64,000 bases of DNA from Flavobacterium hydatis. GTDB taxonomy: Bacteria; Bacteroidota; Bacteroidia; Flavobacteriales; Flavobacteriaceae. The notes under the pieces are model-generated. The model made no database searches and was not told the DNA's origin. It was given only the letters and a program-made list of their open reading frames with translations. This document shows positions 1 through 64,000 of this stretch, in pieces. Where the stretch lies: assembly GCF_000737695.1 (NCBI RefSeq), contig NZ_JPRM01000006.1:186001-250000 (forward strand), given 5' to 3'. Each line of letters starts with the position of its first letter. Position 1 is the first letter of the stretch. A program made the translations under genes and the position numbers.

Positions 1-221
1 TGCGTGATAGATAATTTGCCTAAAGTATTAAGATTATTATCTACACTGGAGAGAATTCTTTTACTCAAATCTACCGCCGATTCGTTTTTGCTTCCTGAAC
101 CAATCAAAATAGCGATTAGTTCAGCATCACTTAAAATATCTTTGCCTTTTAGCATCAATTTTTCACGTGGTTTATCGTCTTCGGACCAATTGGATATAGA
201 TAAAAAAGAACTTTCTTCCAT
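1..221 (-). CDS. radC: RadC-family JAB protein, N-terminal part (cut by window edge)
   Basis: Reverse-strand reading from ATG at 221 gives about 73 residues before the window ends. The start reads MEESSFLSISNWSEDDKPRE, followed by a helix-hairpin-helix-like stretch with LSDAELIAILIGSGS and ESAVDLSKRIL, which is characteristic of the RadC N-terminus. The family (formerly DNA repair protein RadC) carries a C-terminal MPN/JAB metalloprotease-like domain, which lies outside the window; its cellular role is still debated. It starts 5 bases after the mpl stop and is probably co-transcribed with it. The overlapping + strand open frame in this stretch is a shadow. Confidence 0.9.
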   Translation of the reverse strand, partial: MEESSFLSISNWSEDDKPREKLMLKGKDILSDAELIAILIGSGSKNESAVDLSKRILSSVDNNLNTLGKLSIT

Positions 222-226
222 TAACG

Positions 227-1588
227 TTATAGTATTGTAATTAATCCCTTTACATCATCAAAGTTCAAACCACCGTAATTTCCCGAACTCATTAATAACA
301 ATGCCGAATTTTCTAGATTTAAATTGAATAAATAATCTTTAAAGTCTTTTGGGTTTGTATAGATAATCAAATCTTTACGATTAAAAGCTGTCGCGATTTG
401 CTCGTAAGTTACCTCTTCTAATTGTTTTATTTTTACTGCATCTGGCGAATAAAAAACTACAGCAACATCTGCGTATTCTAAAGCTCCTTCATATTCTTTT
501 AAGAAATCCGCATTTAAACTACTATAGGTGTGTAACTCTAAACAAGCTATTAATGTACGATTTGGGTATTGTTCTTTTACCGCTTTTGTTGTTGCAGCAA
601 CTTTACTTGGTGAATGTGCAAAATCTTTATAAGCAACTTTATCCTTTGTTTCTGCAATTTTCTCTAAACGTTTAGAAGCTCCTTTAAAACTAGCAATTGC
701 TTCATAAAAATCAGCTTCATCTACACCCATATTTTGGCAAATCCATTTTGCCCCAGCTAAGTTATTTAAGTTATGAGCTCCAAAAACTTCTATAGGCATA
801 TTCCCTTCTGGAGTTTCAAGAAGTGTTACTCCGTCGCTTACCGTATAATTTGGTGTCTGATATGGTAATTTTCTTATTGGGTTCGTAGCCGCTTCTGCCA
901 CACGTTTCACTTCCGAGTCATCTTCATTATAAACCAATATTCCTCCGTTTGTAATTTTTTCGATAAAAATTTCAAATTGCTCTACATAGTTCTCATAAGT
1001 AGGAAAAACATTGATATGATCCCAAGCAATTCCAGAAATCAAAGCAATGTTTGGTTGATATAAATGAAACTTTGGTCTTCTGTCTATTGGTGAAGATAAA
1101 TACTCATCTCCTTCCAGAACCATAAAATCATTCTCTTCGGTAAGATGCACCATAGTATCAAATCCTTCTAATTGTGCACCAACCATATAATCGACCTCGA
1201 TATTATGATAATGCATTACGTGCAAAATCATCGAAGTAATTGTAGTTTTTCCGTGAGAACCTCCAATAACAACACGTGTTTTATTCTTTGATTGTTCGTA
1301 TAAAAACTCTGGATAAGAATAAATTTTCAATCCTAATTCTTGAGCTTTTAGTAATTCTGGATTATCTGCCTTAGCATGCATTCCTAAAATTACAGCCTCG
1401 ATATCTGAAGTAATTTTTTCAGGAAACCAACCCATTTCCAGAGGCAAAATTCCTTTTTTCTCCAAGCGTGATTTCGAAGGTTCAAAAATCGCATCATCAC
1501 TTCCTGTTACTTGATATCCTTTATTGTGTAATGCTAATGCCAGATTGTGCATTGCACTCCCACCTATGGCGATAAAATGTGTTCTCAT
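227..1588 (-). CDS. mpl: UDP-N-acetylmuramate:L-Ala-gamma-D-Glu-meso-DAP ligase
   Basis: Murein tripeptide recycling ligase of the Mur family, 453 aa, the usual length for Mpl. It attaches recycled L-Ala-gamma-D-Glu-meso-DAP to UDP-MurNAc in the cytoplasm, bypassing MurC/D/E. The N-terminal Rossmann start (FIAIGGSAMHNLA) is the Mpl/MurC type; the ATP-binding GGSHGKTT lies at residues 109-116 and the central EGDEYLSSPID matches Mpl rather than MurC. The C-terminal DFAHSPSK motif is present. It sits between the TPR lipoprotein-like gene and radC on the same strand, with a 44-base gap to the former. MurC is the only realistic alternative, but the EGDEY signature argues against it. Confidence 0.93.
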   Translation of the reverse strand: MRTHFIAIGGSAMHNLALALHNKGYQVTGSDDAIFEPSKSRLEKKGILPLEMGWFPEKITSDIEAVILGMHAKADNPELLKAQELGLKIYSYPEFLYEQSKNKTRVVIGGSHGKTTITSMILHVMHYHNIEVDYMVGAQLEGFDTMVHLTEENDFMVLEGDEYLSSPIDRRPKFHLYQPNIALISGIAWDHINVFPTYENYVEQFEIFIEKITNGGILVYNEDDSEVKRVAEAATNPIRKLPYQTPNYTVSDGVTLLETPEGNMPIEVFGAHNLNNLAGAKWICQNMGVDEADFYEAIASFKGASKRLEKIAETKDKVAYKDFAHSPSKVAATTKAVKEQYPNRTLIACLELHTYSSLNADFLKEYEGALEYADVAVVFYSPDAVKIKQLEEVTYEQIATAFNRKDLIIYTNPKDFKDYLFNLNLENSALLLMSSGNYGGLNFDDVKGLITIL

Positions 1589-1632
1589 TTTAGTTTGTTC
1601 GGTTATTCGTTTATTTATTATTGGTCAGTTAA

Positions 1633-2328
1633 TTAGTGCTGATTCTGTTTGTATTCTTCCAAAATCGTTTTGGCCTTTTCAGGCTGATTCATTTTTTTCT
1701 GATACAAATTAGCAAGCATTAAATAACTGGCTTTTGATTTACTTACAATGATGGCATGTTTATATTGTCGTTCAGCATCCAAATATCTTTTAAAATATTC
1801 ATCGATATGCCCTCTTGACAAATAACCATCTATCGGTGAAAGTTTTAACAATTCATCCGAATATTTTAAAGCTTTAGTCTGACTACCTCCCGCAATTCCT
1901 GGCAGTTGCAAATTTAATTCTATAAGCGCCCAACGTGCTTCTATATGTTTAGAGTCTAGTACAATTGCTTGCTCAAATGAACCTCTTACTTCATCTATCA
2001 TTCCAAAAGCCTTAAACTTACTTACTCCAAGGGCTTTCATACCTAAAGCTGCTCCATATTTATAAAAATAGTTAGCTCCAGATGGGTTAAGTTGTTTTAA
2101 CTTTTTATAATACCCAACTGCCTGATCCCATTCTTTAGTATGAGTAGCAATATCTCCTAAATATTCAATTGTTTTTAAATCAGATGGTTTTTCTTTTAAA
2201 ACTGATTCAAAAAGTAATTTAGCTTTATCAAATTTGCGTGCTTCAAATAACTTCTGTGCCTTGTCAAAATTAGATTGCGACCATATTAAGGTCGGAAGCA
2301 AAAGAAAGACAATTATTATTTGTTTCAT
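1633..2328 (-). CDS. Secreted tetratricopeptide-repeat protein
   Basis: 231 aa with an N-terminal signal peptide (MKQIIIVFLLLPTLIWSQS) and TPR-type helices: the segments around residues 20-55, 55-90, 100-135 and 180-225 carry the spaced A/L/Y/G/P pattern of TPRs. Probably periplasmic and a protein-interaction scaffold; no enzymatic motif is visible. A promoter-like TATTTTTG lies only 4 bases before the ATG (positions 2333-2340, minus strand), which suggests a leaderless or nearly leaderless mRNA. It runs into mpl 44 bases downstream. Specific partner unknown. Confidence 0.75.
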   Translation of the reverse strand: MKQIIIVFLLLPTLIWSQSNFDKAQKLFEARKFDKAKLLFESVLKEKPSDLKTIEYLGDIATHTKEWDQAVGYYKKLKQLNPSGANYFYKYGAALGMKALGVSKFKAFGMIDEVRGSFEQAIVLDSKHIEARWALIELNLQLPGIAGGSQTKALKYSDELLKLSPIDGYLSRGHIDEYFKRYLDAERQYKHAIIVSKSKASYLMLANLYQKKMNQPEKAKTILEEYKQNQH

Positions 2329-2448
2329 TCTTCAAAAATAGTGGAAATATAAAACGTATCATTTCTTTTTAAGTATAAATTAGTAATTTGTACGAGATTT
2401 ATTTTCAATACTACATCAATCTTTTAAAATAATACTAAACCAGTTTTT

Positions 2449-5400
2449 ATGAAGAATATCTATTTTGTCTTATTACTAATTTCCACCTCCTTATTTGGGC
2501 AACAATATGAAAAGAACTGGAATAAAGTAATTGAAAACGAAAAACTCGGCAAAATAAAAACCGCCAATCAAATTGTTTCAAAAATTTACAAAAAAGCAGT
2601 TGCCGATAAAGACGAAGTACAAATTATAAAATGCTTTTTTTATAATTCAAAATACCTACAAGTTGTTGACGAAAATGCTCAATCAAAGATTCTAGACAAC
2701 TTGAAATTTGAAATAAATCGGGCTTCAATACCATCAAAAGCAATTCTAAATTTAGTTTATGCTAAATGTTTGAATGATTATTATACTCGAAATGATTATA
2801 AAATTGGAAGGAGAACAAATGCCACTTTTTTAAATGATGATTTTTTGACATGGACCGAAACCTATTTCAAAGATCAGATTAATCTAGCACTGAAGAATTC
2901 TCTAGAAAATGAAACCGTTTTAAAGAATACTCCTTTAATAAAATACGAACTCATTTTTGATTATTCAACTATAGACAGGTTCAAGACCTTGGGTTTATTA
3001 GACTATGTTATATCAGAAAACATTGGAATTTATACACAAAAAATTCGCCAGTGGGGAATCCAAAAAAGTGATTTTTCACCTTATAAAAAAGACTTATTAG
3101 CAAAATCAGATACTTTTTTAAAGCTAAATTTTGACTTTATAACAAACGAAAATCTAAAATTGACTTTAAAATTATATCAAAGACAAGAAGCAAACAAGCC
3201 TAATACAGAAAACTTATGGCAACGAATTCAGTTTTGCAAACAATATTTAATAGATTTTGATAATGACTATTTCCAAGCATTAATATCTCTCCAAAAAAGT
3301 TCAACTGACATACTTTTAATTCAAAAAATTCAATTAGAGAAAGCTACATATTTATCGGAAAATGCTTCAAAAAAAGACTATCCAAATTATAACATTCAAG
3401 CAATTAAAACTTTAGATAGTATCCTAAATATAAATAATCGTTCGAATGCCTATAAATTAGCTATTCAAAAAAAAGAAACTATTTTAAATAAGACTTTGAA
3501 TGTAGAGCTTCAAAAATACAATTATGACAATGAAAATACCCGAGCATTTGTAAAATATAAAAATGTTGAAAATTTTAAAATTTCATTTTATAGAATAACC
3601 CAAAATCAAATTACTTATTTAGAAAGATATAATTCAAAAAGAGACAGTGTAAAAAACTTCATTATTGAAAACAAACAACCCATTGTTACAAAGTCTTATT
3701 CCCTTACCAATAAAAAGGACTTTTTAGAATATTCAACCGAAGTACTACTTCCACAACTAAAAACGGGCTCATATTTAGTGTATTTTGAAAGTGAATCCGA
3801 TTCAAAAGACAGGAAAGCTTTTACTTTTGAAACCATTACAATTTCGAACATAATACTTTTAGCCTCACAGAACAATAAATCAGAATTTTATCAGGTTTTA
3901 GATAGGAAAACAGGAAAACCATTAGAAAATGTAACTATTCAATCCTCAACTTTCAACATTAAAACCAATAAAAATGGAGTTGCCGTTTTTAATAAAACAA
4001 AGGAAAATTCCGCTTATGAAGTTATAAACTTGTACAATACAAGCGATACACTTTCGATTAAAAAAAACTATTTATACTACAATAGTGAGTATTCATCAGA
4101 AGATAAAGAAACCTCTAAAGGGAAAGTCGAATTTTATCTAGACCGCGCCATTTATAGACCAGGACAAACTGTATATTACAAAGGAATTGCTGTACAGAAA
4201 ATAAAGCAAAAAACATCAGTCATCCCAAATACAAGATTTAGCATTATTATTGAAGATGCCGATAATGATGAACTCAAAAAATTTGATGTAACCACAAATG
4301 AATTTGGTTCTTTCTCTGGTGAATTTGTGTTGCCAAAAACAGGACTTACAGGAAACTACACAATAACTACTGAAGAGCCAGATAATTATGAAAATGATGT
4401 AGTTTACAACAAAAAAGAAGACGAACACCCATTCTGGGATAAGGTTGATTTTGAAGATTCTAAAATCGACTTTAGAGTTGAAGAATACAAACGCCCAAAA
4501 TTTGAAGTTACTTTTGAACCTAAAAAAGAAAGCTTTCAACTTAACCAATCAATAAAGATAAAAGGCAATGCTAAAGCTTTTGCAGGAAGTAACATCTCTG
4601 ACGCAAACGTAACTTATACCGTAAGTAGATATACTAGTTATTTTAGAAACTATTATTCCCAAGAGCAGAATGAAACTATTGCTAGTGGTGAAACCAAAAC
4701 TGATACTTCAGGAAAATTTATAATTGAATTTATTGCTCAGCCTTCTAAAAACGCAATAAAAGAACAATTGCCTATTTTCAATTATCTCATAAAAGCAACT
4801 GTAACAGATATAAATGGTGAAACCCATGAATCTGAGACAACTATTAAAGTAGGTTATCATGATTTAAATTTAAATGCAATAATTGCCAGCAAAATTGAAA
4901 CTAAAAACAAAAACGAAATCAAACTTAACAGCACCAACTTAAATAGTGAGTTTCTAGCTGTAAAAGGTGAACTGAAGATATATTTCATCAGCCCACAATC
5001 ATCTAAATTCAAAGGAAGAATTTTTCCTCAGCCAGATATCGAAGGTATATCACCACAAGATTTTGAAAAATTATTTCCTTACGAAAACAATCCGAATCTT
5101 AAAGAAAAAATAACTGAATCGTTAGTCTTTTCTAAAAATATTAACACCGAAAATGACAAAATTATTCCTTTAGATTTTATCTCAAATTATAAATCGGGAG
5201 ATTACAAAATTGTTTTTTCAGCAAAAGACAGCTTTAATAATCTGATTGAAAACATTTCAAATTTCGAGCTTATACAAAGCAAAGACAAATTTGACACTAG
5301 TAGATTATTTAATGCACAACAAATTAATATAGACCCAAAGAAAGATGGTTTTGTATTAATAAAACTTTCATCTGTTGTTCCTGAATTATACATAACTGCA

Positions 5401-8400
5401 ACTGGAAATTATAATAGTTCCATCTATTATGAGGAAACTTATCATCTTCAAGATAACGAAACTACAATTAAAATTCCTTTGAAAAAAGATTTCCAAAATG
5501 TGGTAAGCCTCACCTTTGAAAGCATATTCGAAAATGATAGATTCAATTCTAATCTTACTGTATTTCTAAAAACCGAAAATCCGCAATTAAAATTTAATGT
5601 AGAAACTTTTAGAAGTAAAATACAACCCGGAAGTAACGAAAGTTGGTCTTTTAAGTTAAAAGGAAATAAGACTAAAAATGAAGCTGAAGTACTGGCATCA
5701 ATGTATGATAGTTCTTTAGATCAGTTTAGCACAAAAGAATGGAATGGTTTAACTTTTAATGAATATAATATCGGAACTACCTATAAATCACTTTTAGGTT
5801 TTGAAAAAACTAACACATCAATTTCTAACTTGAATAATCCCTCAAACCGTATAAATTTAAGAAACGAAAGCACTAAATTAATTTGGTTTGGGTTTGACTT
5901 TAATAATAGTACTGATGCTCTATATCTGCAAAAAGAATATCAAAGACAACTCAATAAAAAAATCAAAAAACCTTTAAACGCTAAAATGATTTCTGGAGTC
6001 ATCTCAGATAATAAAGGTTTACCAATTCCAGGCGTATCAATCACTATCAAAGATACTCAGAGAAGTGCCAGTTCTGATTTTGATGGATATTACGAGATTG
6101 AAGCTGTAAATGGCGAAGAATTAGTCTTTTCGTTTATAGGATACGATAGTCAATCAATTATTATACAAAACAAAAAAAACCTTGATATTATTTTAGAGGA
6201 AGCTTCACAGAGCTTACAAGAAGTTATAGTTACTGCGTATGGAATTAAAAGAGAAAAAAAATCACTCGGATATGCTGTTAGAAAAGTCAGTTCAGAGAGT
6301 ATTGAAGTTGAAGAAGACAATCAAGTATATAGTATTGCAGGCACATTATCAGGAATAGTAAAAGGAATAGCAATAAGAGGAGTTGGTTCTCTTGATTCAA
6401 ATAGCAATCTTTTATATATACTCGATGGTGAAGTTGTCTCCGAAAACTCTGTTAAAAACCTTAACCCTAACGACATTCTTTCTATGGATGTTTTAAAAGC
6501 CCCACAAGCAATTGCTCTTTATGGAAGCAAAGCTGCCAATGGTGCGATAATCATTACTACAAAAAATGCTCTAGAAGAACTAACACAAGTAAAAGCAAGA
6601 AAAAATCTATCAGAAACTGCTTTCTTTTACCCTAATTTAAAAACTGATGCCAACGGTAAACTAAGTTTTAACTTTACTTCTCCAGAAGCTTTAACAGCTT
6701 GGAAACTTCGATTAATGGCACATAACAAAGCTGCTGTTTCGGGTTATCTTGAGAGAACAGTGATTACACAAAAAGAACTAATGGTTTTGCCGAATTTCCC
6801 AAGGTTCTTTAAAGAAAAAGATACTATTGTTATCAGCACAAAAATAGCTAACATTACTGGGGAAGCTAAAACTGGAATTGCCGTTTTACAGTTTTTTGAT
6901 GCTGTAACCATGCAACCTATTGATGCCAAAATGCTAAACGCAAAAAACATCCGAAACTTTACAATTCCAGCATTTGGCAATACAACTGCAAGTTGGACCA
7001 TTTCAATTCCAGAAGGTTTACAAGGTGTACAATATAAAATTCTAGCCAAATCAGGTAATTTCTCTGATGGAGAAGAAAACATACTTCCTGTTTTAACTAA
7101 TAATATGTTGGTCACCGAAAGTATCCCAATTTGGGTTCGAGAGAATTCAGCCAAAGAATATACGTTTGAGAATCTAAAAAACAATACTTCTACAACTTTA
7201 AAAAATCACCAACTTACATTAGAATATACTTCTAATCCTGCTTGGATTGCGATTCAGTCTTTGCCTTATTTGATGGAATATGAACATGAATGTGCCGAAC
7301 AAACTTTTGCGCGTTTTTATGCAAATTCTTTGGCCTCAGAAATCATATCGAGTAATCCGAAGATTGCAACTGTTTTTGAAAATTGGAGAAAGAACGGAAA
7401 ACTGAATTCGAAATTAGAAGAAAACGAAGAACTAAAATCAATTATTCTAGCAGAAACTCCTTGGTTAAATGATGCACAAAGCGAAGACGAAAAGAAAAAG
7501 AATATGGCACTTTTATTTGATTTAGAAAAAATGAAAGCTTCGCAAGAAGCTACTTTTGATAAATTAAAACAAAAACAAAAAGCATCTGGAGGATTCTCTT
7601 GGTTTGACGGAAGTGACGAAAACGAATATATTACAAGACACATTCTAGCAGGTTTAGGTCATTTAACTAAATTGAATAAAACTGAAGATAATGATGCTAA
7701 AATTGATGTTATTGCCAAAACTGGAATTCCGTTTTTAGACAATAAATTTTTGGAATATTATAAAATCCAAACTAAAAACTTAAAAGCATCTAATAAACTA
7801 ATCTGGATTAATCCTTATTCTGATTTGCATTATCTCTATACCAGAAGTTTTTATTTAGATAATTATCCTCTATCAGACACTTTAAAAAAAGCAACTAAAT
7901 TGTACTTGGAAACAGCCAAAAAAGATTGGCTAAAATATTCTCTTTACGAAAAAGGACTAGCTGCATTAACCCTAAATCGTTTCGGAGAAAGTGAAACTGC
8001 TAAAAAAATTATTGAGAGCTTAAAAGAATCGGCTTCTAACAATGAAGATTGGGGAATGTATTGGATATCTAACAAAGCGGGATGGTATTGGTACCAAGCA
8101 CCTATAGAAACTCAGGCATTATTAATTGAGGCTTTCGCCGAAGTAAATCACGACACCAAATCTGTTGATGCAATGAAAGTCTGGCTATTAAAAAATAAAC
8201 AAACCAAAAACTGGCCATCAACAAAATCGACTACCGAAGCTATTTATGCTTTATTAATGCAAGGCAATGATTGGTTAAGTGTAAAGGACAATACAGTCAT
8301 TAAAGTTGGAGATGAAAAAATCCTAACCAAAAAACTAACCGAAAACGAAAAAGAAGCTGCAACTGGTTATATCAAACTCAACTGGAAAGCTGATGAAGTA

Positions 8401-8934
8401 AAAAAAGAAATGGCTTCTATAAAAATCGAGAACAAATCAAAAGTTCCAGGTTTTGGAGGCGCGTATTGGCAATATTTTGAAGATTTAGACAAAATTAAAA
8501 CCAACCCAAATACAGCTTTATCAGTTTCTAAAGAATTATATATAAGAACAAAGGCAGTTGGCGGAGATCAATTACAGAAAATCACAACTAAATCTCCTTT
8601 AAAAATTGGCGATTTAATCACGGTAAGATTAATCATTTCGTCCAAAGAAGATATGGAATTTGTTCATTTAAAAGATATGAGAGCCTCTTGTTTTGAACCT
8701 GTAAATGTTCTTTCAGAATATAAATACAAAGATCGATTAGGATATTATATGAGTACAAAAGATGCCGCAACACATTTTTTCTTTGATCGAATAAATAAAG
8801 GAACATATGTAATAGAATATGACATTAGAGTAAATAATGGCGGTAACTTCTCTAACGGAATTACAACAATCGAAAGTATGTATGCTCCAGAATATTCAAA
8901 CCATACCAAAGGTATAAGAGTAAATATAAAATAA
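2449..8934 (+). CDS. Alpha-2-macroglobulin family protein with inserted carboxypeptidase-D-like/TonB-plug module
   Basis: 2161 aa with a signal peptide (MKNIYFVLLLISTSLFGQ). Order seen: helical N-terminal region; macroglobulin domains including LDRAIYRPGQTVYYKG near residue 560 (MG2 signature); MG6 start LASMYDSSLDQF near 1081; an inserted CarboxypepD_reg-like domain (from residue 1180, GVISDNKGLPIPGVSI) followed by a SusC-type plug (LQEVIVTAYG, LYILDGEVV, ALYGSKAANGAIIITT) to about 1375; then ETAFFYPNL at 1389, the start of the A2M core. The thioester motif CAEQ is at 1615-1618, followed by the helical thioester domain and a C-terminal receptor-type domain. The family traps or covalently tags proteases in the periplasm or on the surface. 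The insert sits where the bait region is expected, which is unusual. Single gene, closed by a bidirectional terminator. Confidence 0.88.
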   Translation: MKNIYFVLLLISTSLFGQQYEKNWNKVIENEKLGKIKTANQIVSKIYKKAVADKDEVQIIKCFFYNSKYLQVVDENAQSKILDNLKFEINRASIPSKAILNLVYAKCLNDYYTRNDYKIGRRTNATFLNDDFLTWTETYFKDQINLALKNSLENETVLKNTPLIKYELIFDYSTIDRFKTLGLLDYVISENIGIYTQKIRQWGIQKSDFSPYKKDLLAKSDTFLKLNFDFITNENLKLTLKLYQRQEANKPNTENLWQRIQFCKQYLIDFDNDYFQALISLQKSSTDILLIQKIQLEKATYLSENASKKDYPNYNIQAIKTLDSILNINNRSNAYKLAIQKKETILNKTLNVELQKYNYDNENTRAFVKYKNVENFKISFYRITQNQITYLERYNSKRDSVKNFIIENKQPIVTKSYSLTNKKDFLEYSTEVLLPQLKTGSYLVYFESESDSKDRKAFTFETITISNIILLASQNNKSEFYQVLDRKTGKPLENVTIQSSTFNIKTNKNGVAVFNKTKENSAYEVINLYNTSDTLSIKKNYLYYNSEYSSEDKETSKGKVEFYLDRAIYRPGQTVYYKGIAVQKIKQKTSVIPNTRFSIIIEDADNDELKKFDVTTNEFGSFSGEFVLPKTGLTGNYTITTEEPDNYENDVVYNKKEDEHPFWDKVDFEDSKIDFRVEEYKRPKFEVTFEPKKESFQLNQSIKIKGNAKAFAGSNISDANVTYTVSRYTSYFRNYYSQEQNETIASGETKTDTSGKFIIEFIAQPSKNAIKEQLPIFNYLIKATVTDINGETHESETTIKVGYHDLNLNAIIASKIETKNKNEIKLNSTNLNSEFLAVKGELKIYFISPQSSKFKGRIFPQPDIEGISPQDFEKLFPYENNPNLKEKITESLVFSKNINTENDKIIPLDFISNYKSGDYKIVFSAKDSFNNLIENISNFELIQSKDKFDTSRLFNAQQINIDPKKDGFVLIKLSSVVPELYITATGNYNSSIYYEETYHLQDNETTIKIPLKKDFQNVVSLTFESIFENDRFNSNLTVFLKTENPQLKFNVETFRSKIQPGSNESWSFKLKGNKTKNEAEVLASMYDSSLDQFSTKEWNGLTFNEYNIGTTYKSLLGFEKTNTSISNLNNPSNRINLRNESTKLIWFGFDFNNSTDALYLQKEYQRQLNKKIKKPLNAKMISGVISDNKGLPIPGVSITIKDTQRSASSDFDGYYEIEAVNGEELVFSFIGYDSQSIIIQNKKNLDIILEEASQSLQEVIVTAYGIKREKKSLGYAVRKVSSESIEVEEDNQVYSIAGTLSGIVKGIAIRGVGSLDSNSNLLYILDGEVVSENSVKNLNPNDILSMDVLKAPQAIALYGSKAANGAIIITTKNALEELTQVKARKNLSETAFFYPNLKTDANGKLSFNFTSPEALTAWKLRLMAHNKAAVSGYLERTVITQKELMVLPNFPRFFKEKDTIVISTKIANITGEAKTGIAVLQFFDAVTMQPIDAKMLNAKNIRNFTIPAFGNTTASWTISIPEGLQGVQYKILAKSGNFSDGEENILPVLTNNMLVTESIPIWVRENSAKEYTFENLKNNTSTTLKNHQLTLEYTSNPAWIAIQSLPYLMEYEHECAEQTFARFYANSLASEIISSNPKIATVFENWRKNGKLNSKLEENEELKSIILAETPWLNDAQSEDEKKKNMALLFDLEKMKASQEATFDKLKQKQKASGGFSWFDGSDENEYITRHILAGLGHLTKLNKTEDNDAKIDVIAKTGIPFLDNKFLEYYKIQTKNLKASNKLIWINPYSDLHYLYTRSFYLDNYPLSDTLKKATKLYLETAKKDWLKYSLYEKGLAALTLNRFGESETAKKIIESLKESASNNEDWGMYWISNKAGWYWYQAPIETQALLIEAFAEVNHDTKSVDAMKVWLLKNKQTKNWPSTKSTTEAIYALLMQGNDWLSVKDNTVIKVGDEKILTKKLTENEKEAATGYIKLNWKADEVKKEMASIKIENKSKVPGFGGAYWQYFEDLDKIKTNPNTALSVSKELYIRTKAVGGDQLQKITTKSPLKIGDLITVRLIISSKEDMEFVHLKDMRASCFEPVNVLSEYKYKDRLGYYMSTKDAATHFFFDRINKGTYVIEYDIRVNNGGNFSNGITTIESMYAPEYSNHTKGIRVNIK

Positions 8935-8946
8935 GTTAAGAGCAAC

Positions 8947-8983
8947 AAAAAACCCCATCTCATACAAATGAGATGGGGTTTTG
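8947..8983. terminator. Bidirectional rho-independent terminator
   Basis: Perfect 11-bp stem CCCCATCTCAT / ATGAGATGGGG with loop ACAA, flanked by A4 on the left and T4 on the right, so it can stop both the A2M gene and the convergent S46 peptidase gene. Confidence 0.9.
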
Positions 8984-9001
8984 TAATTATAGAAACTACT
9001 A

Positions 9002-11146
9002 TTACTTCACAATTGTCATTTCATCAACAATGTGTTTAGCTCCTGCATATTTATCGATAATCCAAAGTACGTAACGAATATCAACATTGATAGTTCTTTG
9101 TAATTTAGGGTCAAAAATAACATCTCCAGCCATAGCTTCGATATTACCATCAAAAGCAACTCCTATTAATTCTCCTTTTCCGTTAAGAACTGGTGAACCT
9201 GAGTTTCCTCCTGTAATATCATTATCTGTTAAAAAGTTTACTGGCATATATCCAGCTTTGTCTGCATATTGACCAAAATCTTTTGCTTTGTTCAATTCTA
9301 ATAATCTAGCTGGCAAGTCAAATTCTTGATCTCCTGCTTTATACTTTTTAACCATTCCGGCCATTGTAGTATAATTATTAATCTTAGCATCGTTTCTCTT
9401 ATCTTCTGGTAAAGCACGAACTTTTCCGTAAGTTAATCTTAAAGTAGAGTTTGCATCTGGGTATTTAATTGTGTTTAATTTAGACACTCTTAAACCTTCT
9501 ACAAGTTCACGGTAAGCAATTGCAAAACTATCATCAGCTTTTAATTGTCCGTCTGTTTTAGTACGGTATTTAGTTAGCAAATCGTTAGAGATAATATACA
9601 ATGGATCGTGTACAATCGCCAATGGTTTAGGGTCAGCCATAAATGCTAATACTTTATCTTTAGTTGTAAAATAACTTATTTCAGTCGCTTTTGCAACATC
9701 TGCAGTAAAATCACCATTATTCTCTGATTTCATTTTAGCTATTTGTGGAGCTAAACCATACTCAGCAGCTTTTGCAGCGTATAAATTCAATTGAGCAGTT
9801 AATACATCTTTTTCAAGCGGTGCATAAAACTCTCCATAAACACTTTCAATCATTGCATTAATCTTAGGTAACATCTCTGCTTTTTTAGCATCGTTTTCCT
9901 TGTAATAAGCAATTAATGCATTACCTAAATTTGCAGGTCCTGTAGCGTAATTAGAAGTACGCAAAAGTTGTATTAAGTAATTATCGTGAGTCGCTTTTAA
10001 ATTAGTTTCTCTATAATAACCATTAATAGTAGGAATTACATTTTCGTATTTTTCTTTATTCTCTGGTTTAGTTGCCCATTCGTAGAACTTATCTTCTTGT
10101 TCTGTTTTTGTAGCTACTGTTCCCGCTTTTGTTAAAGCATCGATCATACCTTGACGGTTTTTCCAGTAGTTTGCTGTCGAAGCATATTTAGACGCATATT
10201 GCAAACGAACTGTTGCATCTTTGTCCATATACTTTTTCATTTGGTCCATTCCAGTTTTTGCACCTTCAACCCAAGCAGGGTAAGCATACTTAATGTTTTG
10301 CTCAATTCCACCTGCTGGCATCCAACGGTTTGTTCTTCCTGGATAACCTAAAATCATGGCAAAATCATTCTCTTTAACACCTTTTAAACTTACAGGTAAG
10401 TAATGTTTTGGTTGTAAAGGCACATTGTCTTTAGAATATTCTGCAGGATTTCCGTTTTTATCGGCATATACTCTAAACATAGAGAAATCTCCAGTATGAC
10501 GTGGCCACTCCCAGTTATCAGTATCTCCTCCAAATTTACCAACACTTTCTGGTGGTGTTCCTACTAAACGTACATCTTTGTAATCTTGGTATACAAAATA
10601 GTAGTATTCGTTTCCTTGAAAGAATGGACGAACTGAAACAGTATATTTTCCACCTTCATTATTTTCTTGCTCAATTAAAGCAATTTCTTGCTGAATAACT
10701 TTGTTTCTTTCAGCTTCAGTCATTTTATCATTTACTTTAGATAAAATTCTTTTAGAAACATCATCCATACGAACGAAGAAACGAACATATAATGATTTTG
10801 GTTTCATCTCGGCACTTTTATCTTTTGCCCAAAAACCATTTTTTAAGTAATTCTGCTCTTCAGTAGAAAGTTCTGCAATTGCGTCGTAACCACAGTGGTG
10901 ATTTGTTAAAACTAAACCGTTTTTAGAAACGATTTCGGCAGTACATCCTCCGTTAAACTGAACGATAGCATCTTTCAAACTATGGTTGTTGATACTATAA
11001 ATTTCTTCGGATGTAAGTTGCAAGCCCATCTTCTGCATATCTCTATGGTTTAATCTCTCGATAAACATCAAGAACCACATTCCCTCATCTGCTCTCACAG
11101 GAAAAGCCATAAGGCACATTGTCAAAAATAAAATTATTTTTTTCAT
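9002..11146 (-). CDS. S46 family dipeptidyl-peptidase, DPP7-like
   Basis: 714 aa with a signal peptide (MKKIILFLTMCLMAFPVRAD). Periplasmic serine exopeptidase that removes dipeptides from peptide N-termini, part of amino-acid scavenging in Bacteroidota. Catalytic residues are readable: His84 in TNHHCGYDA, Asp220 in WPRHTGDFS and Ser649 in GGNSGSPV. The spacing H-136-D matches Porphyromonas DPP7. The residue 18 after the catalytic Ser is Gly (FDGN, position 667); DPP11 enzymes, specific for Asp/Glu, have Arg there, so a DPP7-like preference for hydrophobic P1 residues is inferred. Monocistronic between two terminator or intergenic regions. Confidence 0.9.
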   Translation of the reverse strand: MKKIILFLTMCLMAFPVRADEGMWFLMFIERLNHRDMQKMGLQLTSEEIYSINNHSLKDAIVQFNGGCTAEIVSKNGLVLTNHHCGYDAIAELSTEEQNYLKNGFWAKDKSAEMKPKSLYVRFFVRMDDVSKRILSKVNDKMTEAERNKVIQQEIALIEQENNEGGKYTVSVRPFFQGNEYYYFVYQDYKDVRLVGTPPESVGKFGGDTDNWEWPRHTGDFSMFRVYADKNGNPAEYSKDNVPLQPKHYLPVSLKGVKENDFAMILGYPGRTNRWMPAGGIEQNIKYAYPAWVEGAKTGMDQMKKYMDKDATVRLQYASKYASTANYWKNRQGMIDALTKAGTVATKTEQEDKFYEWATKPENKEKYENVIPTINGYYRETNLKATHDNYLIQLLRTSNYATGPANLGNALIAYYKENDAKKAEMLPKINAMIESVYGEFYAPLEKDVLTAQLNLYAAKAAEYGLAPQIAKMKSENNGDFTADVAKATEISYFTTKDKVLAFMADPKPLAIVHDPLYIISNDLLTKYRTKTDGQLKADDSFAIAYRELVEGLRVSKLNTIKYPDANSTLRLTYGKVRALPEDKRNDAKINNYTTMAGMVKKYKAGDQEFDLPARLLELNKAKDFGQYADKAGYMPVNFLTDNDITGGNSGSPVLNGKGELIGVAFDGNIEAMAGDVIFDPKLQRTINVDIRYVLWIIDKYAGAKHIVDEMTIVK

Positions 11147-11375
11147 ACGTATTAAATATTATTAGTTCTGCGAATATAGTGCATTTTCACAATTAAACAT
11201 CTAACCAGAATCCCTAAAATAAACATATCAACCAAATCACACCTAATATTTATGAATTCCGCAGATTCAAAAACAATTCCACATTCATATATTCATTTTA
11301 TTTCACAATTAAATATGTAATAAATAATTTATTAAAAATTAATTACTCATAATCAATTTCTTATAAAAAAATCTA

Positions 11376-11383
11376 TACTTTTG
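11376..11383 (+). promoter_or_regulatory. Bacteroidetes -7 box (TACTTTTG)
   Basis: TAnnTTTG match 23 bases before the ATG of the outer-membrane barrel gene, in an AT-rich stretch. No clear -33 TTTG at ideal spacing. Confidence 0.6.
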
Positions 11384-11406
11384 CATAAATTAAATTTATA
11401 TTAGAG

Positions 11407-11937
11407 ATGAAAAAATTACTATTATGTGTTGCTTTAGTTGTTTCTGCAATGGCTACTGCACAAAAAGGGTCAATACTTGTAGGAGGAAACGTAGGATATT
11501 CTTCTGAAAAAATTGGCGATGCAAAGGCAGAATCATTTGAATTTTCTCCAAGATTTGGTTATCAGTTTTCAGAAAGCTGGACTGCAGGAGTTGACGCTAC
11601 TATTGGTAGCATCCACAATGATCTTGTTGACAACTCTAACAATCAAAAGATTGGAGCATTTGTTCGTTACTCTAGACCATTAAACGAAACGTTTGCAATT
11701 TTTGCTGACATAGGATCTGGTTACCAACAAAACTCTATTAATGATGCTAAAGGAATGTACGCTTACATTACTCCAGCTTTATTCATAAACATGAAAAGAG
11801 GTTTTGGTTTAAATTTCTCTATTGGAGGACTTAACTACGACAACATTGATGGAAAAAATGACCCAAGACAAGAACGTATTGGATTCAATTTCGGAAAAAC
11901 AATGAACATTGGTATTTCTAAAAACTTCAGTTTGTAA
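11407..11937 (+). CDS. Small outer-membrane beta-barrel protein
   Basis: 176 aa. Signal peptide MKKLLLCVALVVSAMATAQ, then alternating amphipathic strands rich in G, F and Y (ILVGGNVGYSS, FEFSPRFGYQF, WTAGVDATIG, IGAFVRYSRPL, FGLNFSIGGLNYD, RIGFNFGKTMNIGISKNFSL) ending in an aromatic/hydrophobic residue pattern typical of an 8-stranded OmpX/OmpW-like barrel inserted by BAM. No known ligand or enzymatic signature. It has its own promoter-like box at 11376 and a terminator just after the stop, so it is a single-gene unit. Confidence 0.8.
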   Translation: MKKLLLCVALVVSAMATAQKGSILVGGNVGYSSEKIGDAKAESFEFSPRFGYQFSESWTAGVDATIGSIHNDLVDNSNNQKIGAFVRYSRPLNETFAIFADIGSGYQQNSINDAKGMYAYITPALFINMKRGFGLNFSIGGLNYDNIDGKNDPRQERIGFNFGKTMNIGISKNFSL

Positions 11938-11951
11938 AAACACCTTGCCCC

Positions 11952-11993
11952 ATAAAATAAAAAACCACCAATTGGTGGTTTTTTTATTTTATG
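11952..11993. terminator. Bidirectional rho-independent terminator
   Basis: Stem AAAACCACC / GGTGGTTTT around AATT, extended by the ATAAAATAA / TTATTTTAT flanks. Lies between the convergent barrel gene and obgE and has A/T tracts on both sides. Confidence 0.88.
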
Positions 11994-12010
11994 ATATATC
12001 TATAATAGAA

Positions 12011-13012
12011 TTAATCATTCAACATTTTCCACAATTTATCTTTCAATTCAGATAGTCCTTGCTGCGCAACAGATGATATAAACATATAAGGAACATCTTT
12101 AAAAGCAACATCAAGTTCAGTCTTTAATTCAGCTTTAAGTTCGTCATCTAGCATATCACATTTAGAGATCACTAACAAACGCTCTTTATCTAGCATTTCA
12201 GGATTATACTTAGTTAATTCATTAACCAAGATGTCATACTCTCCTTTAATGTCTGGTGTATCTACAGGAACAAGAAATAATAAGGTTGAGTTACGCTCTA
12301 TATGACGCAAGAAATAATGACCTAATCCCTTTCCTTCAGCAGCACCCTCGATAATTCCAGGAATATCTGCAATTACAAAAGATTGAAAATCTCTATAAGC
12401 TACAATACCTAAATTTGGTTTTAATGTTGTAAACGGATAATCGGCAATTTTAGGCTTTGCAGATGTTAATACAGATAATAAGGTAGATTTCCCTGCATTA
12501 GGAAAACCAACTAATCCTACATCGGCAAGAACTTTAAGTTCTAATATTACATCCATTTCTACACCTGGCAAACCTGGTTGTGCATATCTTGGAGTTTGGT
12601 TTGTAGAACTTCTAAAATGCCAGTTTCCTAAACCACCTTTTCCTCCTCTAGAAAGGATTTGTTTTTCTCCGTGCTCCGTAATTTCAAACAAGGTTTCGCC
12701 TGTTTCTTTATCTTTTACAACAGTACCCAATGGCACTTCAATAAATTTATCATCACCATCGGCTCCAGTACTTCTGTCACCTCCACCATCTCCACCGTGA
12801 CCCGCTTTAATATGACGAGCAAACTTTAAATGAAACAATGTCCAAAGTCCTTTATTCCCAACTAAAAAAACATGACCACCACGACCACCATCTCCACCAT
12901 CTGGACCACCTTTTTCAATAAACTTCTCTCTATGTAAATGCGTAGAACCTTTTCCTCCTTTACCGGAAGAAACAAATATTTTAACGTAATCTACAAAATT
13001 TCCCTCTGTCAT
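12011..13012 (-). CDS. obgE: Obg family ribosome-associated GTPase
   Basis: 333 aa, the short Obg form without a C-terminal OCT extension. The N-terminal glycine-rich Obg fold (residues 5-158: [25 protein letters not shown]) precedes the G domain: G1 GFPNAGKST at 169-177, DYPFTTL switch [10 protein letters not shown] (G3) and SKCD (G4). Works on 50S ribosome maturation and the stringent/growth response. First from the left of a leftward housekeeping run obgE, CNNM-like gene, adk, hpt; the gaps of 78-100 bases contain repeats, so independent promoters are possible. Confidence 0.96.
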
Positions 13013-13020
13013 ATTTCTCA

Positions 13021-13083
13021 GTATTCAGTCGCAGTTACATTTTTCAGTGCTATTTGCAATTGAAAACTGTAACTGAAAACTAT
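13021..13083. repeat. Dispersed CAGTCGCAGTTAC-type repeat
   Basis: The gap between obgE and the CNNM gene holds ATTCAGTCGCAGTTAC and, inverted, GTAACTGAAAACT. This is the same sequence family seen at 17515, 17820, 18358 and 47885. May form a weak hairpin between the genes. Confidence 0.55.
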
Positions 13084-13090
13084 TTTAATG

Positions 13091-14365
13091 TTAACCTTTT
13101 AATGCTTTTATTAATACTTTATCAATCTTTACGCCATCCATATCGATGACCTCTAATTCAAATTTTTGCCAAATTAATTTCTCGCCTTCTTTTGGAATAC
13201 GAGATAATTCAGTCATTATTAAACCACTTACCGTGGTAACTTCATAATCATTAATTAATTCATCTAACTCAAAATAAGTTAAGAAATCATGTAATGAATA
13301 ATGTCCATCGACCAACCAAGTTCCGTCTTCTCTTTCTATTAACTGAAATTCGTCTTTATAAAAATCGGCAGCATCTCCTACAAGAGCTTCCAGAATATCA
13401 TTTAATGTTATAATTCCTTGGAAAATTCCATATTCATCAGAAACGAATGCATAATGGATTCCTGTTTTCTTAAAATTCTCTAATGCTTTGTAAGCCGTTG
13501 TCTGCTCCATTATAAAAGGAGCTTCAGTCATTATAGACGCTAAGCTGAAATCTTCTTTTTCAATATTAGCAAAGATAGTTTTCAAGTTAACAACCCCCGA
13601 AATATCATCATAGTTCTCTGTATAAACAGGATAAATGGAGTGTAAATCTTCTAAAATTAATTCTTTTACACGCTGTTTATCTGAATTTAACGGCAAGAAA
13701 ACCACCGATTTTCTGTGTGTCATTAACGAGTTTACTTTTCTATCACCGATATGAAAAACACGTTCCACAATATCTTGTTCTATCTCCTGTACTTCACCAC
13801 CCTCTGTACCTTCTTTAATAATGGCTTTTATTTCTTCTTCGGTAACTTTACCATCGGCAGTAGGCTTTATTTGCAAAACATTCAATAAAAAATCTGTCGA
13901 ATTAGTCAGCAACCAAATAAATGGAGCTGTAATAATCGAGATAACCTTCATTGGCAAAGCCACAGCTTTGGCTATAGCCTCTGGATGATTCAAACCAATT
14001 CTCTTAGGCAACAACTCACCCAAAACAAGAGAAAAGAAAGTTAAAACTACAACTACAATCCCTACAGCAACAGAATGTGCGTAAGGCTGTAAAACTTCAA
14101 ATTTGCTTACAAAAACCTCAACATCCATCGTGATTTTATCTCCACTATAAATACCTGTCAAAATCCCTATTAAGGTAATTCCGATTTGTACAGTCGATAA
14201 AAACTTATTTGGCGAATTGGCTAAATCAAGAGCGATTTTAGCACTTTTATTTCCTTTTTTGGCTGCTGTCTCTAATCTATTCTTCCTTGCCGAAATCAAT
14301 GCGATTTCCGACATAGAGAAAACCCCATTTAAAATTATTAGAAAAAATATTATTAGTATCTCCAT
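13091..14365 (-). CDS. CNNM/CorC-type (hemolysin C family) membrane protein
   Basis: 424 aa. N-terminal DUF21/CNNM transmembrane domain (residues 1-190, several hydrophobic helices with NGVFSMSEIALISARKNRLE), then a CBS pair (about 200-330; MTHRKSVVFLPL, IHYAFVSDEYG...LNDILEALVG), then a C-terminal CorC_HlyC domain (DGTWLVDGHYSLHDF, YEVTTVSGLIM). The family is implicated in Mg2+/divalent cation efflux or homeostasis in the inner membrane; the old hemolysin label is historical. Lies between obgE and adk on the same strand. Exact ion not deducible from sequence. Confidence 0.87.
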   Translation of the reverse strand: MEILIIFFLIILNGVFSMSEIALISARKNRLETAAKKGNKSAKIALDLANSPNKFLSTVQIGITLIGILTGIYSGDKITMDVEVFVSKFEVLQPYAHSVAVGIVVVVLTFFSLVLGELLPKRIGLNHPEAIAKAVALPMKVISIITAPFIWLLTNSTDFLLNVLQIKPTADGKVTEEEIKAIIKEGTEGGEVQEIEQDIVERVFHIGDRKVNSLMTHRKSVVFLPLNSDKQRVKELILEDLHSIYPVYTENYDDISGVVNLKTIFANIEKEDFSLASIMTEAPFIMEQTTAYKALENFKKTGIHYAFVSDEYGIFQGIITLNDILEALVGDAADFYKDEFQLIEREDGTWLVDGHYSLHDFLTYFELDELINDYEVTTVSGLIMTELSRIPKEGEKLIWQKFELEVIDMDGVKIDKVLIKALKG

Positions 14366-14377
14366 TTTTATATTTAA

Positions 14378-14456
14378 ACATTTAAAGTTTAAAGCCTAAA
14401 ATTTGCCCAAATAAATATTACTCAGGCAAATCTTAAACCTTAAACTTTAAACTATT
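14378..14456. repeat. Intergenic inverted repeat
   Basis: Long imperfect inverted repeat: TTTAAAGTTTAAAGCCTAAA (left) against AAACCTTAAACTTTAAACT (right), with ATTTGCC / GGCAAAT inside. Located between adk and the CNNM gene; it could form a hairpin in the transcript. Similar AACTTTAAACTTTAAA pieces occur at about 17790-17860. Confidence 0.6.
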
Positions 14457-14464
14457 TCTTTTTA

Positions 14465-15037
14465 TTACAAATTATCAATTACACTAGTCAAACGCTCCGT
14501 TATTTCTTCAATAGATCCGATTCCGTTTACAGCGTGAAATTTATTTTGCTCTTTATAATATCCTATTAATGGAGCTGTTTTTTCATTATATTCCTGATAT
14601 CTAACACGAATTTTTTCTTCGTCCTGATCATCAGCTCTACCACTTGTTTTTCCTCTTTCTAATAAACGAGCTACCAGAATTTCATCATCAGCTTCTAAAG
14701 CGATTGTAGCTGTAACACTAGATCCAATTGTTGGTAAAAATTCATCTAAAGCTCTTGCCTGATCTAATGTTCTTGGGTAGCCGTCAAACAAAAAACCTTC
14801 TGTATCAAGATGTTTGTTTACTTCATCTATTAACATTGCAGTGGTAACTTCGCAAGGAACTAATTCGCCATTGTCCATAAAAACTCTTGCTTTCTTACCT
14901 AAATCTGTATCGTTTTTTAAATTAAAGCGAAAAATATCTCCTGTTGAAAGATGCGTTAATTTATATTTTTCTTTTAAAAATTCTGCCTGAGTTCCTTTTC
15001 CTGCTCCAGGTTTTCCGAATAAAACAATATTAATCAT
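14465..15037 (-). CDS. adk: Adenylate kinase
   Basis: 190 aa. Interconverts ATP + AMP and 2 ADP in the cytosol. P-loop GKPGAGKGTQ at residues 8-17, AMP-binding STGDIFR near 32-38, DGYPRTLDQARALDEF near 84-99, and the short LID (RLLERGKTSGRADDQDEEKIRVR), so this is the short-LID, zinc-free type. Same strand and purine-related neighbourhood as hpt upstream (93-base gap). Start chosen at the only ATG giving an intact P-loop N-terminus. Confidence 0.97.
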   Translation of the reverse strand: MINIVLFGKPGAGKGTQAEFLKEKYKLTHLSTGDIFRFNLKNDTDLGKKARVFMDNGELVPCEVTTAMLIDEVNKHLDTEGFLFDGYPRTLDQARALDEFLPTIGSSVTATIALEADDEILVARLLERGKTSGRADDQDEEKIRVRYQEYNEKTAPLIGYYKEQNKFHAVNGIGSIEEITERLTSVIDNL

Positions 15038-15129
15038 AGTTTGTGTGTTGTGTCGTACTTCCTTTTTTATTTTTTAAAGAAGTTTAAAGTGAATAGTTAA
15101 TTTATAATTCTTTGGTTTTTGGTTCTAGT

Positions 15130-15660
15130 TTATTCTGCTAATTTATATACCTCAGCCAAATTTCTTCCCAAACCATCGTAGTCTAAACCGTAACCAACAA
15201 TAAATTTGTTTGGAATTCGAATTCCGATATAATCAATCTTAATGTCTTTTTTGTATGCCTCTGGTTTAAAGAACAAAGTAGCAATTTTTAAATGCTTTAC
15301 ATTTTGTTGTTTAAACATCTCTTTAAGTTCAACCAAGGTATTCCCAGTGTCAACAATATCCTCAATGATAATTACTGTTCTACCTGTTAAATCCTGATTT
15401 AAACCTATTAATTGCTTTACATCATGAGTTGTTTCTGTTCCTTCATAAGAAGCCATTTTTATAAAAGAAACCTCGCAGTGTTTTTTATATTTTTTCAAAA
15501 AATCGGCAACAACCATAAAAGAGCCATTTAATACTCCAATAAAAATTGGAATATCATCTCCAAAATCATCTTGTACCTGAGCTACCATTTTAGTAATTGC
15601 AAAATCAATTTCTTTAGCCGAAATAAACGGAACAAATTGTTTATCGTGAAGTTGTATCAT
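15130..15660 (-). CDS. hpt: Hypoxanthine phosphoribosyltransferase
   Basis: 176 aa type-I phosphoribosyltransferase for purine salvage (hypoxanthine or guanine + PRPP to IMP or GMP). The PRPP-binding loop VIIIEDIVDTGNT is at residues 96-108 and the flexible-loop region MASYEGTETT is before it; C-terminal VGYGLDYDGLGRNL is typical of HPRT. A TATCTTTG box on the minus strand at 15686-15693, 25 bases before the ATG, marks its promoter, divergent from the gene at 15760. Followed by adk. Confidence 0.95.
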   Translation of the reverse strand: MIQLHDKQFVPFISAKEIDFAITKMVAQVQDDFGDDIPIFIGVLNGSFMVVADFLKKYKKHCEVSFIKMASYEGTETTHDVKQLIGLNQDLTGRTVIIIEDIVDTGNTLVELKEMFKQQNVKHLKIATLFFKPEAYKKDIKIDYIGIRIPNKFIVGYGLDYDGLGRNLAEVYKLAE

Positions 15661-15685
15661 TATTTTTTACATTTAAAATAATGGG

Positions 15686-15693
15686 CAAAGATA
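15686..15693 (-). promoter_or_regulatory. -7 box of hpt (TATCTTTG)
   Basis: Exact TAnnTTTG on the minus strand, about 25 bases upstream of the hpt ATG, in the 99-base divergent intergenic region. Confidence 0.7.
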
Positions 15694-15726
15694 CAGAATT
15701 CGAGTTTTAGAATCGAAAATTGACTC

Positions 15727-15734
15727 TAAATTTG
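15727..15734 (+). promoter_or_regulatory. -7 box (TAAATTTG) of the gene at 15760
   Basis: Exact TAnnTTTG, 25 bases before the ATG at 15760; divergent from the hpt box 34 bases away. Confidence 0.65.
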
Positions 15735-15759
15735 TATTTTTAAATCAAAAATAAAATCA

Positions 15760-16311
15760 ATGCCCTCTGAATTACAAAAAAACCTTGATTACGTAAGTGC
15801 TTACAGAGAAAACAGACTTAAAGGAGCGCAAACTGTTTTAGAAAATCCTGATTATTTTCCCGAATTAATTTCGATTTGCTTCGACGTTCATGACAAAAAC
15901 ACGCACAAAGCCTGCTGGATTTTAGAATTTGTATCTTATGAAAAGCTCGAATGGCTACAACCTCATCTTGATTTTTTTTGTTCGAATCTTAAAAAATTAA
16001 AAGATGAAAGTGGCATTCGTCCTATTGCCAAAATCTGCCAACTTTTAGTTATTGCGCATTATAAAAAATCAGAAACAAATATTTCTCTTTCCGAAACGCA
16101 ACTTCAGGATATTATCGAAACCAGTTTTGATTGGCTTATTACCGATACCAAAGTAGCTGCAAAAGCTTATTCTATCCGAACTTTGCATATATTAGGAAAG
16201 TATTACGACTGGATTCATCCCGAATTGCAAATTATCTTAACCAAGGATTATGCAAATCATACCGCTGCTTATAAAGCAGTTGCAAGAGAGGTTCTTAAGA
16301 AAATAAAATAG
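15760..16311 (+). CDS. Conserved hypothetical helical protein
   Basis: 183 aa, no signal peptide, no transmembrane segment. Predicted almost entirely alpha-helical with repeated helix pairs (DKNTHKACWILEFVSY, IRPIAKICQLLVIAHY, TKVAAKAYSIRTLHILGKYYDW, NHTAAYKAVAREVLKK) that look HEAT/ARM-like. It precedes purK by 54 bases and has its own divergent promoter box. I do not recognise a catalytic motif. Its place beside hpt and purK is suggestive of, but does not prove, a link with purine metabolism. Confidence 0.7.
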   Translation: MPSELQKNLDYVSAYRENRLKGAQTVLENPDYFPELISICFDVHDKNTHKACWILEFVSYEKLEWLQPHLDFFCSNLKKLKDESGIRPIAKICQLLVIAHYKKSETNISLSETQLQDIIETSFDWLITDTKVAAKAYSIRTLHILGKYYDWIHPELQIILTKDYANHTAAYKAVAREVLKKIK

Positions 16312-16337
16312 CATTTTCCTATTCAATCATTATAAAG

Positions 16338-16345
16338 TATCTTTG
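16338..16345 (+). promoter_or_regulatory. -7 box of purK (TATCTTTG)
   Basis: Exact TAnnTTTG 20 bases before the purK ATG, within the short gap after the upstream gene. Confidence 0.65.
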
Positions 16346-16365
16346 CGCATCACAAACACACAACA

Positions 16366-17514
16366 ATGAATTATTTTTCTTCTGATTTTAAATTAGGAAT
16401 CTTAGGTGGTGGACAATTAGGCAAAATGCTACTTTTTGACACTCGCAAATTTGACATACAAACCTATGTTTTAGACCCAAGCGATGAAGCTCCTAGCAAA
16501 ATTGCCTGTAACAAATTCTGTCAAGGGGATTTAATGGACTTTGAAACTGTTTACAATTTTGGAAAACAAGTAGATGTTTTGACCTTCGAAATAGAGCTTG
16601 TAAACCTCGAAGCGCTGGAAAAACTAGAAAATGAAGGCGTAAAAATATACCCTTCTCCAAAAACTTTAAGGGGTATTCAGAATAAAGGAATCCAAAAAGA
16701 TTTTTACATTAAAAACAATATTCCTACTGCTCCATTTGAAAGATTTGAAAATCTGGAAAGCTTAAAAGCTAAAATTCAAGATTTAAAATTGCCTTTTGTA
16801 TGGAAATGTACGGAATTTGGATATGACGGAAATGGTGTAAAAGTTATTCGTCAAGCTTCGGATTTAGATAATTTACCTAATGTAGAATGTATTGCAGAAA
16901 CAATGGTTCCGTTCAAGAATGAACTTGCCATTATTGTTTGTCGCAATCCATCGGGAGAAATAAAAACGTATCCTGTTGTAGAAATGGAATTTCATCCAGA
17001 GGCAAATCAGGTAGAATATGTAATTTGTCCTGCAAGAATCGACGAGAAAGTAGCTCAAAAAGCAAGAGCAATTGCGCTTAATGTTTCGGAGAAATTTAAT
17101 CATGTTGGTCTTTTAGCAGTTGAAATGTTCCAAACTCAAGACGATGAAATCTTAGTAAACGAAGTTGCTCCTCGCCCACACAATTCTGGACATTATTCTA
17201 TCGAAGCAAGTTATACTTCACAATTTGAAAATCATTTACGTGCTATATTAGATCTTCCGCTAGGAAATACCGATAGTAAAGTCGCAGGAGTTATGGTAAA
17301 CTTAGTTGGAGCCGAAGGATTCTCTGGCGATGTAGTTTATCAAAACATCGAAACTATTTTAGGATGGAACGGTGTTACACCACATATATATGGTAAAAAA
17401 CAAACCCGCCCTTTCAGAAAAATGGGTCACGTTACAATCGTAAATGGTGATATGAACGAAGCAAGAAGAATTGCCGAGGATGTTAAGAATACGATTAAAG
17501 TGATTAGTATATAG
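16366..17514 (+). CDS. purK: 5-(carboxyamino)imidazole ribonucleotide synthase
   Basis: 382 aa ATP-grasp enzyme of de novo purine synthesis: AIR + bicarbonate + ATP to N5-CAIR. N-terminal FKLGILGGGQLGKMLLFD Rossmann-type start, ATP-grasp core (LPFVWKCTEFGYDGNGVKV, ELAIIVCRN) and the family motif NEVAPRPHNSGHYSIEAS. Works with PurE, encoded 360 bases downstream after a 71-aa ORF. Length is normal. Confidence 0.96.
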   Translation: MNYFSSDFKLGILGGGQLGKMLLFDTRKFDIQTYVLDPSDEAPSKIACNKFCQGDLMDFETVYNFGKQVDVLTFEIELVNLEALEKLENEGVKIYPSPKTLRGIQNKGIQKDFYIKNNIPTAPFERFENLESLKAKIQDLKLPFVWKCTEFGYDGNGVKVIRQASDLDNLPNVECIAETMVPFKNELAIIVCRNPSGEIKTYPVVEMEFHPEANQVEYVICPARIDEKVAQKARAIALNVSEKFNHVGLLAVEMFQTQDDEILVNEVAPRPHNSGHYSIEASYTSQFENHLRAILDLPLGNTDSKVAGVMVNLVGAEGFSGDVVYQNIETILGWNGVTPHIYGKKQTRPFRKMGHVTIVNGDMNEARRIAEDVKNTIKVISI

Positions 17515-17580
17515 TTTTCAGTTGCAGTCACAGTTTACAAGTTGAAACGAAATAAACACTTTTAGTTTAATTAATTTTTA
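17515..17580. repeat. Dispersed CAGTTGCAGTCACAGTTT repeat
   Basis: Gap after purK starts with a CAGTTGCAGTCACAGTTTAC-like piece of the same short-repeat family as 13021 and 18358; the remainder is AT-rich spacer. Confidence 0.45.
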
Positions 17581-17581
17581 A

Positions 17582-17797
17582 ATGAGTTTTGTAGAAATAT
17601 CAATTAACCTTTTGAATTTAAGCAATGAGTCAAATTGGTTTAAAATTCATTTTGAAAGATTTACAGATAAATACGAATATAAAGGTGAGAGAATAAAAAG
17701 TTTTATTCTATTTATAATTCTTGTATTATGTTCACTAATATTAATACTCGGAGTTTTATTTTTGATTTATAAATTCCTAATCAAATTAAACGCTTAA
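17582..17797 (+). CDS. Small hypothetical membrane protein
   Basis: 71 aa. N-terminal polar half (VEISINLLNLSNESNWFKIHFERF, TDKYEYKGERIKS) and one strong hydrophobic helix FILFIILVLCSLILILGVLFLIYKFL shortened here in description, at residues about 40-65, ending INKL-type polar tail. Inserted between purK and purE on the same strand, bordered by dispersed repeats on both sides. No family recognised; coding status rests on length, composition and the plausible membrane segment. Confidence 0.5.
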   Translation: MSFVEISINLLNLSNESNWFKIHFERFTDKYEYKGERIKSFILFIILVLCSLILILGVLFLIYKFLIKLNA

Positions 17798-17814
17798 ACT
17801 TTAAACAAAAACAC

Positions 17815-17860
17815 AATCAGTTTTCAGTCGCGGTTTGCAACTTTAAACTTTGAACCTTAA
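17815..17860. repeat. Dispersed CAGTTTTCAGTCGCGGTTTGC repeat piece
   Basis: Another member of the short AGTTTTCAGTCGCAGT family followed by AACTTTAAACTTTGAACCTTAAAC, lying directly before purE. Confidence 0.5.
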
Positions 17861-17873
17861 ACAAAAAAAACAA

Positions 17874-18356
17874 ATGAGCAAAGTAGCCGTAATCATGGGG
17901 AGCATCTCCGACATGCCAGTAATGCAAGATGCCATAGACATATTAAAAGGATTTGATATAGAAGTTGAAGTTGATATTGTATCTGCTCACAGAACTCCAG
18001 AAAAATTATTCGATTTTAGTAACAACGCTCATACTCGCGGTATCTCGGTAATTATTGCTGGAGCAGGTGGAGCAGCACATTTACCTGGAATGGTTGCTTC
18101 GATGTCGCCGCTTCCTGTAATTGGAGTTCCAGTAAAATCAAGCAATTCTATCGATGGTTGGGATTCGGTTTTATCGATTCTGCAAATGCCAGGCGGAGTT
18201 CCAGTTGCAACTGTAGCTTTAAACGGGGCCAAGAATGCTGGAATCCTTGCAGCACAAATCATAGGAAGCCATGATAAAGTAGTTTTAAACAAAATCATAG
18301 CGTATAAAGAAAGCCTAAAAGAAGCTGTTTATAAATCTTCGGAAGGCTTGAAATAG
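17874..18356 (+). CDS. purE: 5-(carboxyamino)imidazole ribonucleotide mutase
   Basis: 160 aa from the ATG at 17874, which gives the canonical start MSKVAVIMGSISDMPVM. Class I PurE, N5-CAIR to CAIR in purine synthesis. Family residues visible: GSxSD at the N-terminus, SAHRTPEKLFDF, and the AGAGGAAHLPGMVAS loop. An in-frame extension to 17850 exists but encodes an unlikely lysine-rich leader without a better start. Functional partner of purK upstream. Confidence 0.96.
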   Translation: MSKVAVIMGSISDMPVMQDAIDILKGFDIEVEVDIVSAHRTPEKLFDFSNNAHTRGISVIIAGAGGAAHLPGMVASMSPLPVIGVPVKSSNSIDGWDSVLSILQMPGGVPVATVALNGAKNAGILAAQIIGSHDKVVLNKIIAYKESLKEAVYKSSEGLK

Positions 18357-18357
18357 T

Positions 18358-18408
18358 TTTTAGTTTTCAGTCGCAGTATTTAGTATAAACTGCGACTGAA
18401 AAACTAAA
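18358..18408. terminator. Inverted repeat made of dispersed repeat, likely bidirectional terminator
   Basis: AGTTTTCAGTCGCAGT at 18360-18375 and its inverted copy ACTGCGACTGAAAAACT near 18389-18405 form a long stem between the convergent purE and the 222-aa gene. An example of the dispersed repeat serving as a hairpin. Confidence 0.6.
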
Positions 18409-18409
18409 A

Positions 18410-19078
18410 TTATGCTTCATCTTCAATTTCCTCGAGAACAGATTCAAACTCATATTCATTTATATCTTCGTTATTTATCCAATTCTCTGAGGTAACCAAG
18501 CTGTAATTTATATTATCTTTTGTTGTCAATTCCCAAACTATATCGTCAGCTTCGGGAAATGGAATATTTTGTGACATTTGATTTTCAAACAATCTTTTAA
18601 TCAAATTCCTGTCAGACAAGCCTTTATTCAATAATTTTAGGACATTTTCGGCTGTCAATTTTTGTACTTCACCATTAGTTGATGTCATCGAAAAATGAAC
18701 AACTGAGGCTTTTGCATTTGGAAATTTTCCGTTGTATGCTTTAAACAGTAATTGATTTATATGGAACAAAGTTCCTTGCATATCTATCTCTGGATATTCC
18801 TCGCAAACTTTATCAATTAACATATTGTGTGCTATTTGCTCGATTTGTCCATCGGTCAATCTATCTGCAAATTTGTATTCCAAAACTATTTCCGCAGCTT
18901 CGTTAGGTTCGTAATCGGAGATAGCCATTTCTAATAATTCTGGCAAACTACTTCTCTCTGCCGCTGCTCCATCTGGATAGTTGAATTTTTCTAATAACTG
19001 AATAAAATCTACATCAGTCCAATATCCTTCTACTTCATTAACCGTATCTATTCTCTTTATCGCAATTTGATAATTCAT
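18410..19078 (-). CDS. Hypothetical acidic cytoplasmic protein
   Basis: 222 aa, rich in Glu/Asp/Asn, no signal peptide or membrane helix. Mixed alpha/beta with helical stretches (YWTDVDFIQLLEKFNY, LPELLEMAISDYEPNEAAEIVLEYKF) and a very acidic tail (EFESVLEEIEDEA). I do not recognise the family. Convergent with purE across a hairpin; upstream 200 bases separate it from the divergent M3 peptidase. Confidence 0.65.
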   Translation of the reverse strand: MNYQIAIKRIDTVNEVEGYWTDVDFIQLLEKFNYPDGAAAERSSLPELLEMAISDYEPNEAAEIVLEYKFADRLTDGQIEQIAHNMLIDKVCEEYPEIDMQGTLFHINQLLFKAYNGKFPNAKASVVHFSMTSTNGEVQKLTAENVLKLLNKGLSDRNLIKRLFENQMSQNIPFPEADDIVWELTTKDNINYSLVTSENWINNEDINEYEFESVLEEIEDEA

Positions 19079-19230
19079 CGTTTTTCTATTTTACAGTTTC
19101 TAACTAGTTTTTTTTCAATTTACGCTTTTAAAAACGTGCACAGGAATAAATAACATATCTATAACACAATTTAAGAGGATTTTATGCCGAGAATCGATTT
19201 TGTTTAGATGATTAAATTTTTATAAATTGC

Positions 19231-19238
19231 TATCTTTG
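19231..19238 (+). promoter_or_regulatory. -7 box of the M3 peptidase gene (TATCTTTG)
   Basis: Exact TAnnTTTG, 45 bases before the ATG at 19284. Confidence 0.6.
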
Positions 19239-19283
19239 AGTTTCAAAAATATCGACTTCTATTAATAAAATAATTACATCATA

Positions 19284-21311
19284 ATGAGCGTTTTACTTTC
19301 AACATTTATTACTAAACACAATACTGCTCCTTTTTCGCAAATTAAAATCGAAGATTACGTTCCTGCATTTGAGGAAGGGATTTCTTTGGCGAAAGCCGAA
19401 ATTGATGCTATTGTAAATAATACCGAGGCTCCAACTTTCGAGAACACTATCGAAGCAATGGATTATACTGGAGATATTCTGGACCGCGTTTCGAGTATAT
19501 TTTTCAACCTAAATTCTGCTGAGACTAGTGACGAAATGCAAAAAATCGCTCAGGAAGTTTCTCCGCTATTATCTGAATTCGGAAACGATGTTCGCTTAAA
19601 CGCTGACTTATTTGCTAAAGTAAAGGCTGTTTATGACCAAAAAGAAAGCTTAAATCTTAATCCGGAACAAACGACTCTTCTTGACAAAAAATACAAAAGT
19701 TTCTCCAGAAACGGAGCAAATCTGCCTGAAGAAAAGAAAAACCAATTACGCGAAATCGACAAAGAATTATCTAAGTTGAGTTTGCAATTTGGTGAGAATG
19801 TTTTGGCTGAGACGAATGCTTTCGAATTACATCTTACTGATGAAAAAGATTTAGCTGGATTACCAGAAGGAACTATCGAAGCCGCTCGTTCATTGGCTAA
19901 AAGCCAAGAAAAAGAAGGTTGGATTTTTACCCTAGATCATCCGAGTTACCTTCCGTTTATGACGTATGCTGATAATCGTGAATTGCGTAAAAAACTAGCT
20001 ATCGCTTTTGGCGCAAGAGCTTTCCAAAACAACGAATTAGATAATCAGGAAATAGTTCTTAAAATTGTAAAACTACGTTTTGAAAGAGCCAATTTATTAG
20101 GTTATAAAACGCACGCTCATTTTGTTCTAGAGGAACGCATGGCCGAAAACCCAGAAAAAGTTCTTTCTTTCTCTAATGATTTATTGGCTAAGGCTAAACC
20201 TGCTGCTAAGAAAGAGTTTGCTCAACTTACTGCTTTCGCAAAAGAGTTAGACGGAATCGAGCAATTAGAAAAATGGGATAGTGCTTATTATTCGGAGAAG
20301 TTAAAGCAACAGCTTTTTAATCTGGATGATGAAAAATTGAAACCTTATTTTCAATTAGAGAAAGTACTGAACGGTGCTTTTACAATTGCAAAAAAACTAT
20401 ACGGACTTACTTTTACCGAAGTATTTGACATCGACAAATACCATGAAGAAGTAATGACTTATGAAGTTACGAATGATAAAAACGAATTGGTTTCAATCTT
20501 CTACGCCGACTTTTTCCCAAGAAAAGGAAAACGAAATGGTGCTTGGATGACTTCGTTTAAACATCAATACAGAAAAGATGGCGTAAACGAAAGACCACAT
20601 ATCTCGAACGTTTGTAATTTTACAAAACCAACTGAAACAAAACCTTCATTACTTACATTTAATGAAGTAACAACTTTGTTCCACGAATTTGGTCACGGAT
20701 TACACGGAATGTTAGCTGATACAACTTATCCAAGTTTATCTGGAACATCTGTTTATTGGGATTTTGTAGAATTACCGAGTCAGATTATGGAAAACTGGTG
20801 TTACGAGCCTGAAGCTCTAGCATTGTTTGCAAATCATTATGAAACTGGCGAAATCATTCCGATGGAATATGTAAACAAAATCAAAGAAAGTGCTAGTTTT
20901 CAAGAAGGTTTAGCAACATTACGCCAGCTAAGTTTTGGATTGTTAGATATGGCTTGGCACTCGCAAGACCCAACAAGTATTACTGATTTAAAAGCATTTG
21001 AAACAGAACAGTTTAAAGACAGTCAATTATATCCTGATGTAAAAGAAAATGCTATGAGTACTGCTTTTTCACATATTTTCCAGGGTGGATATTCTTCTGG
21101 TTATTACAGTTATAAATGGGCTGAAGTTCTAGATGCTGATGCATTTGAATACTTTCAGGAAAAAGGAATCTTTAATCACGAAGTAGCAACAAAATTTAAA
21201 GACAATGTGCTTTCTAAAGGAGGAACAGAACATCCGATGATTTTGTACAAACGTTTTAGAGGTCAAGAGCCAAAACCAGAAGCTTTATTAAAAAGAGCGG
21301 GATTGATATAA
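19284..21311 (+). CDS. M3 family zinc metallopeptidase (Dcp/oligopeptidase A-like)
   Basis: 675 aa. Zinc motif HEFGH at residues 467-471 inside TLFHEFGHGLHGML, with a downstream Glu in ENWCYEPEAL as third ligand candidate. N-terminal helical lobe (residues 1-200) and substrate-channel helices are as in Dcp and OpdA. No signal peptide is visible, so a cytosolic oligopeptidase or peptidyl-dipeptidase role is likely; family members cut short peptides. Closed by a terminator at 21335. Dcp versus OpdA cannot be settled by eye. Confidence 0.92.
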   Translation: MSVLLSTFITKHNTAPFSQIKIEDYVPAFEEGISLAKAEIDAIVNNTEAPTFENTIEAMDYTGDILDRVSSIFFNLNSAETSDEMQKIAQEVSPLLSEFGNDVRLNADLFAKVKAVYDQKESLNLNPEQTTLLDKKYKSFSRNGANLPEEKKNQLREIDKELSKLSLQFGENVLAETNAFELHLTDEKDLAGLPEGTIEAARSLAKSQEKEGWIFTLDHPSYLPFMTYADNRELRKKLAIAFGARAFQNNELDNQEIVLKIVKLRFERANLLGYKTHAHFVLEERMAENPEKVLSFSNDLLAKAKPAAKKEFAQLTAFAKELDGIEQLEKWDSAYYSEKLKQQLFNLDDEKLKPYFQLEKVLNGAFTIAKKLYGLTFTEVFDIDKYHEEVMTYEVTNDKNELVSIFYADFFPRKGKRNGAWMTSFKHQYRKDGVNERPHISNVCNFTKPTETKPSLLTFNEVTTLFHEFGHGLHGMLADTTYPSLSGTSVYWDFVELPSQIMENWCYEPEALALFANHYETGEIIPMEYVNKIKESASFQEGLATLRQLSFGLLDMAWHSQDPTSITDLKAFETEQFKDSQLYPDVKENAMSTAFSHIFQGGYSSGYYSYKWAEVLDADAFEYFQEKGIFNHEVATKFKDNVLSKGGTEHPMILYKRFRGQEPKPEALLKRAGLI

Positions 21312-21334
21312 ATTTTCAAATCGTTAGATAAGTA

Positions 21335-21366
21335 AAAAGCCGGAGTAAACACTTCGGCTTTTTTTA
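21335..21366 (+). terminator. Rho-independent terminator after the M3 peptidase
   Basis: Stem AAGCCGGAGT / ACTTCGGCTT with loop AAAC, followed by a T tract. Confidence 0.85.
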
Positions 21367-21436
21367 TTAGAAAACGCGCTGATTAACACTCTTTATACTA
21401 TCTAAAAGTTTTCTTACTAATGCGATATAATTATTT

Positions 21437-21444
21437 TATATTTG
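21437..21444 (+). promoter_or_regulatory. -7 box (TATATTTG) of the gene at 21483
   Basis: Exact TAnnTTTG, 38 bases before the ATG. Confidence 0.6.
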
Positions 21445-21482
21445 TTTATAAATCGTTTTAAACATCATTTAAATATTTATTA

Positions 21483-22892
21483 ATGACCGAAAAATACTCT
21501 GTAACACAAAAAAAAGCTTTAAACTCCATTTGGATATTGATTTCAGTTATTGCATTCTTTTACTGTAGTAATTACTTTGTTTCTTTTTATGGACCAGAAA
21601 CAACCACGTATGATACGATATGGAAAGCTCAGAGTTGGTTCTTACACAGTCTTGTTTTTGCTTGGTACTTTTATAAAAATGACCTTATAAAAAAAGGAAT
21701 TATTATTCAGTTATTATTCATACCCTATTTTACATTAAGGAATGATTTGTATTTAACGGCCGATTATTATCTTCCTATCGACAATAGCACCTACATTCAT
21801 TCTTTTGTTCATTTTTTTACATTTATCATCCCGATACTGTACTTTTCAACTTCGTATTTTAGAAATGAAAAACATACCACAACTTTATCAAAAGCAAAAA
21901 CATTCCTGATTCAGTTGGTCATAACAATTGTTTTATCGTACATAATAGAGAGTGATGTCGATGAGTTTTATAAATTCTTTGCTTCTATAAGCGACTCTCC
22001 ATATACACAGGATATAATTGTTTGCTTTATTTTTCTTCTAATTTCAATAAAAACTGCACTTGTTTTGGCTGGATATTTTTACATATCAAACCGAATTTAT
22101 TCTAGAAAAGAAATAATTAACCCAATAGATGTTCAGCCTATTTCTAGTTCATTTTTTAAATGGGGATTTATTATCAGTTATACGGTTTTAATAATGTGTA
22201 TTATAGATTTAGGTAGTAATGCTCTTCGCGTTTCTTTTTATGCATTTGATAAGATTGAATACACTCGCGTTTTATTTTTCTTATCAAGTTTCTTTGTCCT
22301 TTTTGTAAGTGGTCGTTTTCTAGGAAACTTGCTTCAATACAGAAATTATTCGCTTAAAAAATATTTTGGTGTAATCAACGCTCTTTCGTTGCTTCCTATA
22401 TTAAATCTTATTTCGTTTTTTATCTTATTATTTTCGAAAAAAGACAACCAATCTATTCCAGAATATATAACTAAACTAAAAACTAAAAGAAATATCCATC
22501 TGGCTATTTACTGCGTTCTGGCTATTTTATTAATTTGTTATGGATATTTCTCTACTGAAGCTGAATATCGAAACCCGAATGTTTTTTATAAAATACCAAT
22601 GTTAATCATTGCCGTAATTTTATTATCGAGATTCAGGATTACTACTAAAATTGTTCCTTTTGCAATAGCGATTATAACTTATTATGAGGATATAAAAGAG
22701 ATCTTTGACTTTACAAAAGGGTATCTATTTTTTATTCAGGATAAAATTTTCTCTTTCCTTTGGCTGGCAGTAATTTCAGTGTTTATGGTTTATTATGTTT
22801 TTTATTATATAATACATAAATCATTTTATACTGAATATTTTCAAAACCAGGATGAAATAGAGTTTGAAGAAAACATCAAACAATTCCAATAA
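21483..22892 (+). CDS. Polytopic hypothetical membrane protein
   Basis: 469 aa with about 11-12 hydrophobic helices: LNSIWILISVIAFFYCSNYF near residue 15, further ones around 50, 75, 100, 140, 185, 230, 270, 305, 340, 365 and 430. Loops are rich in Tyr, Lys and Asn. No motif of a known transporter or enzyme family recognised. Own promoter-like box; ends in a terminator shared with the convergent lipoprotein pair. Confidence 0.7.
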   Translation: MTEKYSVTQKKALNSIWILISVIAFFYCSNYFVSFYGPETTTYDTIWKAQSWFLHSLVFAWYFYKNDLIKKGIIIQLLFIPYFTLRNDLYLTADYYLPIDNSTYIHSFVHFFTFIIPILYFSTSYFRNEKHTTTLSKAKTFLIQLVITIVLSYIIESDVDEFYKFFASISDSPYTQDIIVCFIFLLISIKTALVLAGYFYISNRIYSRKEIINPIDVQPISSSFFKWGFIISYTVLIMCIIDLGSNALRVSFYAFDKIEYTRVLFFLSSFFVLFVSGRFLGNLLQYRNYSLKKYFGVINALSLLPILNLISFFILLFSKKDNQSIPEYITKLKTKRNIHLAIYCVLAILLICYGYFSTEAEYRNPNVFYKIPMLIIAVILLSRFRITTKIVPFAIAIITYYEDIKEIFDFTKGYLFFIQDKIFSFLWLAVISVFMVYYVFYYIIHKSFYTEYFQNQDEIEFEENIKQFQ

Positions 22893-22921
22893 AAAAAAGC
22901 TGTCGGTTGACAGCTTTTTTT
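22891..22921. terminator. Bidirectional rho-independent terminator
   Basis: AGCTGTC / GACAGCT stem, loop GGTT, flanked by A8 and T7. Confidence 0.88.
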
Positions 22922-22923
22922 AT

Positions 22924-23412
22924 TTATTTCTTTCTAATTATAACCGAAGTACTACTACTGTTTTTCGCAAAAAAATCTAGTTCAGGAGCTTCTAATTTAA
23001 AGTCAAAATCATACTTCCCGTCTTGAGGAATTTTAAACGATTTGTTTTCTATTTCAAATTCCCAATTCTCGATATGTTCTATCGAATCTTTACCTTTTGA
23101 TGATGAATGAATAATTTCATCTTTTGTTATTTTTGAGTTTATGGTATGTTCTCCATTAGCCACATAAGTACTGTCAAAATGAATAATTTTACCATTAAGG
23201 CTAATACTGTATTTCATCTTATATTTTGAAAACGACGAGTCTTTGCGTGTCGTAACTTTGGACCAAAACACAATTTCTTCTCCTTTTTTTAAATCTAAAC
23301 TATCTATTGATGAAATGGCGTTTTGAAACAACGGCATTTCTCCCAAATTTTCTCCAACTGGATTGCAGGAAGTCAAAGCTAAAACTAATAAACCAACGAT
23401 ACTTTTTTTCAT
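22924..23412 (-). CDS. Hypothetical lipoprotein
   Basis: 162 aa. Signal peptide with lipobox MKKSIVGLLVLALTSC (Cys16), followed by a predicted beta-rich domain (VFWSKVTTRKDSSFSKYKMKYSISLNG and a C-terminal DGKYDFDFKLEAPELDFF, quoted in parts). Starts 2 bases after the 396-aa lipoprotein gene upstream, so both are in one operon. Function unknown. Confidence 0.75.
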   Translation of the reverse strand: MKKSIVGLLVLALTSCNPVGENLGEMPLFQNAISSIDSLDLKKGEEIVFWSKVTTRKDSSFSKYKMKYSISLNGKIIHFDSTYVANGEHTINSKITKDEIIHSSSKGKDSIEHIENWEFEIENKSFKIPQDGKYDFDFKLEAPELDFFAKNSSSTSVIIRKK

Positions 23413-23414
23413 AA

Positions 23415-24590
23415 TTATTTTTTATTAACTAAATCTAAAGTGAAGTTTTCTGAATAATAATTAAACATTTTGACGAAAAAATCAGTCGTTTTTTCATTTA
23501 AATTATTTTCAGTTTTCAGTAAGAAAGTTTTTTTGTCATAATTGATTATCGAAAAAACCATAAATTGTTTTTCATAAACTTCTCCATCATAATTTAACCT
23601 GGTAATCTCTACGATAGAAGATGCTCCTTTTGGGATTACCTTACACTTATCGTCTGTATAAAACAACTCGCTTGCCCACTTTGTATCTTGAGCCTCATAG
23701 GATTTCCCAGTCTCTAATTTATTTAAAAATTCGTAAAATAAAGTATCTCCATTTGGAGCTAATCGATACAACTTAACCAATGAGTGACCATCATATTCTG
23801 GGCTTGCAATTTCATTTACATTTAGAAAAGCTCCCATTTCTTTTTTGAAATTTTTGAAATAAAACTTCATTAAATTTATTTCGATTTTTGGTCTGTTATC
23901 TACATAATCTTTCCATGTAAATTCTTGCTTTGTAAAATTAGTGCTCAAAAGATTTTTAGCATTTCGCAAAAAATAAAAAGCCAAATCGAGTTTGTCTTCA
24001 TTAGGAAAAGCTTTGCTCCAACTAATGCCTCCTCTATAAATTAAATAACTTTTGGTTGTTGAATCGTATTGAAAATGTATTGTTGTAAAAGTTTTATCTT
24101 CACTAAATACGATGCTGTTTTTATCTTCAAAATAGATAGTTTCTATTTCATAATCTTCTTTTAAATCATCGATTGTAAGCAGGTTTGGATTATCATCTTT
24201 TATAATTACTACGCTTTCTTCGCCTAATTTGTTATTAATAAATAAGGAATTTATAATTTCGACATAATCATAACTTTCTTTTGTAGCCAAAGCAATCTTT
24301 CCAAATTTAGAATCGGCATCGATTTCATCCTTTTTAATAGAACTTGTTCGGAAATAATAGTTCTCCGGAATACTCAATTTCATTTCATCTGAAACTTGTG
24401 TGTTTTCTAGATTCGCTTTTGTGTTTAAAATTCTTTGGATTTCTTTGGAAGAAATTTCAAGTTTTTTCCCCACGCTTAAACTACTCTCTTCATTTGTCTT
24501 TTCTATACGTTTACAACCTACTAGAATTGTAACAAAAGCAAAAAGGATTAAGCTATTTTTTCCTAATTTTAATCTGAAATTATTTTCCAT
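23415..24590 (-). CDS. Hypothetical lipoprotein
   Basis: 391 aa from ATG 24590 (MENNFRLKLGKNSLILFAF with lipobox ILVGC). A longer reading from ATG 24605 adds MNKIR, but a textbook promoter (TTTG at 24635-24638, 18-base spacer, TATATTTG at 24609-24616, minus strand) ends 3 bases before that ATG. Transcription would then begin at or just after it; the inner start is preferred, though a leaderless start at 24605 is possible. Body is mixed alpha/beta with no known motif. Operon with the downstream lipoprotein. Confidence 0.7.
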   Translation of the reverse strand: MENNFRLKLGKNSLILFAFVTILVGCKRIEKTNEESSLSVGKKLEISSKEIQRILNTKANLENTQVSDEMKLSIPENYYFRTSSIKKDEIDADSKFGKIALATKESYDYVEIINSLFINNKLGEESVVIIKDDNPNLLTIDDLKEDYEIETIYFEDKNSIVFSEDKTFTTIHFQYDSTTKSYLIYRGGISWSKAFPNEDKLDLAFYFLRNAKNLLSTNFTKQEFTWKDYVDNRPKIEINLMKFYFKNFKKEMGAFLNVNEIASPEYDGHSLVKLYRLAPNGDTLFYEFLNKLETGKSYEAQDTKWASELFYTDDKCKVIPKGASSIVEITRLNYDGEVYEKQFMVFSIINYDKKTFLLKTENNLNEKTTDFFVKMFNYYSENFTLDLVNKK

Positions 24591-24608
24591 ACGTATTTTA
24601 TTCATTCA

Positions 24609-24638
24609 CAAATATAGAAATTTAGAAATTTTAACAAA
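24609..24638 (-). promoter_or_regulatory. Complete Bacteroidetes promoter (TTTG-N18-TATATTTG)
   Basis: Minus strand: -33 TTTG at 24635-24638, -7 TATATTTG at 24609-24616. Drives the two lipoprotein genes at 23415 and 22924. Confidence 0.8.
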
Positions 24639-24664
24639 CCCTTTATTATAAAATATATAAAAGC

Positions 24665-24700
24665 AAAAAGCCAGTAACTAAATTTAGTACTGGCTTTTTT
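24665..24700 (-). terminator. Terminator of the heme-lipoprotein gene
   Basis: AGCCAGTAACT / AGTACTGGCT imperfect stem with A tract on the left strand (T tract on minus). Just after the stop at 24715. Confidence 0.8.
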
Positions 24701-24714
24701 ATTGAATTAGTAAC

Positions 24715-26565
24715 TTATTTTAATTTTGGTAAATTTCCCATATTTGTAGGCAATGCACGAATTTCACTAAATATATGACTTATCCCATTCTTATTTCTTG
24801 GATCTAGTGAATAGCCATGACAATATAAACAAGAAGTAACTGCTCTACTACCACTACTAGGATCTGCATTCGAGCTCGGTGCCTGAAAAAAAGTTTCCAT
24901 TGTAGTGTTTGCTAATCGTCCGGTACCAATCGCATTTCCTGGAGTTGGTGGAGTCCCATTATAAGGATATGAATAACCATTTGGCACAACACCTCCAGCA
25001 GTCCATGTAGCTCCTATTAGTAGATAATTTTTCCTAATATCATTACCAACCAACATTTTGCGTACCGCATTATTAATAGAGATAACTTCACTATTAGAGT
25101 TTGCAGGTGTTTTATCTTCTTCATTTGGTATCGTATCAGAAGCAACACCCCAAGCCATAATTCTTCTTACTTTAGAACTACTAAGCGCAGGATCTACAAT
25201 TTTAATTACATCAGTATTAAGTGTATCATTAACTACTGTCATATTCTGGATATTTTGTCCTCCTACAGTATCATTTGCATTATCATTAAAAAGCCATCCT
25301 TTACCAGTATCTCCTTTTACTTGCTTTACTTTACCATTAACATCTGTGTATGAATATGCTGTATTTGGTGCATTTTTTAGATGCTCGAAAGTTGCCCAAA
25401 TCATTTCAGGATGCCCAGCAACACTTCCTACCACATGCATTCCCACCAATGCTAATGTTGTTACGGTTGTCTTATCTGTTAATTTCCAAAGTTTAGGATC
25501 TGTCTTGTCATACACCGGAACTTTAGCTTTAATTGTAATATAAGTTTCTGCATTTGGCAAATCCTTAGCTTCAACCCAAGATGTTTTTAATTCCATTGCC
25601 AAAGCATCCGGGTCTGGTGGTGCCGCAAAACCTTTCAATTTTGCATAAGCAAGAATACTGTCTCGTGCAGCTGCAGTTGTTGGAAATTCTTTTGCTTTTA
25701 ATCCTTTATCTCCTTTATCTTTTATACCAGTCAAGAAGTAAGCATAAACATCATTTACCATTGTTATATAATAAACTAATGAATTATTGCTCGCAACTAA
25801 TGCTCCGCTAGACCCCGCCTGTCCTTGTTCTGTATCAATTATATTTCCTTTTGAGTCAAGAAGAATCGTTTTATTTCCCTCTTTAAATTCCTGTACAATA
25901 TTTTCAGGATGAACTTTACCAGCAATTATTGCTTTAGGACTTGAAATTACTTTGCCTTTTATATCTACAAAAGAATGTAATCCATTGGCATTGGCAACTA
26001 TTTTACCTACAACAACAGATTTATTTCCAGCATCTTTAACGGCTTCATTCTTTTCTTGAGGTTCTACTTCAAACATTTTCCCGCTTTTATCAAACACAAT
26101 CGGTAATCTATTTGGTCCTGTTTGCTCAATATTACCTACCGCACTCATTATAGTATTTGGTGCATGAGGAGTCAATACACGATTTCCGTTTTTATCTGCT
26201 GCCGAAACATTATAAAACACAGGAGATTCCATTACAGTTCCTCCACTTTTATATGAACCACTAGAAGTTGGTGAGGTAATCCATAAAAACATCTGTTCTG
26301 ACCATTTATAAAAATCACAATTGTTATTATGAGGGAATGTTACACTATTTGCAGGCTCAACTAATCCGTTTTCTGTGACTGTTCCGCCCTTAAACCAAGT
26401 TTTAAATTCGGCTTCAGTAACAACACAAGACTGTTTTACATCTTGTGGCAAATATTCATAATCTTTATCTGTATTAGACAACAAATCTGTTTTCTTACAT
26501 CCTAAAAAAAGGAGCATTCCAATTGCAATAAATGCAATACTGGTTTTTATATTCAATTTTCTCAT
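24715..26565 (-). CDS. Lipoprotein with C-terminal c-type heme motif
   Basis: 616 aa. Signal peptide and lipobox MLLFLGC (Cys23). Long central region without a recognised enzyme motif but with the strongly patterned segment MHVVGSVAGHPEMIWATFEH. The single CXXCH heme-attachment site CLYCH is at residues 579-583, with Met609 a candidate sixth ligand. Likely membrane-anchored on the periplasmic side or at the surface and electron-carrying. It follows the 87-aa gene by 106 bases on the same strand and is the last gene of the accessory leftward block. Function in the block unknown; the heme site is the only clear biochemical clue. Confidence 0.72.
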   Translation of the reverse strand: MRKLNIKTSIAFIAIGMLLFLGCKKTDLLSNTDKDYEYLPQDVKQSCVVTEAEFKTWFKGGTVTENGLVEPANSVTFPHNNNCDFYKWSEQMFLWITSPTSSGSYKSGGTVMESPVFYNVSAADKNGNRVLTPHAPNTIMSAVGNIEQTGPNRLPIVFDKSGKMFEVEPQEKNEAVKDAGNKSVVVGKIVANANGLHSFVDIKGKVISSPKAIIAGKVHPENIVQEFKEGNKTILLDSKGNIIDTEQGQAGSSGALVASNNSLVYYITMVNDVYAYFLTGIKDKGDKGLKAKEFPTTAAARDSILAYAKLKGFAAPPDPDALAMELKTSWVEAKDLPNAETYITIKAKVPVYDKTDPKLWKLTDKTTVTTLALVGMHVVGSVAGHPEMIWATFEHLKNAPNTAYSYTDVNGKVKQVKGDTGKGWLFNDNANDTVGGQNIQNMTVVNDTLNTDVIKIVDPALSSSKVRRIMAWGVASDTIPNEEDKTPANSNSEVISINNAVRKMLVGNDIRKNYLLIGATWTAGGVVPNGYSYPYNGTPPTPGNAIGTGRLANTTMETFFQAPSSNADPSSGSRAVTSCLYCHGYSLDPRNKNGISHIFSEIRALPTNMGNLPKLK

Positions 26566-26671
26566 GATTGCTTGGTTTTAAACAACATTAATTCATCTTG
26601 ACAAATAGGTGTTGTTATTGGTTTTATTTTTACAATTTAAGTAGAAGAATCACACTACTTACATACAAAAG

Positions 26672-26935
26672 TTACTGATGGACTTCCTGCGGATTTAAGC
26701 AAAGGGTTTCCATTACACTACTTCCGTTACGCAAACTGTCTCTACCAACAATTGTTGCAAAGGCCGAAATCGAGAAAGAACCTCTTATCGGGACTTGATT
26801 AATTCTTGGTACTTTAACATCCTCAGCAACCTTTTTCTCTTTTACAAGTTTTTCACCAAGAGATTGGTCAGAATGATAATACAGGCTTCGATAAATCAAT
26901 GTATCAGAATCTAAATTTGGGGGATCGTGTGACAT
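26672..26935 (-). CDS. Small hypothetical protein of the accessory block
   Basis: 87 aa, no signal peptide. Acidic/basic N-terminal half (LGEKLVKEKKVAEDVKVPRI) and a segment VPIRGSFSISAFATIVGRDS. No family recognised. Preceded by a 66-bp element (27001-27066) that resembles the one at 37182-37247; this suggests it opens a transcript with the heme lipoprotein and is co-regulated with the rest of the block. Confidence 0.6.
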   Translation of the reverse strand: MSHDPPNLDSDTLIYRSLYYHSDQSLGEKLVKEKKVAEDVKVPRINQVPIRGSFSISAFATIVGRDSLRNGSSVMETLCLNPQEVHQ

Positions 26936-27000
26936 ATTTATTGTTTTATAGGTTAAGTATTAAAAATCAATGGGGCTGATTTTTATTCTATTAAATCTAT

Positions 27001-27066
27001 TTGGTTATTCAGGAATAAAGAAACAATAATCCGACAAACTCAAACAACGTATAAATACCTGATTTT
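27001..27066 (-). promoter_or_regulatory. Conserved upstream element, copy 1
   Basis: Minus-strand AATCAGGTATTTATACGTTG followed by further similarity aligns nearly gap-free with 37182-37247 (AATCAGGTGTTTATACGTGG...). Lies just before a possible -7 box (TAGATTTA, 26992-26999). Likely an activator site. Confidence 0.55.
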
Positions 27067-27128
27067 CAATAAAAAAAATATTTTAATTTTAAAAAAACCT
27101 TTGAACATATACAGAAAAGCAATAAGTA

Positions 27129-27160
27129 AAAAAGATTGTCTGGATAGACAATCTTTTTCA
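27129..27160 (-). terminator. Terminator after the DUF1842 gene
   Basis: AAAGATTGTCT / AGACAATCTTT stem with loop GGAT and A/T tracts on both sides; located 86 bases after the DUF1842 stop. Confidence 0.85.
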
Positions 27161-27245
27161 ATAAATTAAAAAGCGAATTGTTTCCAACTTTTTAATTTAA
27201 ATTCTTACTCCACTTAAGCAGAATTGTTTCATAAGATTTTTACTT

Positions 27246-27659
27246 TTATGACAATTGCTCTTTTAAGCTTGGTAAAGCAGTTACTGGTACTTTTTCTATA
27301 TCATGTTGATAATATGAAAAACCTCCTGTTCCATTCCATGCATTATCTATTGCAAAATGTGCATTGAAATTGGCTAAAAAAGCACCTATTCCCGGAGGAG
27401 AAACCGCATGAACATATTGACCATGAAGACCAACTACTTTAGTAAAGGGTCCGAATCCTGTTGCATATATTTTTCCTTTTACCTGAACAACAATATGACT
27501 ATCAGGACCAGCGATTGCTTGTGTAATTACTACTGTACCTGTCACTGAATGTTGCGATGGTACAACTACTAAACTAAATTTTGCAATAGGCGCACCTGGC
27601 GTTCCTACATTTCCAATTGTGCCATTTGCTAAATAAGCACCTTCTAATAAATTTGACAT
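27246..27659 (-). CDS. DUF1842 domain protein
   Basis: 137 aa, no signal peptide. The pattern GTPGAPIAKFSLVVVPSQHS, VTGTVVITQAI, HIVVQVKGKIYATGFG and YVHAVSPPGIGAFLANFNAHF matches my knowledge of the DUF1842 family (predicted beta-sandwich, often found with DUF1843). Function unknown. It starts 27 bases after the stop of the 611-aa gene; the linking sequence is a copy of the repeated leader element also found before the genes at 36130 and 36646. Terminator follows. Confidence 0.75.
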   Translation of the reverse strand: MSNLLEGAYLANGTIGNVGTPGAPIAKFSLVVVPSQHSVTGTVVITQAIAGPDSHIVVQVKGKIYATGFGPFTKVVGLHGQYVHAVSPPGIGAFLANFNAHFAIDNAWNGTGGFSYYQHDIEKVPVTALPSLKEQLS

Positions 27660-27679
27660 AATTTTTTGATTTAGATTTT

Positions 27680-27738
27680 CTTACTCTTAAGGCTTTTCAG
27701 AAACCGCCTCGTTTTTTTTAGTGGGTTCTGCTCCACTT
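27680..27738 (-). repeat. Repeated leader element, copy A
   Basis: Minus strand: AGTGGAGCAGAACCCACTAA, then GGCGG.TCTGAAAAGCCTTA and GAGTA, 22 bases before the DUF1842 ATG. Overlaps the last codons of the 611-aa gene (…SEKP). Related to copies B (36971-37053) and C (36323-36383). Confidence 0.7.
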
Positions 27739-29522
27739 TCTATTATAATTTTATCTTTCTTTGAAGCTCCAACGCTTATCTTCACATTTACATAACCTTT
27801 GTTGTCTGTTAGACCTGCTCCATAAATTCCTTTCAAATCATCGTTGATGCATAATTCTAACTTTCCAACGAGTCCCGGTGGCGTACTTGCCTCCAACCCG
27901 ATTAAGAAAACTGTATCCCCGACTTTACCAACAAGTGCACCCTCGTTTGCGTTTGGAAGAGCATATCCTGGTTTTGCACTAATAAAAGTTGGATTTCCAG
28001 CTGAATTGTATTGTCTACCGTTATTGATATTTGGGTTTGCAGTCCATAAACCATCTACATACTTTATAGTTGCAACTCTGCTGGGATTCAATCTAATACC
28101 TGTATCAAGCCAAGGATTCGCATTCTTATTATCAGGTGGAATAGGGTTTCCTAATACTTTAAAATCACTAGGTGGAACTGCAAAATTGCATGCTGGAATT
28201 GGCGCCGTGAATTCCTCATAATCAAAATAATCTGCCAAGGCAAGACTGGTTCCTTGACCTACACCTGATTGTGATTGCATAAATGTTATTGGTCTGCTGC
28301 TGGTTCCACTTCCATTCTGAGGGCTGTACCAAGTCCACAAATAGGTGGAATCTGGATAATTATTTCCTGAAGGTGGAAAAAGCACTCCTACTACAGTAAC
28401 TCTTCTGTCTGGACAAAGTACTGGATTACTAATAATCGTTGCCTGAATTCTTCCTTGTACAGCTGGAATTTGAACCCAATTTGGTGGTTGTTGAGGGAAT
28501 GGAAAGTTTCCGAAACCAAGAACATTTGTTATTTTATCACCAAAATAATTTATTAGAAAACCAGCACCGCTGTTAGCCGGTGGCGTTGTTCCGCTTGGAG
28601 CTGGTCCTGTAAGAAGCGCTTGTTGGGAAGTAAATTTATTTTGGGGATTGTATGTATATTTCATCAATGTGCTCTGACTCCTATCAGAAGAAACGCGGTA
28701 TTGTGCATCAGTTCTCCAGTTGTATAAAACTCTTGTAGGCAAAGGACTGAAAGCTTGGTTAACAGGTGTCATAAAAACAGTCATCCCAAAATTTGTATTC
28801 CATGTAAATAGCTCATATCTATTAGGATTTCCAAAAGAATAGCCCTCTATCGCCGGAGGCACCAGAGGAGAATTTAACGGATTACTCGTTAGTTTCTCAA
28901 AAGTGGGGAAATAGGTAAAAGAAAACATTTGAAAAAGTGCCAACTGATTAACGTCTCCCATACCAGGAGATGCAACAGGTCCTTGCCCGAACATAAGACG
29001 CACTGGAAAATTGGTATTGTGATCAAACCACATCCAGGTGGCAGGTGCCGGATCGCTATTACCAACCGGAATTTTCCACCAATCTACTTTCTGTGCTTTC
29101 ATCCAGTTCAGGTAACTAGTTCCTGAACATTTAGCTTTATTGCTTTCATTTCCAAACCAGTTTGTAGTTGGAACTTTCCAGCCTACATTTATCGGTGTAT
29201 AACGACTTCCGTCTGTAGATATTTCCGTTTGAGTTGGCGTTACTCTATACCACCATCTTCTGCCGGAGCTACCTACTAAAAGAGCATTTAGTCCAATTCC
29301 TTCTGCATAATAAACAGTGGCGGTACAAATTTCAAAAAATGGACTTGCAAGATCTGCAGGTGTACTATTACTTTGAGGGGGACTAAAAGGGTGAAGCAAA
29401 CAAGTACATTTCCAATATTGTGGGAGTTTAGGTTGAGGGCCTGTAAAAGGCTCCAAAACAGGATATCTTGAATCTGATATCGGATCAACACATGGTGTCG
29501 AAGAAGTAGATAAATCTTTCAT
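27687..29522 (-). CDS. Large hypothetical protein with PA-IL/LecA-like C-terminal domain
   Basis: 611 aa without signal peptide. Residues 1-500 are rich in Pro, Trp, Asn, Gly and aromatic residues (KVDWWKIPVGNSDPAPATWM, WTWYSPQNGSGTSS), suggesting an extracellular-type or structural beta protein. Residues about 520-595 (NEGALVGKVGDTVFLIG, GKLELCINDD, YGAGLTDNKGYVNVKISV) resemble the galactose-binding PA-IL (LecA) fold core (GALVxKIG...IxLxYND...NNSGxxxVxI). The last residues SGAEPTKKNEAVSEKP recur in the repeat before the gene at 36646. Visibly richer in G/C than neighbours. Followed by DUF1842 27 bases on. Carbohydrate binding is inferred only. Confidence 0.68.
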   Translation of the reverse strand: MKDLSTSSTPCVDPISDSRYPVLEPFTGPQPKLPQYWKCTCLLHPFSPPQSNSTPADLASPFFEICTATVYYAEGIGLNALLVGSSGRRWWYRVTPTQTEISTDGSRYTPINVGWKVPTTNWFGNESNKAKCSGTSYLNWMKAQKVDWWKIPVGNSDPAPATWMWFDHNTNFPVRLMFGQGPVASPGMGDVNQLALFQMFSFTYFPTFEKLTSNPLNSPLVPPAIEGYSFGNPNRYELFTWNTNFGMTVFMTPVNQAFSPLPTRVLYNWRTDAQYRVSSDRSQSTLMKYTYNPQNKFTSQQALLTGPAPSGTTPPANSGAGFLINYFGDKITNVLGFGNFPFPQQPPNWVQIPAVQGRIQATIISNPVLCPDRRVTVVGVLFPPSGNNYPDSTYLWTWYSPQNGSGTSSRPITFMQSQSGVGQGTSLALADYFDYEEFTAPIPACNFAVPPSDFKVLGNPIPPDNKNANPWLDTGIRLNPSRVATIKYVDGLWTANPNINNGRQYNSAGNPTFISAKPGYALPNANEGALVGKVGDTVFLIGLEASTPPGLVGKLELCINDDLKGIYGAGLTDNKGYVNVKISVGASKKDKIIIESGAEPTKKNEAVSEKP

Positions 29523-29774
29523 GGTAATTAGCTTTGGGGGTTATTATTTCTAATTGTATGATTTATTTTTATTAACGTTCGTATGTTTTGATTTCGTTAC
29601 ATATAGCTTTCCTAAACATTTTTTTTATATTTTATTTACTAAAATTACAATGCCTATAAAATCATGAATAAAAAAATGTCATAAAACAGGTTTTTTTATC
29701 CATGAAGTAAATAATTATGTGTAATGAAATTATTCGACGTAACTAATTAAAGATGATTACTTTATAAAAAATCA
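29523..29774. other. Intergenic region upstream of the 611-aa gene
   Basis: 252 bases, very AT-rich, no gene. On the minus strand TGACATTTTTTTATTCATGA (about 29665-29684) resembles part of the conserved upstream element at 37182-37247, so it probably holds the promoter for the 611-aa gene/DUF1842 transcript. Confidence 0.45.
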
Positions 29775-30971
29775 TCATCTCAAATCTAACAATATTGGTG
29801 TTTTTGTAGTATTAGGATCTATATATAATTGAGCTGCAGTAACTAACAAAACTTCGACTTTCATAGAACCTCCATCATAATGCAAAAATTCTTTTAAGTC
29901 GGCACATTTTTGCTCAACAAAATCCTCTCTTTGATTTTTAGATACATTTTGAACAATTAACATTCTAACAACATCTTTAAAAAATTCATCGGTAGACAAT
30001 TGAATCTGAAAAGTATCTGCATCGCTTACAAGAGAAATTATGTCATCTAAATCAAAATGTTCTTCTGCAACTATAAAAGATTTAGTTTCTCTGGATTTTA
30101 ATTCCAAAAAGCTCTTTCCATTTAATTCTATCAATCGTCCTAAATCGCCTATGGCATATCTAAAAACAGGAAACCTTTTACGGAATGTATTGGTAACTGC
30201 AATTGTACCATATCCGTCTTTATCAGGATTTATAATTTCGACTATAATACCTTTTATAATTGAGAATAATGATGGATTTTTAGTAAAATTTGACCAAGCC
30301 CAAATTCCAGTTTCGGCTGAACCATACATGGAATAAACTTGTTGAACTCCGAAAGTCTTTTGCAAAAGCTTTTGAATATTGGGTCTTAGAAATTCGCCTG
30401 CGTAAAGCAAATTTTCTATTTCTAATTTTCTATTATTTTCTTCTAAATATTTTGCAAAACATAATAATTTAGAAGGTGTTCCAAATATAAAATTTGGCTT
30501 AAAATAATTGGCTGCCTTTTCTACATCACTATAACTTGCATGTGCACTCAATGGTAGTGTTGTGGCCTGACATTTTTCTAAAATATCATCCATAATTGCT
30601 GCAGTGCGATACATATCTGAATAACCAAAAATGTTTAAAGCAATTGTTTCTGGAGTAAAAAAGTTATTTTTTGTTAATTCGCCCGCCATTACAAGACGCT
30701 GGTTATGATTTTCTTGTATATCAACCGGAAATATTAAAGGCTTCTGACTGCTACCGCCTGAGCGTACTAAATACACTCCTTTTTTTTCTTCTTCAAGTTT
30801 AAACTTTGTATTTAAAATAGGTATTAACTCTTTTTTACTTAGCATTGGTGCATCAATAGCATAATCATTTCCTTTATAAAAATCGCTGTATAAAGGATTC
30901 TGTTTTGCTAATTCAAAATAATCTTGTAATACTGAGTTGTCTATTTCTGGAGAGATATAAGCTGGATACAT
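29775..30971 (-). CDS. ANL-superfamily adenylating enzyme (PaaK/F390 synthetase-like)
   Basis: 398 aa. AMP-binding fold with the phosphate loop VRSGGSSQKP at residues 69-78, the YGSAETG adenine/acyl motif at 216-222, and FRYAIGDLGRL as the ribose-binding Asp motif. Size and motifs fit phenylacetate-CoA ligase/coenzyme F390 synthetase-like proteins. It would activate a carboxylate as acyl-adenylate in the cytoplasm. Last gene of the nine-gene leftward run; 11 bases after the GT2 gene. Substrate unknown; context suggests a carboxylate linked to a peptide or cofactor. Confidence 0.82.
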   Translation of the reverse strand: MYPAYISPEIDNSVLQDYFELAKQNPLYSDFYKGNDYAIDAPMLSKKELIPILNTKFKLEEEKKGVYLVRSGGSSQKPLIFPVDIQENHNQRLVMAGELTKNNFFTPETIALNIFGYSDMYRTAAIMDDILEKCQATTLPLSAHASYSDVEKAANYFKPNFIFGTPSKLLCFAKYLEENNRKLEIENLLYAGEFLRPNIQKLLQKTFGVQQVYSMYGSAETGIWAWSNFTKNPSLFSIIKGIIVEIINPDKDGYGTIAVTNTFRKRFPVFRYAIGDLGRLIELNGKSFLELKSRETKSFIVAEEHFDLDDIISLVSDADTFQIQLSTDEFFKDVVRMLIVQNVSKNQREDFVEQKCADLKEFLHYDGGSMKVEVLLVTAAQLYIDPNTTKTPILLDLR

Positions 30972-30982
30972 AGTTTCTTATT

Positions 30983-31897
30983 TTATTTACTTCTTCTTTT
31001 TAAATAATAACCGTTTTTAATTAAGATCCCGAAATGATTTAAAACAAATAGAGTTTTTTGTTGCCAGGACGGTAGTCGCTCCATTGCATGTTCTAACCAT
31101 CGTTGTGACAACATTCCCATTAATTGCTGATCGTATCGATTAGCACTTTCTTTATATCGTTTTATTGAAAAAGGAATTTCTAATGCTGCCCAATTTGTGT
31201 AACGACTTCCAGATAAACTTCCTTCTACTTCTCTTACTTCTATACAAACTTTATTCAGTAATCCAACCCGAGCCTGTTGTGGCAAATTTTTTAAAATGCG
31301 ATACCAAAAATCAATTCCTTCATTTAAAGAAACATTAATTTCATAACGAATGTCTTGCAGGTATTTTTTTTGGATTACAACATTACTGCCAACTCCCATA
31401 ATAAAATCTGGTGAACTAACAGTATGCAATGGATTGGGTATTAAAAATAATTCATTGGAAAGCGGAGTTAATTCAGTTTCAAATGATTTTATCTCTGGTA
31501 GATATTCATCGGATGGGACTAAGACAATTCCAAGTATTAAAACAGCTATATTTTCTTGTTCTATAATTGAACTAACATCACTTAAACAAGAAGAGGTATA
31601 ACAATCGTCTGCATCCAAAAAACTTATAAGATCTCCTGTTGCAAGTTCTATCCCAATATTTCTTGCATTACTCGGTCCTTTATTTTCCTCCAATTCAATA
31701 ACCTGAATATCGGTTTGCAAAAATTGTGGTGCAAAAAATGATAATGAATCTTTTAAATAAACTAAACTTTGATCTGTGCTAAAATCATCTATAACAATAA
31801 TTTGTGATGCTTTTTTATCCTGAAAAGCCAAGGAACGAATCGTATCGTATATATAAGCTTCCTTATTGTAAAGAGGTATAACAACTGTATGTTCCAT
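30983..31897 (-). CDS. Glycosyltransferase family 2
   Basis: 304 aa. GT-A fold: VVIPLYNKEAYIYDTIRSL, IIVIDDFSTDQSL, then the metal-binding ISFLDADD at about residues 93-100. The C-terminal third is helical and cationic. Transfers a sugar from a nucleotide sugar to an unknown acceptor in the cytoplasm. Between the ANL gene (11-base gap) and the ATP-grasp-like gene (19-base gap), so translationally and transcriptionally tied to the radical-SAM cluster; its acceptor may be the modified peptide. Confidence 0.88.
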   Translation of the reverse strand: MEHTVVIPLYNKEAYIYDTIRSLAFQDKKASQIIVIDDFSTDQSLVYLKDSLSFFAPQFLQTDIQVIELEENKGPSNARNIGIELATGDLISFLDADDCYTSSCLSDVSSIIEQENIAVLILGIVLVPSDEYLPEIKSFETELTPLSNELFLIPNPLHTVSSPDFIMGVGSNVVIQKKYLQDIRYEINVSLNEGIDFWYRILKNLPQQARVGLLNKVCIEVREVEGSLSGSRYTNWAALEIPFSIKRYKESANRYDQQLMGMLSQRWLEHAMERLPSWQQKTLFVLNHFGILIKNGYYLKRRSK

Positions 31898-31916
31898 GAT
31901 GTTTCATCATTTTATA

Positions 31917-33146
31917 TTACTCTAATACCGGATAAATCAAAGCTCTGCCTTGATGTACGTTTACAATCGACTCATCTGAACCTCGAAAAAAACCAGCTCC
32001 GTAATTTTTGTCATCTTTGCATAACAACATTCCTACTAGATGAATCTGACGATTATTTTCGGCATCATTAAACTCCTTTTGATCAACAAAATGCTGAATG
32101 AGATATTTATTCCAGTTTTTTCTAACAATAGTATTCCAGTCTTCGCTTGTACAATCACTTTTAACATAAGCCCCAATTCCTCTTCCGCCGCTATTTAATT
32201 TTAAAATCAAATTTTCTTTACTCGCGGTAAAAGCATCGCAGCCATCATCATTAGTAATAACAAAACTCGGAATAAGGTAATCTTGCAAAAAATCATAATC
32301 CTCTTGGCTTAAATAATCTCTCATTATTTGAGCATCGTACATTACAGCCAAAACTCTTTTGTCATGAATTAAAATTAAGGTTCGGATATCATTAAAATAA
32401 GCGTTTGTCTCGATTAACTTATCCATTACATCTGGACTTATTTTCTTTAGTTCTTCGCGATCCATCTCTAATATAAATTGCGAAATCGGTATTCCGTTTA
32501 CGTATATTAAATCATCTACCACAACTAAATCCTGAGGTCTTGCCGAAATTAATTCGATTTGAAATTTTGCTAATTCTTTCTGAACATAAAAAATATCACT
32601 CCCTTTTTCGTCATCATGAATAATCGCTACTTTTTTATGAGAAGCTAATTGATGATGCAAATCGCCTATAAGATTTTTTAAATCCGCATTTTCAGTACTT
32701 ACGTTACTTTTATATGCGTCTATCTGATTGTTTATTAATTGTAAATAATAACTAATCATCCAACCGTTTAGAGAATATCGCGCTCCTATTTCACAAATTT
32801 TGACCTGATTGTTTGTGTCATATAAAAAATCAGGGCGATAAAAACCCTGATTATATGGTTTTCCATTACTTTTTTTCAATAAAGCTTCCAGGTCTTTGCC
32901 TAATTGATAATATTCTCGAATTCTTTCGTCTTCAAAATAATTCAAAACAATTGCCGCACAAGCTTTATTTAAAATAGTACATAAGCGATTCATTTCTTTG
33001 CTATATTCTGAAGAAACGATTACCGAAGAATTAGCAAAAGAGTTAGTATCTAATCCTCCCCTGCCTTTTTGAAAATATTCAGGAAATAACTGATTCCATT
33101 TTTCATGTTTATCAGCTTGGTTTTGCTGCAGCTTAATTTTAGACAT
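31917..33146 (-). CDS. ATP-grasp-like (circularly permuted type) enzyme
   Basis: 409 aa. RPDFLYDTNNQVKICEIGAR near residue 105, LILKLNSGGRGIGAYV near 315 (ATP-grasp glycine-rich loop with preceding Lys) and the C-terminal AGFFRGSDESIVNVHQGRAL resemble the glutathionylspermidine-synthase/circularly permuted ATP-grasp group, which forms amide or peptide bonds through acyl phosphates. Cytoplasmic. Flanked by the GT2 and heme-oxygenase-like genes. Could form an amide on a peptide or small-molecule product; the family assignment is by motif only. Confidence 0.65.
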   Translation of the reverse strand: MSKIKLQQNQADKHEKWNQLFPEYFQKGRGGLDTNSFANSSVIVSSEYSKEMNRLCTILNKACAAIVLNYFEDERIREYYQLGKDLEALLKKSNGKPYNQGFYRPDFLYDTNNQVKICEIGARYSLNGWMISYYLQLINNQIDAYKSNVSTENADLKNLIGDLHHQLASHKKVAIIHDDEKGSDIFYVQKELAKFQIELISARPQDLVVVDDLIYVNGIPISQFILEMDREELKKISPDVMDKLIETNAYFNDIRTLILIHDKRVLAVMYDAQIMRDYLSQEDYDFLQDYLIPSFVITNDDGCDAFTASKENLILKLNSGGRGIGAYVKSDCTSEDWNTIVRKNWNKYLIQHFVDQKEFNDAENNRQIHLVGMLLCKDDKNYGAGFFRGSDESIVNVHQGRALIYPVLE

Positions 33147-33190
33147 AATAATTAGGAGTTTATTTTCAAGAATTATTATTAGAATATGCT

Positions 33191-34003
33191 TTAAAAACTA
33201 AGCTCTTCTACTTCCATAAGATCTACCATTACGGCAGATTTCTTAGCTAAATAATCTTTAATGATTCCTTCTAATTCATACGCTTCAAGATCAACATTCA
33301 TTGCCTTGGCATAATAAAAAATAGAACTCACTGCAAAAAAGAAATGATTTTTTTCAGTTGGACCACAATGAACACTTATCCATGCCAATGCTTTGTCGCA
33401 TTCCTCTTCTGAGAAACCGTAATCATTTTTCAACCACGATTCAAATTTTGGCAATATATACTCTACTTCCCCATGAGTATAAATTTCGTGTATCAGAGTA
33501 GTCAATAAAGCAATCATTATATCTTTATTTCGCAATGAGTTTTGATCTTTCCATCCTTTAAAATCACAAGCACTTTGATTTAGATATCTACGCGAAAGCC
33601 AGTCATCGTCTGTACAAATAGTAGTTGCCATAGTATAAAATAATTGCGAATGCAAAATTCTGCCTACAACTGCCAGATCTTCATCTACAATTCTATTTAA
33701 ACTAGTAATGGATTGCAATAGCGCTCTTTCATCTGCGATTGGCTGGTTTTTATGAACTAGCATTGTCATACGATTGCTAATTCCTGCAACTGTCATTGCG
33801 CTATTATTGGTTTGGCTCCAACTATGAAAAAAACGTTGTAACCTATCCTTATCTTGTACTTTTGATGTCAATTGATTAAAACTTTTTTCAATTTTCGAAA
33901 ATGATTCTTCCTGAACTGGCAAGAATTTTAATAATTGATCTTTTAAATATGATTCTTCCATTCCTTCTAGAACCGGAAGAATAATTGAACTTAAATTAGC
34001 CAT
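33191..34003 (-). CDS. Helical protein, possible heme-oxygenase-like diiron enzyme
   Basis: 270 aa, almost wholly alpha-helical. Candidate metal ligands in a heme-oxygenase-like (PqqC/TenA/HDO) arrangement: Glu108, His118, Glu173/His177/Glu179 (LIHEIYTHGEVEYILPKF), and His212-Glu217-His220 (VHCGPTEKNHFFFA). That family includes non-heme diiron oxidases that desaturate, hydroxylate or cleave amino-acid-like substrates. Gaps of 44-47 bases to both neighbours in the run. The assignment is tentative; a purely structural helical protein is the alternative. Confidence 0.5.
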   Translation of the reverse strand: MANLSSIILPVLEGMEESYLKDQLLKFLPVQEESFSKIEKSFNQLTSKVQDKDRLQRFFHSWSQTNNSAMTVAGISNRMTMLVHKNQPIADERALLQSITSLNRIVDEDLAVVGRILHSQLFYTMATTICTDDDWLSRRYLNQSACDFKGWKDQNSLRNKDIMIALLTTLIHEIYTHGEVEYILPKFESWLKNDYGFSEEECDKALAWISVHCGPTEKNHFFFAVSSIFYYAKAMNVDLEAYELEGIIKDYLAKKSAVMVDLMEVEELSF

Positions 34004-34050
34004 GATTATTTCGATTTTAAATTGTTGTCTGATTTTAACTTTGATGAGTA

Positions 34051-34629
34051 TTAATTAGCAAATTTGGAGCGGTAATATTTAATTTTTCTGATAACATCAA
34101 TGTCTTTAAGGTGATATTGTTCTAACCAATTGGCTTCATCAAAAAAAGCACATTGAGATTCCGCAATTACAATAATGGTCTTCTTTAAAGAGATCTGATA
34201 TAGTTTATCTAATAATTCAGCATATTGAAAATCATAAAGAGGATTATATAAATAAAAAACATTTCCATCAGAAATATCGGTCTTTAAAATATCGCCAGAA
34301 GTTACCGTAACATTGGTGATTTCTTCTTTCTTGATTAAATCAATACAAACTTTATTTCGCTCTTCGAGAATTTCAATTCCTTTAAACTGAACATTTGGAT
34401 ATTTTACCGCGCCATATAAAATAATATTCCCATAGCCTGAACCTAAATCATAAAATATCGTTTTGTCTGTGATAGGAATGGGATCAAAAAGATTATCTAA
34501 AAAACTAGAGGATCCATATCTGTAAGAGTTTAAACCATACTTTATAGTAATTTCCGACAGGCTTAATCCTTCTTCAATATGTTGCGAATACCGATCAATT
34601 TCTGATTGAATATTTTTTAACTGCTCCAT
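34051..34629 (-). CDS. Class I SAM-dependent methyltransferase
   Basis: 192 aa. SAM-binding motif I IFYDLGSGYGNIILYGA near residues 58-74, acidic motif II FKGIEILEERN, post-motif VTSGDILKTDISDG and the catalytic-region motif FYLYNPLYD. The NP[LP]Y-type sequence and fold resemble DOT1-like and N-methyltransferase groups. Starts one base after the radical SAM stop, so the two are tightly coupled. Substrate unknown; likely the same product as the radical SAM enzyme. Confidence 0.85.
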   Translation of the reverse strand: MEQLKNIQSEIDRYSQHIEEGLSLSEITIKYGLNSYRYGSSSFLDNLFDPIPITDKTIFYDLGSGYGNIILYGAVKYPNVQFKGIEILEERNKVCIDLIKKEEITNVTVTSGDILKTDISDGNVFYLYNPLYDFQYAELLDKLYQISLKKTIIVIAESQCAFFDEANWLEQYHLKDIDVIRKIKYYRSKFAN

Positions 34630-34630
34630 A

Positions 34631-36055
34631 TTATTTCATCATTAATAATTCTAATTTTTCCAGCGTTTGTTTTGCTCTTTCCATTTTAGCTGCATATTCA
34701 TCGTTTACTTTCTGAACATCGGCATTACAAAAACTGCAAACTGTTTCTTCTTCGTAAACATAATTATCACATCCGTTGCATAATTTAAGTGCTTTGGGGA
34801 TTCTCGGAATTCTGGCCGAATAATCTGGAACTAAAACTGGAGTTTCACTATTTGGTGATTGTATTTCTACTATTACTCCATTTTCATCTTCAACAATAAT
34901 TTCAAAAAGTCCCATATCAAAAGATACACCTGGTGCTTCTTGTATTTTTCTTATGCGTTCTTTAAGACCTTTCTTTTTTAGTTCTAAAGCACGATGATGA
35001 CAAAAAGGATTATTCCCTCTCTTACCAAACAAAACATGGCTTGTCCAGGTACATCCTGCTAAACAAGAAGACTCATAATAGCAACCTTTGCAGCCGCCCC
35101 ATAATTCTTCTTTATTTCTATATCTGGAAAAAACCATTTCTTCGCTATACTTCCAAATATCTTCCAGATCCATATCTTTAACATTTCCTCCTGTGTAGGC
35201 GCTTGTTGGTAATGACGGACATCCTTTAATTTTTCCATCTGCCTCAATCCCTATTCCTGTATGTCCTGCTGAACATCCTGTATAATATTTTTCATTTCCT
35301 TGTCTCCAAATATGTTCATACGGTCCAAAATAACCAATGTTATTCCCTGCCTGTATCAAGATATTATGTGCTAAAGCTTTTCTGTATATTACAATAAGAT
35401 CGTCGTAAAAATCTATTAATTCATAAGGCTGAACTATTAATTCATCTGAATTATCTACGGCATTTCCCATGGCAACTGCAAGTTGTATTTGCCAGTTCTT
35501 TACATCATTTTCTATTAGAATATCTAAAAGCTCATTCAGCTCATTTTTGCTTCTTTTTGTAATTACTGTGTTTACACTAGAAGTTATATTATGTTTTTTT
35601 AGCAATTGCAAGCAATTAACTGCATGCTCAAAAGAATCTCTTCTTCCTCTTATTTTATTATGTGTATCGGGCATCCCATCGATGGAAACTCCAATATTAT
35701 TTATCCCTGCTTTTTTAGCATCAATAATTCGCTCTTCGTTTAAATTATAGGCACCAGATTGCATAGAACATTCAATCCCGCTTTGATGTATTCTTTCGAT
35801 AATTTCAAGCCAGTCTTTTCTTAAAAAAGCTTCTCCACCAATAATGGAAATTTCTCTTGTACCAAGACGTTTAAGACTATCAATAACACCAAAACATTGT
35901 TCTGTAGTTAATTCTCCAGGTCTTACTTTTCCTGCTCTGGATCCGCAATGTGAGCATTTCAAATTACATGCTAAAGTAATTTCCCATACTACATGAACCG
36001 GAGTAGCTGTTTCATAATCATCTCTTACTCTGTATCGTGTTGAAGTCTTGTCCAT
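34631..36055 (-). CDS. Radical SAM/SPASM peptide maturase-like enzyme with C-terminal zinc ribbon
   Basis: 474 aa. Radical SAM cluster CxxxCxxC at Cys30/34/37 (LACNLKCSHCGSR), GGEAFLRKDW next, then a SPASM domain with Cys261, 279, 322, 325, 331, 335 and 352 that can ligate two auxiliary Fe-S clusters, and a C-terminal zinc-ribbon-like Cys426/429/440/443. SPASM enzymes usually install C-C or C-S crosslinks on ribosomal peptides or modify quinohemoprotein subunits. Directly downstream of two DUF1843 small ORFs across an attenuator-like hairpin, which makes them candidate substrates. I recall a named NCBI family of SPASM maturases associated with GDL-motif peptides; membership is not checked. 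Confidence 0.88.
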   Translation of the reverse strand: MDKTSTRYRVRDDYETATPVHVVWEITLACNLKCSHCGSRAGKVRPGELTTEQCFGVIDSLKRLGTREISIIGGEAFLRKDWLEIIERIHQSGIECSMQSGAYNLNEERIIDAKKAGINNIGVSIDGMPDTHNKIRGRRDSFEHAVNCLQLLKKHNITSSVNTVITKRSKNELNELLDILIENDVKNWQIQLAVAMGNAVDNSDELIVQPYELIDFYDDLIVIYRKALAHNILIQAGNNIGYFGPYEHIWRQGNEKYYTGCSAGHTGIGIEADGKIKGCPSLPTSAYTGGNVKDMDLEDIWKYSEEMVFSRYRNKEELWGGCKGCYYESSCLAGCTWTSHVLFGKRGNNPFCHHRALELKKKGLKERIRKIQEAPGVSFDMGLFEIIVEDENGVIVEIQSPNSETPVLVPDYSARIPRIPKALKLCNGCDNYVYEEETVCSFCNADVQKVNDEYAAKMERAKQTLEKLELLMMK

Positions 36056-36082
36056 CTTAATTTCATTTATGGTTAATTGATT

Positions 36083-36127
36083 AAAAAAACGGCTTAAAAA
36101 GTAAAACTTAATAAACCGTCTTTTTTA
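36083..36127 (-). terminator. Attenuator-like terminator between peptide genes and the radical SAM gene
   Basis: Minus strand: stem GACGGTTTATTAAG / CTTTTTAAGCCGT (8 pairs including one wobble, a 2-nt internal mismatch, 3 more pairs) followed by T7 at 36082-36088. Sits in the 74-base gap after the second small peptide gene, so it can lower read-through into the enzyme genes. Confidence 0.7.
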
Positions 36128-36129
36128 GA

Positions 36130-36303
36130 TTACTTTTTCTTTTTCAAAGTATCAATTGCATCAAGCAATTCTACCAATGCTACATGCAAATCTTTTTGAT
36201 CTCTTATGGTTTTCTTAGCTTGTTCAGCTACTGCAACCATTTTTTCTAAATCATTTGAAGCTATCGCTTCTCTGATTCCTACTCCGTAAAGTACTGTTGC
36301 CAT
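36130..36303 (-). CDS. DUF1843-type small peptide 1 (candidate precursor)
   Basis: 57 aa read directly from the sequence: starts MATVLYGVGIREAIASNDLE, then a helical body with DQKDLHVALVELLDAIDTLK and Lys4 at the end. This is the DUF1843 pattern (LYGVxIREAIxxxDLxKM). ATG 36303, TAA 36130-36132. About 60% identical to the next ORF. Preceded by repeated leader element C, followed by the attenuator hairpin. No Cys; a maturase would have to act on Asp/Leu/Lys or similar residues, or the peptide may bind rather than be modified. Confidence 0.8.
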   Translation of the reverse strand: MATVLYGVGIREAIASNDLEKMVAVAEQAKKTIRDQKDLHVALVELLDAIDTLKKKK

Positions 36304-36322
36304 AATATCTTGTGTTTATAGT

Positions 36323-36383
36323 TATTCCTACTCTTTAGGTTTTTCAGATACCCCCTTGTTTTTCTGTACAAGTCAGTTTATTT
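36323..36383 (-). repeat. Repeated leader element, copy C
   Basis: Minus strand: ACTGACTTGTACAGAAAAAC, GGGGGTATCTGAAAAACC, TAAAGAGTAGGA, 25 bases before the ATG of peptide 1. In one frame it reads …GVSEKPKE-stop, matching the SEKP tails of copies A and B. Confidence 0.65.
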
Positions 36384-36554
36384 TTTCTTTTTTAAAGAAT
36401 CTATCGCGTCTAGCAAGTCTAGTAAAGCTACAGTTAGATCTCCTTGGTCTTTTATGGTTTGCTTTGCCTGTTTAGCAACAGCCTCCATCTTAGCCAAATC
36501 ATTTGATACTAAAGCTTCTCTAATAGCGACACCATAAGGCATAATTATTCCCAT
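36378..36554 (-). CDS. DUF1843-type small peptide 2 (candidate precursor)
   Basis: 58 aa: MGIIMPYGVAIREALVSNDL, then AKMEAVAKQAKQTIKDQGDL and a tail TVALLDLLDAIDS + LKKKK. Tandem paralogue of peptide 1 (same YGV.IREA, NDL.KM, DQ.DL..AL..LLDAID.LKKKK). ATG at 36554; an internal ATG (Met5) gives MPYGV and cannot be excluded. First or second gene of the leftward run with peptide 1 and the radical SAM enzyme. Confidence 0.8.
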   Translation of the reverse strand: MGIIMPYGVAIREALVSNDLAKMEAVAKQAKQTIKDQGDLTVALLDLLDAIDSLKKKK

Positions 36555-36645
36555 CGTTATAGTTTTTAATACTAATTATTGTTTAACTTCATGACTAATA
36601 ACTTTTGTACGTTATGTATCATGTAAAGAAATCATTGTAGTTGCC

Positions 36646-36957
36646 CTACTGACCCAATGTTATTGTTCTTCCAAATTGTGAATCATCACTAACATTTGTA
36701 CAAAACATCCACTCAGTAGTAAAACGAGTACCATCTTCATTCTCTCCCGTTGCTACATATTTATGATGGATATTAAGTTGTGGTTTGTGGCTTTCTAAAT
36801 TAAGATTATAGAATAAAGATCTTCCAAGTGTACCAAAACCATAGGTTCCACTAGCTCCTTCAATAACAGGAAGAATAACAGGTCCAACGCCTCCACCATT
36901 CCATTCAACATAAGGATACACATTCACATTTTTTACTTTTACAGGTATTGCTTGCAT
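36646..36957 (-). CDS. Small hypothetical protein opening the accessory cluster
   Basis: 103 aa from ATG 36957 (MQAIPVKVKNVNVYPYVEWN). A longer frame from 36981 starts inside leader element B, and comparison with copies A and C puts the real ATG at 36957. Predicted beta-rich, with GGGVGPVILPVIEGASGTYG and NLNLESHKPQLNIHHKYVAT. No family firmly recognised; possibly a divergent DUF1842 relative by position and beta pattern, unproven. Followed by 91 bases and then the two DUF1843 peptides. Confidence 0.62.
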   Translation of the reverse strand: MQAIPVKVKNVNVYPYVEWNGGGVGPVILPVIEGASGTYGFGTLGRSLFYNLNLESHKPQLNIHHKYVATGENEDGTRFTTEWMFCTNVSDDSQFGRTITLGQ

Positions 36958-36970
36958 AATAATAGTTTTT

Positions 36971-37053
36971 GTCCTACTCATAAGGCTTTTCAGATCCGCC
37001 TCCGCTTTGTACTGTGCGAAACAGTCCGTTTATTTTAGTGGGTTCTGCTCCAC
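36971..37053 (-). repeat. Repeated leader element, copy B
   Basis: Minus strand: same AGTGGAGCAGAACCCACTAA and GGCGGATCTGAAAAGCCT blocks as copy A, separated here by 24 extra bases that include ACTGTTTCGCACAGT (small palindrome). Ends 14 bases before the ATG at 36957. Reads SGAEPTK…SEKPYE-stop in one frame but has no ATG start. Confidence 0.7.
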
Positions 37054-37130
37054 TCAATTTAATGAGTTAGCTGAATCATTTAAAAATCAAAAACTATTAT
37101 AAATGATAGATTTAGGGCTAACTTCTATTT

Positions 37131-37138
37131 CAAAGCTA
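37131..37138 (-). promoter_or_regulatory. Possible -7 box of the radical SAM cluster (TAGCTTTG)
   Basis: Exact TAnnTTTG on the minus strand, 44 bases downstream of conserved upstream element copy 2 and about 174 bases before the first ATG, leaving a long leader that contains element B. Confidence 0.5.
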
Positions 37139-37181
37139 TTAGAAATAAATAGGCATTTTTAACAAAATGATATCAAACAGG

Positions 37182-37247
37182 GAATTTTGGTCATGGAACA
37201 AACAAAAAAATGACACGAAACCTAAAACCACGTATAAACACCTGATT
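37182..37247 (-). promoter_or_regulatory. Conserved upstream element, copy 2
   Basis: Minus strand AATCAGGTGTTTATACGTGG... aligned with 27001-27066. Probably a shared activator site for the leftward transcripts of the accessory block. Confidence 0.55.
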
Positions 37248-37286
37248 ACAACCATATTGAACAACAAATTCACACTTTTACGCAAT

Positions 37287-37312
37287 AAACTTTCATTTAT
37301 TTTTGAAAGTTT
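37287..37312. promoter_or_regulatory. Operator palindrome 1 of the GbsR/MarR regulator
   Basis: AAACTTTC-N10-GAAAGTTT, perfect 8-bp arms. A -7 box TATTTTTG (37298-37305) lies inside it, 33 bases before the regulator's ATG; occupancy would block transcription, i.e. autorepression. Confidence 0.75.
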
Positions 37313-37337
37313 AAAAACTTTTACTTACATTTGAACT

Positions 37338-37841
37338 ATGGAATTCAAAGAAGCAAAAAATAAATTCGTTCAAACATGGGGAGCCTTAGGTTCTCAATGG
37401 GGTATTAATAAAACCATGGCACAGATTCATGCTTTATTGATGGTATCTAACGAACCTGTTTCGATGGAAGATGTAATGGAAGAATTGCAAATTTCCCGCG
37501 GTAATGCAAGCATGAATTTAAGAGCTTTGATGGATTGGGGAATAGTTTACAAAGAATACAAATCGGGAGAAAGAAGAGAATTCTTTACTGCTGAAAAAGA
37601 TTTAGACGAACTTGCTGTAAAAATTGCTAGAGAAAGAAGCAAACGCGAAATTAAACCTGCTCTTAAAATATTAAAAGAAGTTTCCTCGATAGACTCAAAA
37701 GATTCGGCAGAAGAAAAACACTTTGTTGAGCAAACCACCAAGTTGTATGATTTTGTATTAAAGGCAGACAATATGCTAGATAAAATGACTGAAATTAATG
37801 AAAACTGGTTGGGACGTTTGGTCTTAAAGATTATGAAGTAA
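37338..37841 (+). CDS. GbsR/MarR family transcriptional regulator
   Basis: 167 aa. Winged-helix DNA-binding domain (residues 20-85: KTMAQIHALLMVSNEPVSME, EELQISRGNASMNLRALMDW, GIVYKEYKSGERREFF) followed by a helical dimerisation tail. Matches the GbsR-type MarR group. The identical-arm palindromes at 37287 and 37868 flank it and are its probable operators, so it would control itself and the downstream set from 37910. A second -7-like TACATTTG is only 4 bases before the ATG. Divergent from the radical SAM cluster. Confidence 0.88.
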   Translation: MEFKEAKNKFVQTWGALGSQWGINKTMAQIHALLMVSNEPVSMEDVMEELQISRGNASMNLRALMDWGIVYKEYKSGERREFFTAEKDLDELAVKIARERSKREIKPALKILKEVSSIDSKDSAEEKHFVEQTTKLYDFVLKADNMLDKMTEINENWLGRLVLKIMK

Positions 37842-37867
37842 AATCTCAAATTAAAAAAATTTAACCA

Positions 37868-37893
37868 AAACTTTCATTTTTTTCTGAAAGTTT
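37868..37893. promoter_or_regulatory. Operator palindrome 2 of the GbsR/MarR regulator
   Basis: AAACTTTC-N10-GAAAGTTT with the same arms and spacing as the site at 37287, located 17 bases before the ATG at 37910. Confidence 0.75.
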
Positions 37894-37909
37894 AAAATAA
37901 TAAATAACT

Positions 37910-38245
37910 ATGAAAACTATAAAATATACCAACACATTTGCCATCGGTCTTCCATTTGCTCTTTTGCTTACCTATCCCATATTTAAAGAAGTCGCATTAA
38001 TATTAGCCTTATGCTCAATTATACTAACTGGGTTCCTGCAATTTTCAATTGGTGTAAAAATGTTAGTCGATAATCCGCATGATAAAAACCTTCAAGCATA
38101 TATGGCAGGAGTCGTTTCATTCTTTATTCTATGGTTTATTAATCACTATCTAAATTATAATGTTTTTCTAAACTATATATTAGTCCCAACTCCTCCATTA
38201 TTAGCAATTTATCTTTCAAGTATAATCTATAAAAAACAAAACTAA
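37910..38245 (+). CDS. Small hypothetical membrane protein
   Basis: 111 aa with about four hydrophobic helices (FAIGLPFALLLTYPIF, VALILALCSIILTGFLQF, YMAGVVSFFILWFINHYL, VFLNYILVPTPPLLAIYLSS). First gene behind operator 2; its stop overlaps the ATG of the DUF2071 gene (TAATG), indicating translational coupling. Family not recognised. Confidence 0.7.
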   Translation: MKTIKYTNTFAIGLPFALLLTYPIFKEVALILALCSIILTGFLQFSIGVKMLVDNPHDKNLQAYMAGVVSFFILWFINHYLNYNVFLNYILVPTPPLLAIYLSSIIYKKQN

Positions 38246-38958
38246 TGAGCTTCTTAACCGCCGAATGGAAAAATTTAGCATTATTTAATTACGAAGTTGA
38301 TGCTAAAACATTAGAAAAATATGTTCCTCCTGCAACAGAAATAGATCTATGGAACAACAAATGTTATGTGAGTCTTGTTGGTTTTATGTTTGAGAATACA
38401 AAAGTATTAGGCATAAAAGTTCCTTTTCATATTGATTTTGAAGAAGTAAATCTTCGATTTTATGTAAAACGATTTGAAAATGGACAATGGAAACGTGGAG
38501 TCGTTTTTATAAAAGAAATAGTTCCAAAAAGCGCCATTACTTTTATTGCAAACACATTATACAAGGAACATTACCAAACCAATAAAATGGAACATTCTGT
38601 TAGCGAAAATGAAGAATACAAGAGGTTTGTTTACCAATGGAAAAATCATAACAAATGGAATATTATTGAGGTTCAAACTGAAAAACAGGAATCGGAAATA
38701 GAATTAAACTCAGAAGCCGAATTTATTACCGAGCATTATTTTGGATATACAAAATACGATAAGAACACCACTTTTGAGTATGAAGTAACTCATCCAAGAT
38801 GGGAACAACTACCAATAATCGACTATAAAATAGATGTTGATTTTGAAGATAATTATGGGAAAGATTTTGCTTTCCTCAATCAATCAAAACCACTTTCAGC
38901 TTTTTTAGCGATTGGTTCTAAGATTACTGTCGAGAACAAGAAAAAAATAAAGTCATGA
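38245..38958 (+). CDS. DUF2071 (YqjF-like) protein
   Basis: 237 aa, no signal. The N-terminal AEWKNLALFNYEVDAKTLEK, YVPPATEIDLWNNKCYVSLV and the middle EEVNLRFYV, WKRGVVFIKEIVPK are typical of DUF2071, a predicted acetoacetate-decarboxylase-like fold of unknown activity. Overlaps its neighbours at both ends by 1-4 bases, so it sits in a tight operon with the small membrane proteins and, further on, the desaturase. Confidence 0.85.
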   Translation: MSFLTAEWKNLALFNYEVDAKTLEKYVPPATEIDLWNNKCYVSLVGFMFENTKVLGIKVPFHIDFEEVNLRFYVKRFENGQWKRGVVFIKEIVPKSAITFIANTLYKEHYQTNKMEHSVSENEEYKRFVYQWKNHNKWNIIEVQTEKQESEIELNSEAEFITEHYFGYTKYDKNTTFEYEVTHPRWEQLPIIDYKIDVDFEDNYGKDFAFLNQSKPLSAFLAIGSKITVENKKKIKS

Positions 38959-39311
38959 ATGCTAATCTTAATATTATTGGGTATTTCATTTACTTAATAA
39001 TTACCATTTTCATCATTGTAAAAGTTGGAAAAGCCTGTTATAAAAATGGCAATGTATTCGTTTCAGAACTTATACCCGACCATGAAGATTTATGCCTTCG
39101 AATAAACCAGATATTGCTTCTGGGCTATTATCTATTAAATATTGGTTATTGTGCCATGACTTTAATTTCTTGGGAAACAATAATAGTAACCAGCCAACTC
39201 ATAGAAGTTATAGCAACAAAAACAGCAATTATCATATTTATAATCTCAGGATTACATTACATAAACATCATTATAATAACTAAATACATTCAGAAATTAA
39301 TTAATAACTAG
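38955..39311 (+). CDS. Small hypothetical membrane protein
   Basis: 118 aa, ATGA overlap with the DUF2071 gene. Three hydrophobic segments (IIGYFIYLIITIFIIVKVGK, a central LLLGYYLLNIGYCAMTLISW, IIIFIISGLHYINIIIITK). Resembles the next gene in layout (N-terminal helix, short charged loop, two helices), e.g. LLGYYLLNIGYC versus TGFYLLNLGFAL, so the two are paralogues. Confidence 0.68.
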   Translation: MNANLNIIGYFIYLIITIFIIVKVGKACYKNGNVFVSELIPDHEDLCLRINQILLLGYYLLNIGYCAMTLISWETIIVTSQLIEVIATKTAIIIFIISGLHYINIIIITKYIQKLINN

Positions 39312-39324
39312 TAAATCAAACATC

Positions 39325-39711
39325 ATGGAAACTACAAAAATTTTAGTCGGTTATGCAATCTATTTACCAATAGCACTTTTCCTAACATATTATGTTTCTA
39401 AAACTTTATTCGCCAATGGAAAAATATACATGCTAGACATTTTTAGAGGAAGAGAAGAAATTGCCGATGCTACAAATAAGCTTTTCGAAACAGGTTTTTA
39501 TCTTCTTAATCTTGGCTTTGCATTAATGATATTAAGAATAAGCGAAGACATTAGTAACTATCAAATCTTAATTGAAGCTTTAAGTTATAAAATAGGAAGT
39601 TTTTCTATTTACCTCGGATTAATGTTATTCCTTAATTTGTATTTCTTTTTTAGAGGAAAAAGAAAAGCCAGAGAAGCACAAGAAGAAGACAGATTAGTTC
39701 TAAAAGTTTAA
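39325..39711 (+). CDS. Small hypothetical membrane protein (paralogue of the preceding one)
   Basis: 128 aa, 13 bases after its paralogue. Helices VGYAIYLPIALFLTYYV, FETGFYLLNLGFALMILRI and IGSFSIYLGLMLFLNLYFFF; C-terminal basic/acidic tail FRGKRKAREAQEEDR. Shared FETGFYLLNLG pattern supports duplication. Function unknown. Confidence 0.68.
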   Translation: METTKILVGYAIYLPIALFLTYYVSKTLFANGKIYMLDIFRGREEIADATNKLFETGFYLLNLGFALMILRISEDISNYQILIEALSYKIGSFSIYLGLMLFLNLYFFFRGKRKAREAQEEDRLVLKV

Positions 39712-39718
39712 TTAATAA

Positions 39719-39760
39719 CAAAATCTGGCAGTTCCGAAGCTTTGGGACTGCTAGATTTAA
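39719..39760 (+). terminator. Intergenic hairpin
   Basis: AAATCTGGCAGTTCC / GGGACTGCTAGATTT around GAAGCTTT, a long imperfect stem, without a strong T tract. May attenuate or process the operon before the desaturase gene. Confidence 0.5.
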
Positions 39761-39791
39761 TTCATTCATAGTAAACTTAAAAGAATCTGCA

Positions 39792-40574
39792 ATGACACAT
39801 CAAGAAATACTAAAAAAAGTACAATGGAAAGATTTGAAAAATCTAAGTTTTACAGAAATGTTAATCGAAAATAATTTGACAATTCCATGGTTTCTAATCT
39901 CTATCACACTTTCTTATTTTGGATATTATTTATTAGCAATACCTTTTTCAGCTTTTTTCTTTTTAACAGGATTAAGACAAGTACACAATGGTTTTCATAA
40001 CTCATTAGGAACTAATAAATTTTTAACGTGGTTTACACTTTATTCAAACAGTATTTTATTGATGGTTTCAGTCCATGCCGTTAAATTTAATCACATCAGA
40101 CATCATAAATATTGTTTGTCAGATGAAGATTATGAAGGAAAATCGGCAAGAATGACATGGTACGGAGCTATTCTTTATGGTCCTATGCATATGTTTCTAA
40201 TTCATAAAATAACCTTACAACTAGGAAACAAAAATTATAGAAAAAATGTATTATTAGAACTTATTTCTATTGCCATAGTAACATTTGCCGTTTTCTATTT
40301 TAATATTCATTTTTTAATCTATCATATTATTGTCATGGTTTTTGCCGAATTTTTAATGGCTTTTTTCGCTGTTTGGACAGTACATCACGATACCGAAGAA
40401 TCACCGGAATATGCCAGAACACAACGAGGAAATTGGAAAAACAAAATTACATTTAGTATGTTTTATCATTTAGAACATCATTTATTCCCAGCAGTTCCAA
40501 CTATTAAACTACCCGAACTGGCAAGAAGAATTGACGTAGTATTCCCTGATATTGAAAAAAAGCAAACTTTTTAA
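39792..40574 (+). CDS. Fatty acid desaturase
   Basis: 260 aa membrane-bound diiron desaturase or hydroxylase. Histidine boxes: HNGFHN, HIRHHKY, HHDTEE and HLEHH, with hydrophobic helices between. Introduces double bonds or hydroxyl groups into acyl chains or similar lipids in the inner membrane. Between a hairpin and the epimerase gene (4-base gap). Shorter than average for the family but with all His boxes. Confidence 0.9.
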   Translation: MTHQEILKKVQWKDLKNLSFTEMLIENNLTIPWFLISITLSYFGYYLLAIPFSAFFFLTGLRQVHNGFHNSLGTNKFLTWFTLYSNSILLMVSVHAVKFNHIRHHKYCLSDEDYEGKSARMTWYGAILYGPMHMFLIHKITLQLGNKNYRKNVLLELISIAIVTFAVFYFNIHFLIYHIIVMVFAEFLMAFFAVWTVHHDTEESPEYARTQRGNWKNKITFSMFYHLEHHLFPAVPTIKLPELARRIDVVFPDIEKKQTF

Positions 40575-40578
40575 GACA

Positions 40579-41487
40579 ATGAAAAAACTAATTATTGCAG
40601 CTGGAACAGGTTTTTTAGGACAAGTTTTAGTCAATCATTTCAAAAATAAATTTGAAGAAATTGTAATTCTCACCCGAGGAAAATCACAAACCGTTAATGG
40701 AATTAAATACGTTAACTGGAATGCCAGAACTTTTTCTGGTTGGGAAAATGAACTTGAAGGCGCAACGGTATTAATAAATCTTGCAGGAAAATCTGTAGAT
40801 TGTCGTTATACCAAAGAAAATAAAAGAGAAATTCTATTATCTCGAATCGAAAGCACACGTGTTTTAAACAAGGCTGTTTTAAATTGTAAAACTCCGCCCA
40901 AACATTGGCTAAATTCATCTACATCTACAATTTATCGTTTTTCATTAGATAAAGAAATGGACGAAACTACTGGCGAAATCGGAAATGATTTTTCTATAAA
41001 TGTGGCTTTATCTTGGGAAAAAGCATTCTTTAAAACCGAAACTCCAAATACATTAAAAACTGCTTTAAGAACATCGATAGTTTTAGGAAAAAAAGGCGGC
41101 GCTTTAATTCCGCTTAAAACCTTAGCTAAAATTGGATTCGGAGGAAAACAAGGAAAAGGAAATCAATTTATTAGCTGGATTCACGAAGACGATTTTGCAA
41201 ATGCAGTAGATTTTATACTCCAAAAAGAAATGATTGGGATTGTTAATGTTGTTTCTCCTAAACCGATTCGCAATGCTGACTTTATGAAGAAACTTCAAAA
41301 AACTGTTGGTTTTCCTTTCGGAATCCCACTCAATACATTTCTGCTTAAAATAGGAGCTTTCTTTATTCGAACACAACCCGAATTAGTTTTAAAAAGTAGA
41401 AACGTAGTTCCGAAAAAGCTTTTAGAAAATGGATTTGAATTTAAGTTTGATAATGTAGATAATGCTTTTCGAAACCTATTAAATTAA
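40579..41487 (+). CDS. TIGR01777-type NAD(P)-dependent epimerase
   Basis: 302 aa from ATG 40579 (MKKLIIAAGTGFLGQVLVNH); an upstream in-frame TTG start inside the desaturase gene is unlikely. Rossmann GTGFLG, VLINLAGKSVDCRYT, STSTIYR, and the C-terminal DUF1731-like part (GFPFGIPLNTFLL, ...VVPKKLLENGFEF). The family is an extended SDR of uncertain substrate, often found with desaturases and SRPBCC proteins as here. Confidence 0.88.
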   Translation: MKKLIIAAGTGFLGQVLVNHFKNKFEEIVILTRGKSQTVNGIKYVNWNARTFSGWENELEGATVLINLAGKSVDCRYTKENKREILLSRIESTRVLNKAVLNCKTPPKHWLNSSTSTIYRFSLDKEMDETTGEIGNDFSINVALSWEKAFFKTETPNTLKTALRTSIVLGKKGGALIPLKTLAKIGFGGKQGKGNQFISWIHEDDFANAVDFILQKEMIGIVNVVSPKPIRNADFMKKLQKTVGFPFGIPLNTFLLKIGAFFIRTQPELVLKSRNVVPKKLLENGFEFKFDNVDNAFRNLLN

Positions 41488-41490
41488 AAC

Positions 41491-41572
41491 CATAGTCCAC
41501 GGTTTCAACCGTGGGATGCCGATTGCGATAATTAATTGCGCTCCAACGGTTGAAACCGTTGGCAATGCTATA
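41491..41572. repeat. Pair of REP-like palindromes
   Basis: CCACGGTTTCAACCGTGG (41497-41514) and CCAACGGTTGAAACCGTTGG (41543-41562), in inverted orientation and flanked by CATAG and GCAATG. This is the hairpin type mobilised by REP-associated tyrosine transposases in Bacteroidota. No transposase in the window. Confidence 0.75.
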
Positions 41573-41624
41573 ATGGTATTTATATTTATAATCTGTCTCA
41601 AACTATTAGTGCAAAACACAAATT

Positions 41625-42080
41625 ATGACAACGATTCATCTTACCACAAAAATAAAAGCATCAAAACAAATCGTATTCGATAATTCTAGGGATATTGATG
41701 TTCATCAACAATCTGTAAGCAAAACAAAAGAAGTTGCAATTGCTGGCGTAACATCTGGATTAATAATTTATAACGAAACTGTAACATGGCGAGGAAAACA
41801 CTTCGGGTTTTACTTAACACACAAAAGCCGGATTACTGCAATGAATTTTTACAACTACTTTGCAGATGAAATGGAAAGTGGAAAATTTAAATCATTTAAA
41901 CATGAACATTTTTTTGAAGAAAAAAACGGGCAAACAATCATGACTGATAAACTACAATATGAAACTCCGTTTGGCATTTTAGGTGAATTATTTGATGATT
42001 TATTTTTAAAGAAACATTTAATTCAACTTCTTACAGAAAGAAACAAAACCTTAAAAGAAATATCTGAAAAAGACAACTAA
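41625..42080 (+). CDS. SRPBCC family protein
   Basis: 151 aa. START/Bet v1-like: IHLTTKIKASKQIVFDNSRD, ETVTWRGKHFGFYLTHKSRI, KHEHFFEEKNGQTIMTDKLQ, FGILGELFDDLFLKKHLIQL. No signal peptide. Binds hydrophobic ligands in its family; often paired with TIGR01777 enzymes, which matches the neighbour. Separated from it by REP-like hairpins. Confidence 0.82.
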   Translation: MTTIHLTTKIKASKQIVFDNSRDIDVHQQSVSKTKEVAIAGVTSGLIIYNETVTWRGKHFGFYLTHKSRITAMNFYNYFADEMESGKFKSFKHEHFFEEKNGQTIMTDKLQYETPFGILGELFDDLFLKKHLIQLLTERNKTLKEISEKDN

Positions 42081-42304
42081 AGTATTTTTCTCCCTTTTAA
42101 AATGAATATTGATAAAATTTCTCGAAGTTTATTGAAATAAAATTCCTCTCAAATTTTAAAATTCTGAAAAAACTGCTTTGGCATGCTTTATGACAGCTTT
42201 TTATCAAAGCGTACTAAATATAGTATTCGTAATCAATGGATTTATCTAAAAAACGAACTAATTTTATATAGAAAATTCAGAATAACAATTTTAAAATAAA
42301 CATT
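42081..42304. other. Intergenic region, no gene seen
   Basis: 224 bases, AT-rich; no convincing open frame, promoter box or repeat beyond generic AT richness. Confidence 0.4.
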
Positions 42305-42703
42305 ATGTCAGTAAAAACAAAAATTTTATCAGTAGCCTTTTTTGCAATCACATCTATCGGGTTTGCACAAACTAATTGTAAAGAATTAAAAGGTTGCGAA
42401 AGAAAGTTATGTGAATTGAATACAAAATTAGAATACGCAAAAAAAGCAGGTAACCAAAGTCAGATTAAAGGAATTGAAGAAGCAATAGCACAAACTAAAA
42501 AGAACTGCACTACAAAAACAGTTACCAATGATCTTGACAAAAAAGTAAAAGAAAAACAAAAAGAAGTTAAGGAAAGAACCGATGAGTACAACAAAGCGGT
42601 TAAAAATCAAGAATCGAAAGAAAAAATCGATAAGAAAAAGAAAAAATTAGACGAAGCTAAAGCAGAATTAAATAAAGCTCTTGCGGATCAAAAAACGAAA
42701 TAA
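42305..42703 (+). CDS. Secreted DUF1090/YqjC-like protein
   Basis: 132 aa. Signal peptide ending SIGFAQ, then a Cys-containing helical repeat: CKELKGCERKLCELNTKLEY, AKKAGNQSQIKGIEEAIAQT and NC, matching YqjC (DUF1090: C...KLEYAKxxGNxxxxxGLExAL...NC). C-terminal long coiled-coil-like Lys/Glu helix. Periplasmic, function unknown; stress-linked in Proteobacteria. Unusual in a flavobacterial genome. Followed by a bidirectional terminator. Confidence 0.75.
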   Translation: MSVKTKILSVAFFAITSIGFAQTNCKELKGCERKLCELNTKLEYAKKAGNQSQIKGIEEAIAQTKKNCTTKTVTNDLDKKVKEKQKEVKERTDEYNKAVKNQESKEKIDKKKKKLDEAKAELNKALADQKTK

Positions 42704-42714
42704 AACTTTCGTTT

Positions 42715-42750
42715 ATAAAAAAACCGATGTTTAAACATCGGTTTTTTTGT
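42715..42750. terminator. Bidirectional rho-independent terminator
   Basis: AAACCGATGTTT / AAACATCGGTTT, perfect stem with A7 and T7 flanks; between convergent genes. Confidence 0.9.
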
Positions 42751-42761
42751 TTCTATATCTT

Positions 42762-43577
42762 TTATCCATAAAACTCAACCATCATCCACCAAAAAATCGG
42801 AATACTTTCGACCCAGAAAGAAGTATAATATTTAGGTCTTTTTTCATTTGCAAAAACAATGAAAAGGGATAACACAAGAACCATGATTAAATTTATCACC
42901 AATTGATTTTTATCAAGATTTAGTCTTAAAAACTCCAAAAAATAAAACGGAATTAAAAGCGATAGTCCCAAAATCTTAGTTCGCTTTACTCCTATTTGCT
43001 GAGGAACAGTTTGCAAATGCGGATCATCATTTGCCAAATCGATAATCTCAAAAATTAATATTAGTACAAAAACCAAGATAAAACGCTGTACACATTTTAA
43101 ATAAAAATCAGAAGTAAAAGCAATTTCAGCATTTATTAATGGTAAAACCAAAGTGGCTCCAACCCAACAAAGTGAAACTATATATATTTTGACCCCAGCC
43201 CAATTTCTAGCATTTTTTCTATTAGGAAAAAAAGGAAGTGTATAAAGCGCCGTAATAGCAAGAATTCCAACCGAAACAATTTGTGTTATTTGATGTAATT
43301 GAAAAAAATAATATCCAACCAACAAAAGGGAACAAAAACTAGAAACAGCAATAATTTTTAATTGGTTGCCTATTGGCGCTCTGTTTACACGAACTAAGGC
43401 ATCGTATTTTACAAAATTATATCCTACAATGGTCCCGAAAAATGCGAACAAAGCCATTGACTCATCATACTCAATACCAAACATATGGAACGTTAATCGC
43501 ACCAAAGCATAACATGATAAAGCAACGTGAATACTGCTATTGATATAAAAATTAAATAACTGTGTAACTACCTTCAT
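42762..43577 (-). CDS. UbiA-like prenyltransferase family membrane protein
   Basis: 271 aa with about 7-8 hydrophobic helices. EIIDLANDDPHLQTVPQQIGVKR matches the second aspartate-rich segment of UbiA (DxxD then KT[LI]P), while the first NDxxD-type motif is degenerate (NFVKYDALVRVNR). A membrane prenyltransferase fold is likely; activity and substrate uncertain. Convergent with the DUF1090 gene, divergent from gcvP. Confidence 0.68.
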   Translation of the reverse strand: MKVVTQLFNFYINSSIHVALSCYALVRLTFHMFGIEYDESMALFAFFGTIVGYNFVKYDALVRVNRAPIGNQLKIIAVSSFCSLLLVGYYFFQLHQITQIVSVGILAITALYTLPFFPNRKNARNWAGVKIYIVSLCWVGATLVLPLINAEIAFTSDFYLKCVQRFILVFVLILIFEIIDLANDDPHLQTVPQQIGVKRTKILGLSLLIPFYFLEFLRLNLDKNQLVINLIMVLVLSLFIVFANEKRPKYYTSFWVESIPIFWWMMVEFYG

Positions 43578-43673
43578 ATAACAAAACTAATCAATTAATA
43601 AGAAATCAACCCTTTAGTTGTAAATTTGATAAAAAATGCAATAAAAAATAGCTATTAAATTATTAATAATACT

Positions 43674-43681
43674 TAATTTTG
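43674..43681 (+). promoter_or_regulatory. -7 box of gcvP (TAATTTTG)
   Basis: Exact TAnnTTTG 30 bases before the gcvP ATG; its position rules out the TTG-initiated extension at 43679. Confidence 0.6.
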
Positions 43682-43711
43682 CACCACAAAAAACAACACT
43701 TTTACTACTAT

Positions 43712-46561
43712 ATGAAAACAGATGCTTTTGCTTTAAGACACATTGGTCCGAGAGAAACCGACCATCAACAAATGTTGAAAACAATTGGAGTTGAATCTAT
43801 TGAACAACTCGTTTATGAAACGCTTCCAGATGACATTCGTTTAAAAGCACCGTTAAACTTAGATCCTGCAATGACAGAATATGAGTTTTCAAATCACATA
43901 CACCAATTAGGAAATAAAAATAAGGTTTTTAAATCATATATTGGTTTAGGATACAACCAAGCTATTGTTCCAGCTGTAATTCAAAGAAATGTTTTTGAAA
44001 ACCCAGGATGGTACACAGCATACACACCTTACCAAGCTGAAATAGCTCAAGGTCGTTTAGAAGCAATCCTTAATTTTCAAACTACAGTTATTGAATTAAC
44101 CGGAATGGAAATTGCAAATGCATCATTATTAGATGAAGCAACTGCTGCTGCCGAGGCAATGGCACTTTTATTTGATGTAAGATCAAGAGACCAAAAGAAA
44201 AACGAAATCAATAAGTTTTTCGTTTCTGAAGAAATTTTACCACAAACATTATCAGTTTTACAAACTCGTGCAACACCTATCGGAGTTGAACTAGTTATAG
44301 GAAATCACGAAACATTCGATTTCTCAACAGCTTATTTTGGAGCAATCCTACAATATCCTGGAAAATACGGACAAGTTCATGATTATGCTGCATTTATCGC
44401 TAAAGCAAAAGAAAACGAAATTAAAGTTGCTGTTGCTGCCGATATTTTAAGCTTAGCAAAATTAACTCCTCCTGGAGAAATGGGAGCTGCTGTTGTTGTA
44501 GGAACTACACAACGTTTTGGAATTCCGTTAGGATACGGTGGACCACACGCCGCTTATTTTGCAACTAAAGACGAATACAAACGAAGCATGCCAGGACGTA
44601 TCATTGGTGTTACAATCGATACTAACGGAAACCGTGCTTTGCGTATGGCATTACAAACTCGTGAGCAACATATAAAACGTGATAAAGCAACTTCAAACAT
44701 TTGTACTGCACAGGTATTATTATCTGTAATGGCAGGAATGTATGCAGTATATCACGGACCAAAAGGATTGCAATACATCGCAGACAAAGTTCACGCTGCA
44801 ACTGCAACACTTGCAAACGAATTAAAAAAATTAGGTGTAGAGCAAACTAATACTGCATTCTTTGATACTATCGTTGTAAAAGCTGATGCTAAAAAAGTAC
44901 GCACAATTGCAGAACAAAACGAAATTAACTTTTACTACATCGACGATAACACAATTTCTATTTCGTTAAACGAAACAGTGAGTGTTGCCGAAGTAAACGA
45001 AATCATTTCTGTTTTCGCTACAGCTACAAATCAACAAGCTACAACAATCGATAGCTTAACAAATACAAATCATTTCCCAGAGCATTTAAAAAGAACATCA
45101 TCATTTTTAGAGCACGATGTTTTTAATAAATACCATTCAGAAACAGCTTTGATGCGTTACATCAAAATGTTAGAACGTAAAGATTTAGCTTTAAATCACT
45201 CGATGATTTCGCTTGGTTCTTGTACGATGAAACTGAATGCAGCTTCAGAAATGTTACCATTAAGTAGCCCACAATGGAACAACATTCACCCTTTTGCTCC
45301 GCTTGATCAAGCACAAGGATATCAGGAAATGTTGAAAAAACTAGAGCAACAATTAAATGTTATCACAGGTTTTGCTGGAACAACTTTGCAACCAAACTCT
45401 GGTGCACAAGGAGAATATGCAGGTCTTATGGTTATTCGTGCTTATCACCAATCAAAAGGAGATCACCACAGAAACATTGCTTTAATTCCTTCATCTGCAC
45501 ACGGAACAAATCCTGCATCTGCTGCAATGGCTGGAATGAAAGTTATCGTTACTAAAACTTTAGAAAACGGAAATATCGACGTAGAAGATTTACGTGAAAA
45601 AGCAATCTTGCATAAAGACAATCTTTCTTGTTTAATGGTAACTTACCCATCTACACATGGAGTTTACGAAAGTGCTATTAAAGAAATTACACAATTGATC
45701 CACGATAACGGAGGTCAAGTATATATGGATGGTGCAAATATGAATGCTCAGGTAGGATTAACAAATCCTGCTACAATTGGAGCTGACGTTTGTCACTTAA
45801 ACCTACACAAAACATTTGCAATCCCTCACGGTGGTGGTGGACCAGGAGTTGGACCAATTTGCGTTGCGCCACAACTAGTTCCATTTTTACCAGGAAACCC
45901 AGTTATAGCAACAGGAGGAGATCATGCCATTACAGCTATTTCTGCAGCTCCATGGGGTTCAGCATTAGTTTGTTTAATCTCTTACGGATACATCTCGATG
46001 TTAGGAGCCGAAGGTTTAAAAAGCGCTACACAACATGCCATTTTAAATGCTAACTACATCAAAGAAAAATTAAGCGGTCATTACGAAACTTTATATTCTG
46101 GAGAAATGGGTCGTGCAGCTCACGAAATGATCCTAGAATGTCGTCCTTTTAAACAAAAAGGAATCGAAGTTACAGATATTGCAAAACGTTTAATGGATTA
46201 TGGTTTCCATGCTCCAACAGTTTCTTTCCCAGTTGCAGGAACATTAATGATTGAGCCTACAGAGAGTGAAAACTTAGAAGAATTAGACCGTTTTTGTGAT
46301 GCTATGATTTCTATTCGTAAAGAAATAGAAGCTTCGACTATCGAAGACAAAAACAACGTATTAAAAAATTCTCCACATACATTAGCAATGCTTACTACAG
46401 ATGTTTGGGATTTCCCATACACAAGAGAGCAAGCAGCTTTCCCATTAGACTATATTGCCGAAAACAAATTCTGGCCAACTGTACGCAGAGCCGATGATGC
46501 TTTTGGAGATAGAAATTTAGTATGTAGTTGCGCTCCTATTGAAGCCTACATGGAAGAGTAA
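43712..46561 (+). CDS. gcvP: Glycine dehydrogenase (decarboxylating), P-protein
   Basis: 949 aa from ATG 43712 (MKTDAFALRHIGPRETD). PLP-dependent P-protein of the glycine cleavage system: glycine decarboxylation and transfer of aminomethyl to the lipoyl H-protein. Two tandem PLP-fold halves; the PLP lysine is in HLNLHKTFAIPHGGGGPG and the GSCTMKLNAASEM signature is present, as in full-length fused GcvP. Monocistronic with promoter and terminator; gcvH and gcvT are elsewhere. Confidence 0.97.
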   Translation: MKTDAFALRHIGPRETDHQQMLKTIGVESIEQLVYETLPDDIRLKAPLNLDPAMTEYEFSNHIHQLGNKNKVFKSYIGLGYNQAIVPAVIQRNVFENPGWYTAYTPYQAEIAQGRLEAILNFQTTVIELTGMEIANASLLDEATAAAEAMALLFDVRSRDQKKNEINKFFVSEEILPQTLSVLQTRATPIGVELVIGNHETFDFSTAYFGAILQYPGKYGQVHDYAAFIAKAKENEIKVAVAADILSLAKLTPPGEMGAAVVVGTTQRFGIPLGYGGPHAAYFATKDEYKRSMPGRIIGVTIDTNGNRALRMALQTREQHIKRDKATSNICTAQVLLSVMAGMYAVYHGPKGLQYIADKVHAATATLANELKKLGVEQTNTAFFDTIVVKADAKKVRTIAEQNEINFYYIDDNTISISLNETVSVAEVNEIISVFATATNQQATTIDSLTNTNHFPEHLKRTSSFLEHDVFNKYHSETALMRYIKMLERKDLALNHSMISLGSCTMKLNAASEMLPLSSPQWNNIHPFAPLDQAQGYQEMLKKLEQQLNVITGFAGTTLQPNSGAQGEYAGLMVIRAYHQSKGDHHRNIALIPSSAHGTNPASAAMAGMKVIVTKTLENGNIDVEDLREKAILHKDNLSCLMVTYPSTHGVYESAIKEITQLIHDNGGQVYMDGANMNAQVGLTNPATIGADVCHLNLHKTFAIPHGGGGPGVGPICVAPQLVPFLPGNPVIATGGDHAITAISAAPWGSALVCLISYGYISMLGAEGLKSATQHAILNANYIKEKLSGHYETLYSGEMGRAAHEMILECRPFKQKGIEVTDIAKRLMDYGFHAPTVSFPVAGTLMIEPTESENLEELDRFCDAMISIRKEIEASTIEDKNNVLKNSPHTLAMLTTDVWDFPYTREQAAFPLDYIAENKFWPTVRRADDAFGDRNLVCSCAPIEAYMEE

Positions 46562-46580
46562 AAACAAAAGCTATTCTTAC

Positions 46581-46612
46581 AAATGCCTCGATTAATCGAG
46601 GCATTTTTTTTT
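46581..46612 (+). terminator. Terminator of gcvP
   Basis: AAATGCCTCGATT / AATCGAGGCATTT stem, immediately followed by T8. Confidence 0.9.
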
Positions 46613-46822
46613 GATATAATAAAATATTTTTAAAATAAATTTCCAATCAGCTCCAATTTACTCAATAAAAAACTCAAAAAACCTGAATATTAATTAATAA
46701 ATAACCAATTATTCCCTTAAAACAGAAATTATTCCATAATTATATGCATGCATAGTAAATATTATGGTTGTAATTATTATTTTATTTCTAAATTAGCCTA
46801 AATTATTTTGGAAAACTGCATA

Positions 46823-47881
46823 ATGAAAATAAAAATAACTGGAATAGGTAGCTATATTCCGCATAAAGAAATAAAGAATACGGATTTTGATAAACATGTA
46901 TTTTTAAACGAAGACGGAACTCCTTTTGGCTACCCAAACGAGGTTGTCATTAATAAATTCAAAGGTATAACAGGAATTGAAAACAGACGTTATGCCGAAG
47001 ATCAATATACTTCTTCCGATTTAGCATTCTTCGCTTCACAAAAAGCAATCGAAAATGCCAAAATCGACCCAGAAACTCTTGATTATATTATTTTCGCACA
47101 CAACTTTGGTGATGTAAAATACGGAACAACCCAATCTGATATTTTACCAAGTTTAGCAACACGTGTAAAAAATAAATTAGGAATAAAAAACCCTAAATGT
47201 GTAGCCTACGATATTCTTTTTGGATGTCCAGGATGGATTGAAGGCGTACTACAAGCAAATGCTTTTATCAAATCTGGTATGGCAAAAAAATGTTTGGTTA
47301 TTGGAGCTGAAACTCTTTCTAGAGTTGTAGATGATCATGATAGAGATTCTATGATATACTCAGATGGAGCTGGAGCATCAGTGATTGAAGCTTCTGATGA
47401 TGAAACGGGATTATTATCTTACGAAAGCGCCACTTTTGCAAGTGAAGAAGCTGGATATTTATACTTCGGTAAATCATATAACCCAGATTTAGACCCAGAC
47501 ACGAAATACATAAAAATGTATGGTCGTAAAATATATGAATTTGCATTAAGCCAAGTTCCGGCGGCTATGAAAAGCTGTTTAGACAAAAGCGGAATCGCCA
47601 TTGATGATGTAAAAAAAATCCTAATACATCAGGCAAACGAAAAAATGGACGAAGCAATTATCCATCGTTTCTACAAATTATACGGCAAAACTCCACCAGA
47701 AAACATCATGCCTATGTGTATTCATGATTTAGGAAACAGCAGCGTAGCAACAGTTCCAACACTTTATGACCTATTAATACAAGGAAAATTAGAGAATCAT
47801 GAAATTAACAAAGGCGACGTTGTAATTTTTGCATCTGTTGGAGCAGGAATGAACGTAAATGCTTTTGTATATCGATATTAG
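46823..47881 (+). CDS. 3-oxoacyl-ACP synthase III (FabH-like)
   Basis: 352 aa from ATG 46823 (MKIKITGIGSYIPHKE); the extension to 46808 uses TTG. Thiolase fold with catalytic Cys in LFGCPGW, His in LIHQANEKMDEAII and Asn in DLGNSSVATVPTL. The active-site triad of FabH is intact, with variant context (GCPGW instead of ACAGF). It could start fatty-acid or secondary-lipid synthesis; its distance from other fab genes suggests an accessory KASIII with a non-standard primer. Substrate not deducible. Confidence 0.85.
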   Translation: MKIKITGIGSYIPHKEIKNTDFDKHVFLNEDGTPFGYPNEVVINKFKGITGIENRRYAEDQYTSSDLAFFASQKAIENAKIDPETLDYIIFAHNFGDVKYGTTQSDILPSLATRVKNKLGIKNPKCVAYDILFGCPGWIEGVLQANAFIKSGMAKKCLVIGAETLSRVVDDHDRDSMIYSDGAGASVIEASDDETGLLSYESATFASEEAGYLYFGKSYNPDLDPDTKYIKMYGRKIYEFALSQVPAAMKSCLDKSGIAIDDVKKILIHQANEKMDEAIIHRFYKLYGKTPPENIMPMCIHDLGNSSVATVPTLYDLLIQGKLENHEINKGDVVIFASVGAGMNVNAFVYRY

Positions 47882-47882
47882 T

Positions 47883-47945
47883 TAGTTTACAGTAACACTA
47901 TTCAGTTGCAGTTTACAGTATGCTAAACTGATTACTGAGACTGAA
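47883..47945. repeat. Dispersed CAGTTGCAGTTTACAGT repeat
   Basis: Contains GTTTACAGTAACACTATTCAG and CAGTTGCAGTTTACAG-type units and ACTGAGACTGAATAC, again the short-repeat family seen at 13021, 17515 and 18358. Confidence 0.5.
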
Positions 47946-47985
47946 TACTAAAAAGTCCGCATTTTAAAATGCGGACTTTTTAGTA
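47946..47985 (+). terminator. Terminator of the KASIII gene
   Basis: CTAAAAAGTCCGCATTTT / AAAATGCGGACTTTTTAG perfect inverted repeat with T5; the -7 box of the next gene starts at its right edge. Confidence 0.88.
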
Positions 47986-47991
47986 TATTTG
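47984..47991 (+). promoter_or_regulatory. -7 box (TATATTTG)
   Basis: Exact TAnnTTTG, 51 bases before the ATG at 48043, overlapping the end of the terminator. Confidence 0.55.
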
Positions 47992-48012
47992 CACCCTAAT
48001 TAAAACTAAGAA

Positions 48013-48038
48013 CGAGAGATTGCTTCGTTCCTCGCAAT
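48013..48038. repeat. Short palindromic repeat piece in a 5' UTR
   Basis: CGAGAGATTGCTTCGTTCCTCG with ATTGC/GCAAT arms; resembles a widely scattered ATTGCTTCGT...CTCGCAAT unit of Bacteroidota. Between the -7 box and the ATG at 48043, so it is in the leader of the methyltransferase mRNA. Confidence 0.5.
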
Positions 48039-48042
48039 AACT

Positions 48043-48564
48043 ATGTACGAAAAAACATTTCCGAATAAACGATTCAAACATACTTTAGAATTTCTAAAAA
48101 AACACATCACAACATCCGAAACTGTTTTGGATTTAGGAGTTGAAAATCCGTTTTCTAAGATCATGAAAGCCGAAGGATTTAAAGTAAAAAATACAACTGG
48201 CGAAGATTTAGATATCGACCAAAGCGTATTTTCTACCGAAAAACAAGATGTGGTTACTGCTTTCGAAATCTTCGAACATTTGCTAAATCCATTCACAATC
48301 TTAAACGAAATAAAATCAGATAAACTTTTTATCTCGATTCCTATGCGTTTATGGTTCTCGCCAGCATATCGTAGTAAAACAGATATGTGGGACAGACACT
48401 ATCATGAATTTGAAGATTGGCAATTAGACTGGCTTCTTGAAAAAACAGGTTGGAAAATTATCGACAAAGAAAAATGGACTAATCCGGTAAAAAAATTCGG
48501 AATCCGTCCTTTATTAAGAAGATTTACCAATAGATACTATATTGTATACGCAGAAAGAAAATAG
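48043..48564 (+). CDS. Class I methyltransferase-like protein
   Basis: 173 aa. Motif I reads VLDLGVENPFSKIMKAEGF (Gly-rich loop reduced), then DVVTAFEIFEHLLNPFTIL as the UbiE/type-11 motif II-III region; C-terminal FHEF..WQLDWLLEKTGWKI. Shorter than typical; SAM binding likely but the loop is atypical, so activity is uncertain. Starts the run with the GT2 and MlaE/MlaF genes (30-base gap to GT2). Confidence 0.75.
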   Translation: MYEKTFPNKRFKHTLEFLKKHITTSETVLDLGVENPFSKIMKAEGFKVKNTTGEDLDIDQSVFSTEKQDVVTAFEIFEHLLNPFTILNEIKSDKLFISIPMRLWFSPAYRSKTDMWDRHYHEFEDWQLDWLLEKTGWKIIDKEKWTNPVKKFGIRPLLRRFTNRYYIVYAERK

Positions 48565-48594
48565 TTTTCAGTATCAGTTTCCAGTTTATTAAAT

Positions 48595-49443
48595 ATGAAA
48601 TATTACATTGTTATACCGGCACATAACGAGCAAGAACTTATTGGCTTAACGCTGCAATCATTGATTTCGCAAACCGTTTTACCAAAAAAGATTGTTGTAG
48701 TCAATGATAATTCAACCGATAAAACGGAAGAAGTTGTATTGAATTATGCCAAAGAAAATCCATATATATCATTGGTAAACAAAACCTCGAGTGCTATACA
48801 TTTGCCAGGAAGCAAAGTAATCCAAGCATTTCATAAAGGATTTGAAACCCTTGATGATGATTATGATATCATTGTAAAAATAGATGGAGATTTAATTTTT
48901 CCACCTAACTATTTCGAAACTATCACCTCTCACTTTCAATCTGATCCTAAAATCGGAATGGCTGGAGGATTTTGTTATATAGAAAAAAATGGAGATTGGG
49001 TATTAGAAAACCTAACTGATAAAGACCATATTCGCGGCGCATTAAAAGCTTATCGAAAAGAAACTTATCAGCAAATTGGAGGTTTAAAAGCCTCAATGGG
49101 TTGGGATACGGTAGACGAATTACTTTGTAAATATTATGATTGGAAAATAGTTACTGATTCTTCTTTACACGTAAAACACCTTAAACCGACGGGGGCAAAC
49201 TACAACAAAACAGCTCGTTATAAACAAGGTGAAGCTTTTTACACCTTAGGATACGGTTTTTGGATCACAGCGATTGCATCTGCAAAGTTGGCTATGATGA
49301 AGAAAAAACCTTTACTATTCTTTGATTACATTAAAGGATTCCTGAAAGCAAAAAGAGCAAAAACACCATTATTGGTAACTGATGCACAAGCAAAATTCAT
49401 TCGAAATTATCGTTTGAAAAAAATGAAAGAAAAGCTTTTTTAG
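48595..49443 (+). CDS. Glycosyltransferase family 2
   Basis: 282 aa. GT-A: YYIVIPAHNEQELIGLTLQS, IVVVNDNSTDKTEEV, and the metal-binding DIIVKIDGDLIFPP; C-terminal amphipathic/basic helices. Sugar transfer to a lipid or polysaccharide acceptor at the inner membrane is probable. Thirty bases after the methyltransferase and 80 before the MlaE-type permease, which suggests an envelope role. Confidence 0.88.
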   Translation: MKYYIVIPAHNEQELIGLTLQSLISQTVLPKKIVVVNDNSTDKTEEVVLNYAKENPYISLVNKTSSAIHLPGSKVIQAFHKGFETLDDDYDIIVKIDGDLIFPPNYFETITSHFQSDPKIGMAGGFCYIEKNGDWVLENLTDKDHIRGALKAYRKETYQQIGGLKASMGWDTVDELLCKYYDWKIVTDSSLHVKHLKPTGANYNKTARYKQGEAFYTLGYGFWITAIASAKLAMMKKKPLLFFDYIKGFLKAKRAKTPLLVTDAQAKFIRNYRLKKMKEKLF

Positions 49444-49523
49444 TTCAAGCATTCAAAAAACTATAAATTCAAAACCGTAAACTGGCAACTATTTTCGTAA
49501 TTTAGCCCATATTCGTAAAAACT

Positions 49524-50273
49524 ATGATGCTCATTCGTTATTTATCCCAAATAGGAAGATACTTCTTGATGCTTAAAGAAATTTTCAACAAACAAACCAA
49601 ATGGTCTGTGATGAAAAAACTAATCTTTAAAGAAATTGATGACTTAATTATTGATTCCCTTGGTATTGTTTGTTTCATTTCATTCTTCGTAGGTGGAGTT
49701 GTTGCAATACAAACCGCATTAAACTTAACAAATCCATTAATTCCTAAATACTTAATTGGTTTTGCAACCAGACAATCTGTAATTTTAGAATTTGCTCCAA
49801 CATTTATTTCTGTTATTATGGCGGGAAAAATGGGATCTTTCATTACATCAAGTATAGGAACTATGCGTGTTACAGAGCAAATCGATGCGCTGGAAGTTAT
49901 GGGTGTAAACTCATTAAACTATCTTGTTTTCCCTAAAATAATTGCTTTATTACTATATCCATTTGTAATTGGTATTAGTATGTTCTTAGGTATTTTTGGT
50001 GGTTGGCTTGCTGGAGTTTACGGCGGATTTACAACTAGTGATGATTTTATAATGGGTGCTCAAATGGAGTTTATTCCGTTTCACATTACCTATGCGTTTA
50101 TTAAAACCATAATTTTCGCCATGTTATTGGCAACAATCCCATCTTTTCATGGTTATTATATGAAAGGTGGAGCGCTAGAAGTAGGAAAAGCAAGTACAGT
50201 AGCTTTCGTATGGACATCTGTATCGATTATCCTTTTTAATTATATACTAACACAATTGTTATTAGGCTCATGA
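49524..50273 (+). CDS. mlaE: MlaE-type ABC transporter permease
   Basis: 249 aa. DUF140/MlaE fold: VGGVVAIQTALNL, PTFISVIMAGKMGSFITSSI, GTMRVTEQIDALEVMGVNSL, with 5-6 membrane helices. Component of the inner-membrane complex that moves phospholipid between membranes (outer-membrane asymmetry or, in Bacteroidota, lipid trafficking). Overlaps mlaF by 4 bases (ATGA). ATG at 49524 is chosen; the next codon is also ATG. Confidence 0.9.
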   Translation: MMLIRYLSQIGRYFLMLKEIFNKQTKWSVMKKLIFKEIDDLIIDSLGIVCFISFFVGGVVAIQTALNLTNPLIPKYLIGFATRQSVILEFAPTFISVIMAGKMGSFITSSIGTMRVTEQIDALEVMGVNSLNYLVFPKIIALLLYPFVIGISMFLGIFGGWLAGVYGGFTTSDDFIMGAQMEFIPFHITYAFIKTIIFAMLLATIPSFHGYYMKGGALEVGKASTVAFVWTSVSIILFNYILTQLLLGS

Positions 50274-51031
50274 TAGAAGTAAAAAACATAGAAAAATCAT
50301 TTGGCGACAGCAAAGTACTTAAAGGTGTTTCGACCGTATTCGAAACCGGAAAAACGAACCTAATTATTGGGCAAAGTGGATCTGGAAAAACCGTATTATT
50401 AAAAAGTTTATTAGGTATTCATACTCCAGATTCTGGAACAATTGAGTTTGATGGCAGAGTTTATTCTGAACTTGATCCAGATGAAAAAAGAGAATTACGT
50501 ACAGAAATCGGAATGGTATTTCAAGGAAGTGCTTTGTTTGACTCTATGACTGTAGCCGAAAATGTAGCTTTCCCTCTTAAAATGTTTACCAAAGACACGG
50601 GTTCTAAAATTCAGGATCGTGTAGATTTCGTTTTAAAAAGAGTAAATCTAATTGATGCACACAAAAAACTACCTTCGGAAATTTCTGGAGGGATGCAAAA
50701 ACGTGTGGCTATTGCCCGCGCCATTGTAAACAACCCAAAATACTTATTTTGTGATGAACCAAACTCTGGTTTAGATCCAAATACTTCGACTTTAATTGAT
50801 AATTTAATTAAAGAAATCACCGAGGAGTATAACATCACTACTGTAATTAATACACATGATATGAACTCTGTGATGGAAATTGGTGAGAATATTTTATTCT
50901 TAAAAAATGGAGTAAAAGAATGGCAAGGTACTAAAGAAGAAATTTTCGTAACCGATAATAAAGCTATTGTCGAGTTTGTTTATTCTTCTAATTTGTTCAA
51001 AAAAGTAAGAGAAGCTTATTTAAAAGGATAA
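50270..51031 (+). CDS. mlaF: MlaF-type ABC transporter ATP-binding protein
   Basis: 253 aa. Walker A GQSGSGKT at residues 34-41, signature EISGGMQKRVAIARAI, Walker B YLFCDEPNSGLDP and H-loop VINTHDMNSV. ATPase of the MlaE permease encoded just upstream with ATGA overlap. No MCE protein gene follows here; it must lie elsewhere. A strong terminator follows the stop. Confidence 0.93.
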   Translation: MIEVKNIEKSFGDSKVLKGVSTVFETGKTNLIIGQSGSGKTVLLKSLLGIHTPDSGTIEFDGRVYSELDPDEKRELRTEIGMVFQGSALFDSMTVAENVAFPLKMFTKDTGSKIQDRVDFVLKRVNLIDAHKKLPSEISGGMQKRVAIARAIVNNPKYLFCDEPNSGLDPNTSTLIDNLIKEITEEYNITTVINTHDMNSVMEIGENILFLKNGVKEWQGTKEEIFVTDNKAIVEFVYSSNLFKKVREAYLKG

Positions 51032-51050
51032 TCACCTTTATATATTATGT

Positions 51051-51101
51051 TAAAAATCCCAAATTTCAATCTAAATAAAATTGAAATTTGGGATTTTTAT
51101 A
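51051..51101. terminator. Bidirectional rho-independent terminator
   Basis: AAAAATCCCAAATTTCAAT / ATTGAAATTTGGGATTTTT long stem, between the convergent mlaF and SprT-like genes. Confidence 0.9.
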
Positions 51102-51121
51102 TTTGCGTCTAATCGTAGATT

Positions 51122-51727
51122 TTAATCTCTGGCAACCAACAACTCGACTTCGGCATTTGGATTAAAAAGATATGTTCTTCCTGAGCTTATTTCTAAACAT
51201 TCAAAGCGTTTTGTTCTTACGGCTACTTTCTTAAAAACTTTCCCGTTGTGAATTCTGAAAACACTACCGTATGGAATCTCAAAAATATAATTTTTATCAT
51301 TCTGCTTGTCGTATTGCTTCAAAGCCAATGATAAAGTAGTATCAGTATCACTACTTGCCGTTGGGTTCTTAAAATGTCTCGCAAGCAGTGGCAACAAGTG
51401 ACTAGGAAATATCTCTGGACGAATAAAAGGAACCATCAATCGCTGAAAAGAATATTTCCATTCATTACCATGAGGTTTAATTTTTCTTCCAAATTTTTCG
51501 AACGCAACCAAATGCGAAATTTCATGAATTAATGTAATCAGAAACTTGTATTTATTCAAGCTAGAATTTACTGTAATCTCATGTTTACCGCTTGGCCCTT
51601 TTCTATAATCACCGTGACGAGTTTGCCTTTCGTTTACAATCTTAAGATGTACACGATTATCAACAATCAAGTCAAAAACAGGCTTTACGGCGTGTTCTGG
51701 GATATATTTAGATAGCGTTTCGTTCAA
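51122..51727 (-). CDS. SprT-like domain protein
   Basis: 201 aa. Zinc-metallopeptidase-like HEISH motif (FLITLIHEISHLVAFEKFG), further His in HGNEW; C-terminal beta part. SprT/SPRTN relatives include DNA-protein-crosslink proteases; the bacterial function is not established. Separated by a terminator from mlaF and by a 109-base repeat-containing gap from the SDR gene. Confidence 0.82.
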   Translation of the reverse strand: MNETLSKYIPEHAVKPVFDLIVDNRVHLKIVNERQTRHGDYRKGPSGKHEITVNSSLNKYKFLITLIHEISHLVAFEKFGRKIKPHGNEWKYSFQRLMVPFIRPEIFPSHLLPLLARHFKNPTASSDTDTTLSLALKQYDKQNDKNYIFEIPYGSVFRIHNGKVFKKVAVRTKRFECLEISSGRTYLFNPNAEVELLVARD

Positions 51728-51740
51728 AACAATTTTTATT

Positions 51741-51836
51741 ATAAATTATGAATTATGAGTTATAAGTTTTCTTTAAAATAATAATGCTTCACAACACCTT
51801 CTCTCAAAATCAAAACTTCTTATAACTTATAATTAA
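51741..51836. repeat. Intergenic inverted repeat
   Basis: AATTATGAGTTATAAGTTTT (left) against AAAACTTCTTATAACTTATA (right, inverted), about 35-40 bases apart, between the SDR and SprT-like genes; another dispersed short-repeat family. Confidence 0.55.
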
Positions 51837-52514
51837 TTACGGATTAGTAGAAGAAACTTCTAATACTTTACCGTTAAAATATTTATTTCCATTTAATGTA
51901 AAATCATAAATATAAGTTGCCATTCCGTTAGCCGAAATTGGCGCTTGATATCCTGGGAAAGCTTCTTGTAACATTTCTGTCTGAACAGAACCTAATGCCA
52001 AAACATTAAATGAAATTCCTTTTTCTTTATATTCTTCTGCCAATAATTCCGATAATGTAATTACAGCACCTTTGCTAGAACTATAAGCAGCAAGTCCTGC
52101 AAATTTAAGACTTCCGCGAACTCCTCCTATAGAACTTATGGTTACCACATGACTTCCTTTTTGAAGATAAGGCAAACAAACTCTCGTAAGATTTGCTACC
52201 GCAAAAACATTTACTTTATAAATACTCTCAAAATCTGTCTGAGTAGTTTCTGCAAAAGGTTTTAAAAGCAAACTTCCCGCATTATGCACTAATGCATCTA
52301 CTTTTTTCCAAGTCGAAGAAAGAAAATCTTCTACTTTATATAATTCAGATTCATTAGATAAATCAATAGAAAGACAAGTTACATTAGAATGCTCCAAAAG
52401 CAACTGAGGAATTTTTCTAGAAATAGCCAATACTTGATGTCCCGCATTTGCAAATTGCAATGCAAGCTCATAACCAATCCCTCTACTCGTTCCTGTAATA
52501 ATAATATTTTTCAT
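51837..52514 (-). CDS. SDR family oxidoreductase
   Basis: 225 aa. NAD(P)-binding TGTSRGIGYELA, NAG motif VHNAGSLLL, catalytic Ser in ISSIGG and YSSSKGAVI (Tyr-Lys). Short-chain reductase of unknown substrate, cytoplasmic. A promoter-like TATTTTTG ends 4 bases before the ATG (52519-52526, minus strand), again suggesting a leaderless transcript. Confidence 0.9.
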   Translation of the reverse strand: MKNIIITGTSRGIGYELALQFANAGHQVLAISRKIPQLLLEHSNVTCLSIDLSNESELYKVEDFLSSTWKKVDALVHNAGSLLLKPFAETTQTDFESIYKVNVFAVANLTRVCLPYLQKGSHVVTISSIGGVRGSLKFAGLAAYSSSKGAVITLSELLAEEYKEKGISFNVLALGSVQTEMLQEAFPGYQAPISANGMATYIYDFTLNGNKYFNGKVLEVSSTNP

Positions 52515-52551
52515 GTAGCAAAAATAAGGAAAACCAATAAAAAAGCATAGT

Positions 52552-53526
52552 TTATTTAGTCATCAAAATCTCTTTTGTCGGAGAACTTGCCATATGAGTC
52601 ACTGCAGGCAACAATTCCTGAATAAATGAAGTCATATGAGGAATATCCATAACTTTAAATTCATCCGAAACATGATGATAAAATTCAAAATTTTCAAAAT
52701 CGAAAGTACTTATCGATTGGCAAGGAACTTTGAATGCTTCGAAAAAAGGATAATTATCTGATCTAAAAAACAATTGATATTCGGCTTCTTTAGGTAAGAA
52801 TCCAATCGTTTTATCACCTGTATATTCATTGATTTTTGTCGCCATATTCGATTTATCAAAACCAGTAATGTAGGCTAAGAAATCTCGTTTCATTGGCACA
52901 CCAATCATTTCTATATTAAGCTGTGTATATAAATTAAAGTTTTTAGCTTTAAGCTTTGTCGCCAAATGCTTAGAACCTAAAAGCCCTTTTTCTTCACCAG
53001 CAAAAAACACAAAAAGTACGCTTCGTTTATTCGATTTAGTTTCGCTAAAATATTTAGCCATTTCTGCAACAGCCGTAACTCCTGAAGCATCATCATTTGC
53101 TCCGTTATTTATAAAATCACCATTAACTCCTTTTTTATCAATCCCGATATGATCATAATGCGCGCTCAAAATCACAAATTCATTTTTCAGTTTCGCATCT
53201 GTTCCTTCTACATATCCAACTATATTATATGCAGGAGTTTTAAACGTAGATAATGTATCACGATAAGAAGAGAAATAAGGTTTAACCTTATTCTTTTTAA
53301 AGAAATCTTCCAGATAAATAGCAGCCGCTTCAATTCCCTTAGTTCCAGTTTCTCTACCTTCTAATTCATCCGAAGAAAGATATTTTAAAATCGACGCAAC
53401 ATCATTTTCTTTTACTTTATAAGTAATTTCTAACTTAGAAGCTGTTTGCGTAGTTTCGGTTGTAACTGTATTATTGGATTTACATCCAAAAAAGATAAAG
53501 GGAAATAAAAGTACTAGTTTTTTCAT
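52552..53526 (-). CDS. M28 family zinc aminopeptidase lipoprotein
   Basis: 324 aa. Lipobox MKKLVLLFPFIFFGC; PA-like start then the M28 zinc site: SAHYDHIG, NGANDDASG, FAGEEKGLLGS, and QLNIEMIG further on, with H in YHHVSDEF near the end. Probably periplasmic or outer-membrane-anchored aminopeptidase for peptide use. Separate from the SDR gene by 37 bases. Confidence 0.9.
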   Translation of the reverse strand: MKKLVLLFPFIFFGCKSNNTVTTETTQTASKLEITYKVKENDVASILKYLSSDELEGRETGTKGIEAAAIYLEDFFKKNKVKPYFSSYRDTLSTFKTPAYNIVGYVEGTDAKLKNEFVILSAHYDHIGIDKKGVNGDFINNGANDDASGVTAVAEMAKYFSETKSNKRSVLFVFFAGEEKGLLGSKHLATKLKAKNFNLYTQLNIEMIGVPMKRDFLAYITGFDKSNMATKINEYTGDKTIGFLPKEAEYQLFFRSDNYPFFEAFKVPCQSISTFDFENFEFYHHVSDEFKVMDIPHMTSFIQELLPAVTHMASSPTKEILMTK

Positions 53527-53876
53527 TATGTAAAGTTTTGGTTTATCTATATAATTTTAATGCTTAGCTACAACTAATTTTAACACATAGAAACATAGCT
53601 TTTTTATTCTCAAAAAAGACATTTCACTTATTTAAAAAACACATAATAAGCTATGCGAAAGAAATCTATTTCTGCTTGGTATTCTTATTTCACACATAAA
53701 TTCTATGTTCCTATGTGTGAAATAAAATTTTATAGATTAGGTCAAGCTCATTATAGATTCTTATATAAAAATAAGTATGTGCTAAGTTGTAAATATAATT
53801 ATTTTTTATTGCAAAAATAAAACCCTTTCAAGGCCGAAAAGCCGAAAGGGTTTTTATACAATTAATAAGAATACAA
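53527..53876. repeat. Repeat-rich intergenic region with inverted ACACATAG units
   Basis: ACACATAGAAACATAG near 53583-53598 and its inverted counterpart CTATGTTCCTATGTGT near 53702-53717 bracket about 100 bases with further AT-rich pieces. No gene. The acyl-CoA dehydrogenase terminator is at 53819-53856. Looks like a small MITE-like or dispersed repeat. Confidence 0.6.
53819..53856 (-). terminator. Terminator of the acyl-CoA dehydrogenase gene
   Basis: AAACCCTTTC / GAAAGGGTTT stem with an AAGGCCGAAAAGCC interior, 21 bases after the stop; T tract on the minus strand. Confidence 0.85.
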
Positions 53877-55019
53877 TTATCCCGCGATAACTGCTCTTGA
53901 AATTACTATTTTTTGAATTTCAGAAGTTCCTTCATAAATCTGTGTAATTTTTGCATCACGCATAAAACGCTCAACATGATACTCTTTTACGTATCCGTTT
54001 CCACCATGAATTTGTACCGCCTCTACAGCCGTATCCATTGCAACTTGCGAAGCAAATAATTTTGCCATTGCACCACTTACATCATAGTTATTATGTTGGT
54101 CTTTATCCCAAGCTGCTTTCATACAAAGATGACGTGCTGCTTCGATATTTACCGCCATATCTGCTAATTTAAAAGCAATAGCTTGGTGATTGCAAATTTC
54201 AGTTCCAAAAGCTTTACGTTCTTTAGAATATTTTAAAGCAAGTTCATAAGCACCAGAAGCAATTCCTAAAGCTTGAGAAGCAATACCAATTCTTCCACCT
54301 GCTAATGTTTTCATTGCAAATTTAAAACCAAATCCATCTTCACCAATTCTGTTTTCTTTAGGTACTTTTACATCACTAAACATTAATGAATGAGTATCTG
54401 AACCACGAATTCCCATTTTTTGTTCCTTAGGACCAACAGAGAAACCTGGCATATCTTTGGTCATGATTAAGGCATTGATCCCTTTATGTTTTTTCTCAGC
54501 ATCAGTTTGTACAATTACAATATAAACAGATGCAGTATTACCATTAGTAATCCAGTTTTTAGTACCGTTTACTAAATAATGGTCACCCATATCAATTCCA
54601 GAAGTTTTTTGTGATGTAGCATCACTACCAGCTTCAGGCTCACTTAAGCAAAATGCACCGTGAATTTCTCCAGAAGCTAACCCTGGTAAGTATTTTTGTT
54701 TTTGTTCTTCGGTACCAAAAGCCTGAAGTCCCCAACAAACTAATGAATTATTTACCGACATTACTACAGAAGCTGAAGCATCAACTTTCGAAATCTCTTC
54801 CATAGCAATTACGTATGAAGTTGTATCTAAACCACTTCCTCCGTATTTTGGATCAACCATCATTCCCATGAATCCGAGTTGTCCCATTTTTTTTATTTGT
54901 TCCGTAGGGAAAATTTGCTTTTCGTCTCTTTCTATCACACCTGGTAACAATTCGTTTTGAGCAAAATCTCTAGCAGCTTGTTGAATCATTAAGTGCTCTT
55001 CGGTAAGATTAAAATCCAT
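53877..55019 (-). CDS. Acyl-CoA dehydrogenase (short-chain type)
   Basis: 380 aa flavoprotein. N-terminal FNLTEEHLMIQQAARDFAQN, FAD-binding CLSEPEAGSDATSQ, NGTKNWITNG, and the C-terminal QIYEGTSEIQKIVISR with the catalytic Glu of the butyryl/short-chain acyl-CoA dehydrogenase type. First step of beta-oxidation or branched-chain amino-acid breakdown. A -7 box TACCTTTG is at 55063-55070 on the minus strand. Single gene with own terminator. Confidence 0.94.
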   Translation of the reverse strand: MDFNLTEEHLMIQQAARDFAQNELLPGVIERDEKQIFPTEQIKKMGQLGFMGMMVDPKYGGSGLDTTSYVIAMEEISKVDASASVVMSVNNSLVCWGLQAFGTEEQKQKYLPGLASGEIHGAFCLSEPEAGSDATSQKTSGIDMGDHYLVNGTKNWITNGNTASVYIVIVQTDAEKKHKGINALIMTKDMPGFSVGPKEQKMGIRGSDTHSLMFSDVKVPKENRIGEDGFGFKFAMKTLAGGRIGIASQALGIASGAYELALKYSKERKAFGTEICNHQAIAFKLADMAVNIEAARHLCMKAAWDKDQHNNYDVSGAMAKLFASQVAMDTAVEAVQIHGGNGYVKEYHVERFMRDAKITQIYEGTSEIQKIVISRAVIAG

Positions 55020-55062
55020 AGTATTATAAAATAAAAGTTGCTTTTTGTTAAAAAAATATATT

Positions 55063-55070
55063 CAAAGGTA
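55063..55070 (-). promoter_or_regulatory. -7 box of the acyl-CoA dehydrogenase gene (TACCTTTG)
   Basis: Exact TAnnTTTG on the minus strand, 43 bases before the ATG. Confidence 0.55.
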
Positions 55071-55646
55071 CTTTTTTATACTGAAATTTTCAATTCTGAA
55101 TTGCATTTTTGACTAAAGAAAAACGAACACTATATCGTTATCGTAATAATATCAAGAACTTCGCCTAGTGAAGCCAGTTTAGCAACTCATAAAATTTTAG
55201 ATGAAGAAGCACTAATAGTTACCAAAAGTCGCAAAAAATGAGATAATTACATCTGAAATTTCATCTAAAAATAATCTAAAAAAGCCTACTCTACATTGTA
55301 AAAAAAGCAACTAAACCTGTTTAAGCCAAAATTCATGTTCAAAAAACTAAACAATTTCGGTGACCATAACAAGCAATAAAATTCTATATTCCGATTACAA
55401 TTATACTATGCAAGCATAAAAAATGCTCTTTTAAAGAAAAAAAGATGAAATATAACTCCAATTTCGATCAATAAATGTCATTTTCGACCATAATATCCTC
55501 ATCAAAAAATAAGATAATTCAGCGAATATTTTCATTTCATAAACAACTAACAGCCAAAACAATAACTTTCAAATGGATATTTTCTTACATAAGTGATTTT
55601 CGCAAAAAATACAGCCCTTTTACCATTAAAATATAGAAATTAAAAG

Positions 55647-55654
55647 TATTTTTG
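55647..55654 (+). promoter_or_regulatory. -7 box of chalcone-isomerase-like copy 1 (TATTTTTG)
   Basis: AATTAAAAG-TATTTTTG, 25 bases before the ATG; the same AATTAAAAGTATTTTTG recurs before copy 2. Confidence 0.65.
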
Positions 55655-55679
55655 TCAAAATCACATAAATTACGAGAAT

Positions 55680-56255
55680 ATGAAAAACTTATTACTATTA
55701 CTTACAGTAATTTTAACTTTGCAATTCACAGAGGTAACGGCTCAAAAATCTTTCGATATTGATGGCGTTACTGTTCCAAGAACAATGCAATTTCAAAGCA
55801 AGACATTATCCTTAAATGGTGCTGGTGGAAGATCAAAAATGTGGTTAGAGGTATATGTTCAAGCGCTGTATTTATCGCAATTAAGCCAAGATCCGAAATT
55901 TATTATTGATAGTGATACCGAAATGGCTATTCGAATTGAGATTACTTCTTCGATGGTATCATCAAACAAATTGACAAAAGCCATGAATAGTGGTTTCGAA
56001 AAATCGGCTGGAGATAATCTGGAAGCGTTACGCCCAAGAATCGAACAATTTAAAAGTTTTTTAAGTGATGAAATCACCCAAAAAGATGTTTTTAAACTTA
56101 TCTACTATCCTATCGACTCATCTGTCTGGGTTTATAAAAATGATGTTCTGAAAGGAAAGGTTCAAGGTTTTGACTTCAAAAAAGCACTATTCGGAATCTG
56201 GTTATCAGACAAACCTGCTGATGAAAAATTAAAAAATCAACTATTAGGTAAATAA
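55680..56255 (+). CDS. Secreted chalcone-isomerase-like protein, copy 1
   Basis: 191 aa. Signal peptide MKNLLLLLTVILTLQFTEVTAQ, then the chalcone-isomerase-like fold: IDGVTVPRTMQFQSKTLSLN, GRSKMWLEVYVQALYLSQLS, TEMAIRIEITSSMVSS, FKLIYYPIDSSVWVYKN, FKKALFGIWLSDKPAD. The bacterial members are periplasmic and probably bind fatty-acid-like ligands rather than isomerise flavonoids. First of three tandem paralogues with the same length and their own promoters; about 75% identical to copy 2. Confidence 0.88.
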   Translation: MKNLLLLLTVILTLQFTEVTAQKSFDIDGVTVPRTMQFQSKTLSLNGAGGRSKMWLEVYVQALYLSQLSQDPKFIIDSDTEMAIRIEITSSMVSSNKLTKAMNSGFEKSAGDNLEALRPRIEQFKSFLSDEITQKDVFKLIYYPIDSSVWVYKNDVLKGKVQGFDFKKALFGIWLSDKPADEKLKNQLLGK

Positions 56256-56480
56256 TTATCTTAACTACTTAAGATTAAATAGCTCCAGTAATCAAATTTA
56301 CTGGAGTAAAATTTTCATGCCTCAAAAACAAAAACCTCAAAGAAATCTCAGAGAAAAGGAATCATTTTATCTATAAGATTTATTCTTGCAAAAAAATAAA
56401 ACTATTTTAAAAGCACACACACCTTTTTCAATTCATAAAAAAGGCAACTGAACTATGCTAGAGAAATAAAAAATTAAAAG

Positions 56481-56488
56481 TATTTTTG
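56481..56488 (+). promoter_or_regulatory. -7 box of copy 2 (TATTTTTG)
   Basis: Same AATTAAAAGTATTTTTG as copy 1, 22 bases before the ATG at 56511, showing the promoter was duplicated with the gene. Confidence 0.65.
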
Positions 56489-56510
56489 CAAAAAATTAAA
56501 ATTCAATAAA

Positions 56511-57086
56511 ATGAAAAACTTTTTACTATCCCTTACATTAATTCTGACTTTGCAATTTTCGACTGTTACTGCTCAGCAATCATTCGATATAGAAGGTGTT
56601 ATAGTTCCAAGAACAATTCAATTTCAAAACAAAGCCTTATCGTTAAATGGCGCTGGCGCTAGATCTGCAATGTGGTCGGGACTATATGTACAAGCATTAT
56701 ACTTATCGCAATTAAGCCAAGACCCGAAATTTATCATTGATAGTGATACCGAAATGGCTATCCGAATCGAAATTACATCTACATTGGTATCTGCAAAGAA
56801 ACTAACGAAATCGATGGATGATAACTTTAAGAAAACAGCCGGAAATAATGTAGAAACATTACGACCACGAATCGAAGAATTTAAAAGTTTCTTGAGTGAT
56901 GAAATCACCAAAGGCGATGTTTACAAACTTATTTATTCTCCTATCGACACTTCTGTTTGGGTTTATAAAAACGAACAATTAAAAGGAAAAATTCCTGGGT
57001 TTGATTTCAAAAAAGCACTATTCGCAATCTGGTTATCTGATAAACCTGCCGACGATAAACTGAAAGATCAATTATTAGGTAAATAA
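56511..57086 (+). CDS. Secreted chalcone-isomerase-like protein, copy 2
   Basis: 191 aa, signal peptide MKNFLLSLTLILTLQFSTVTAQ. Same domain as copy 1 (IEGVIVPRTIQFQNKALSLN, ARSAMWSGLYVQALYLSQLS, FKKALFAIWLSDKPAD). Closest relative in the window is copy 1. Monocistronic. Confidence 0.88.
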   Translation: MKNFLLSLTLILTLQFSTVTAQQSFDIEGVIVPRTIQFQNKALSLNGAGARSAMWSGLYVQALYLSQLSQDPKFIIDSDTEMAIRIEITSTLVSAKKLTKSMDDNFKKTAGNNVETLRPRIEEFKSFLSDEITKGDVYKLIYSPIDTSVWVYKNEQLKGKIPGFDFKKALFAIWLSDKPADDKLKDQLLGK

Positions 57087-57650
57087 TATACAAGAAATAC
57101 CGCTTCTCTTGGAAAACAAAAACAAGAGAAGTGGCATTAAATAGATTCACTTTTTTTGATTTCATGTTAGAAATCCTTCTACAAGCAATTAAATATTATA
57201 GTATTTAAACTACAAATAAATTGCTAACTTTTATATTTTACACCATACTTTAAATTACATGTACTTTTTACCTTATAAAAACAGCCATGTATTTATAATT
57301 TGAACTTCTGTTTGTATTCCAATTCTTGGTTAGATAAAATCAATTTATTTTACAAAATACAAACATCATAATCACTGAAAATAAGTCTCTTAAACTTAAA
57401 GTACTTACGCTATTCTATTTCTTAGAATACGAAACTCAGACCATAAAATATCTTTTGTAAGTAGCACAATATTTCCTCGAAAACATTCTTGGTTTCGAGT
57501 TGAACCTTTATTTACAACACCTTAAAGATCAAACAAATAAACTATGTTAAAATCTCTAGAGATAAGGCATTTCCTGAAAATCGGAATGTAAATTACTTTA
57601 AAAACATAGAAATTAGGCGTATTTTAGCAAAAATCATAAAATACCATACA
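57087..57650. other. 564-base gene-free region
   Basis: AT-rich, no credible gene or hairpin. Contains the diverged promoter of copy 3 (TATTTTAG at 57620-57627). Confidence 0.45.
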
Positions 57651-58226
57651 ATGAAAAATTTATTACTTTTATTTACATTAATTCTTACTTTTCAAGCCTC
57701 AACCGTAACAGCACAAAAAACCTTTACTATAGATGGTGTAACGATTCCGAGAACAATACAATTTCAAAGTAAAGCTTTATCGTTAAATGGCGGTGGAGGA
57801 AAATCGACGATGTGGCCAGGAACATATCTACAAGCATTATACTTATTACAATTAAGTCAGGATTCAAAATATATTCTTGATAGCGATTCACCAATGGCAA
57901 TGCGTATTGAAGTTACATCTTCTACAGTATCTACACCAAAATTATTAAAAGCCATAGATGATAATTTCAAAAAAACATATTCAGGCAACATAGAAACATT
58001 GCGACCTAAAATAGAAGAATTCAAAAGCTACTTTATGGGCGAAATTAATAAAAAAACTATTTTTAAACTGGTATACTCCCCTTCGGATTCCTCTGTTTGG
58101 ATTTATAAGAACAGTCAATTAAAAGGTAAAATCTCTGGCGTTGAATTCAAAAAAGCGCTCTTCGGAATCTGGTTATCTAAGACCCCAGCTGATCCAAAAC
58201 TAAAGAATCAATTATTAGGTAAATAA
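57651..58226 (+). CDS. Secreted chalcone-isomerase-like protein, copy 3
   Basis: 191 aa, signal peptide MKNLLLLFTLILTFQASTVTAQ. More diverged than copies 1 and 2 (LQLSQDSKYILDSDSPMAMR, YSGNIETLRPKIEEFKSYFM) but the length and all core segments are kept. Its -7 box has one mismatch (TATTTTAG at 57620). Followed 124 bases later by the amino-acid dehydrogenase gene. Confidence 0.88.
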   Translation: MKNLLLLFTLILTFQASTVTAQKTFTIDGVTIPRTIQFQSKALSLNGGGGKSTMWPGTYLQALYLLQLSQDSKYILDSDSPMAMRIEVTSSTVSTPKLLKAIDDNFKKTYSGNIETLRPKIEEFKSYFMGEINKKTIFKLVYSPSDSSVWIYKNSQLKGKISGVEFKKALFGIWLSKTPADPKLKNQLLGK

Positions 58227-58317
58227 TTATTTCTGAAGCTTTTTAGTTAAAAAATTAGCATAAAATAAAGCATCTGAAATATTTTAGCAAATACACATTT
58301 CGCATTATCCAATTTTT

Positions 58318-58325
58318 TATATTTG
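58318..58325 (+). promoter_or_regulatory. -7 box (TATATTTG) of the gene at 58350
   Basis: Exact TAnnTTTG, 24 bases before the ATG. Confidence 0.65.
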
Positions 58326-58349
58326 TGAAAATTAAACATATCGCAGAAA

Positions 58350-59576
58350 ATGAAAGATTTATTAAAGAAATTCGAAAATAAAGAACCTGAAATCGTATTC
58401 AATTGGAAAGATTCTGAAACTGAAGCCGAAGGATGGACAGTAATTAATTCTCTTCGAGGTGGGGCTGCCGGTGGTGGTACTCGTATGCGAAAAGGTTTGG
58501 ATATGAACGAAGTTTTATCATTGGCAAAGACAATGGAAGTAAAATTTTCAGTTTCTGGTCCTGCGATTGGTGGCGCTAAATCTGGTATTAATTTTGATCC
58601 AAACGACCCAAGAAAGAAAGGTGTTTTACAACGCTGGTACAAAGCTGTTTCTCCTTTATTAAAAAGTTATTACGGAACTGGTGGAGATTTAAACGTTGAC
58701 GAAATTCACGAAGTAATTCCAATGACAGAAGAATGTGGTGTTTGGCACCCGCAAGAAGGCGTTTTTAACGGTCACTTTAAACCTACCGAAGCTGATAAAA
58801 TTAACCGAATTGGTCAATTACGTCAAGGTGTAATTAAGGTAATCGAAAACCCTAAATTCTCTCCAGATGTAACTAGAAAATATACTGTAGCCGATATGAT
58901 TACAGGTTTTGGTGTTGCAGAGGCTATTCGTCATTTTTATGCTACTTATGGTGGTGATGTAAAAGGAAAGAAAGCAATCGTACAAGGTTTTGGAAATGTA
59001 GGTTCTGCAGCTGCTTTTTACTTAGCAGATATGGGAGCTAAAGTAATTGGAATCATCGACAGAGATGGTGGATTGATAAATGAAGAAGGTTTTTCTTTTG
59101 ACGAAATCAAAGCATTATTTTTAGCAAAAGATGGCAACAAACTTGTTGCTCAAAACATGATTCCGTTTGAAGAAATTAATGAAAAGATATGGACAATTGG
59201 AGCAGAAATTTTCACTCCATGTGCCGCTTCAAGATTGGTTACTCAAAACCAAATCGATGCATTAATAGCTAATGGACTTGAGGTTATTTCTTGTGGAGCA
59301 AATGTACCTTTTGCTGATAAAGAAATTTTCTTTGGTTCTATCATGGAGCAAGTAGATAGTAAAGTGAGTTTAATTCCTGACTTTATTTCTAACTGCGGAA
59401 TGGCTCGTGTTTTTGCTTATTTCATGGAAAAGAAAGTACAGATGACAGATGAAGCTATCTTTAATGATACTTCGGATACTATAAAAAATGCCATACAAAA
59501 AGCTCATGCTTTAAGTGCATCTAAAACAAATATCAGCGCAACAGCTTTTGAAATTGCACTGAAACAATTAGTATAA
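58350..59576 (+). CDS. Glu/Leu/Phe/Val family amino-acid dehydrogenase
   Basis: 408 aa. Substrate lysine region VSGPAIGGAKSGINFDPND, second catalytic segment KSYYGTGGDLNVDEIHEVIP (Lys-Asp type), and the NAD(P) motif VQGFGNVGSAAAFY. Oxidative deamination of glutamate or a similar amino acid, cytoplasmic. GGAKSGI rather than GGGKGG makes the exact substrate uncertain: glutamate is most likely but valine/leucine/phenylalanine enzymes share the fold. Single gene with a terminator. Confidence 0.88.
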   Translation: MKDLLKKFENKEPEIVFNWKDSETEAEGWTVINSLRGGAAGGGTRMRKGLDMNEVLSLAKTMEVKFSVSGPAIGGAKSGINFDPNDPRKKGVLQRWYKAVSPLLKSYYGTGGDLNVDEIHEVIPMTEECGVWHPQEGVFNGHFKPTEADKINRIGQLRQGVIKVIENPKFSPDVTRKYTVADMITGFGVAEAIRHFYATYGGDVKGKKAIVQGFGNVGSAAAFYLADMGAKVIGIIDRDGGLINEEGFSFDEIKALFLAKDGNKLVAQNMIPFEEINEKIWTIGAEIFTPCAASRLVTQNQIDALIANGLEVISCGANVPFADKEIFFGSIMEQVDSKVSLIPDFISNCGMARVFAYFMEKKVQMTDEAIFNDTSDTIKNAIQKAHALSASKTNISATAFEIALKQLV

Positions 59577-59600
59577 ATTATTTTATACCATAATTTAAAG

Positions 59601-59641
59601 ACGAACCGGATTAGATTAAAATCGATTTGGTTCGTTTTTTT
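59601..59641 (+). terminator. Terminator of the dehydrogenase gene
   Basis: ACGAACC / GGTTCGT stem with imperfect inner pairing, then T7. Confidence 0.8.
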
Positions 59642-59684
59642 TATACGATTGGTTTAAAAACTTTGCCCTCATTAAATTAAAGGT

Positions 59685-60010
59685 TTCACGCAGATTTACA
59701 CGAATTTAAGCGGATTTATACAGATTTGATTTAATCTCTTTTATTAAAACATAAAACCCTTTTTTTAAACTTTGCGGCCTTTGCGTAAACCTTAGCGCTC
59801 TTTGCGGTAAATTCTCGCCACAGATTAAAAGGATTAAAAAGATTAAGAGTTTCACGCAGATTTGCACAGATTTAAGCAAATTAAAACAGATTCTATTTTA
59901 TCTCTATTTATTAAATCATAAAACTCTTTTTAAACTTTGCATCCTTTTCATAAACCTTAGCGCCCTTTGCGGTTAATTCTCTCCGATAGATTAAAAACCT
60001 TTGCGGTTAA
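59685..60010. repeat. Two tandem, diverged copies of a dispersed repeat
   Basis: Copy 1 (59688-59822): GTTTCACGCAGATTTACACG, ATTTAAGCGGATTTATACAG..., ACTTTGCGGCCTTTGCG, AACCTTAGCGCTCTTTGCGG. Copy 2 (59848-59987): TTTCACGCAGATTTGCACAG, ATTTAAGCAAATTAAAACAG..., CTTTTCATAAACCTTAGCGCCC, TTTGCGG. A third partial TTTGCGGTTAAA follows. No ORF. A common type of dispersed repeat in Bacteroidota. Confidence 0.75.
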
Positions 60011-60128
60011 ATACCCTACCCAAATATTTAAAAACTTTATGCTTAAATCCCTTCCCCTCTTTGATTCTAAACAATTTTCAGTAATTTTATGCGTTTTATT
60101 AATACACTTATAAAAATTCAGCATAAAA

Positions 60129-61031
60129 ATGAGTTCACCCATTTCTTCAGATAAAAAGAAATCATTACTACTCTCTACCCTTATATATGCAACGATATTA
60201 CTATTGTTGTTCTTCATCCGATTTTGGCCACCAGCAAATGGTATGACAGAACTCGCTGGAGGTGGCGGAGGTGGTGGCGTTACCGTAAACTTTGGCGATA
60301 GCGATTTGGGCTCTGGTGCAAATTATAAAAGTGAAGTTCTAGAGGTTAAAAATCACGCAAAACAAACACCTGTAAAATCAACTCCTGAAGAAGCTACATT
60401 ATCTCAAGAAAATTCTACAGAAGAAAGTGTTGCTATTCCGCAAAAGGAAAAAACAAAAAAACCTATAACAGTTACCAAACCCGACCCGAAACCTGTTGTT
60501 GAAAAACCTAAAGTTTCGAATTCGACTAACGATGCTTTATCAAGTCTTTTAAAAGGTTCTAACAAAGGAGGTGATGGCGATGATAAAGTGGCAGGAAACA
60601 AGGGAAAATCAAACGGAAATTTAAGCTCTAACGGATATTACGGAACTGGAGGTTCTGGTGGTGGAACTGGCGGAGGAAACGGAACTGGCAACGGTATAGG
60701 AACAGGTAGCGGATACGGTTCTGGAAGTGGCGGAGGATCAGGAAGCGGTTCTGGTGGTGGATCAGGTTATTCTCTTGGTAACAGAAAAGCATTATCTAAA
60801 CCAGCTCCAAACTATACGTGTAATGAAGTAGGAAGAGTAGTTGTAGAAGTTTCTGTAGACAGAAATGGAAGAACCATAAGTGCTATTGCAGGAATTAAAG
60901 GAACTACAAACACTGCAAAATGCTTACTAGATCAAGCTAAAATAGCAGCTATGAATACCAAATGGGATGCTAGTAGCGATGCTCCCGAAAAACAAGTTGG
61001 TAAGATTATTTACAATTTCAATTTGAATTAA
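60129..61031 (+). CDS. TonB-like energy transducer
   Basis: 300 aa. One N-terminal membrane helix (SLLLSTLIYATILLLLFFIR), a Gly/Ser/Thr/Lys-rich linker (residues 60-230, GGGGGTGG-type runs), and a C-terminal domain (GRVVVEVSVDRNGR, ISAIAGIKGTT, AKCLLDQAKIAAMNTKWD) similar to TonB C-terminal domains. Would couple the proton-driven ExbB/ExbD motor to outer-membrane TonB-dependent receptors. The exbD/exbB genes are nearby, on the other strand. No PxxP-rich spacer; Gly linker instead. Terminator follows. Confidence 0.8.
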   Translation: MSSPISSDKKKSLLLSTLIYATILLLLFFIRFWPPANGMTELAGGGGGGGVTVNFGDSDLGSGANYKSEVLEVKNHAKQTPVKSTPEEATLSQENSTEESVAIPQKEKTKKPITVTKPDPKPVVEKPKVSNSTNDALSSLLKGSNKGGDGDDKVAGNKGKSNGNLSSNGYYGTGGSGGGTGGGNGTGNGIGTGSGYGSGSGGGSGSGSGGGSGYSLGNRKALSKPAPNYTCNEVGRVVVEVSVDRNGRTISAIAGIKGTTNTAKCLLDQAKIAAMNTKWDASSDAPEKQVGKIIYNFNLN

Positions 61032-61044
61032 AAATATAAGAACA

Positions 61045-61087
61045 ATAAAAAAGGCTTTCTGAAATTATCCAGAAAGCCTTTTTTATT
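61045..61087. terminator. Bidirectional rho-independent terminator
   Basis: AAGGCTTTCT / AGAAAGCCTT stem with loop GAAATTATCC, A/T tracts on both sides, between the TonB-like gene and the convergent STM3941-like gene. Confidence 0.88.
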
Positions 61088-61154
61088 AAAAATTAAAATA
61101 AGTGTGCTCAAAACATTTTTATCTCGAATTAAATCAATTCACTTTTTACAAACG

Positions 61155-61616
61155 TTATCTTATCACTGATCTATCTCTAAAATTAAGAAAATTAGAAAAT
61201 TCCCTAAACATAGAAATAATTTCTTCTGATGGATAATCTATAGCACCTAAGTCTATTGTTTTTGTTTTTGAAACATCATTTCTATGAATAACTAAAACCG
61301 TCGTAGTAGTACTATCCTTTCCTTTAATTAAACTTAATTCAACAAATTTAACCTGACTCCAATCAATAAATCTCAAAGATGAAAAAGGTAAAATAGATTT
61401 TCTTACCCAAACACCTTTTTTATTTACTATTAATATTGGGCCATTATCCAAAAGTTTAACCCAAGACAGAATACCAACGAGAGAAAACGCAAGAAAAGCT
61501 ATAGTAATTAAACCATCAGGATTAAATTTTTCCCAATAAAAAAGCTCCTCAGATAATTTATAAAACATAAAATATGGAATACCCGTAAAAATGACAATCA
61601 TCAAAGCCACATTCAA
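61155..61616 (-). CDS. STM3941-like membrane protein, unclear start
   Basis: 153 aa as given, with two membrane helices (VALMIVIFTGIPYFMFY; ITIAFLAFSLVGILSWV) and a cytoplasmic domain (GPILIVNKKGVW, SSLRFIDWSQVKFVEL). The frame opens only at TTG (61616) after an in-frame TAG; no ATG precedes the first helix, the first internal ATG is Met6 inside it. A missing N-terminus or a rare start is likely. Family: STM3941-like, unknown role. Confidence 0.6.
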   Translation of the reverse strand: MNVALMIVIFTGIPYFMFYKLSEELFYWEKFNPDGLITIAFLAFSLVGILSWVKLLDNGPILIVNKKGVWVRKSILPFSSLRFIDWSQVKFVELSLIKGKDSTTTTVLVIHRNDVSKTKTIDLGAIDYPSEEIISMFREFSNFLNFRDRSVIR

Positions 61617-61680
61617 AATATATCCTTTTGCATTTATCTCTCTATTCTACAAAATGCGAATATTTTTTTTAAAACAAATA

Positions 61681-62076
61681 CTACTTAGGACTTGTTGCGA
61701 TAACAAACTTAAGATTGTTTTTAACCCCTATTTGTAACACATCTACCAAATCTTGCACTTGTAAATTAAACGGAATCCTTACGATTACTGTTTGCTCTTT
61801 ATCTGTACCTAACTTAGACATTAACGTTGTTTCTAATTCTTCAAAATCTACTGGCTGTTTATCAATGTAGAATTTTTTATCTTCTGTAACTGATAAGCTT
61901 ATAAATTGTTTGTTTGTTTTTTCATTTGCTTTGGCTTTTGGTAATGTCATTTTTATAACATTAGGATTTGCCAATGTAGATATAATCAAGAAAAACAATA
62001 GCAAGAAAAACATAATGTCACTTAGCGATGAAGTTGCCACCTCGGCATGAAATCTTCTTTTTCTTTTAATAGACAT
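61681..62076 (-). CDS. exbD: ExbD/TolR biopolymer transport protein
   Basis: 131 aa. Single N-terminal membrane helix ATSSLSDIMFFLLLFFLIIS with the conserved Asp (SLSDIMF) and a periplasmic domain (VIKMTLPKA, KFYIDKQPV, VIVRIPFNLQVQDLVDVLQI). Proton-motive-force motor subunit for TonB. Stop of exbB lies 3 bases before its start, forming an operon exbB-exbD. Confidence 0.93.
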   Translation of the reverse strand: MSIKRKRRFHAEVATSSLSDIMFFLLLFFLIISTLANPNVIKMTLPKAKANEKTNKQFISLSVTEDKKFYIDKQPVDFEELETTLMSKLGTDKEQTVIVRIPFNLQVQDLVDVLQIGVKNNLKFVIATSPK

Positions 62077-62079
62077 ATC

Positions 62080-62775
62080 TTATGATCTTTGAATTATGTT
62101 TACAAATTCAAGTATTTGTTTCTGAATTTTTAATGCGAAATCATCTATTTTCCCATTCAAAAGGTGGTACGCACTATAAGCGATAATACCAACAATTAAA
62201 CCAGAACCACTACTAATCATTTTCTCGTATAAACCTCCAGAAATATTACCAATACTAATATTCTCAGTAACCGAAATGCTATAAAATATCTTAATAACTC
62301 CCGAAATAGTACCAATAAAACCTAACGTTGGTGCAATACCTGCAATAAGTCCTAAATGACCTAAACGTCTTTCCATTTCTCCTATTTCTATATCAGCAGC
62401 ACGATCCATATTCGATTCTATCTCGGCAATTGGTCTTCCTATAACCAGAACTCCTTCTTTAAGAATATTTCCTGCAGCAGTATTACTTCTTTCTACAATA
62501 CTTCTTGCCATATCCAGATTACCAGAATTAAGGTTTACACCTACATCCATCATTAATCTAGGGTCAATCTTTGAAGCTTTGCTTATGTATAAATAACGTT
62601 CGATGATAACGTAAAAAGTATAAAATAATAAGATGGCAATTGGAATCAGGAATACTCCCCCTTTTAAAATAAATCCTAAAACAGAAATCTCTGTATTAGG
62701 TGCAATTTTTTCGATAACTACGTTAGATGCGGCATTTGCAATAGTATCCGCTTGTAATTGAATGAAGCTAAACAT
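62080..62775 (-). CDS. exbB: MotA/TolQ/ExbB proton channel family protein
   Basis: 231 aa. Three membrane segments (GGVFLIPIAILLFYTFYVII; LIAGIAPTLGFIGTISGVI; LIVGIIAYSAYHLLN) and the MotA/TolQ/ExbB core ERRLGHLGLIAGIAPTLGFIGT. Proton channel of the TonB motor, inner membrane. First gene of exbB-exbD, divergent from folC. Confidence 0.93.
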   Translation of the reverse strand: MFSFIQLQADTIANAASNVVIEKIAPNTEISVLGFILKGGVFLIPIAILLFYTFYVIIERYLYISKASKIDPRLMMDVGVNLNSGNLDMARSIVERSNTAAGNILKEGVLVIGRPIAEIESNMDRAADIEIGEMERRLGHLGLIAGIAPTLGFIGTISGVIKIFYSISVTENISIGNISGGLYEKMISSGSGLIVGIIAYSAYHLLNGKIDDFALKIQKQILEFVNIIQRS

Positions 62776-62906
62776 ATATTAATTCTTGTATTTGATAATT
62801 AATTCTAAAAAATATTCCAATTTTGCAATAAAGATACTTTTCGCTGTTATATTAAACTAAAAAAAACGAAAATTATTTCAATCAACAACTATTTTACTCA
62901 AAATAA

Positions 62907-64000
62907 ATGAACTATCAAGAAACTACCGAATGGATGTTCAACCAGCTCCCAATGTACCAACTACAAGGGGCTTCGGCATATAAAAAAGACTTAACCAATA
63001 CATTACATTTGGTTGACCACTTAAACAATCCACAAAATTCATTAAAATGTATTCATGTGGCTGGAACAAACGGAAAAGGATCTACCTCGCACATGCTTGC
63101 TTCGGTATTGCAAGAAGCGGGTTATAAAGTAGGACTCTATACATCGCCACATTTAAAAGACTTTCGTGAACGTATTAAAATTAACGGTGAAGAAATTTCA
63201 GAAGATTTTGTGTGTGAATTTATAAGCAAACACAAATATTTTTTTGAATCTAATGATATGAGTTTTTTCGAAATGTCTGTAGGTTTAGCTTTTGATTATT
63301 TTGCTACTTCAAAAGTAGACATTGCTATAATAGAAGTAGGTTTAGGCGGAAGATTAGACGCAACCAATGTCATTACTCCTCTGATTTCAGTAATTACCAA
63401 TATCGACTTAGATCATACTCAGTTTCTAGGAACTACTCCAGCAGCAATTGCAGGCGAAAAAGCTGGAATAATTAAGCCTAATGTTCCTGTTGTAATTGGC
63501 GAATATACTCCCGAAACAAAACCTGTTTTTTTAGCTAAAGCTAAAGAGACTCACTCTGAAATATATTTCGCTTCAGATTTAATTACCGAAGTTTACCCTT
63601 CAGATTTAATTGGCGATTATCAGCAACATAATAAAAAGACTGTTCAAGAAACCATACATATCTTGAATACTCAAAATGAATTTAAAGTATCTGACGAAAA
63701 TCTTAAAACTGGATTATTAAACGTTGTTGCCAATACTGGCTTACAAGGAAGATGGCAACAACTTGGTAAGAATCCTAAAATAATATGTGACACAGCGCAT
63801 AACAAAAATGGTCTGGCTATAGTAATGAACCAAATCCAGAAAGAGACTTTCGATAACTTGCATATTGTATTAGGAGTTGTAAATGATAAAGATTTAGATT
63901 CTGTTTTACCCCTATTTCCTAAAAAAGCACAATATTATTTCTGTAGCCCTAACTCCTCTCGAGGTTTAAGCACAGTGATTTTACAGGAAAATGCTAAAAA
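62907..64000 (+). CDS. folC: Folylpolyglutamate/dihydrofolate synthase, N-terminal part (cut by window edge)
   Basis: 364+ aa from ATG 62907: MNYQETTEWMFNQLPMYQLQ. Mur-ligase-like fold with P-loop AGTNGKGST at residues 52-60, YTSPHLKDFRERIKING, EVGLGGRLDATNV, DHTQFLGTTPAAIAGEKAGI, and CDTAHNKNG in the C-terminal part. Adds glutamates to dihydropteroate/tetrahydrofolates. The C-terminal end lies beyond 64000. Divergent from exbB. Confidence 0.95.
   Translation, partial: MNYQETTEWMFNQLPMYQLQGASAYKKDLTNTLHLVDHLNNPQNSLKCIHVAGTNGKGSTSHMLASVLQEAGYKVGLYTSPHLKDFRERIKINGEEISEDFVCEFISKHKYFFESNDMSFFEMSVGLAFDYFATSKVDIAIIEVGLGGRLDATNVITPLISVITNIDLDHTQFLGTTPAAIAGEKAGIIKPNVPVVIGEYTPETKPVFLAKAKETHSEIYFASDLITEVYPSDLIGDYQQHNKKTVQETIHILNTQNEFKVSDENLKTGLLNVVANTGLQGRWQQLGKNPKIICDTAHNKNGLAIVMNQIQKETFDNLHIVLGVVNDKDLDSVLPLFPKKAQYYFCSPNSSRGLSTVILQENAK

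Follow-up and report, generated by a model that had tools for sequence, protein, structure and literature searches.

A DUF1843 maturase cluster in Flavobacterium hydatis: a predicted protein-splicing cassette joined to a candidate small-molecule module

The splicease PlpX is reported to excise tyramine at Xaa-Tyr-Gly, the natural sites of this prototype enzyme being Met-Tyr-Gly and Leu-Tyr-Gly (PMC11002830, PMC10533398). DUF1843 and DUF1842 are protein families of unknown function spread over several phyla; one member has a partly solved, unexplained structure (PMC10994174), and a 2025 paper lists, for Chromobacterium subtsugae, an operon of DUF1842, DUF1843 and a maturase (PMC12114271). Among the papers listed in our literature search, which covered neither Scott 2022 nor the 2011 paper of Haft and Basu, none joins DUF1843 with the splicease. 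For small molecules, the closest described system is the E-64 pathway, in which Cp1A is an oxygenase, Cp1B an ATP-grasp enzyme and Cp1D an ANL amide synthetase (PMC12568646).

The DNA analyzed here, hereafter the window, is a stretch of 64,000 nucleotides from Flavobacterium hydatis (NZ_JPRM01000006.1, positions 186,001 to 250,000). The nine leftward genes that the original prediction placed at 29775-36957 were all found there, separated by 1 to 91 bases, but the left limit of the system had to be moved, since it reaches a DUF1842 gene at 27246-27659 and includes RNA leaders. On balance, we favor reading the cluster as two joined parts, a maturation cassette (A) and a separable small-molecule module (B). 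The features annotated, from upstream to downstream, are as follows.

36967..37058, minus strand: DUF805-like cis-regulatory RNA leader before preB (39.6 bits, below the gathering score of 51.1; E 1.7e-4)
36646..36957, minus strand: preB, 103-aa protein from an internal ATG (36981 is a possible earlier start of the ORF); found in 18 of the 19 Flavobacterium genomes
36378..36554, minus strand: pepA, 58-aa DUF1843 protein (PF08898, 43.2 bits, above cut-off)
36531..36539, minus strand: pepA Pro-Tyr-Gly codons, residues 6-8, predicted modification site within Y-X10-NDL (from sequence and column conservation)
36325..36357, minus strand: DUF805b cis-regulatory RNA leader before pepB (RF02914, 36.9 bits; gathering score 35.6)
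36130..36303, minus strand: pepB, 57-aa DUF1843 protein (PF08898, 42.8 bits; cut-off 23.3)
36283..36291, minus strand: pepB Leu-Tyr-Gly codons, residues 5-7, predicted modification site (from sequence and column conservation)
34631..36055, minus strand: 474-aa maturase of the radical SAM/SPASM type, in the Bacteroidota branch of GDL-motif maturases (TIGR03913 and TIGR04103 scores, tree)
34727..34780, minus strand: zinc-ribbon-like motif with four cysteines near the C-terminus of the maturase, residues 426-443 (alignments)
34051..34629, minus strand: SAM-dependent methyltransferase, 192 aa (PF02390 and PF08123 above cut-off)
33191..34003, minus strand: HDO-like protein, predicted heme-oxygenase-like diiron-oxidase fold, 270 aa (AlphaFold2 model, structural comparison)
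31917..33146, minus strand: Cp1B-like ATP-grasp ligase, 409 aa (profile match to 9cjn, Cp1B; model)
30983..31897, minus strand: family-2 glycosyltransferase (GT2), 304 aa (PF00535, 100.8 bits)
29775..30971, minus strand: 398-aa adenylating enzyme of the ANL group, PaaK-like, either a CoA ligase or an amide synthetase (profile match to 9s3l)
27687..29522, minus strand: orf611, 611 aa, optional neighbor between the ANL and DUF1842 genes; in 7 of 19 genomes
27674..27741, minus strand: DUF805 cis-regulatory RNA before the DUF1842 gene (RF03081, 68.3 bits; gathering score 51.1)
27246..27659, minus strand: DUF1842 protein, 137 aa (PF08896, 67.4 bits); in 14 of 19 Flavobacterium genomes

The original prediction did not include the invariant X-Tyr-Gly/Ala site, the relationships to the splicease and to Cp1B, the DUF1842 gene or any of the RNA leaders. 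Among the nine genes, orf611 and the DUF1842 gene, Pfam and NCBIfam scans confined to the cluster recognized no protease or exporter.

The maturase contains Pfam Radical_SAM (96.3 bits) and SPASM (28.6 bits) domains. In the NCBIfam scan its best family is TIGR03913, the GDL-motif maturases, with 535.3 bits over residues 3-471 of 474 (below the cut-off of 591.75), and the runner-up is TIGR04103, which we take to be the class of the splicease PlpX, with 420.1 bits (below the cut-off of 725); the third-ranked family reaches only 163.5 bits, mycofactocin 119.5 and PqqE 109.9. The same two families lead for all six other enzymes scored (Nostoc, Aureibacter, Symploca, Pseudomonas, Mucilaginibacter and Tropicibacter), and the Bacteroidota enzymes among them also lie under the TIGR03913 cut-off (Aureibacter 534.9, Mucilaginibacter 518.4 bits), whereas Pseudomonas scores 1024. 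Across ten aligned sequences, the CxxxCxxC cysteines C30, C34 and C37 and the SPASM cysteines C261, C279, C322, C325, C331, C335 and C352 are invariant, and the C-terminal CxxC...CxxC (residues 426-443) is kept in nine, being absent from the Nostoc TIGR04103 enzyme; together with the Pfam domains, this bears out the predicted SPASM enzyme, with a zinc-ribbon-like motif. The Nostoc enzyme (853 bits against the TIGR04103 cut-off of 725) is 45.7% identical to the window maturase over 82% of the latter's length and adjoins a Nif11 precursor containing Leu-Tyr-Gly. From these scores and a tree of 42 hand-picked maturases, on which the program warned of long branches, the window maturase falls within the GDL-peptide maturases (TIGR03913), in their Bacteroidota branch. 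Searching genomes with TIGR03913 at E 0.001 was discarded as a family test: every one of the 14 control genomes gave a match, as did 100 of 199 genomes, and only the window's own match was meaningful (534.8 bits; next 59.6). Describing the cluster as uncharacterized was half right: the enzyme family had already been described, as the NCBIfam GDL-motif maturases and, in PMC12114271, as part of a listed operon.

DUF1843 and the maturase occur together throughout the genomes and loci surveyed. All 25 genomes with DUF1843 have the maturase alongside (22 reached via DUF1843, and three, the window's, G871 and G873, known beforehand to hold the maturase), and DUF1843 is found in 80 of 80 related maturase loci, a non-random set comprising the best 80 of 438 relatives, kept without further thinning, on which the HMM was also iterated. 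A first pass with Flavobacterium peptides only detected it in 76 of these best 80 of 438, missing L095, L114, L121 and L126. This co-occurrence agrees with the prediction that DUF1843 is a partner or substrate of the SPASM enzyme, which thereby survives the refuting condition set for it originally, DUF1843 peptides occurring mostly apart from that enzyme. Among 185 aligned DUF1843 domains, a single tyrosine is present in 184, and no other column is as conserved (4.27 bits; the runner-up has 3.79). It is followed by Gly in 104 domains, Ala in 78 and another residue in 3 (Gly or Ala in 182), and preceded by Leu in 114, Pro in 62 and Met in 9. Several DUF1843 copies per cassette are found in the best 80 of 438 maturase loci, 76 of which hold at least one X-Tyr-Gly domain, with none in L092, L099, L126 and L136. 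Downstream of the tyrosine, the window peptides carry Y-X10-Asn-Asp-Leu in place of Gly-Asp-Leu, and the Bacteroidota motifs are NDL in 33 of 41 cases and GDL in 0 of 41. Of 78 long DUF1843 ORFs, 76 also hold a DUF1842-like part, so the whole protein seems to be modified, in line with the earlier view that the DUF1843 product is not a classical leader peptide.

Taken together, these features suggest that the maturase of cassette A probably removes a portion of a tyrosine from a small DUF1843 protein. The enzyme would excise tyramine at X-Tyr-Gly, with a predicted shift of -135.08 Da, and leave a reactive alpha-ketoamide on the spliced protein. Recognition probably depends on the helical, conserved C-terminal part of DUF1843, and the C-terminal zinc-ribbon-like domain of the maturase may replace the partner PlpY. 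Splicing is supported by the ranking of TIGR03913 and then TIGR04103 as nearest families before the drop to 163.5 bits, by the resemblance of the near-universal tyrosine, followed by Gly or Ala, to the X-Tyr-Gly splicease site, and by the similarity to the Nostoc TIGR04103 enzyme beside its Leu-Tyr-Gly precursor. It is weakened by Ala after the tyrosine in 78 of 185 domains, against the reported Tyr-Gly, by Pro before it in 62 of 185, against the prototype Met-Tyr-Gly and Leu-Tyr-Gly, by the four of the best 80 of 438 loci that lack an X-Tyr-Gly domain, and by the scores of the window maturase under both curated cut-offs. Also against it, the gene next to the maturase, 1 base away, encodes the methyltransferase, with no PlpY-like gene recognized between them; a fused or distant equivalent may exist.

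The same tyrosine could be structural. Alternatively, the maturase might alter it by a reaction other than tyramine excision: an oxidative decarboxylation or cross-link of the mycofactocin kind, closure of a ring through a C-C or ether bond, or a change at the beta-carbon. We regard such another reaction as a doubtful alternative deserving weight. Mycofactocin chemistry acts on a C-terminal Val-Tyr, whereas the DUF1843 tyrosine is N-terminal or lies between two domains, and the TIGR04103 score of 420 bits exceeds those for mycofactocin and PqqE by about 300. A different reaction would, however, fit a tyrosine that is invariant and yet tolerates Ala as its neighbor, and a maturase that falls by cut-off in neither curated family; PMC8326336 presents mycofactocin as another case of a SPASM enzyme acting on tyrosine.

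Splicing remains our preferred reading of cassette A, to which the methyltransferase probably also belongs, judging from its distribution: outside Flavobacterium, 5 of 9 Bacteroidota loci and 2 of 3 cyanobacterial loci have it beside the maturase but lack the HDO-ANL module. Counting against this assignment, it has been lost along with module B in L063 and L064. Within the cassette, it would probably act on the same product as the maturase.

The remaining four enzymes could be assigned with varying precision, in each case along the lines originally predicted. The methyltransferase and GT2 pass Pfam cut-offs. The HDO-like protein matches no sequence family in Pfam and NCBIfam scans, and its AlphaFold2 model (pLDDT 75.9) lies nearest to heme-oxygenase-like metal enzymes, with CADD (8vag) first (VIA-align Z 16.2, 2.9 A over 199 residues), followed by UndA (Z 15.5) and HrmI (14.6), with PqqC and SznF also above 13; since helical folds give middling Z by chance, this makes the fold call good but short of certain. 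Foldseek returned nothing for this model at E 0.001, its best match (3.1e-3) again being CADD. Residues E108, H118, E173, H212, E217 and H220 are invariant in 14 sequences and are putative metal ligands. The ATP-grasp enzyme matches Cp1B (9cjn) at a profile E of 1.3e-14 and as a single sequence at 5e-10, and its model, of pLDDT only 55.8, aligns to 9cjn with Z 23.2 (4.6 A over 333 residues), ahead of glutathione synthetases. The ANL enzyme scores 22 bits against Pfam AMP-binding (cut-off 29.9) and 52.4 bits against NF045666 (cut-off 300), yet its profile matches the phenylacetate-CoA-ligase-type structure 9s3l at 4.8e-21. From these parts, module B would oxidize, amide-couple and glycosylate a small acid. 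In 72,556 plasmid records searched at E 1e-5, the ATP-grasp was not detected and the HDO was found twice, in Azospirillum B510 (L164) and Nostoc (L165); the Azospirillum copy has an MFS transporter as its neighbor, with about 420 kb between it and the GDL cassette on the same plasmid, and the Nostoc copy is unannotated.

The original prediction had all tailoring enzymes modify the peptide, and a single nine-gene pathway, with the HDO, ATP-grasp, GT2 and ANL enzymes further modifying the DUF1843 protein, has some appeal within Flavobacterium. The methyltransferase and these four genes are all present beside the maturase in 17 of 19 maturase-bearing genomes (counted after dropping seven of L073-L085, repeats with an identical maturase), the gene order is identical in the 10 such loci mapped, two of which have an extra GT2 between the methyltransferase and HDO genes, the gaps from methyltransferase to ANL in the window are 11-47 bases, and the methyltransferase is lost with the module in L063 and L064. 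Nevertheless, we consider a single pathway improbable, and the claim that every tailoring enzyme acts on the peptide was not supported: the four genes stand alone in G302, without peptides and maturase, L063 lacks all four, L064 keeps only GT2, and none of the four was detected at E 1e-5 in the nine non-Flavobacterium Bacteroidota loci. In addition, no DUF805-type leader precedes the enzymes where scanned, and Cp1B links a small acid with an amino acid (PMC12568646). Module B is therefore separable from cassette A, being alone in G302, whereas cassette A occurs without HDO, ATP-grasp and ANL in two of the 19 Flavobacterium genomes and in all nine Bacteroidota loci from elsewhere; as the G302 copy was probably freed by deletion, the two parts may still interact in the 17 intact Flavobacterium clusters.

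The beta-rich small ORF of the original prediction exists as preB, but of 11 relatives with this gene, 10 encode a longer protein of 217-228 aa, to whose front half preB corresponds; it is shortened in the window and in L063. It has no Pfam family and was not detected in loci outside Flavobacterium, the cyanobacterial and nine other Bacteroidota loci included; its candidacy as a DUF1842 relative was rejected (profile comparison probability 1.5%). DUF1842, often fused to DUF1843 in proteobacteria, was not found in the nine other Bacteroidota loci with a Flavobacterium profile at E 1e-5, a narrow profile that makes this weak evidence, and orf611 matches no known family in Pfam and NCBIfam scans. 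That DUF1843 is a helper or recognition protein while the maturase acts on preB, DUF1842 or something else is very unlikely, since the one invariant tyrosine of a domain that varies elsewhere resembles a target, preB is confined and shortened as above and DUF1842 is missing from those nine loci on that weak evidence, even though DUF1843 is often fused to DUF1842, occurs in several copies per cassette, and preB, DUF1842 and pepB have same-clan RNA leaders and so may work together.

Those leaders, of the DUF805 clan, would probably control the expression of preB, pepB and DUF1842. The DUF805 RNA before the DUF1842 gene occupies the same place in all 10 DUF1842-bearing loci scanned, the window included; no leader was detected upstream of pepA, and none reached the gathering score in L055, L057, L064 and L065, relaxed-threshold scans having covered the window region and L055, L056, L057, L060, L062 and L064. 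A Bacteroidota-type promoter consensus had no coding-strand match upstream of the maturase, methyltransferase, HDO, ATP-grasp, GT2 and ANL genes, which is uninformative. In the genome's own RNA search, 150 of 1378 first-look candidates were scored, and RF03081 also matched 1 of 14 control genomes. The two L227 proteins show weak kinship to cystatins: one matches Pfam Cystatin at E 0.25, below cut-off, and a PDB search gave three matches, all cystatins, at E 0.11-0.68. As a long shot, one cis-RNA class might mark a protease-inhibitor regulon of DUF1843 alpha-ketoamide proteins, a small molecule following E-64 logic (HDO, Cp1B-like ligase, GT2, ANL) and a cystatin-like pair elsewhere in the genome behind the third DUF805 RNA, and so help to keep chemically distinct protease inhibitors, perhaps of cysteine proteases, under shared control. 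The leaders themselves give a candidate regulon to an Rfam class for whose function we found no literature.

If splicing occurs, DUF1843 and DUF1842 become substrates of backbone-editing enzymes, with the alpha-ketoamide on whole folded proteins rather than cleaved peptides, and the Bacteroidota branch, lacking an obvious PlpY gene, may offer a one-protein splicease for labeling. Besides dividing what had been a nine-gene pathway into two modules, the analysis sets a Cp1B relative next to a bacterial oxygenase of predicted HDO fold. Compared with the GDL cassette of TIGR03913 (PF08898, PF08896), the cluster shares DUF1843 directly upstream of the SPASM maturase, the cysteine pattern, the invariant tyrosine and the DUF1842 partner, but its maturase lies below cut-off, it has Asn-Asp-Leu for Gly-Asp-Leu, and it adds preB, the methyltransferase, the HDO-ANL module and RNA leaders. 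With PlpXY and the spliceotides of Pleurocapsa (Morinaka 2018 and Scott 2022, as represented in citing papers) it shares the TIGR04103 class and X-Tyr-Gly in small partner proteins; unlike theirs, the DUF1843 site does not follow a Nif11-type leader at its end but is close to the N-terminus or separates two domains, no PlpY gene was seen, the maturase has a C-terminal zinc-ribbon-like extension, Ala is allowed after the tyrosine, and the reaction is a predicted one. Module B resembles the E-64 pathway in its Cp1B-homologous ATP-grasp and in uniting oxygenase, ATP-grasp and ANL enzymes in one set, and differs in its HDO-fold rather than Fe/alpha-ketoglutarate oxygenase, the lack of a decarboxylase gene and the added glycosyltransferase. 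Finally, the HDO resembles the heme-oxygenase-like diiron oxidases CADD, UndA, HrmI, SznF, BesC and PolF in its predicted fold and invariant Glu/His set, and stands apart from them in belonging to no detectable sequence family.

The nine leftward genes of the original prediction are all present at the place it had given in this 5.88-Mb genome, and its observation as a whole was confirmed. In order they are preB, pepA and pepB (both DUF1843), a radical SAM/SPASM maturase, a methyltransferase, a protein of predicted heme-oxygenase-like diiron-oxidase fold (HDO), an ATP-grasp enzyme, a GT2 and an ANL enzyme, with gaps of 91, 74, 74, 1, 47, 44, 19 and 11 bases in turn. Family searches returned the same DUF1843, radical SAM/SPASM, methyltransferase and GT2 labels as had been assigned by eye; the ANL enzyme fell under the Pfam cut-off, and its profile matches a phenylacetate-CoA-ligase-type structure (4.8e-21). 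No sequence family was found for the helical HDO protein in these searches. Its AlphaFold2 model (pLDDT 75.9, from 14 sequences) ranked closest to heme-oxygenase-like metal enzymes, with CADD first (Z 16.2, 2.9 A over 199 residues), followed by UndA (Z 15.5), HrmI (14.6), PqqC (13.8) and SznF (13.3); Foldseek placed the same families on top, but its best E was 3.1e-3 and none reached E 0.001. The ATP-grasp enzyme is related to Cp1B, which acts as the ligase in E-64 biosynthesis (profile E 1.3e-14; single sequence 5e-10), and its model, though poor (pLDDT 55.8), also has Cp1B as its top-ranked match (Z 23.2 over 333 residues).

Two further features were observed in the window. A 616-aa lipoprotein-like protein with a CxxCHG heme-type motif at its end and no Pfam family (24715-26565, - strand) has relatives close to the cluster in six more of the 19 maturase-bearing Flavobacterium genomes, and three tandem 191-aa paralogues with alike N-termini, chalcone-isomerase-like by eye, lie at 55680-58226 (+ strand).

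The proposed pairing of DUF1843 with the SPASM enzyme was examined from both sides for DUF1843 occurring mostly without its partner, and the maturase was found in 25 of 25 DUF1843 genomes, 22 of them not known beforehand. Of 299 same-genus genomes, 12 carry DUF1843 (the window's is one of these), and so do 3 of 395 phylum genomes, which add one further genome; the maturase stands alongside in all 13. It is directly downstream in 12/12 genomes from Pseudomonas (10 of 89) and Burkholderiaceae (2 of 65), a count that includes the loci on which these searches were centred (L138 and L106, respectively). From the maturase side, DUF1843 was detected in 76 of the loci of the best 80 of 438 relatives at first pass, and in 80/80 after iterating the HMM on these same loci. 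The relatives span Flavobacterium, Kordia, Aquimarina, Mucilaginibacter, Segetibacter, Acidobacteriota, cyanobacteria, Azospirillum, Nitrospirillum, Burkholderia relatives, Chromobacterium and Pseudomonas; DUF1843 is rare in the samples drawn (1/170 genera of the phylum sample). On Aureibacter plasmid pAT1, an ATP-grasp ligase of the RimK type that also has a Zn-protease-like domain (L067:9643-11019, + strand) directly precedes three DUF1843 genes.

The maturase, part of a cluster first described as uncharacterised, is not an unknown enzyme and belongs near scored known families. Its closest relatives are Flavobacterium maturases, and the 14 Bacteroidota members of a 42-maturase tree form a single group (100/100). 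Aureibacter and Mucilaginibacter enzymes share its scoring pattern, likewise under the cut-off of TIGR03913, the GDL-motif maturase family, which Pseudomonas (1024) and Symploca (729) enzymes pass. The next nearest family is TIGR04103, which we take to be InterPro class IPR026482. A Nostoc TIGR04103 enzyme (853 bits; 45.7% identity over 82% of the window maturase) adjoins a Nif11 precursor that has Leu-Tyr-Gly close to its end, in accord with TIGR04103 being the class of PlpX. PlpX, placed in IPR026482, acts with PlpY to remove tyramine at Xaa-Tyr-Gly (PMC11002830).

In an alignment of 186 distinct DUF1843 domains, 184 of the 185 covering the column carry a tyrosine (4.27 bits vs 3.79 for the next column), preceded by Leu (114), Pro (62) or Met (9) and followed by Gly (104), Ala (78), Met (2) or Asp (1). 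Of the 80 loci, 76 encode one or more X-Tyr-Gly domains and 55 combine Gly with Ala types; Cys is found in 4/208 domains. Asn-Asp-Leu is present in 33 of 41 Bacteroidota peptides and GDL in 0/41, other groups having mainly Gly-Asp-Leu. On this sequence evidence, we infer that the tyrosine site is the likely target, where splicing would take place. The PlpXY sites are reported as Met-Tyr-Gly and Leu-Tyr-Gly (PMC10533398), whereas the DUF1843 side has Ala-type peptides and frequent Pro before Tyr. Of the 208 domains, 80 lie within ORFs longer than 150 aa (78 distinct ORFs), 76 of which contain a DUF1842-like part (two confirmed by Pfam), so that the tyrosine site is internal there. Editing of a whole protein fits this better than a leader-core peptide does.

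RNA leaders mark most small-protein genes of the cluster. The elements in the window are:

27674-27741, - strand: DUF805 RNA (RF03081), 68.3 bits (gathering 51.1), immediately ahead of the DUF1842 gene
36325-36357, - strand: DUF805b RNA (RF02914), 36.9 bits (gathering 35.6), before pepB
36967-37058, - strand: DUF805 match of lower score, 39.6 bits, E 1.7e-4, before preB

No leader was found before pepA in the Rfam scan of the window region. The DUF1842 leader is present in 10/10 scanned DUF1842-bearing loci, window included. Relaxed scans of six relatives placed similar RNA before preB in four (L055, L056, L057, L062) and RNA before one or more peptide genes in five (the same four and L064), found nothing but the DUF1842 leader in L060, and detected no element before any cluster enzyme. 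At gathering score there was no RNA in L055, L057, L064 and L065, nor in eight non-Flavobacterium Bacteroidota loci. We found no function in print for this RNA class.

Similar elements stand before other genes. In another cluster-bearing Flavobacterium, a separate gene for a 620-aa protein, tyrosinase-like by eye (L056:6104-7966, + strand), lies behind a weak DUF805-like RNA (35.9 bits, E 0.0077). A protein of 110 aa, which by eye is probably beta-rich, adjoins the cluster with its own DUF805b leader in two loci (L058:12554-12886 and L059:14165-14497, both - strand). At E 0.001 the window's genome holds three matches, two in the window and one at C6:7314-7391 (44.1 bits), about 7 kb from the start of C6. 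The latter stands before two ~95-aa proteins (L227:2130-2414 and 2504-2794, - strand), which score weakly as cystatin/stefin-like and carry QVVKG/QVVAG, presumably the cystatin-like QVVxG motif.

The original interpretation of one system was supported in part: the DUF1843/maturase pairing stood, but HDO, ATP-grasp, GT2 and ANL proved separable. Among 19 distinct maturase-bearing Flavobacterium genomes, DUF1843 is present in 19, preB and GT2 in 18, methyltransferase, HDO, ATP-grasp and ANL in 17 each, and DUF1842 in 14; Flavobacterium pectinovorum DSM 6368 is an example of a relative in culture that carries the complete set. One locus (L063) is without methyltransferase, HDO, ATP-grasp, GT2 and ANL, and another (L064) retains GT2 alone of these five. 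Conversely, a relative's genome (G302, apparently of the same-genus sample and not among its DUF1843-positive genomes) has HDO-ATP-grasp-GT2-ANL, whereas peptide, maturase and methyltransferase genes are all missing from the 19 kb read of a 20-kb contig. The module's neighbours there are, by eye, apparent relatives of the window's 42762-46561 genes, suggesting that a deletion removed the peptide half and left the remainder in place.

The four enzymes were found in 0/9 non-Flavobacterium Bacteroidota loci at E 1e-5; in Segetibacter (L092) a distant ANL, 20% identical, is nearby. Because the methyltransferase adjoins the maturase in loci lacking these enzymes (5/9 of this set and 2/3 cyanobacteria), we place it with the peptide cassette and treat the four as a second module; against this, the methyltransferase is missing as well from L063 and L064, the two loci that lost the module. 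In phylum samples, ATP-grasp occurs in 4/395 genomes (2/170 genera) and HDO in 2/296, and around the other-genus ATP-grasp the rest of the module is absent by these profiles. Where HDO relatives occur in Azospirillum, Nostoc and Pseudomonas sp. LD120, no ATP-grasp accompanies them in the stretches examined; the last has two such relatives, 3-7 kb from a GDL cassette on the opposite strand (L138:12563-13393 and 16349-17179, - strand).

The cassette itself is a variant form of one already known; here it is joined to a separable Cp1B-type module, with RNA leaders. DUF1842, DUF1843 and maturase genes rise with quorum sensing in Chromobacterium subtsugae (PMC12114271), and DUF1842 and DUF1843 genes are listed among those up-regulated in Burkholderia thailandensis entering stationary phase (PMC12322963). 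In the crystal of a DUF1842-DUF1843 protein, the DUF1843 part was unseen and there was no higher-order assembly (PMC10994174); the term 'radical SAM' is absent from the text of that paper.

We propose that the small proteins would be made under RNA-leader control and that the methyltransferase would act on the same product as the maturase, whose reading as a splicease is a prediction open to test. An alpha-ketoamide would suggest protease inhibition, as two papers, citing Scott 2022, state inhibition for spliceotide products (PMC10373908, PMC11117315). In the second module, HDO may oxidise, ATP-grasp (perhaps ANL too) couple and GT2 glycosylate a small acid. The logic of E-64 biosynthesis combines an oxygenase, an ATP-grasp enzyme and an ANL amide synthetase (PMC12568646); the module described here would be built of similar oxygenase, ATP-grasp and ANL parts.
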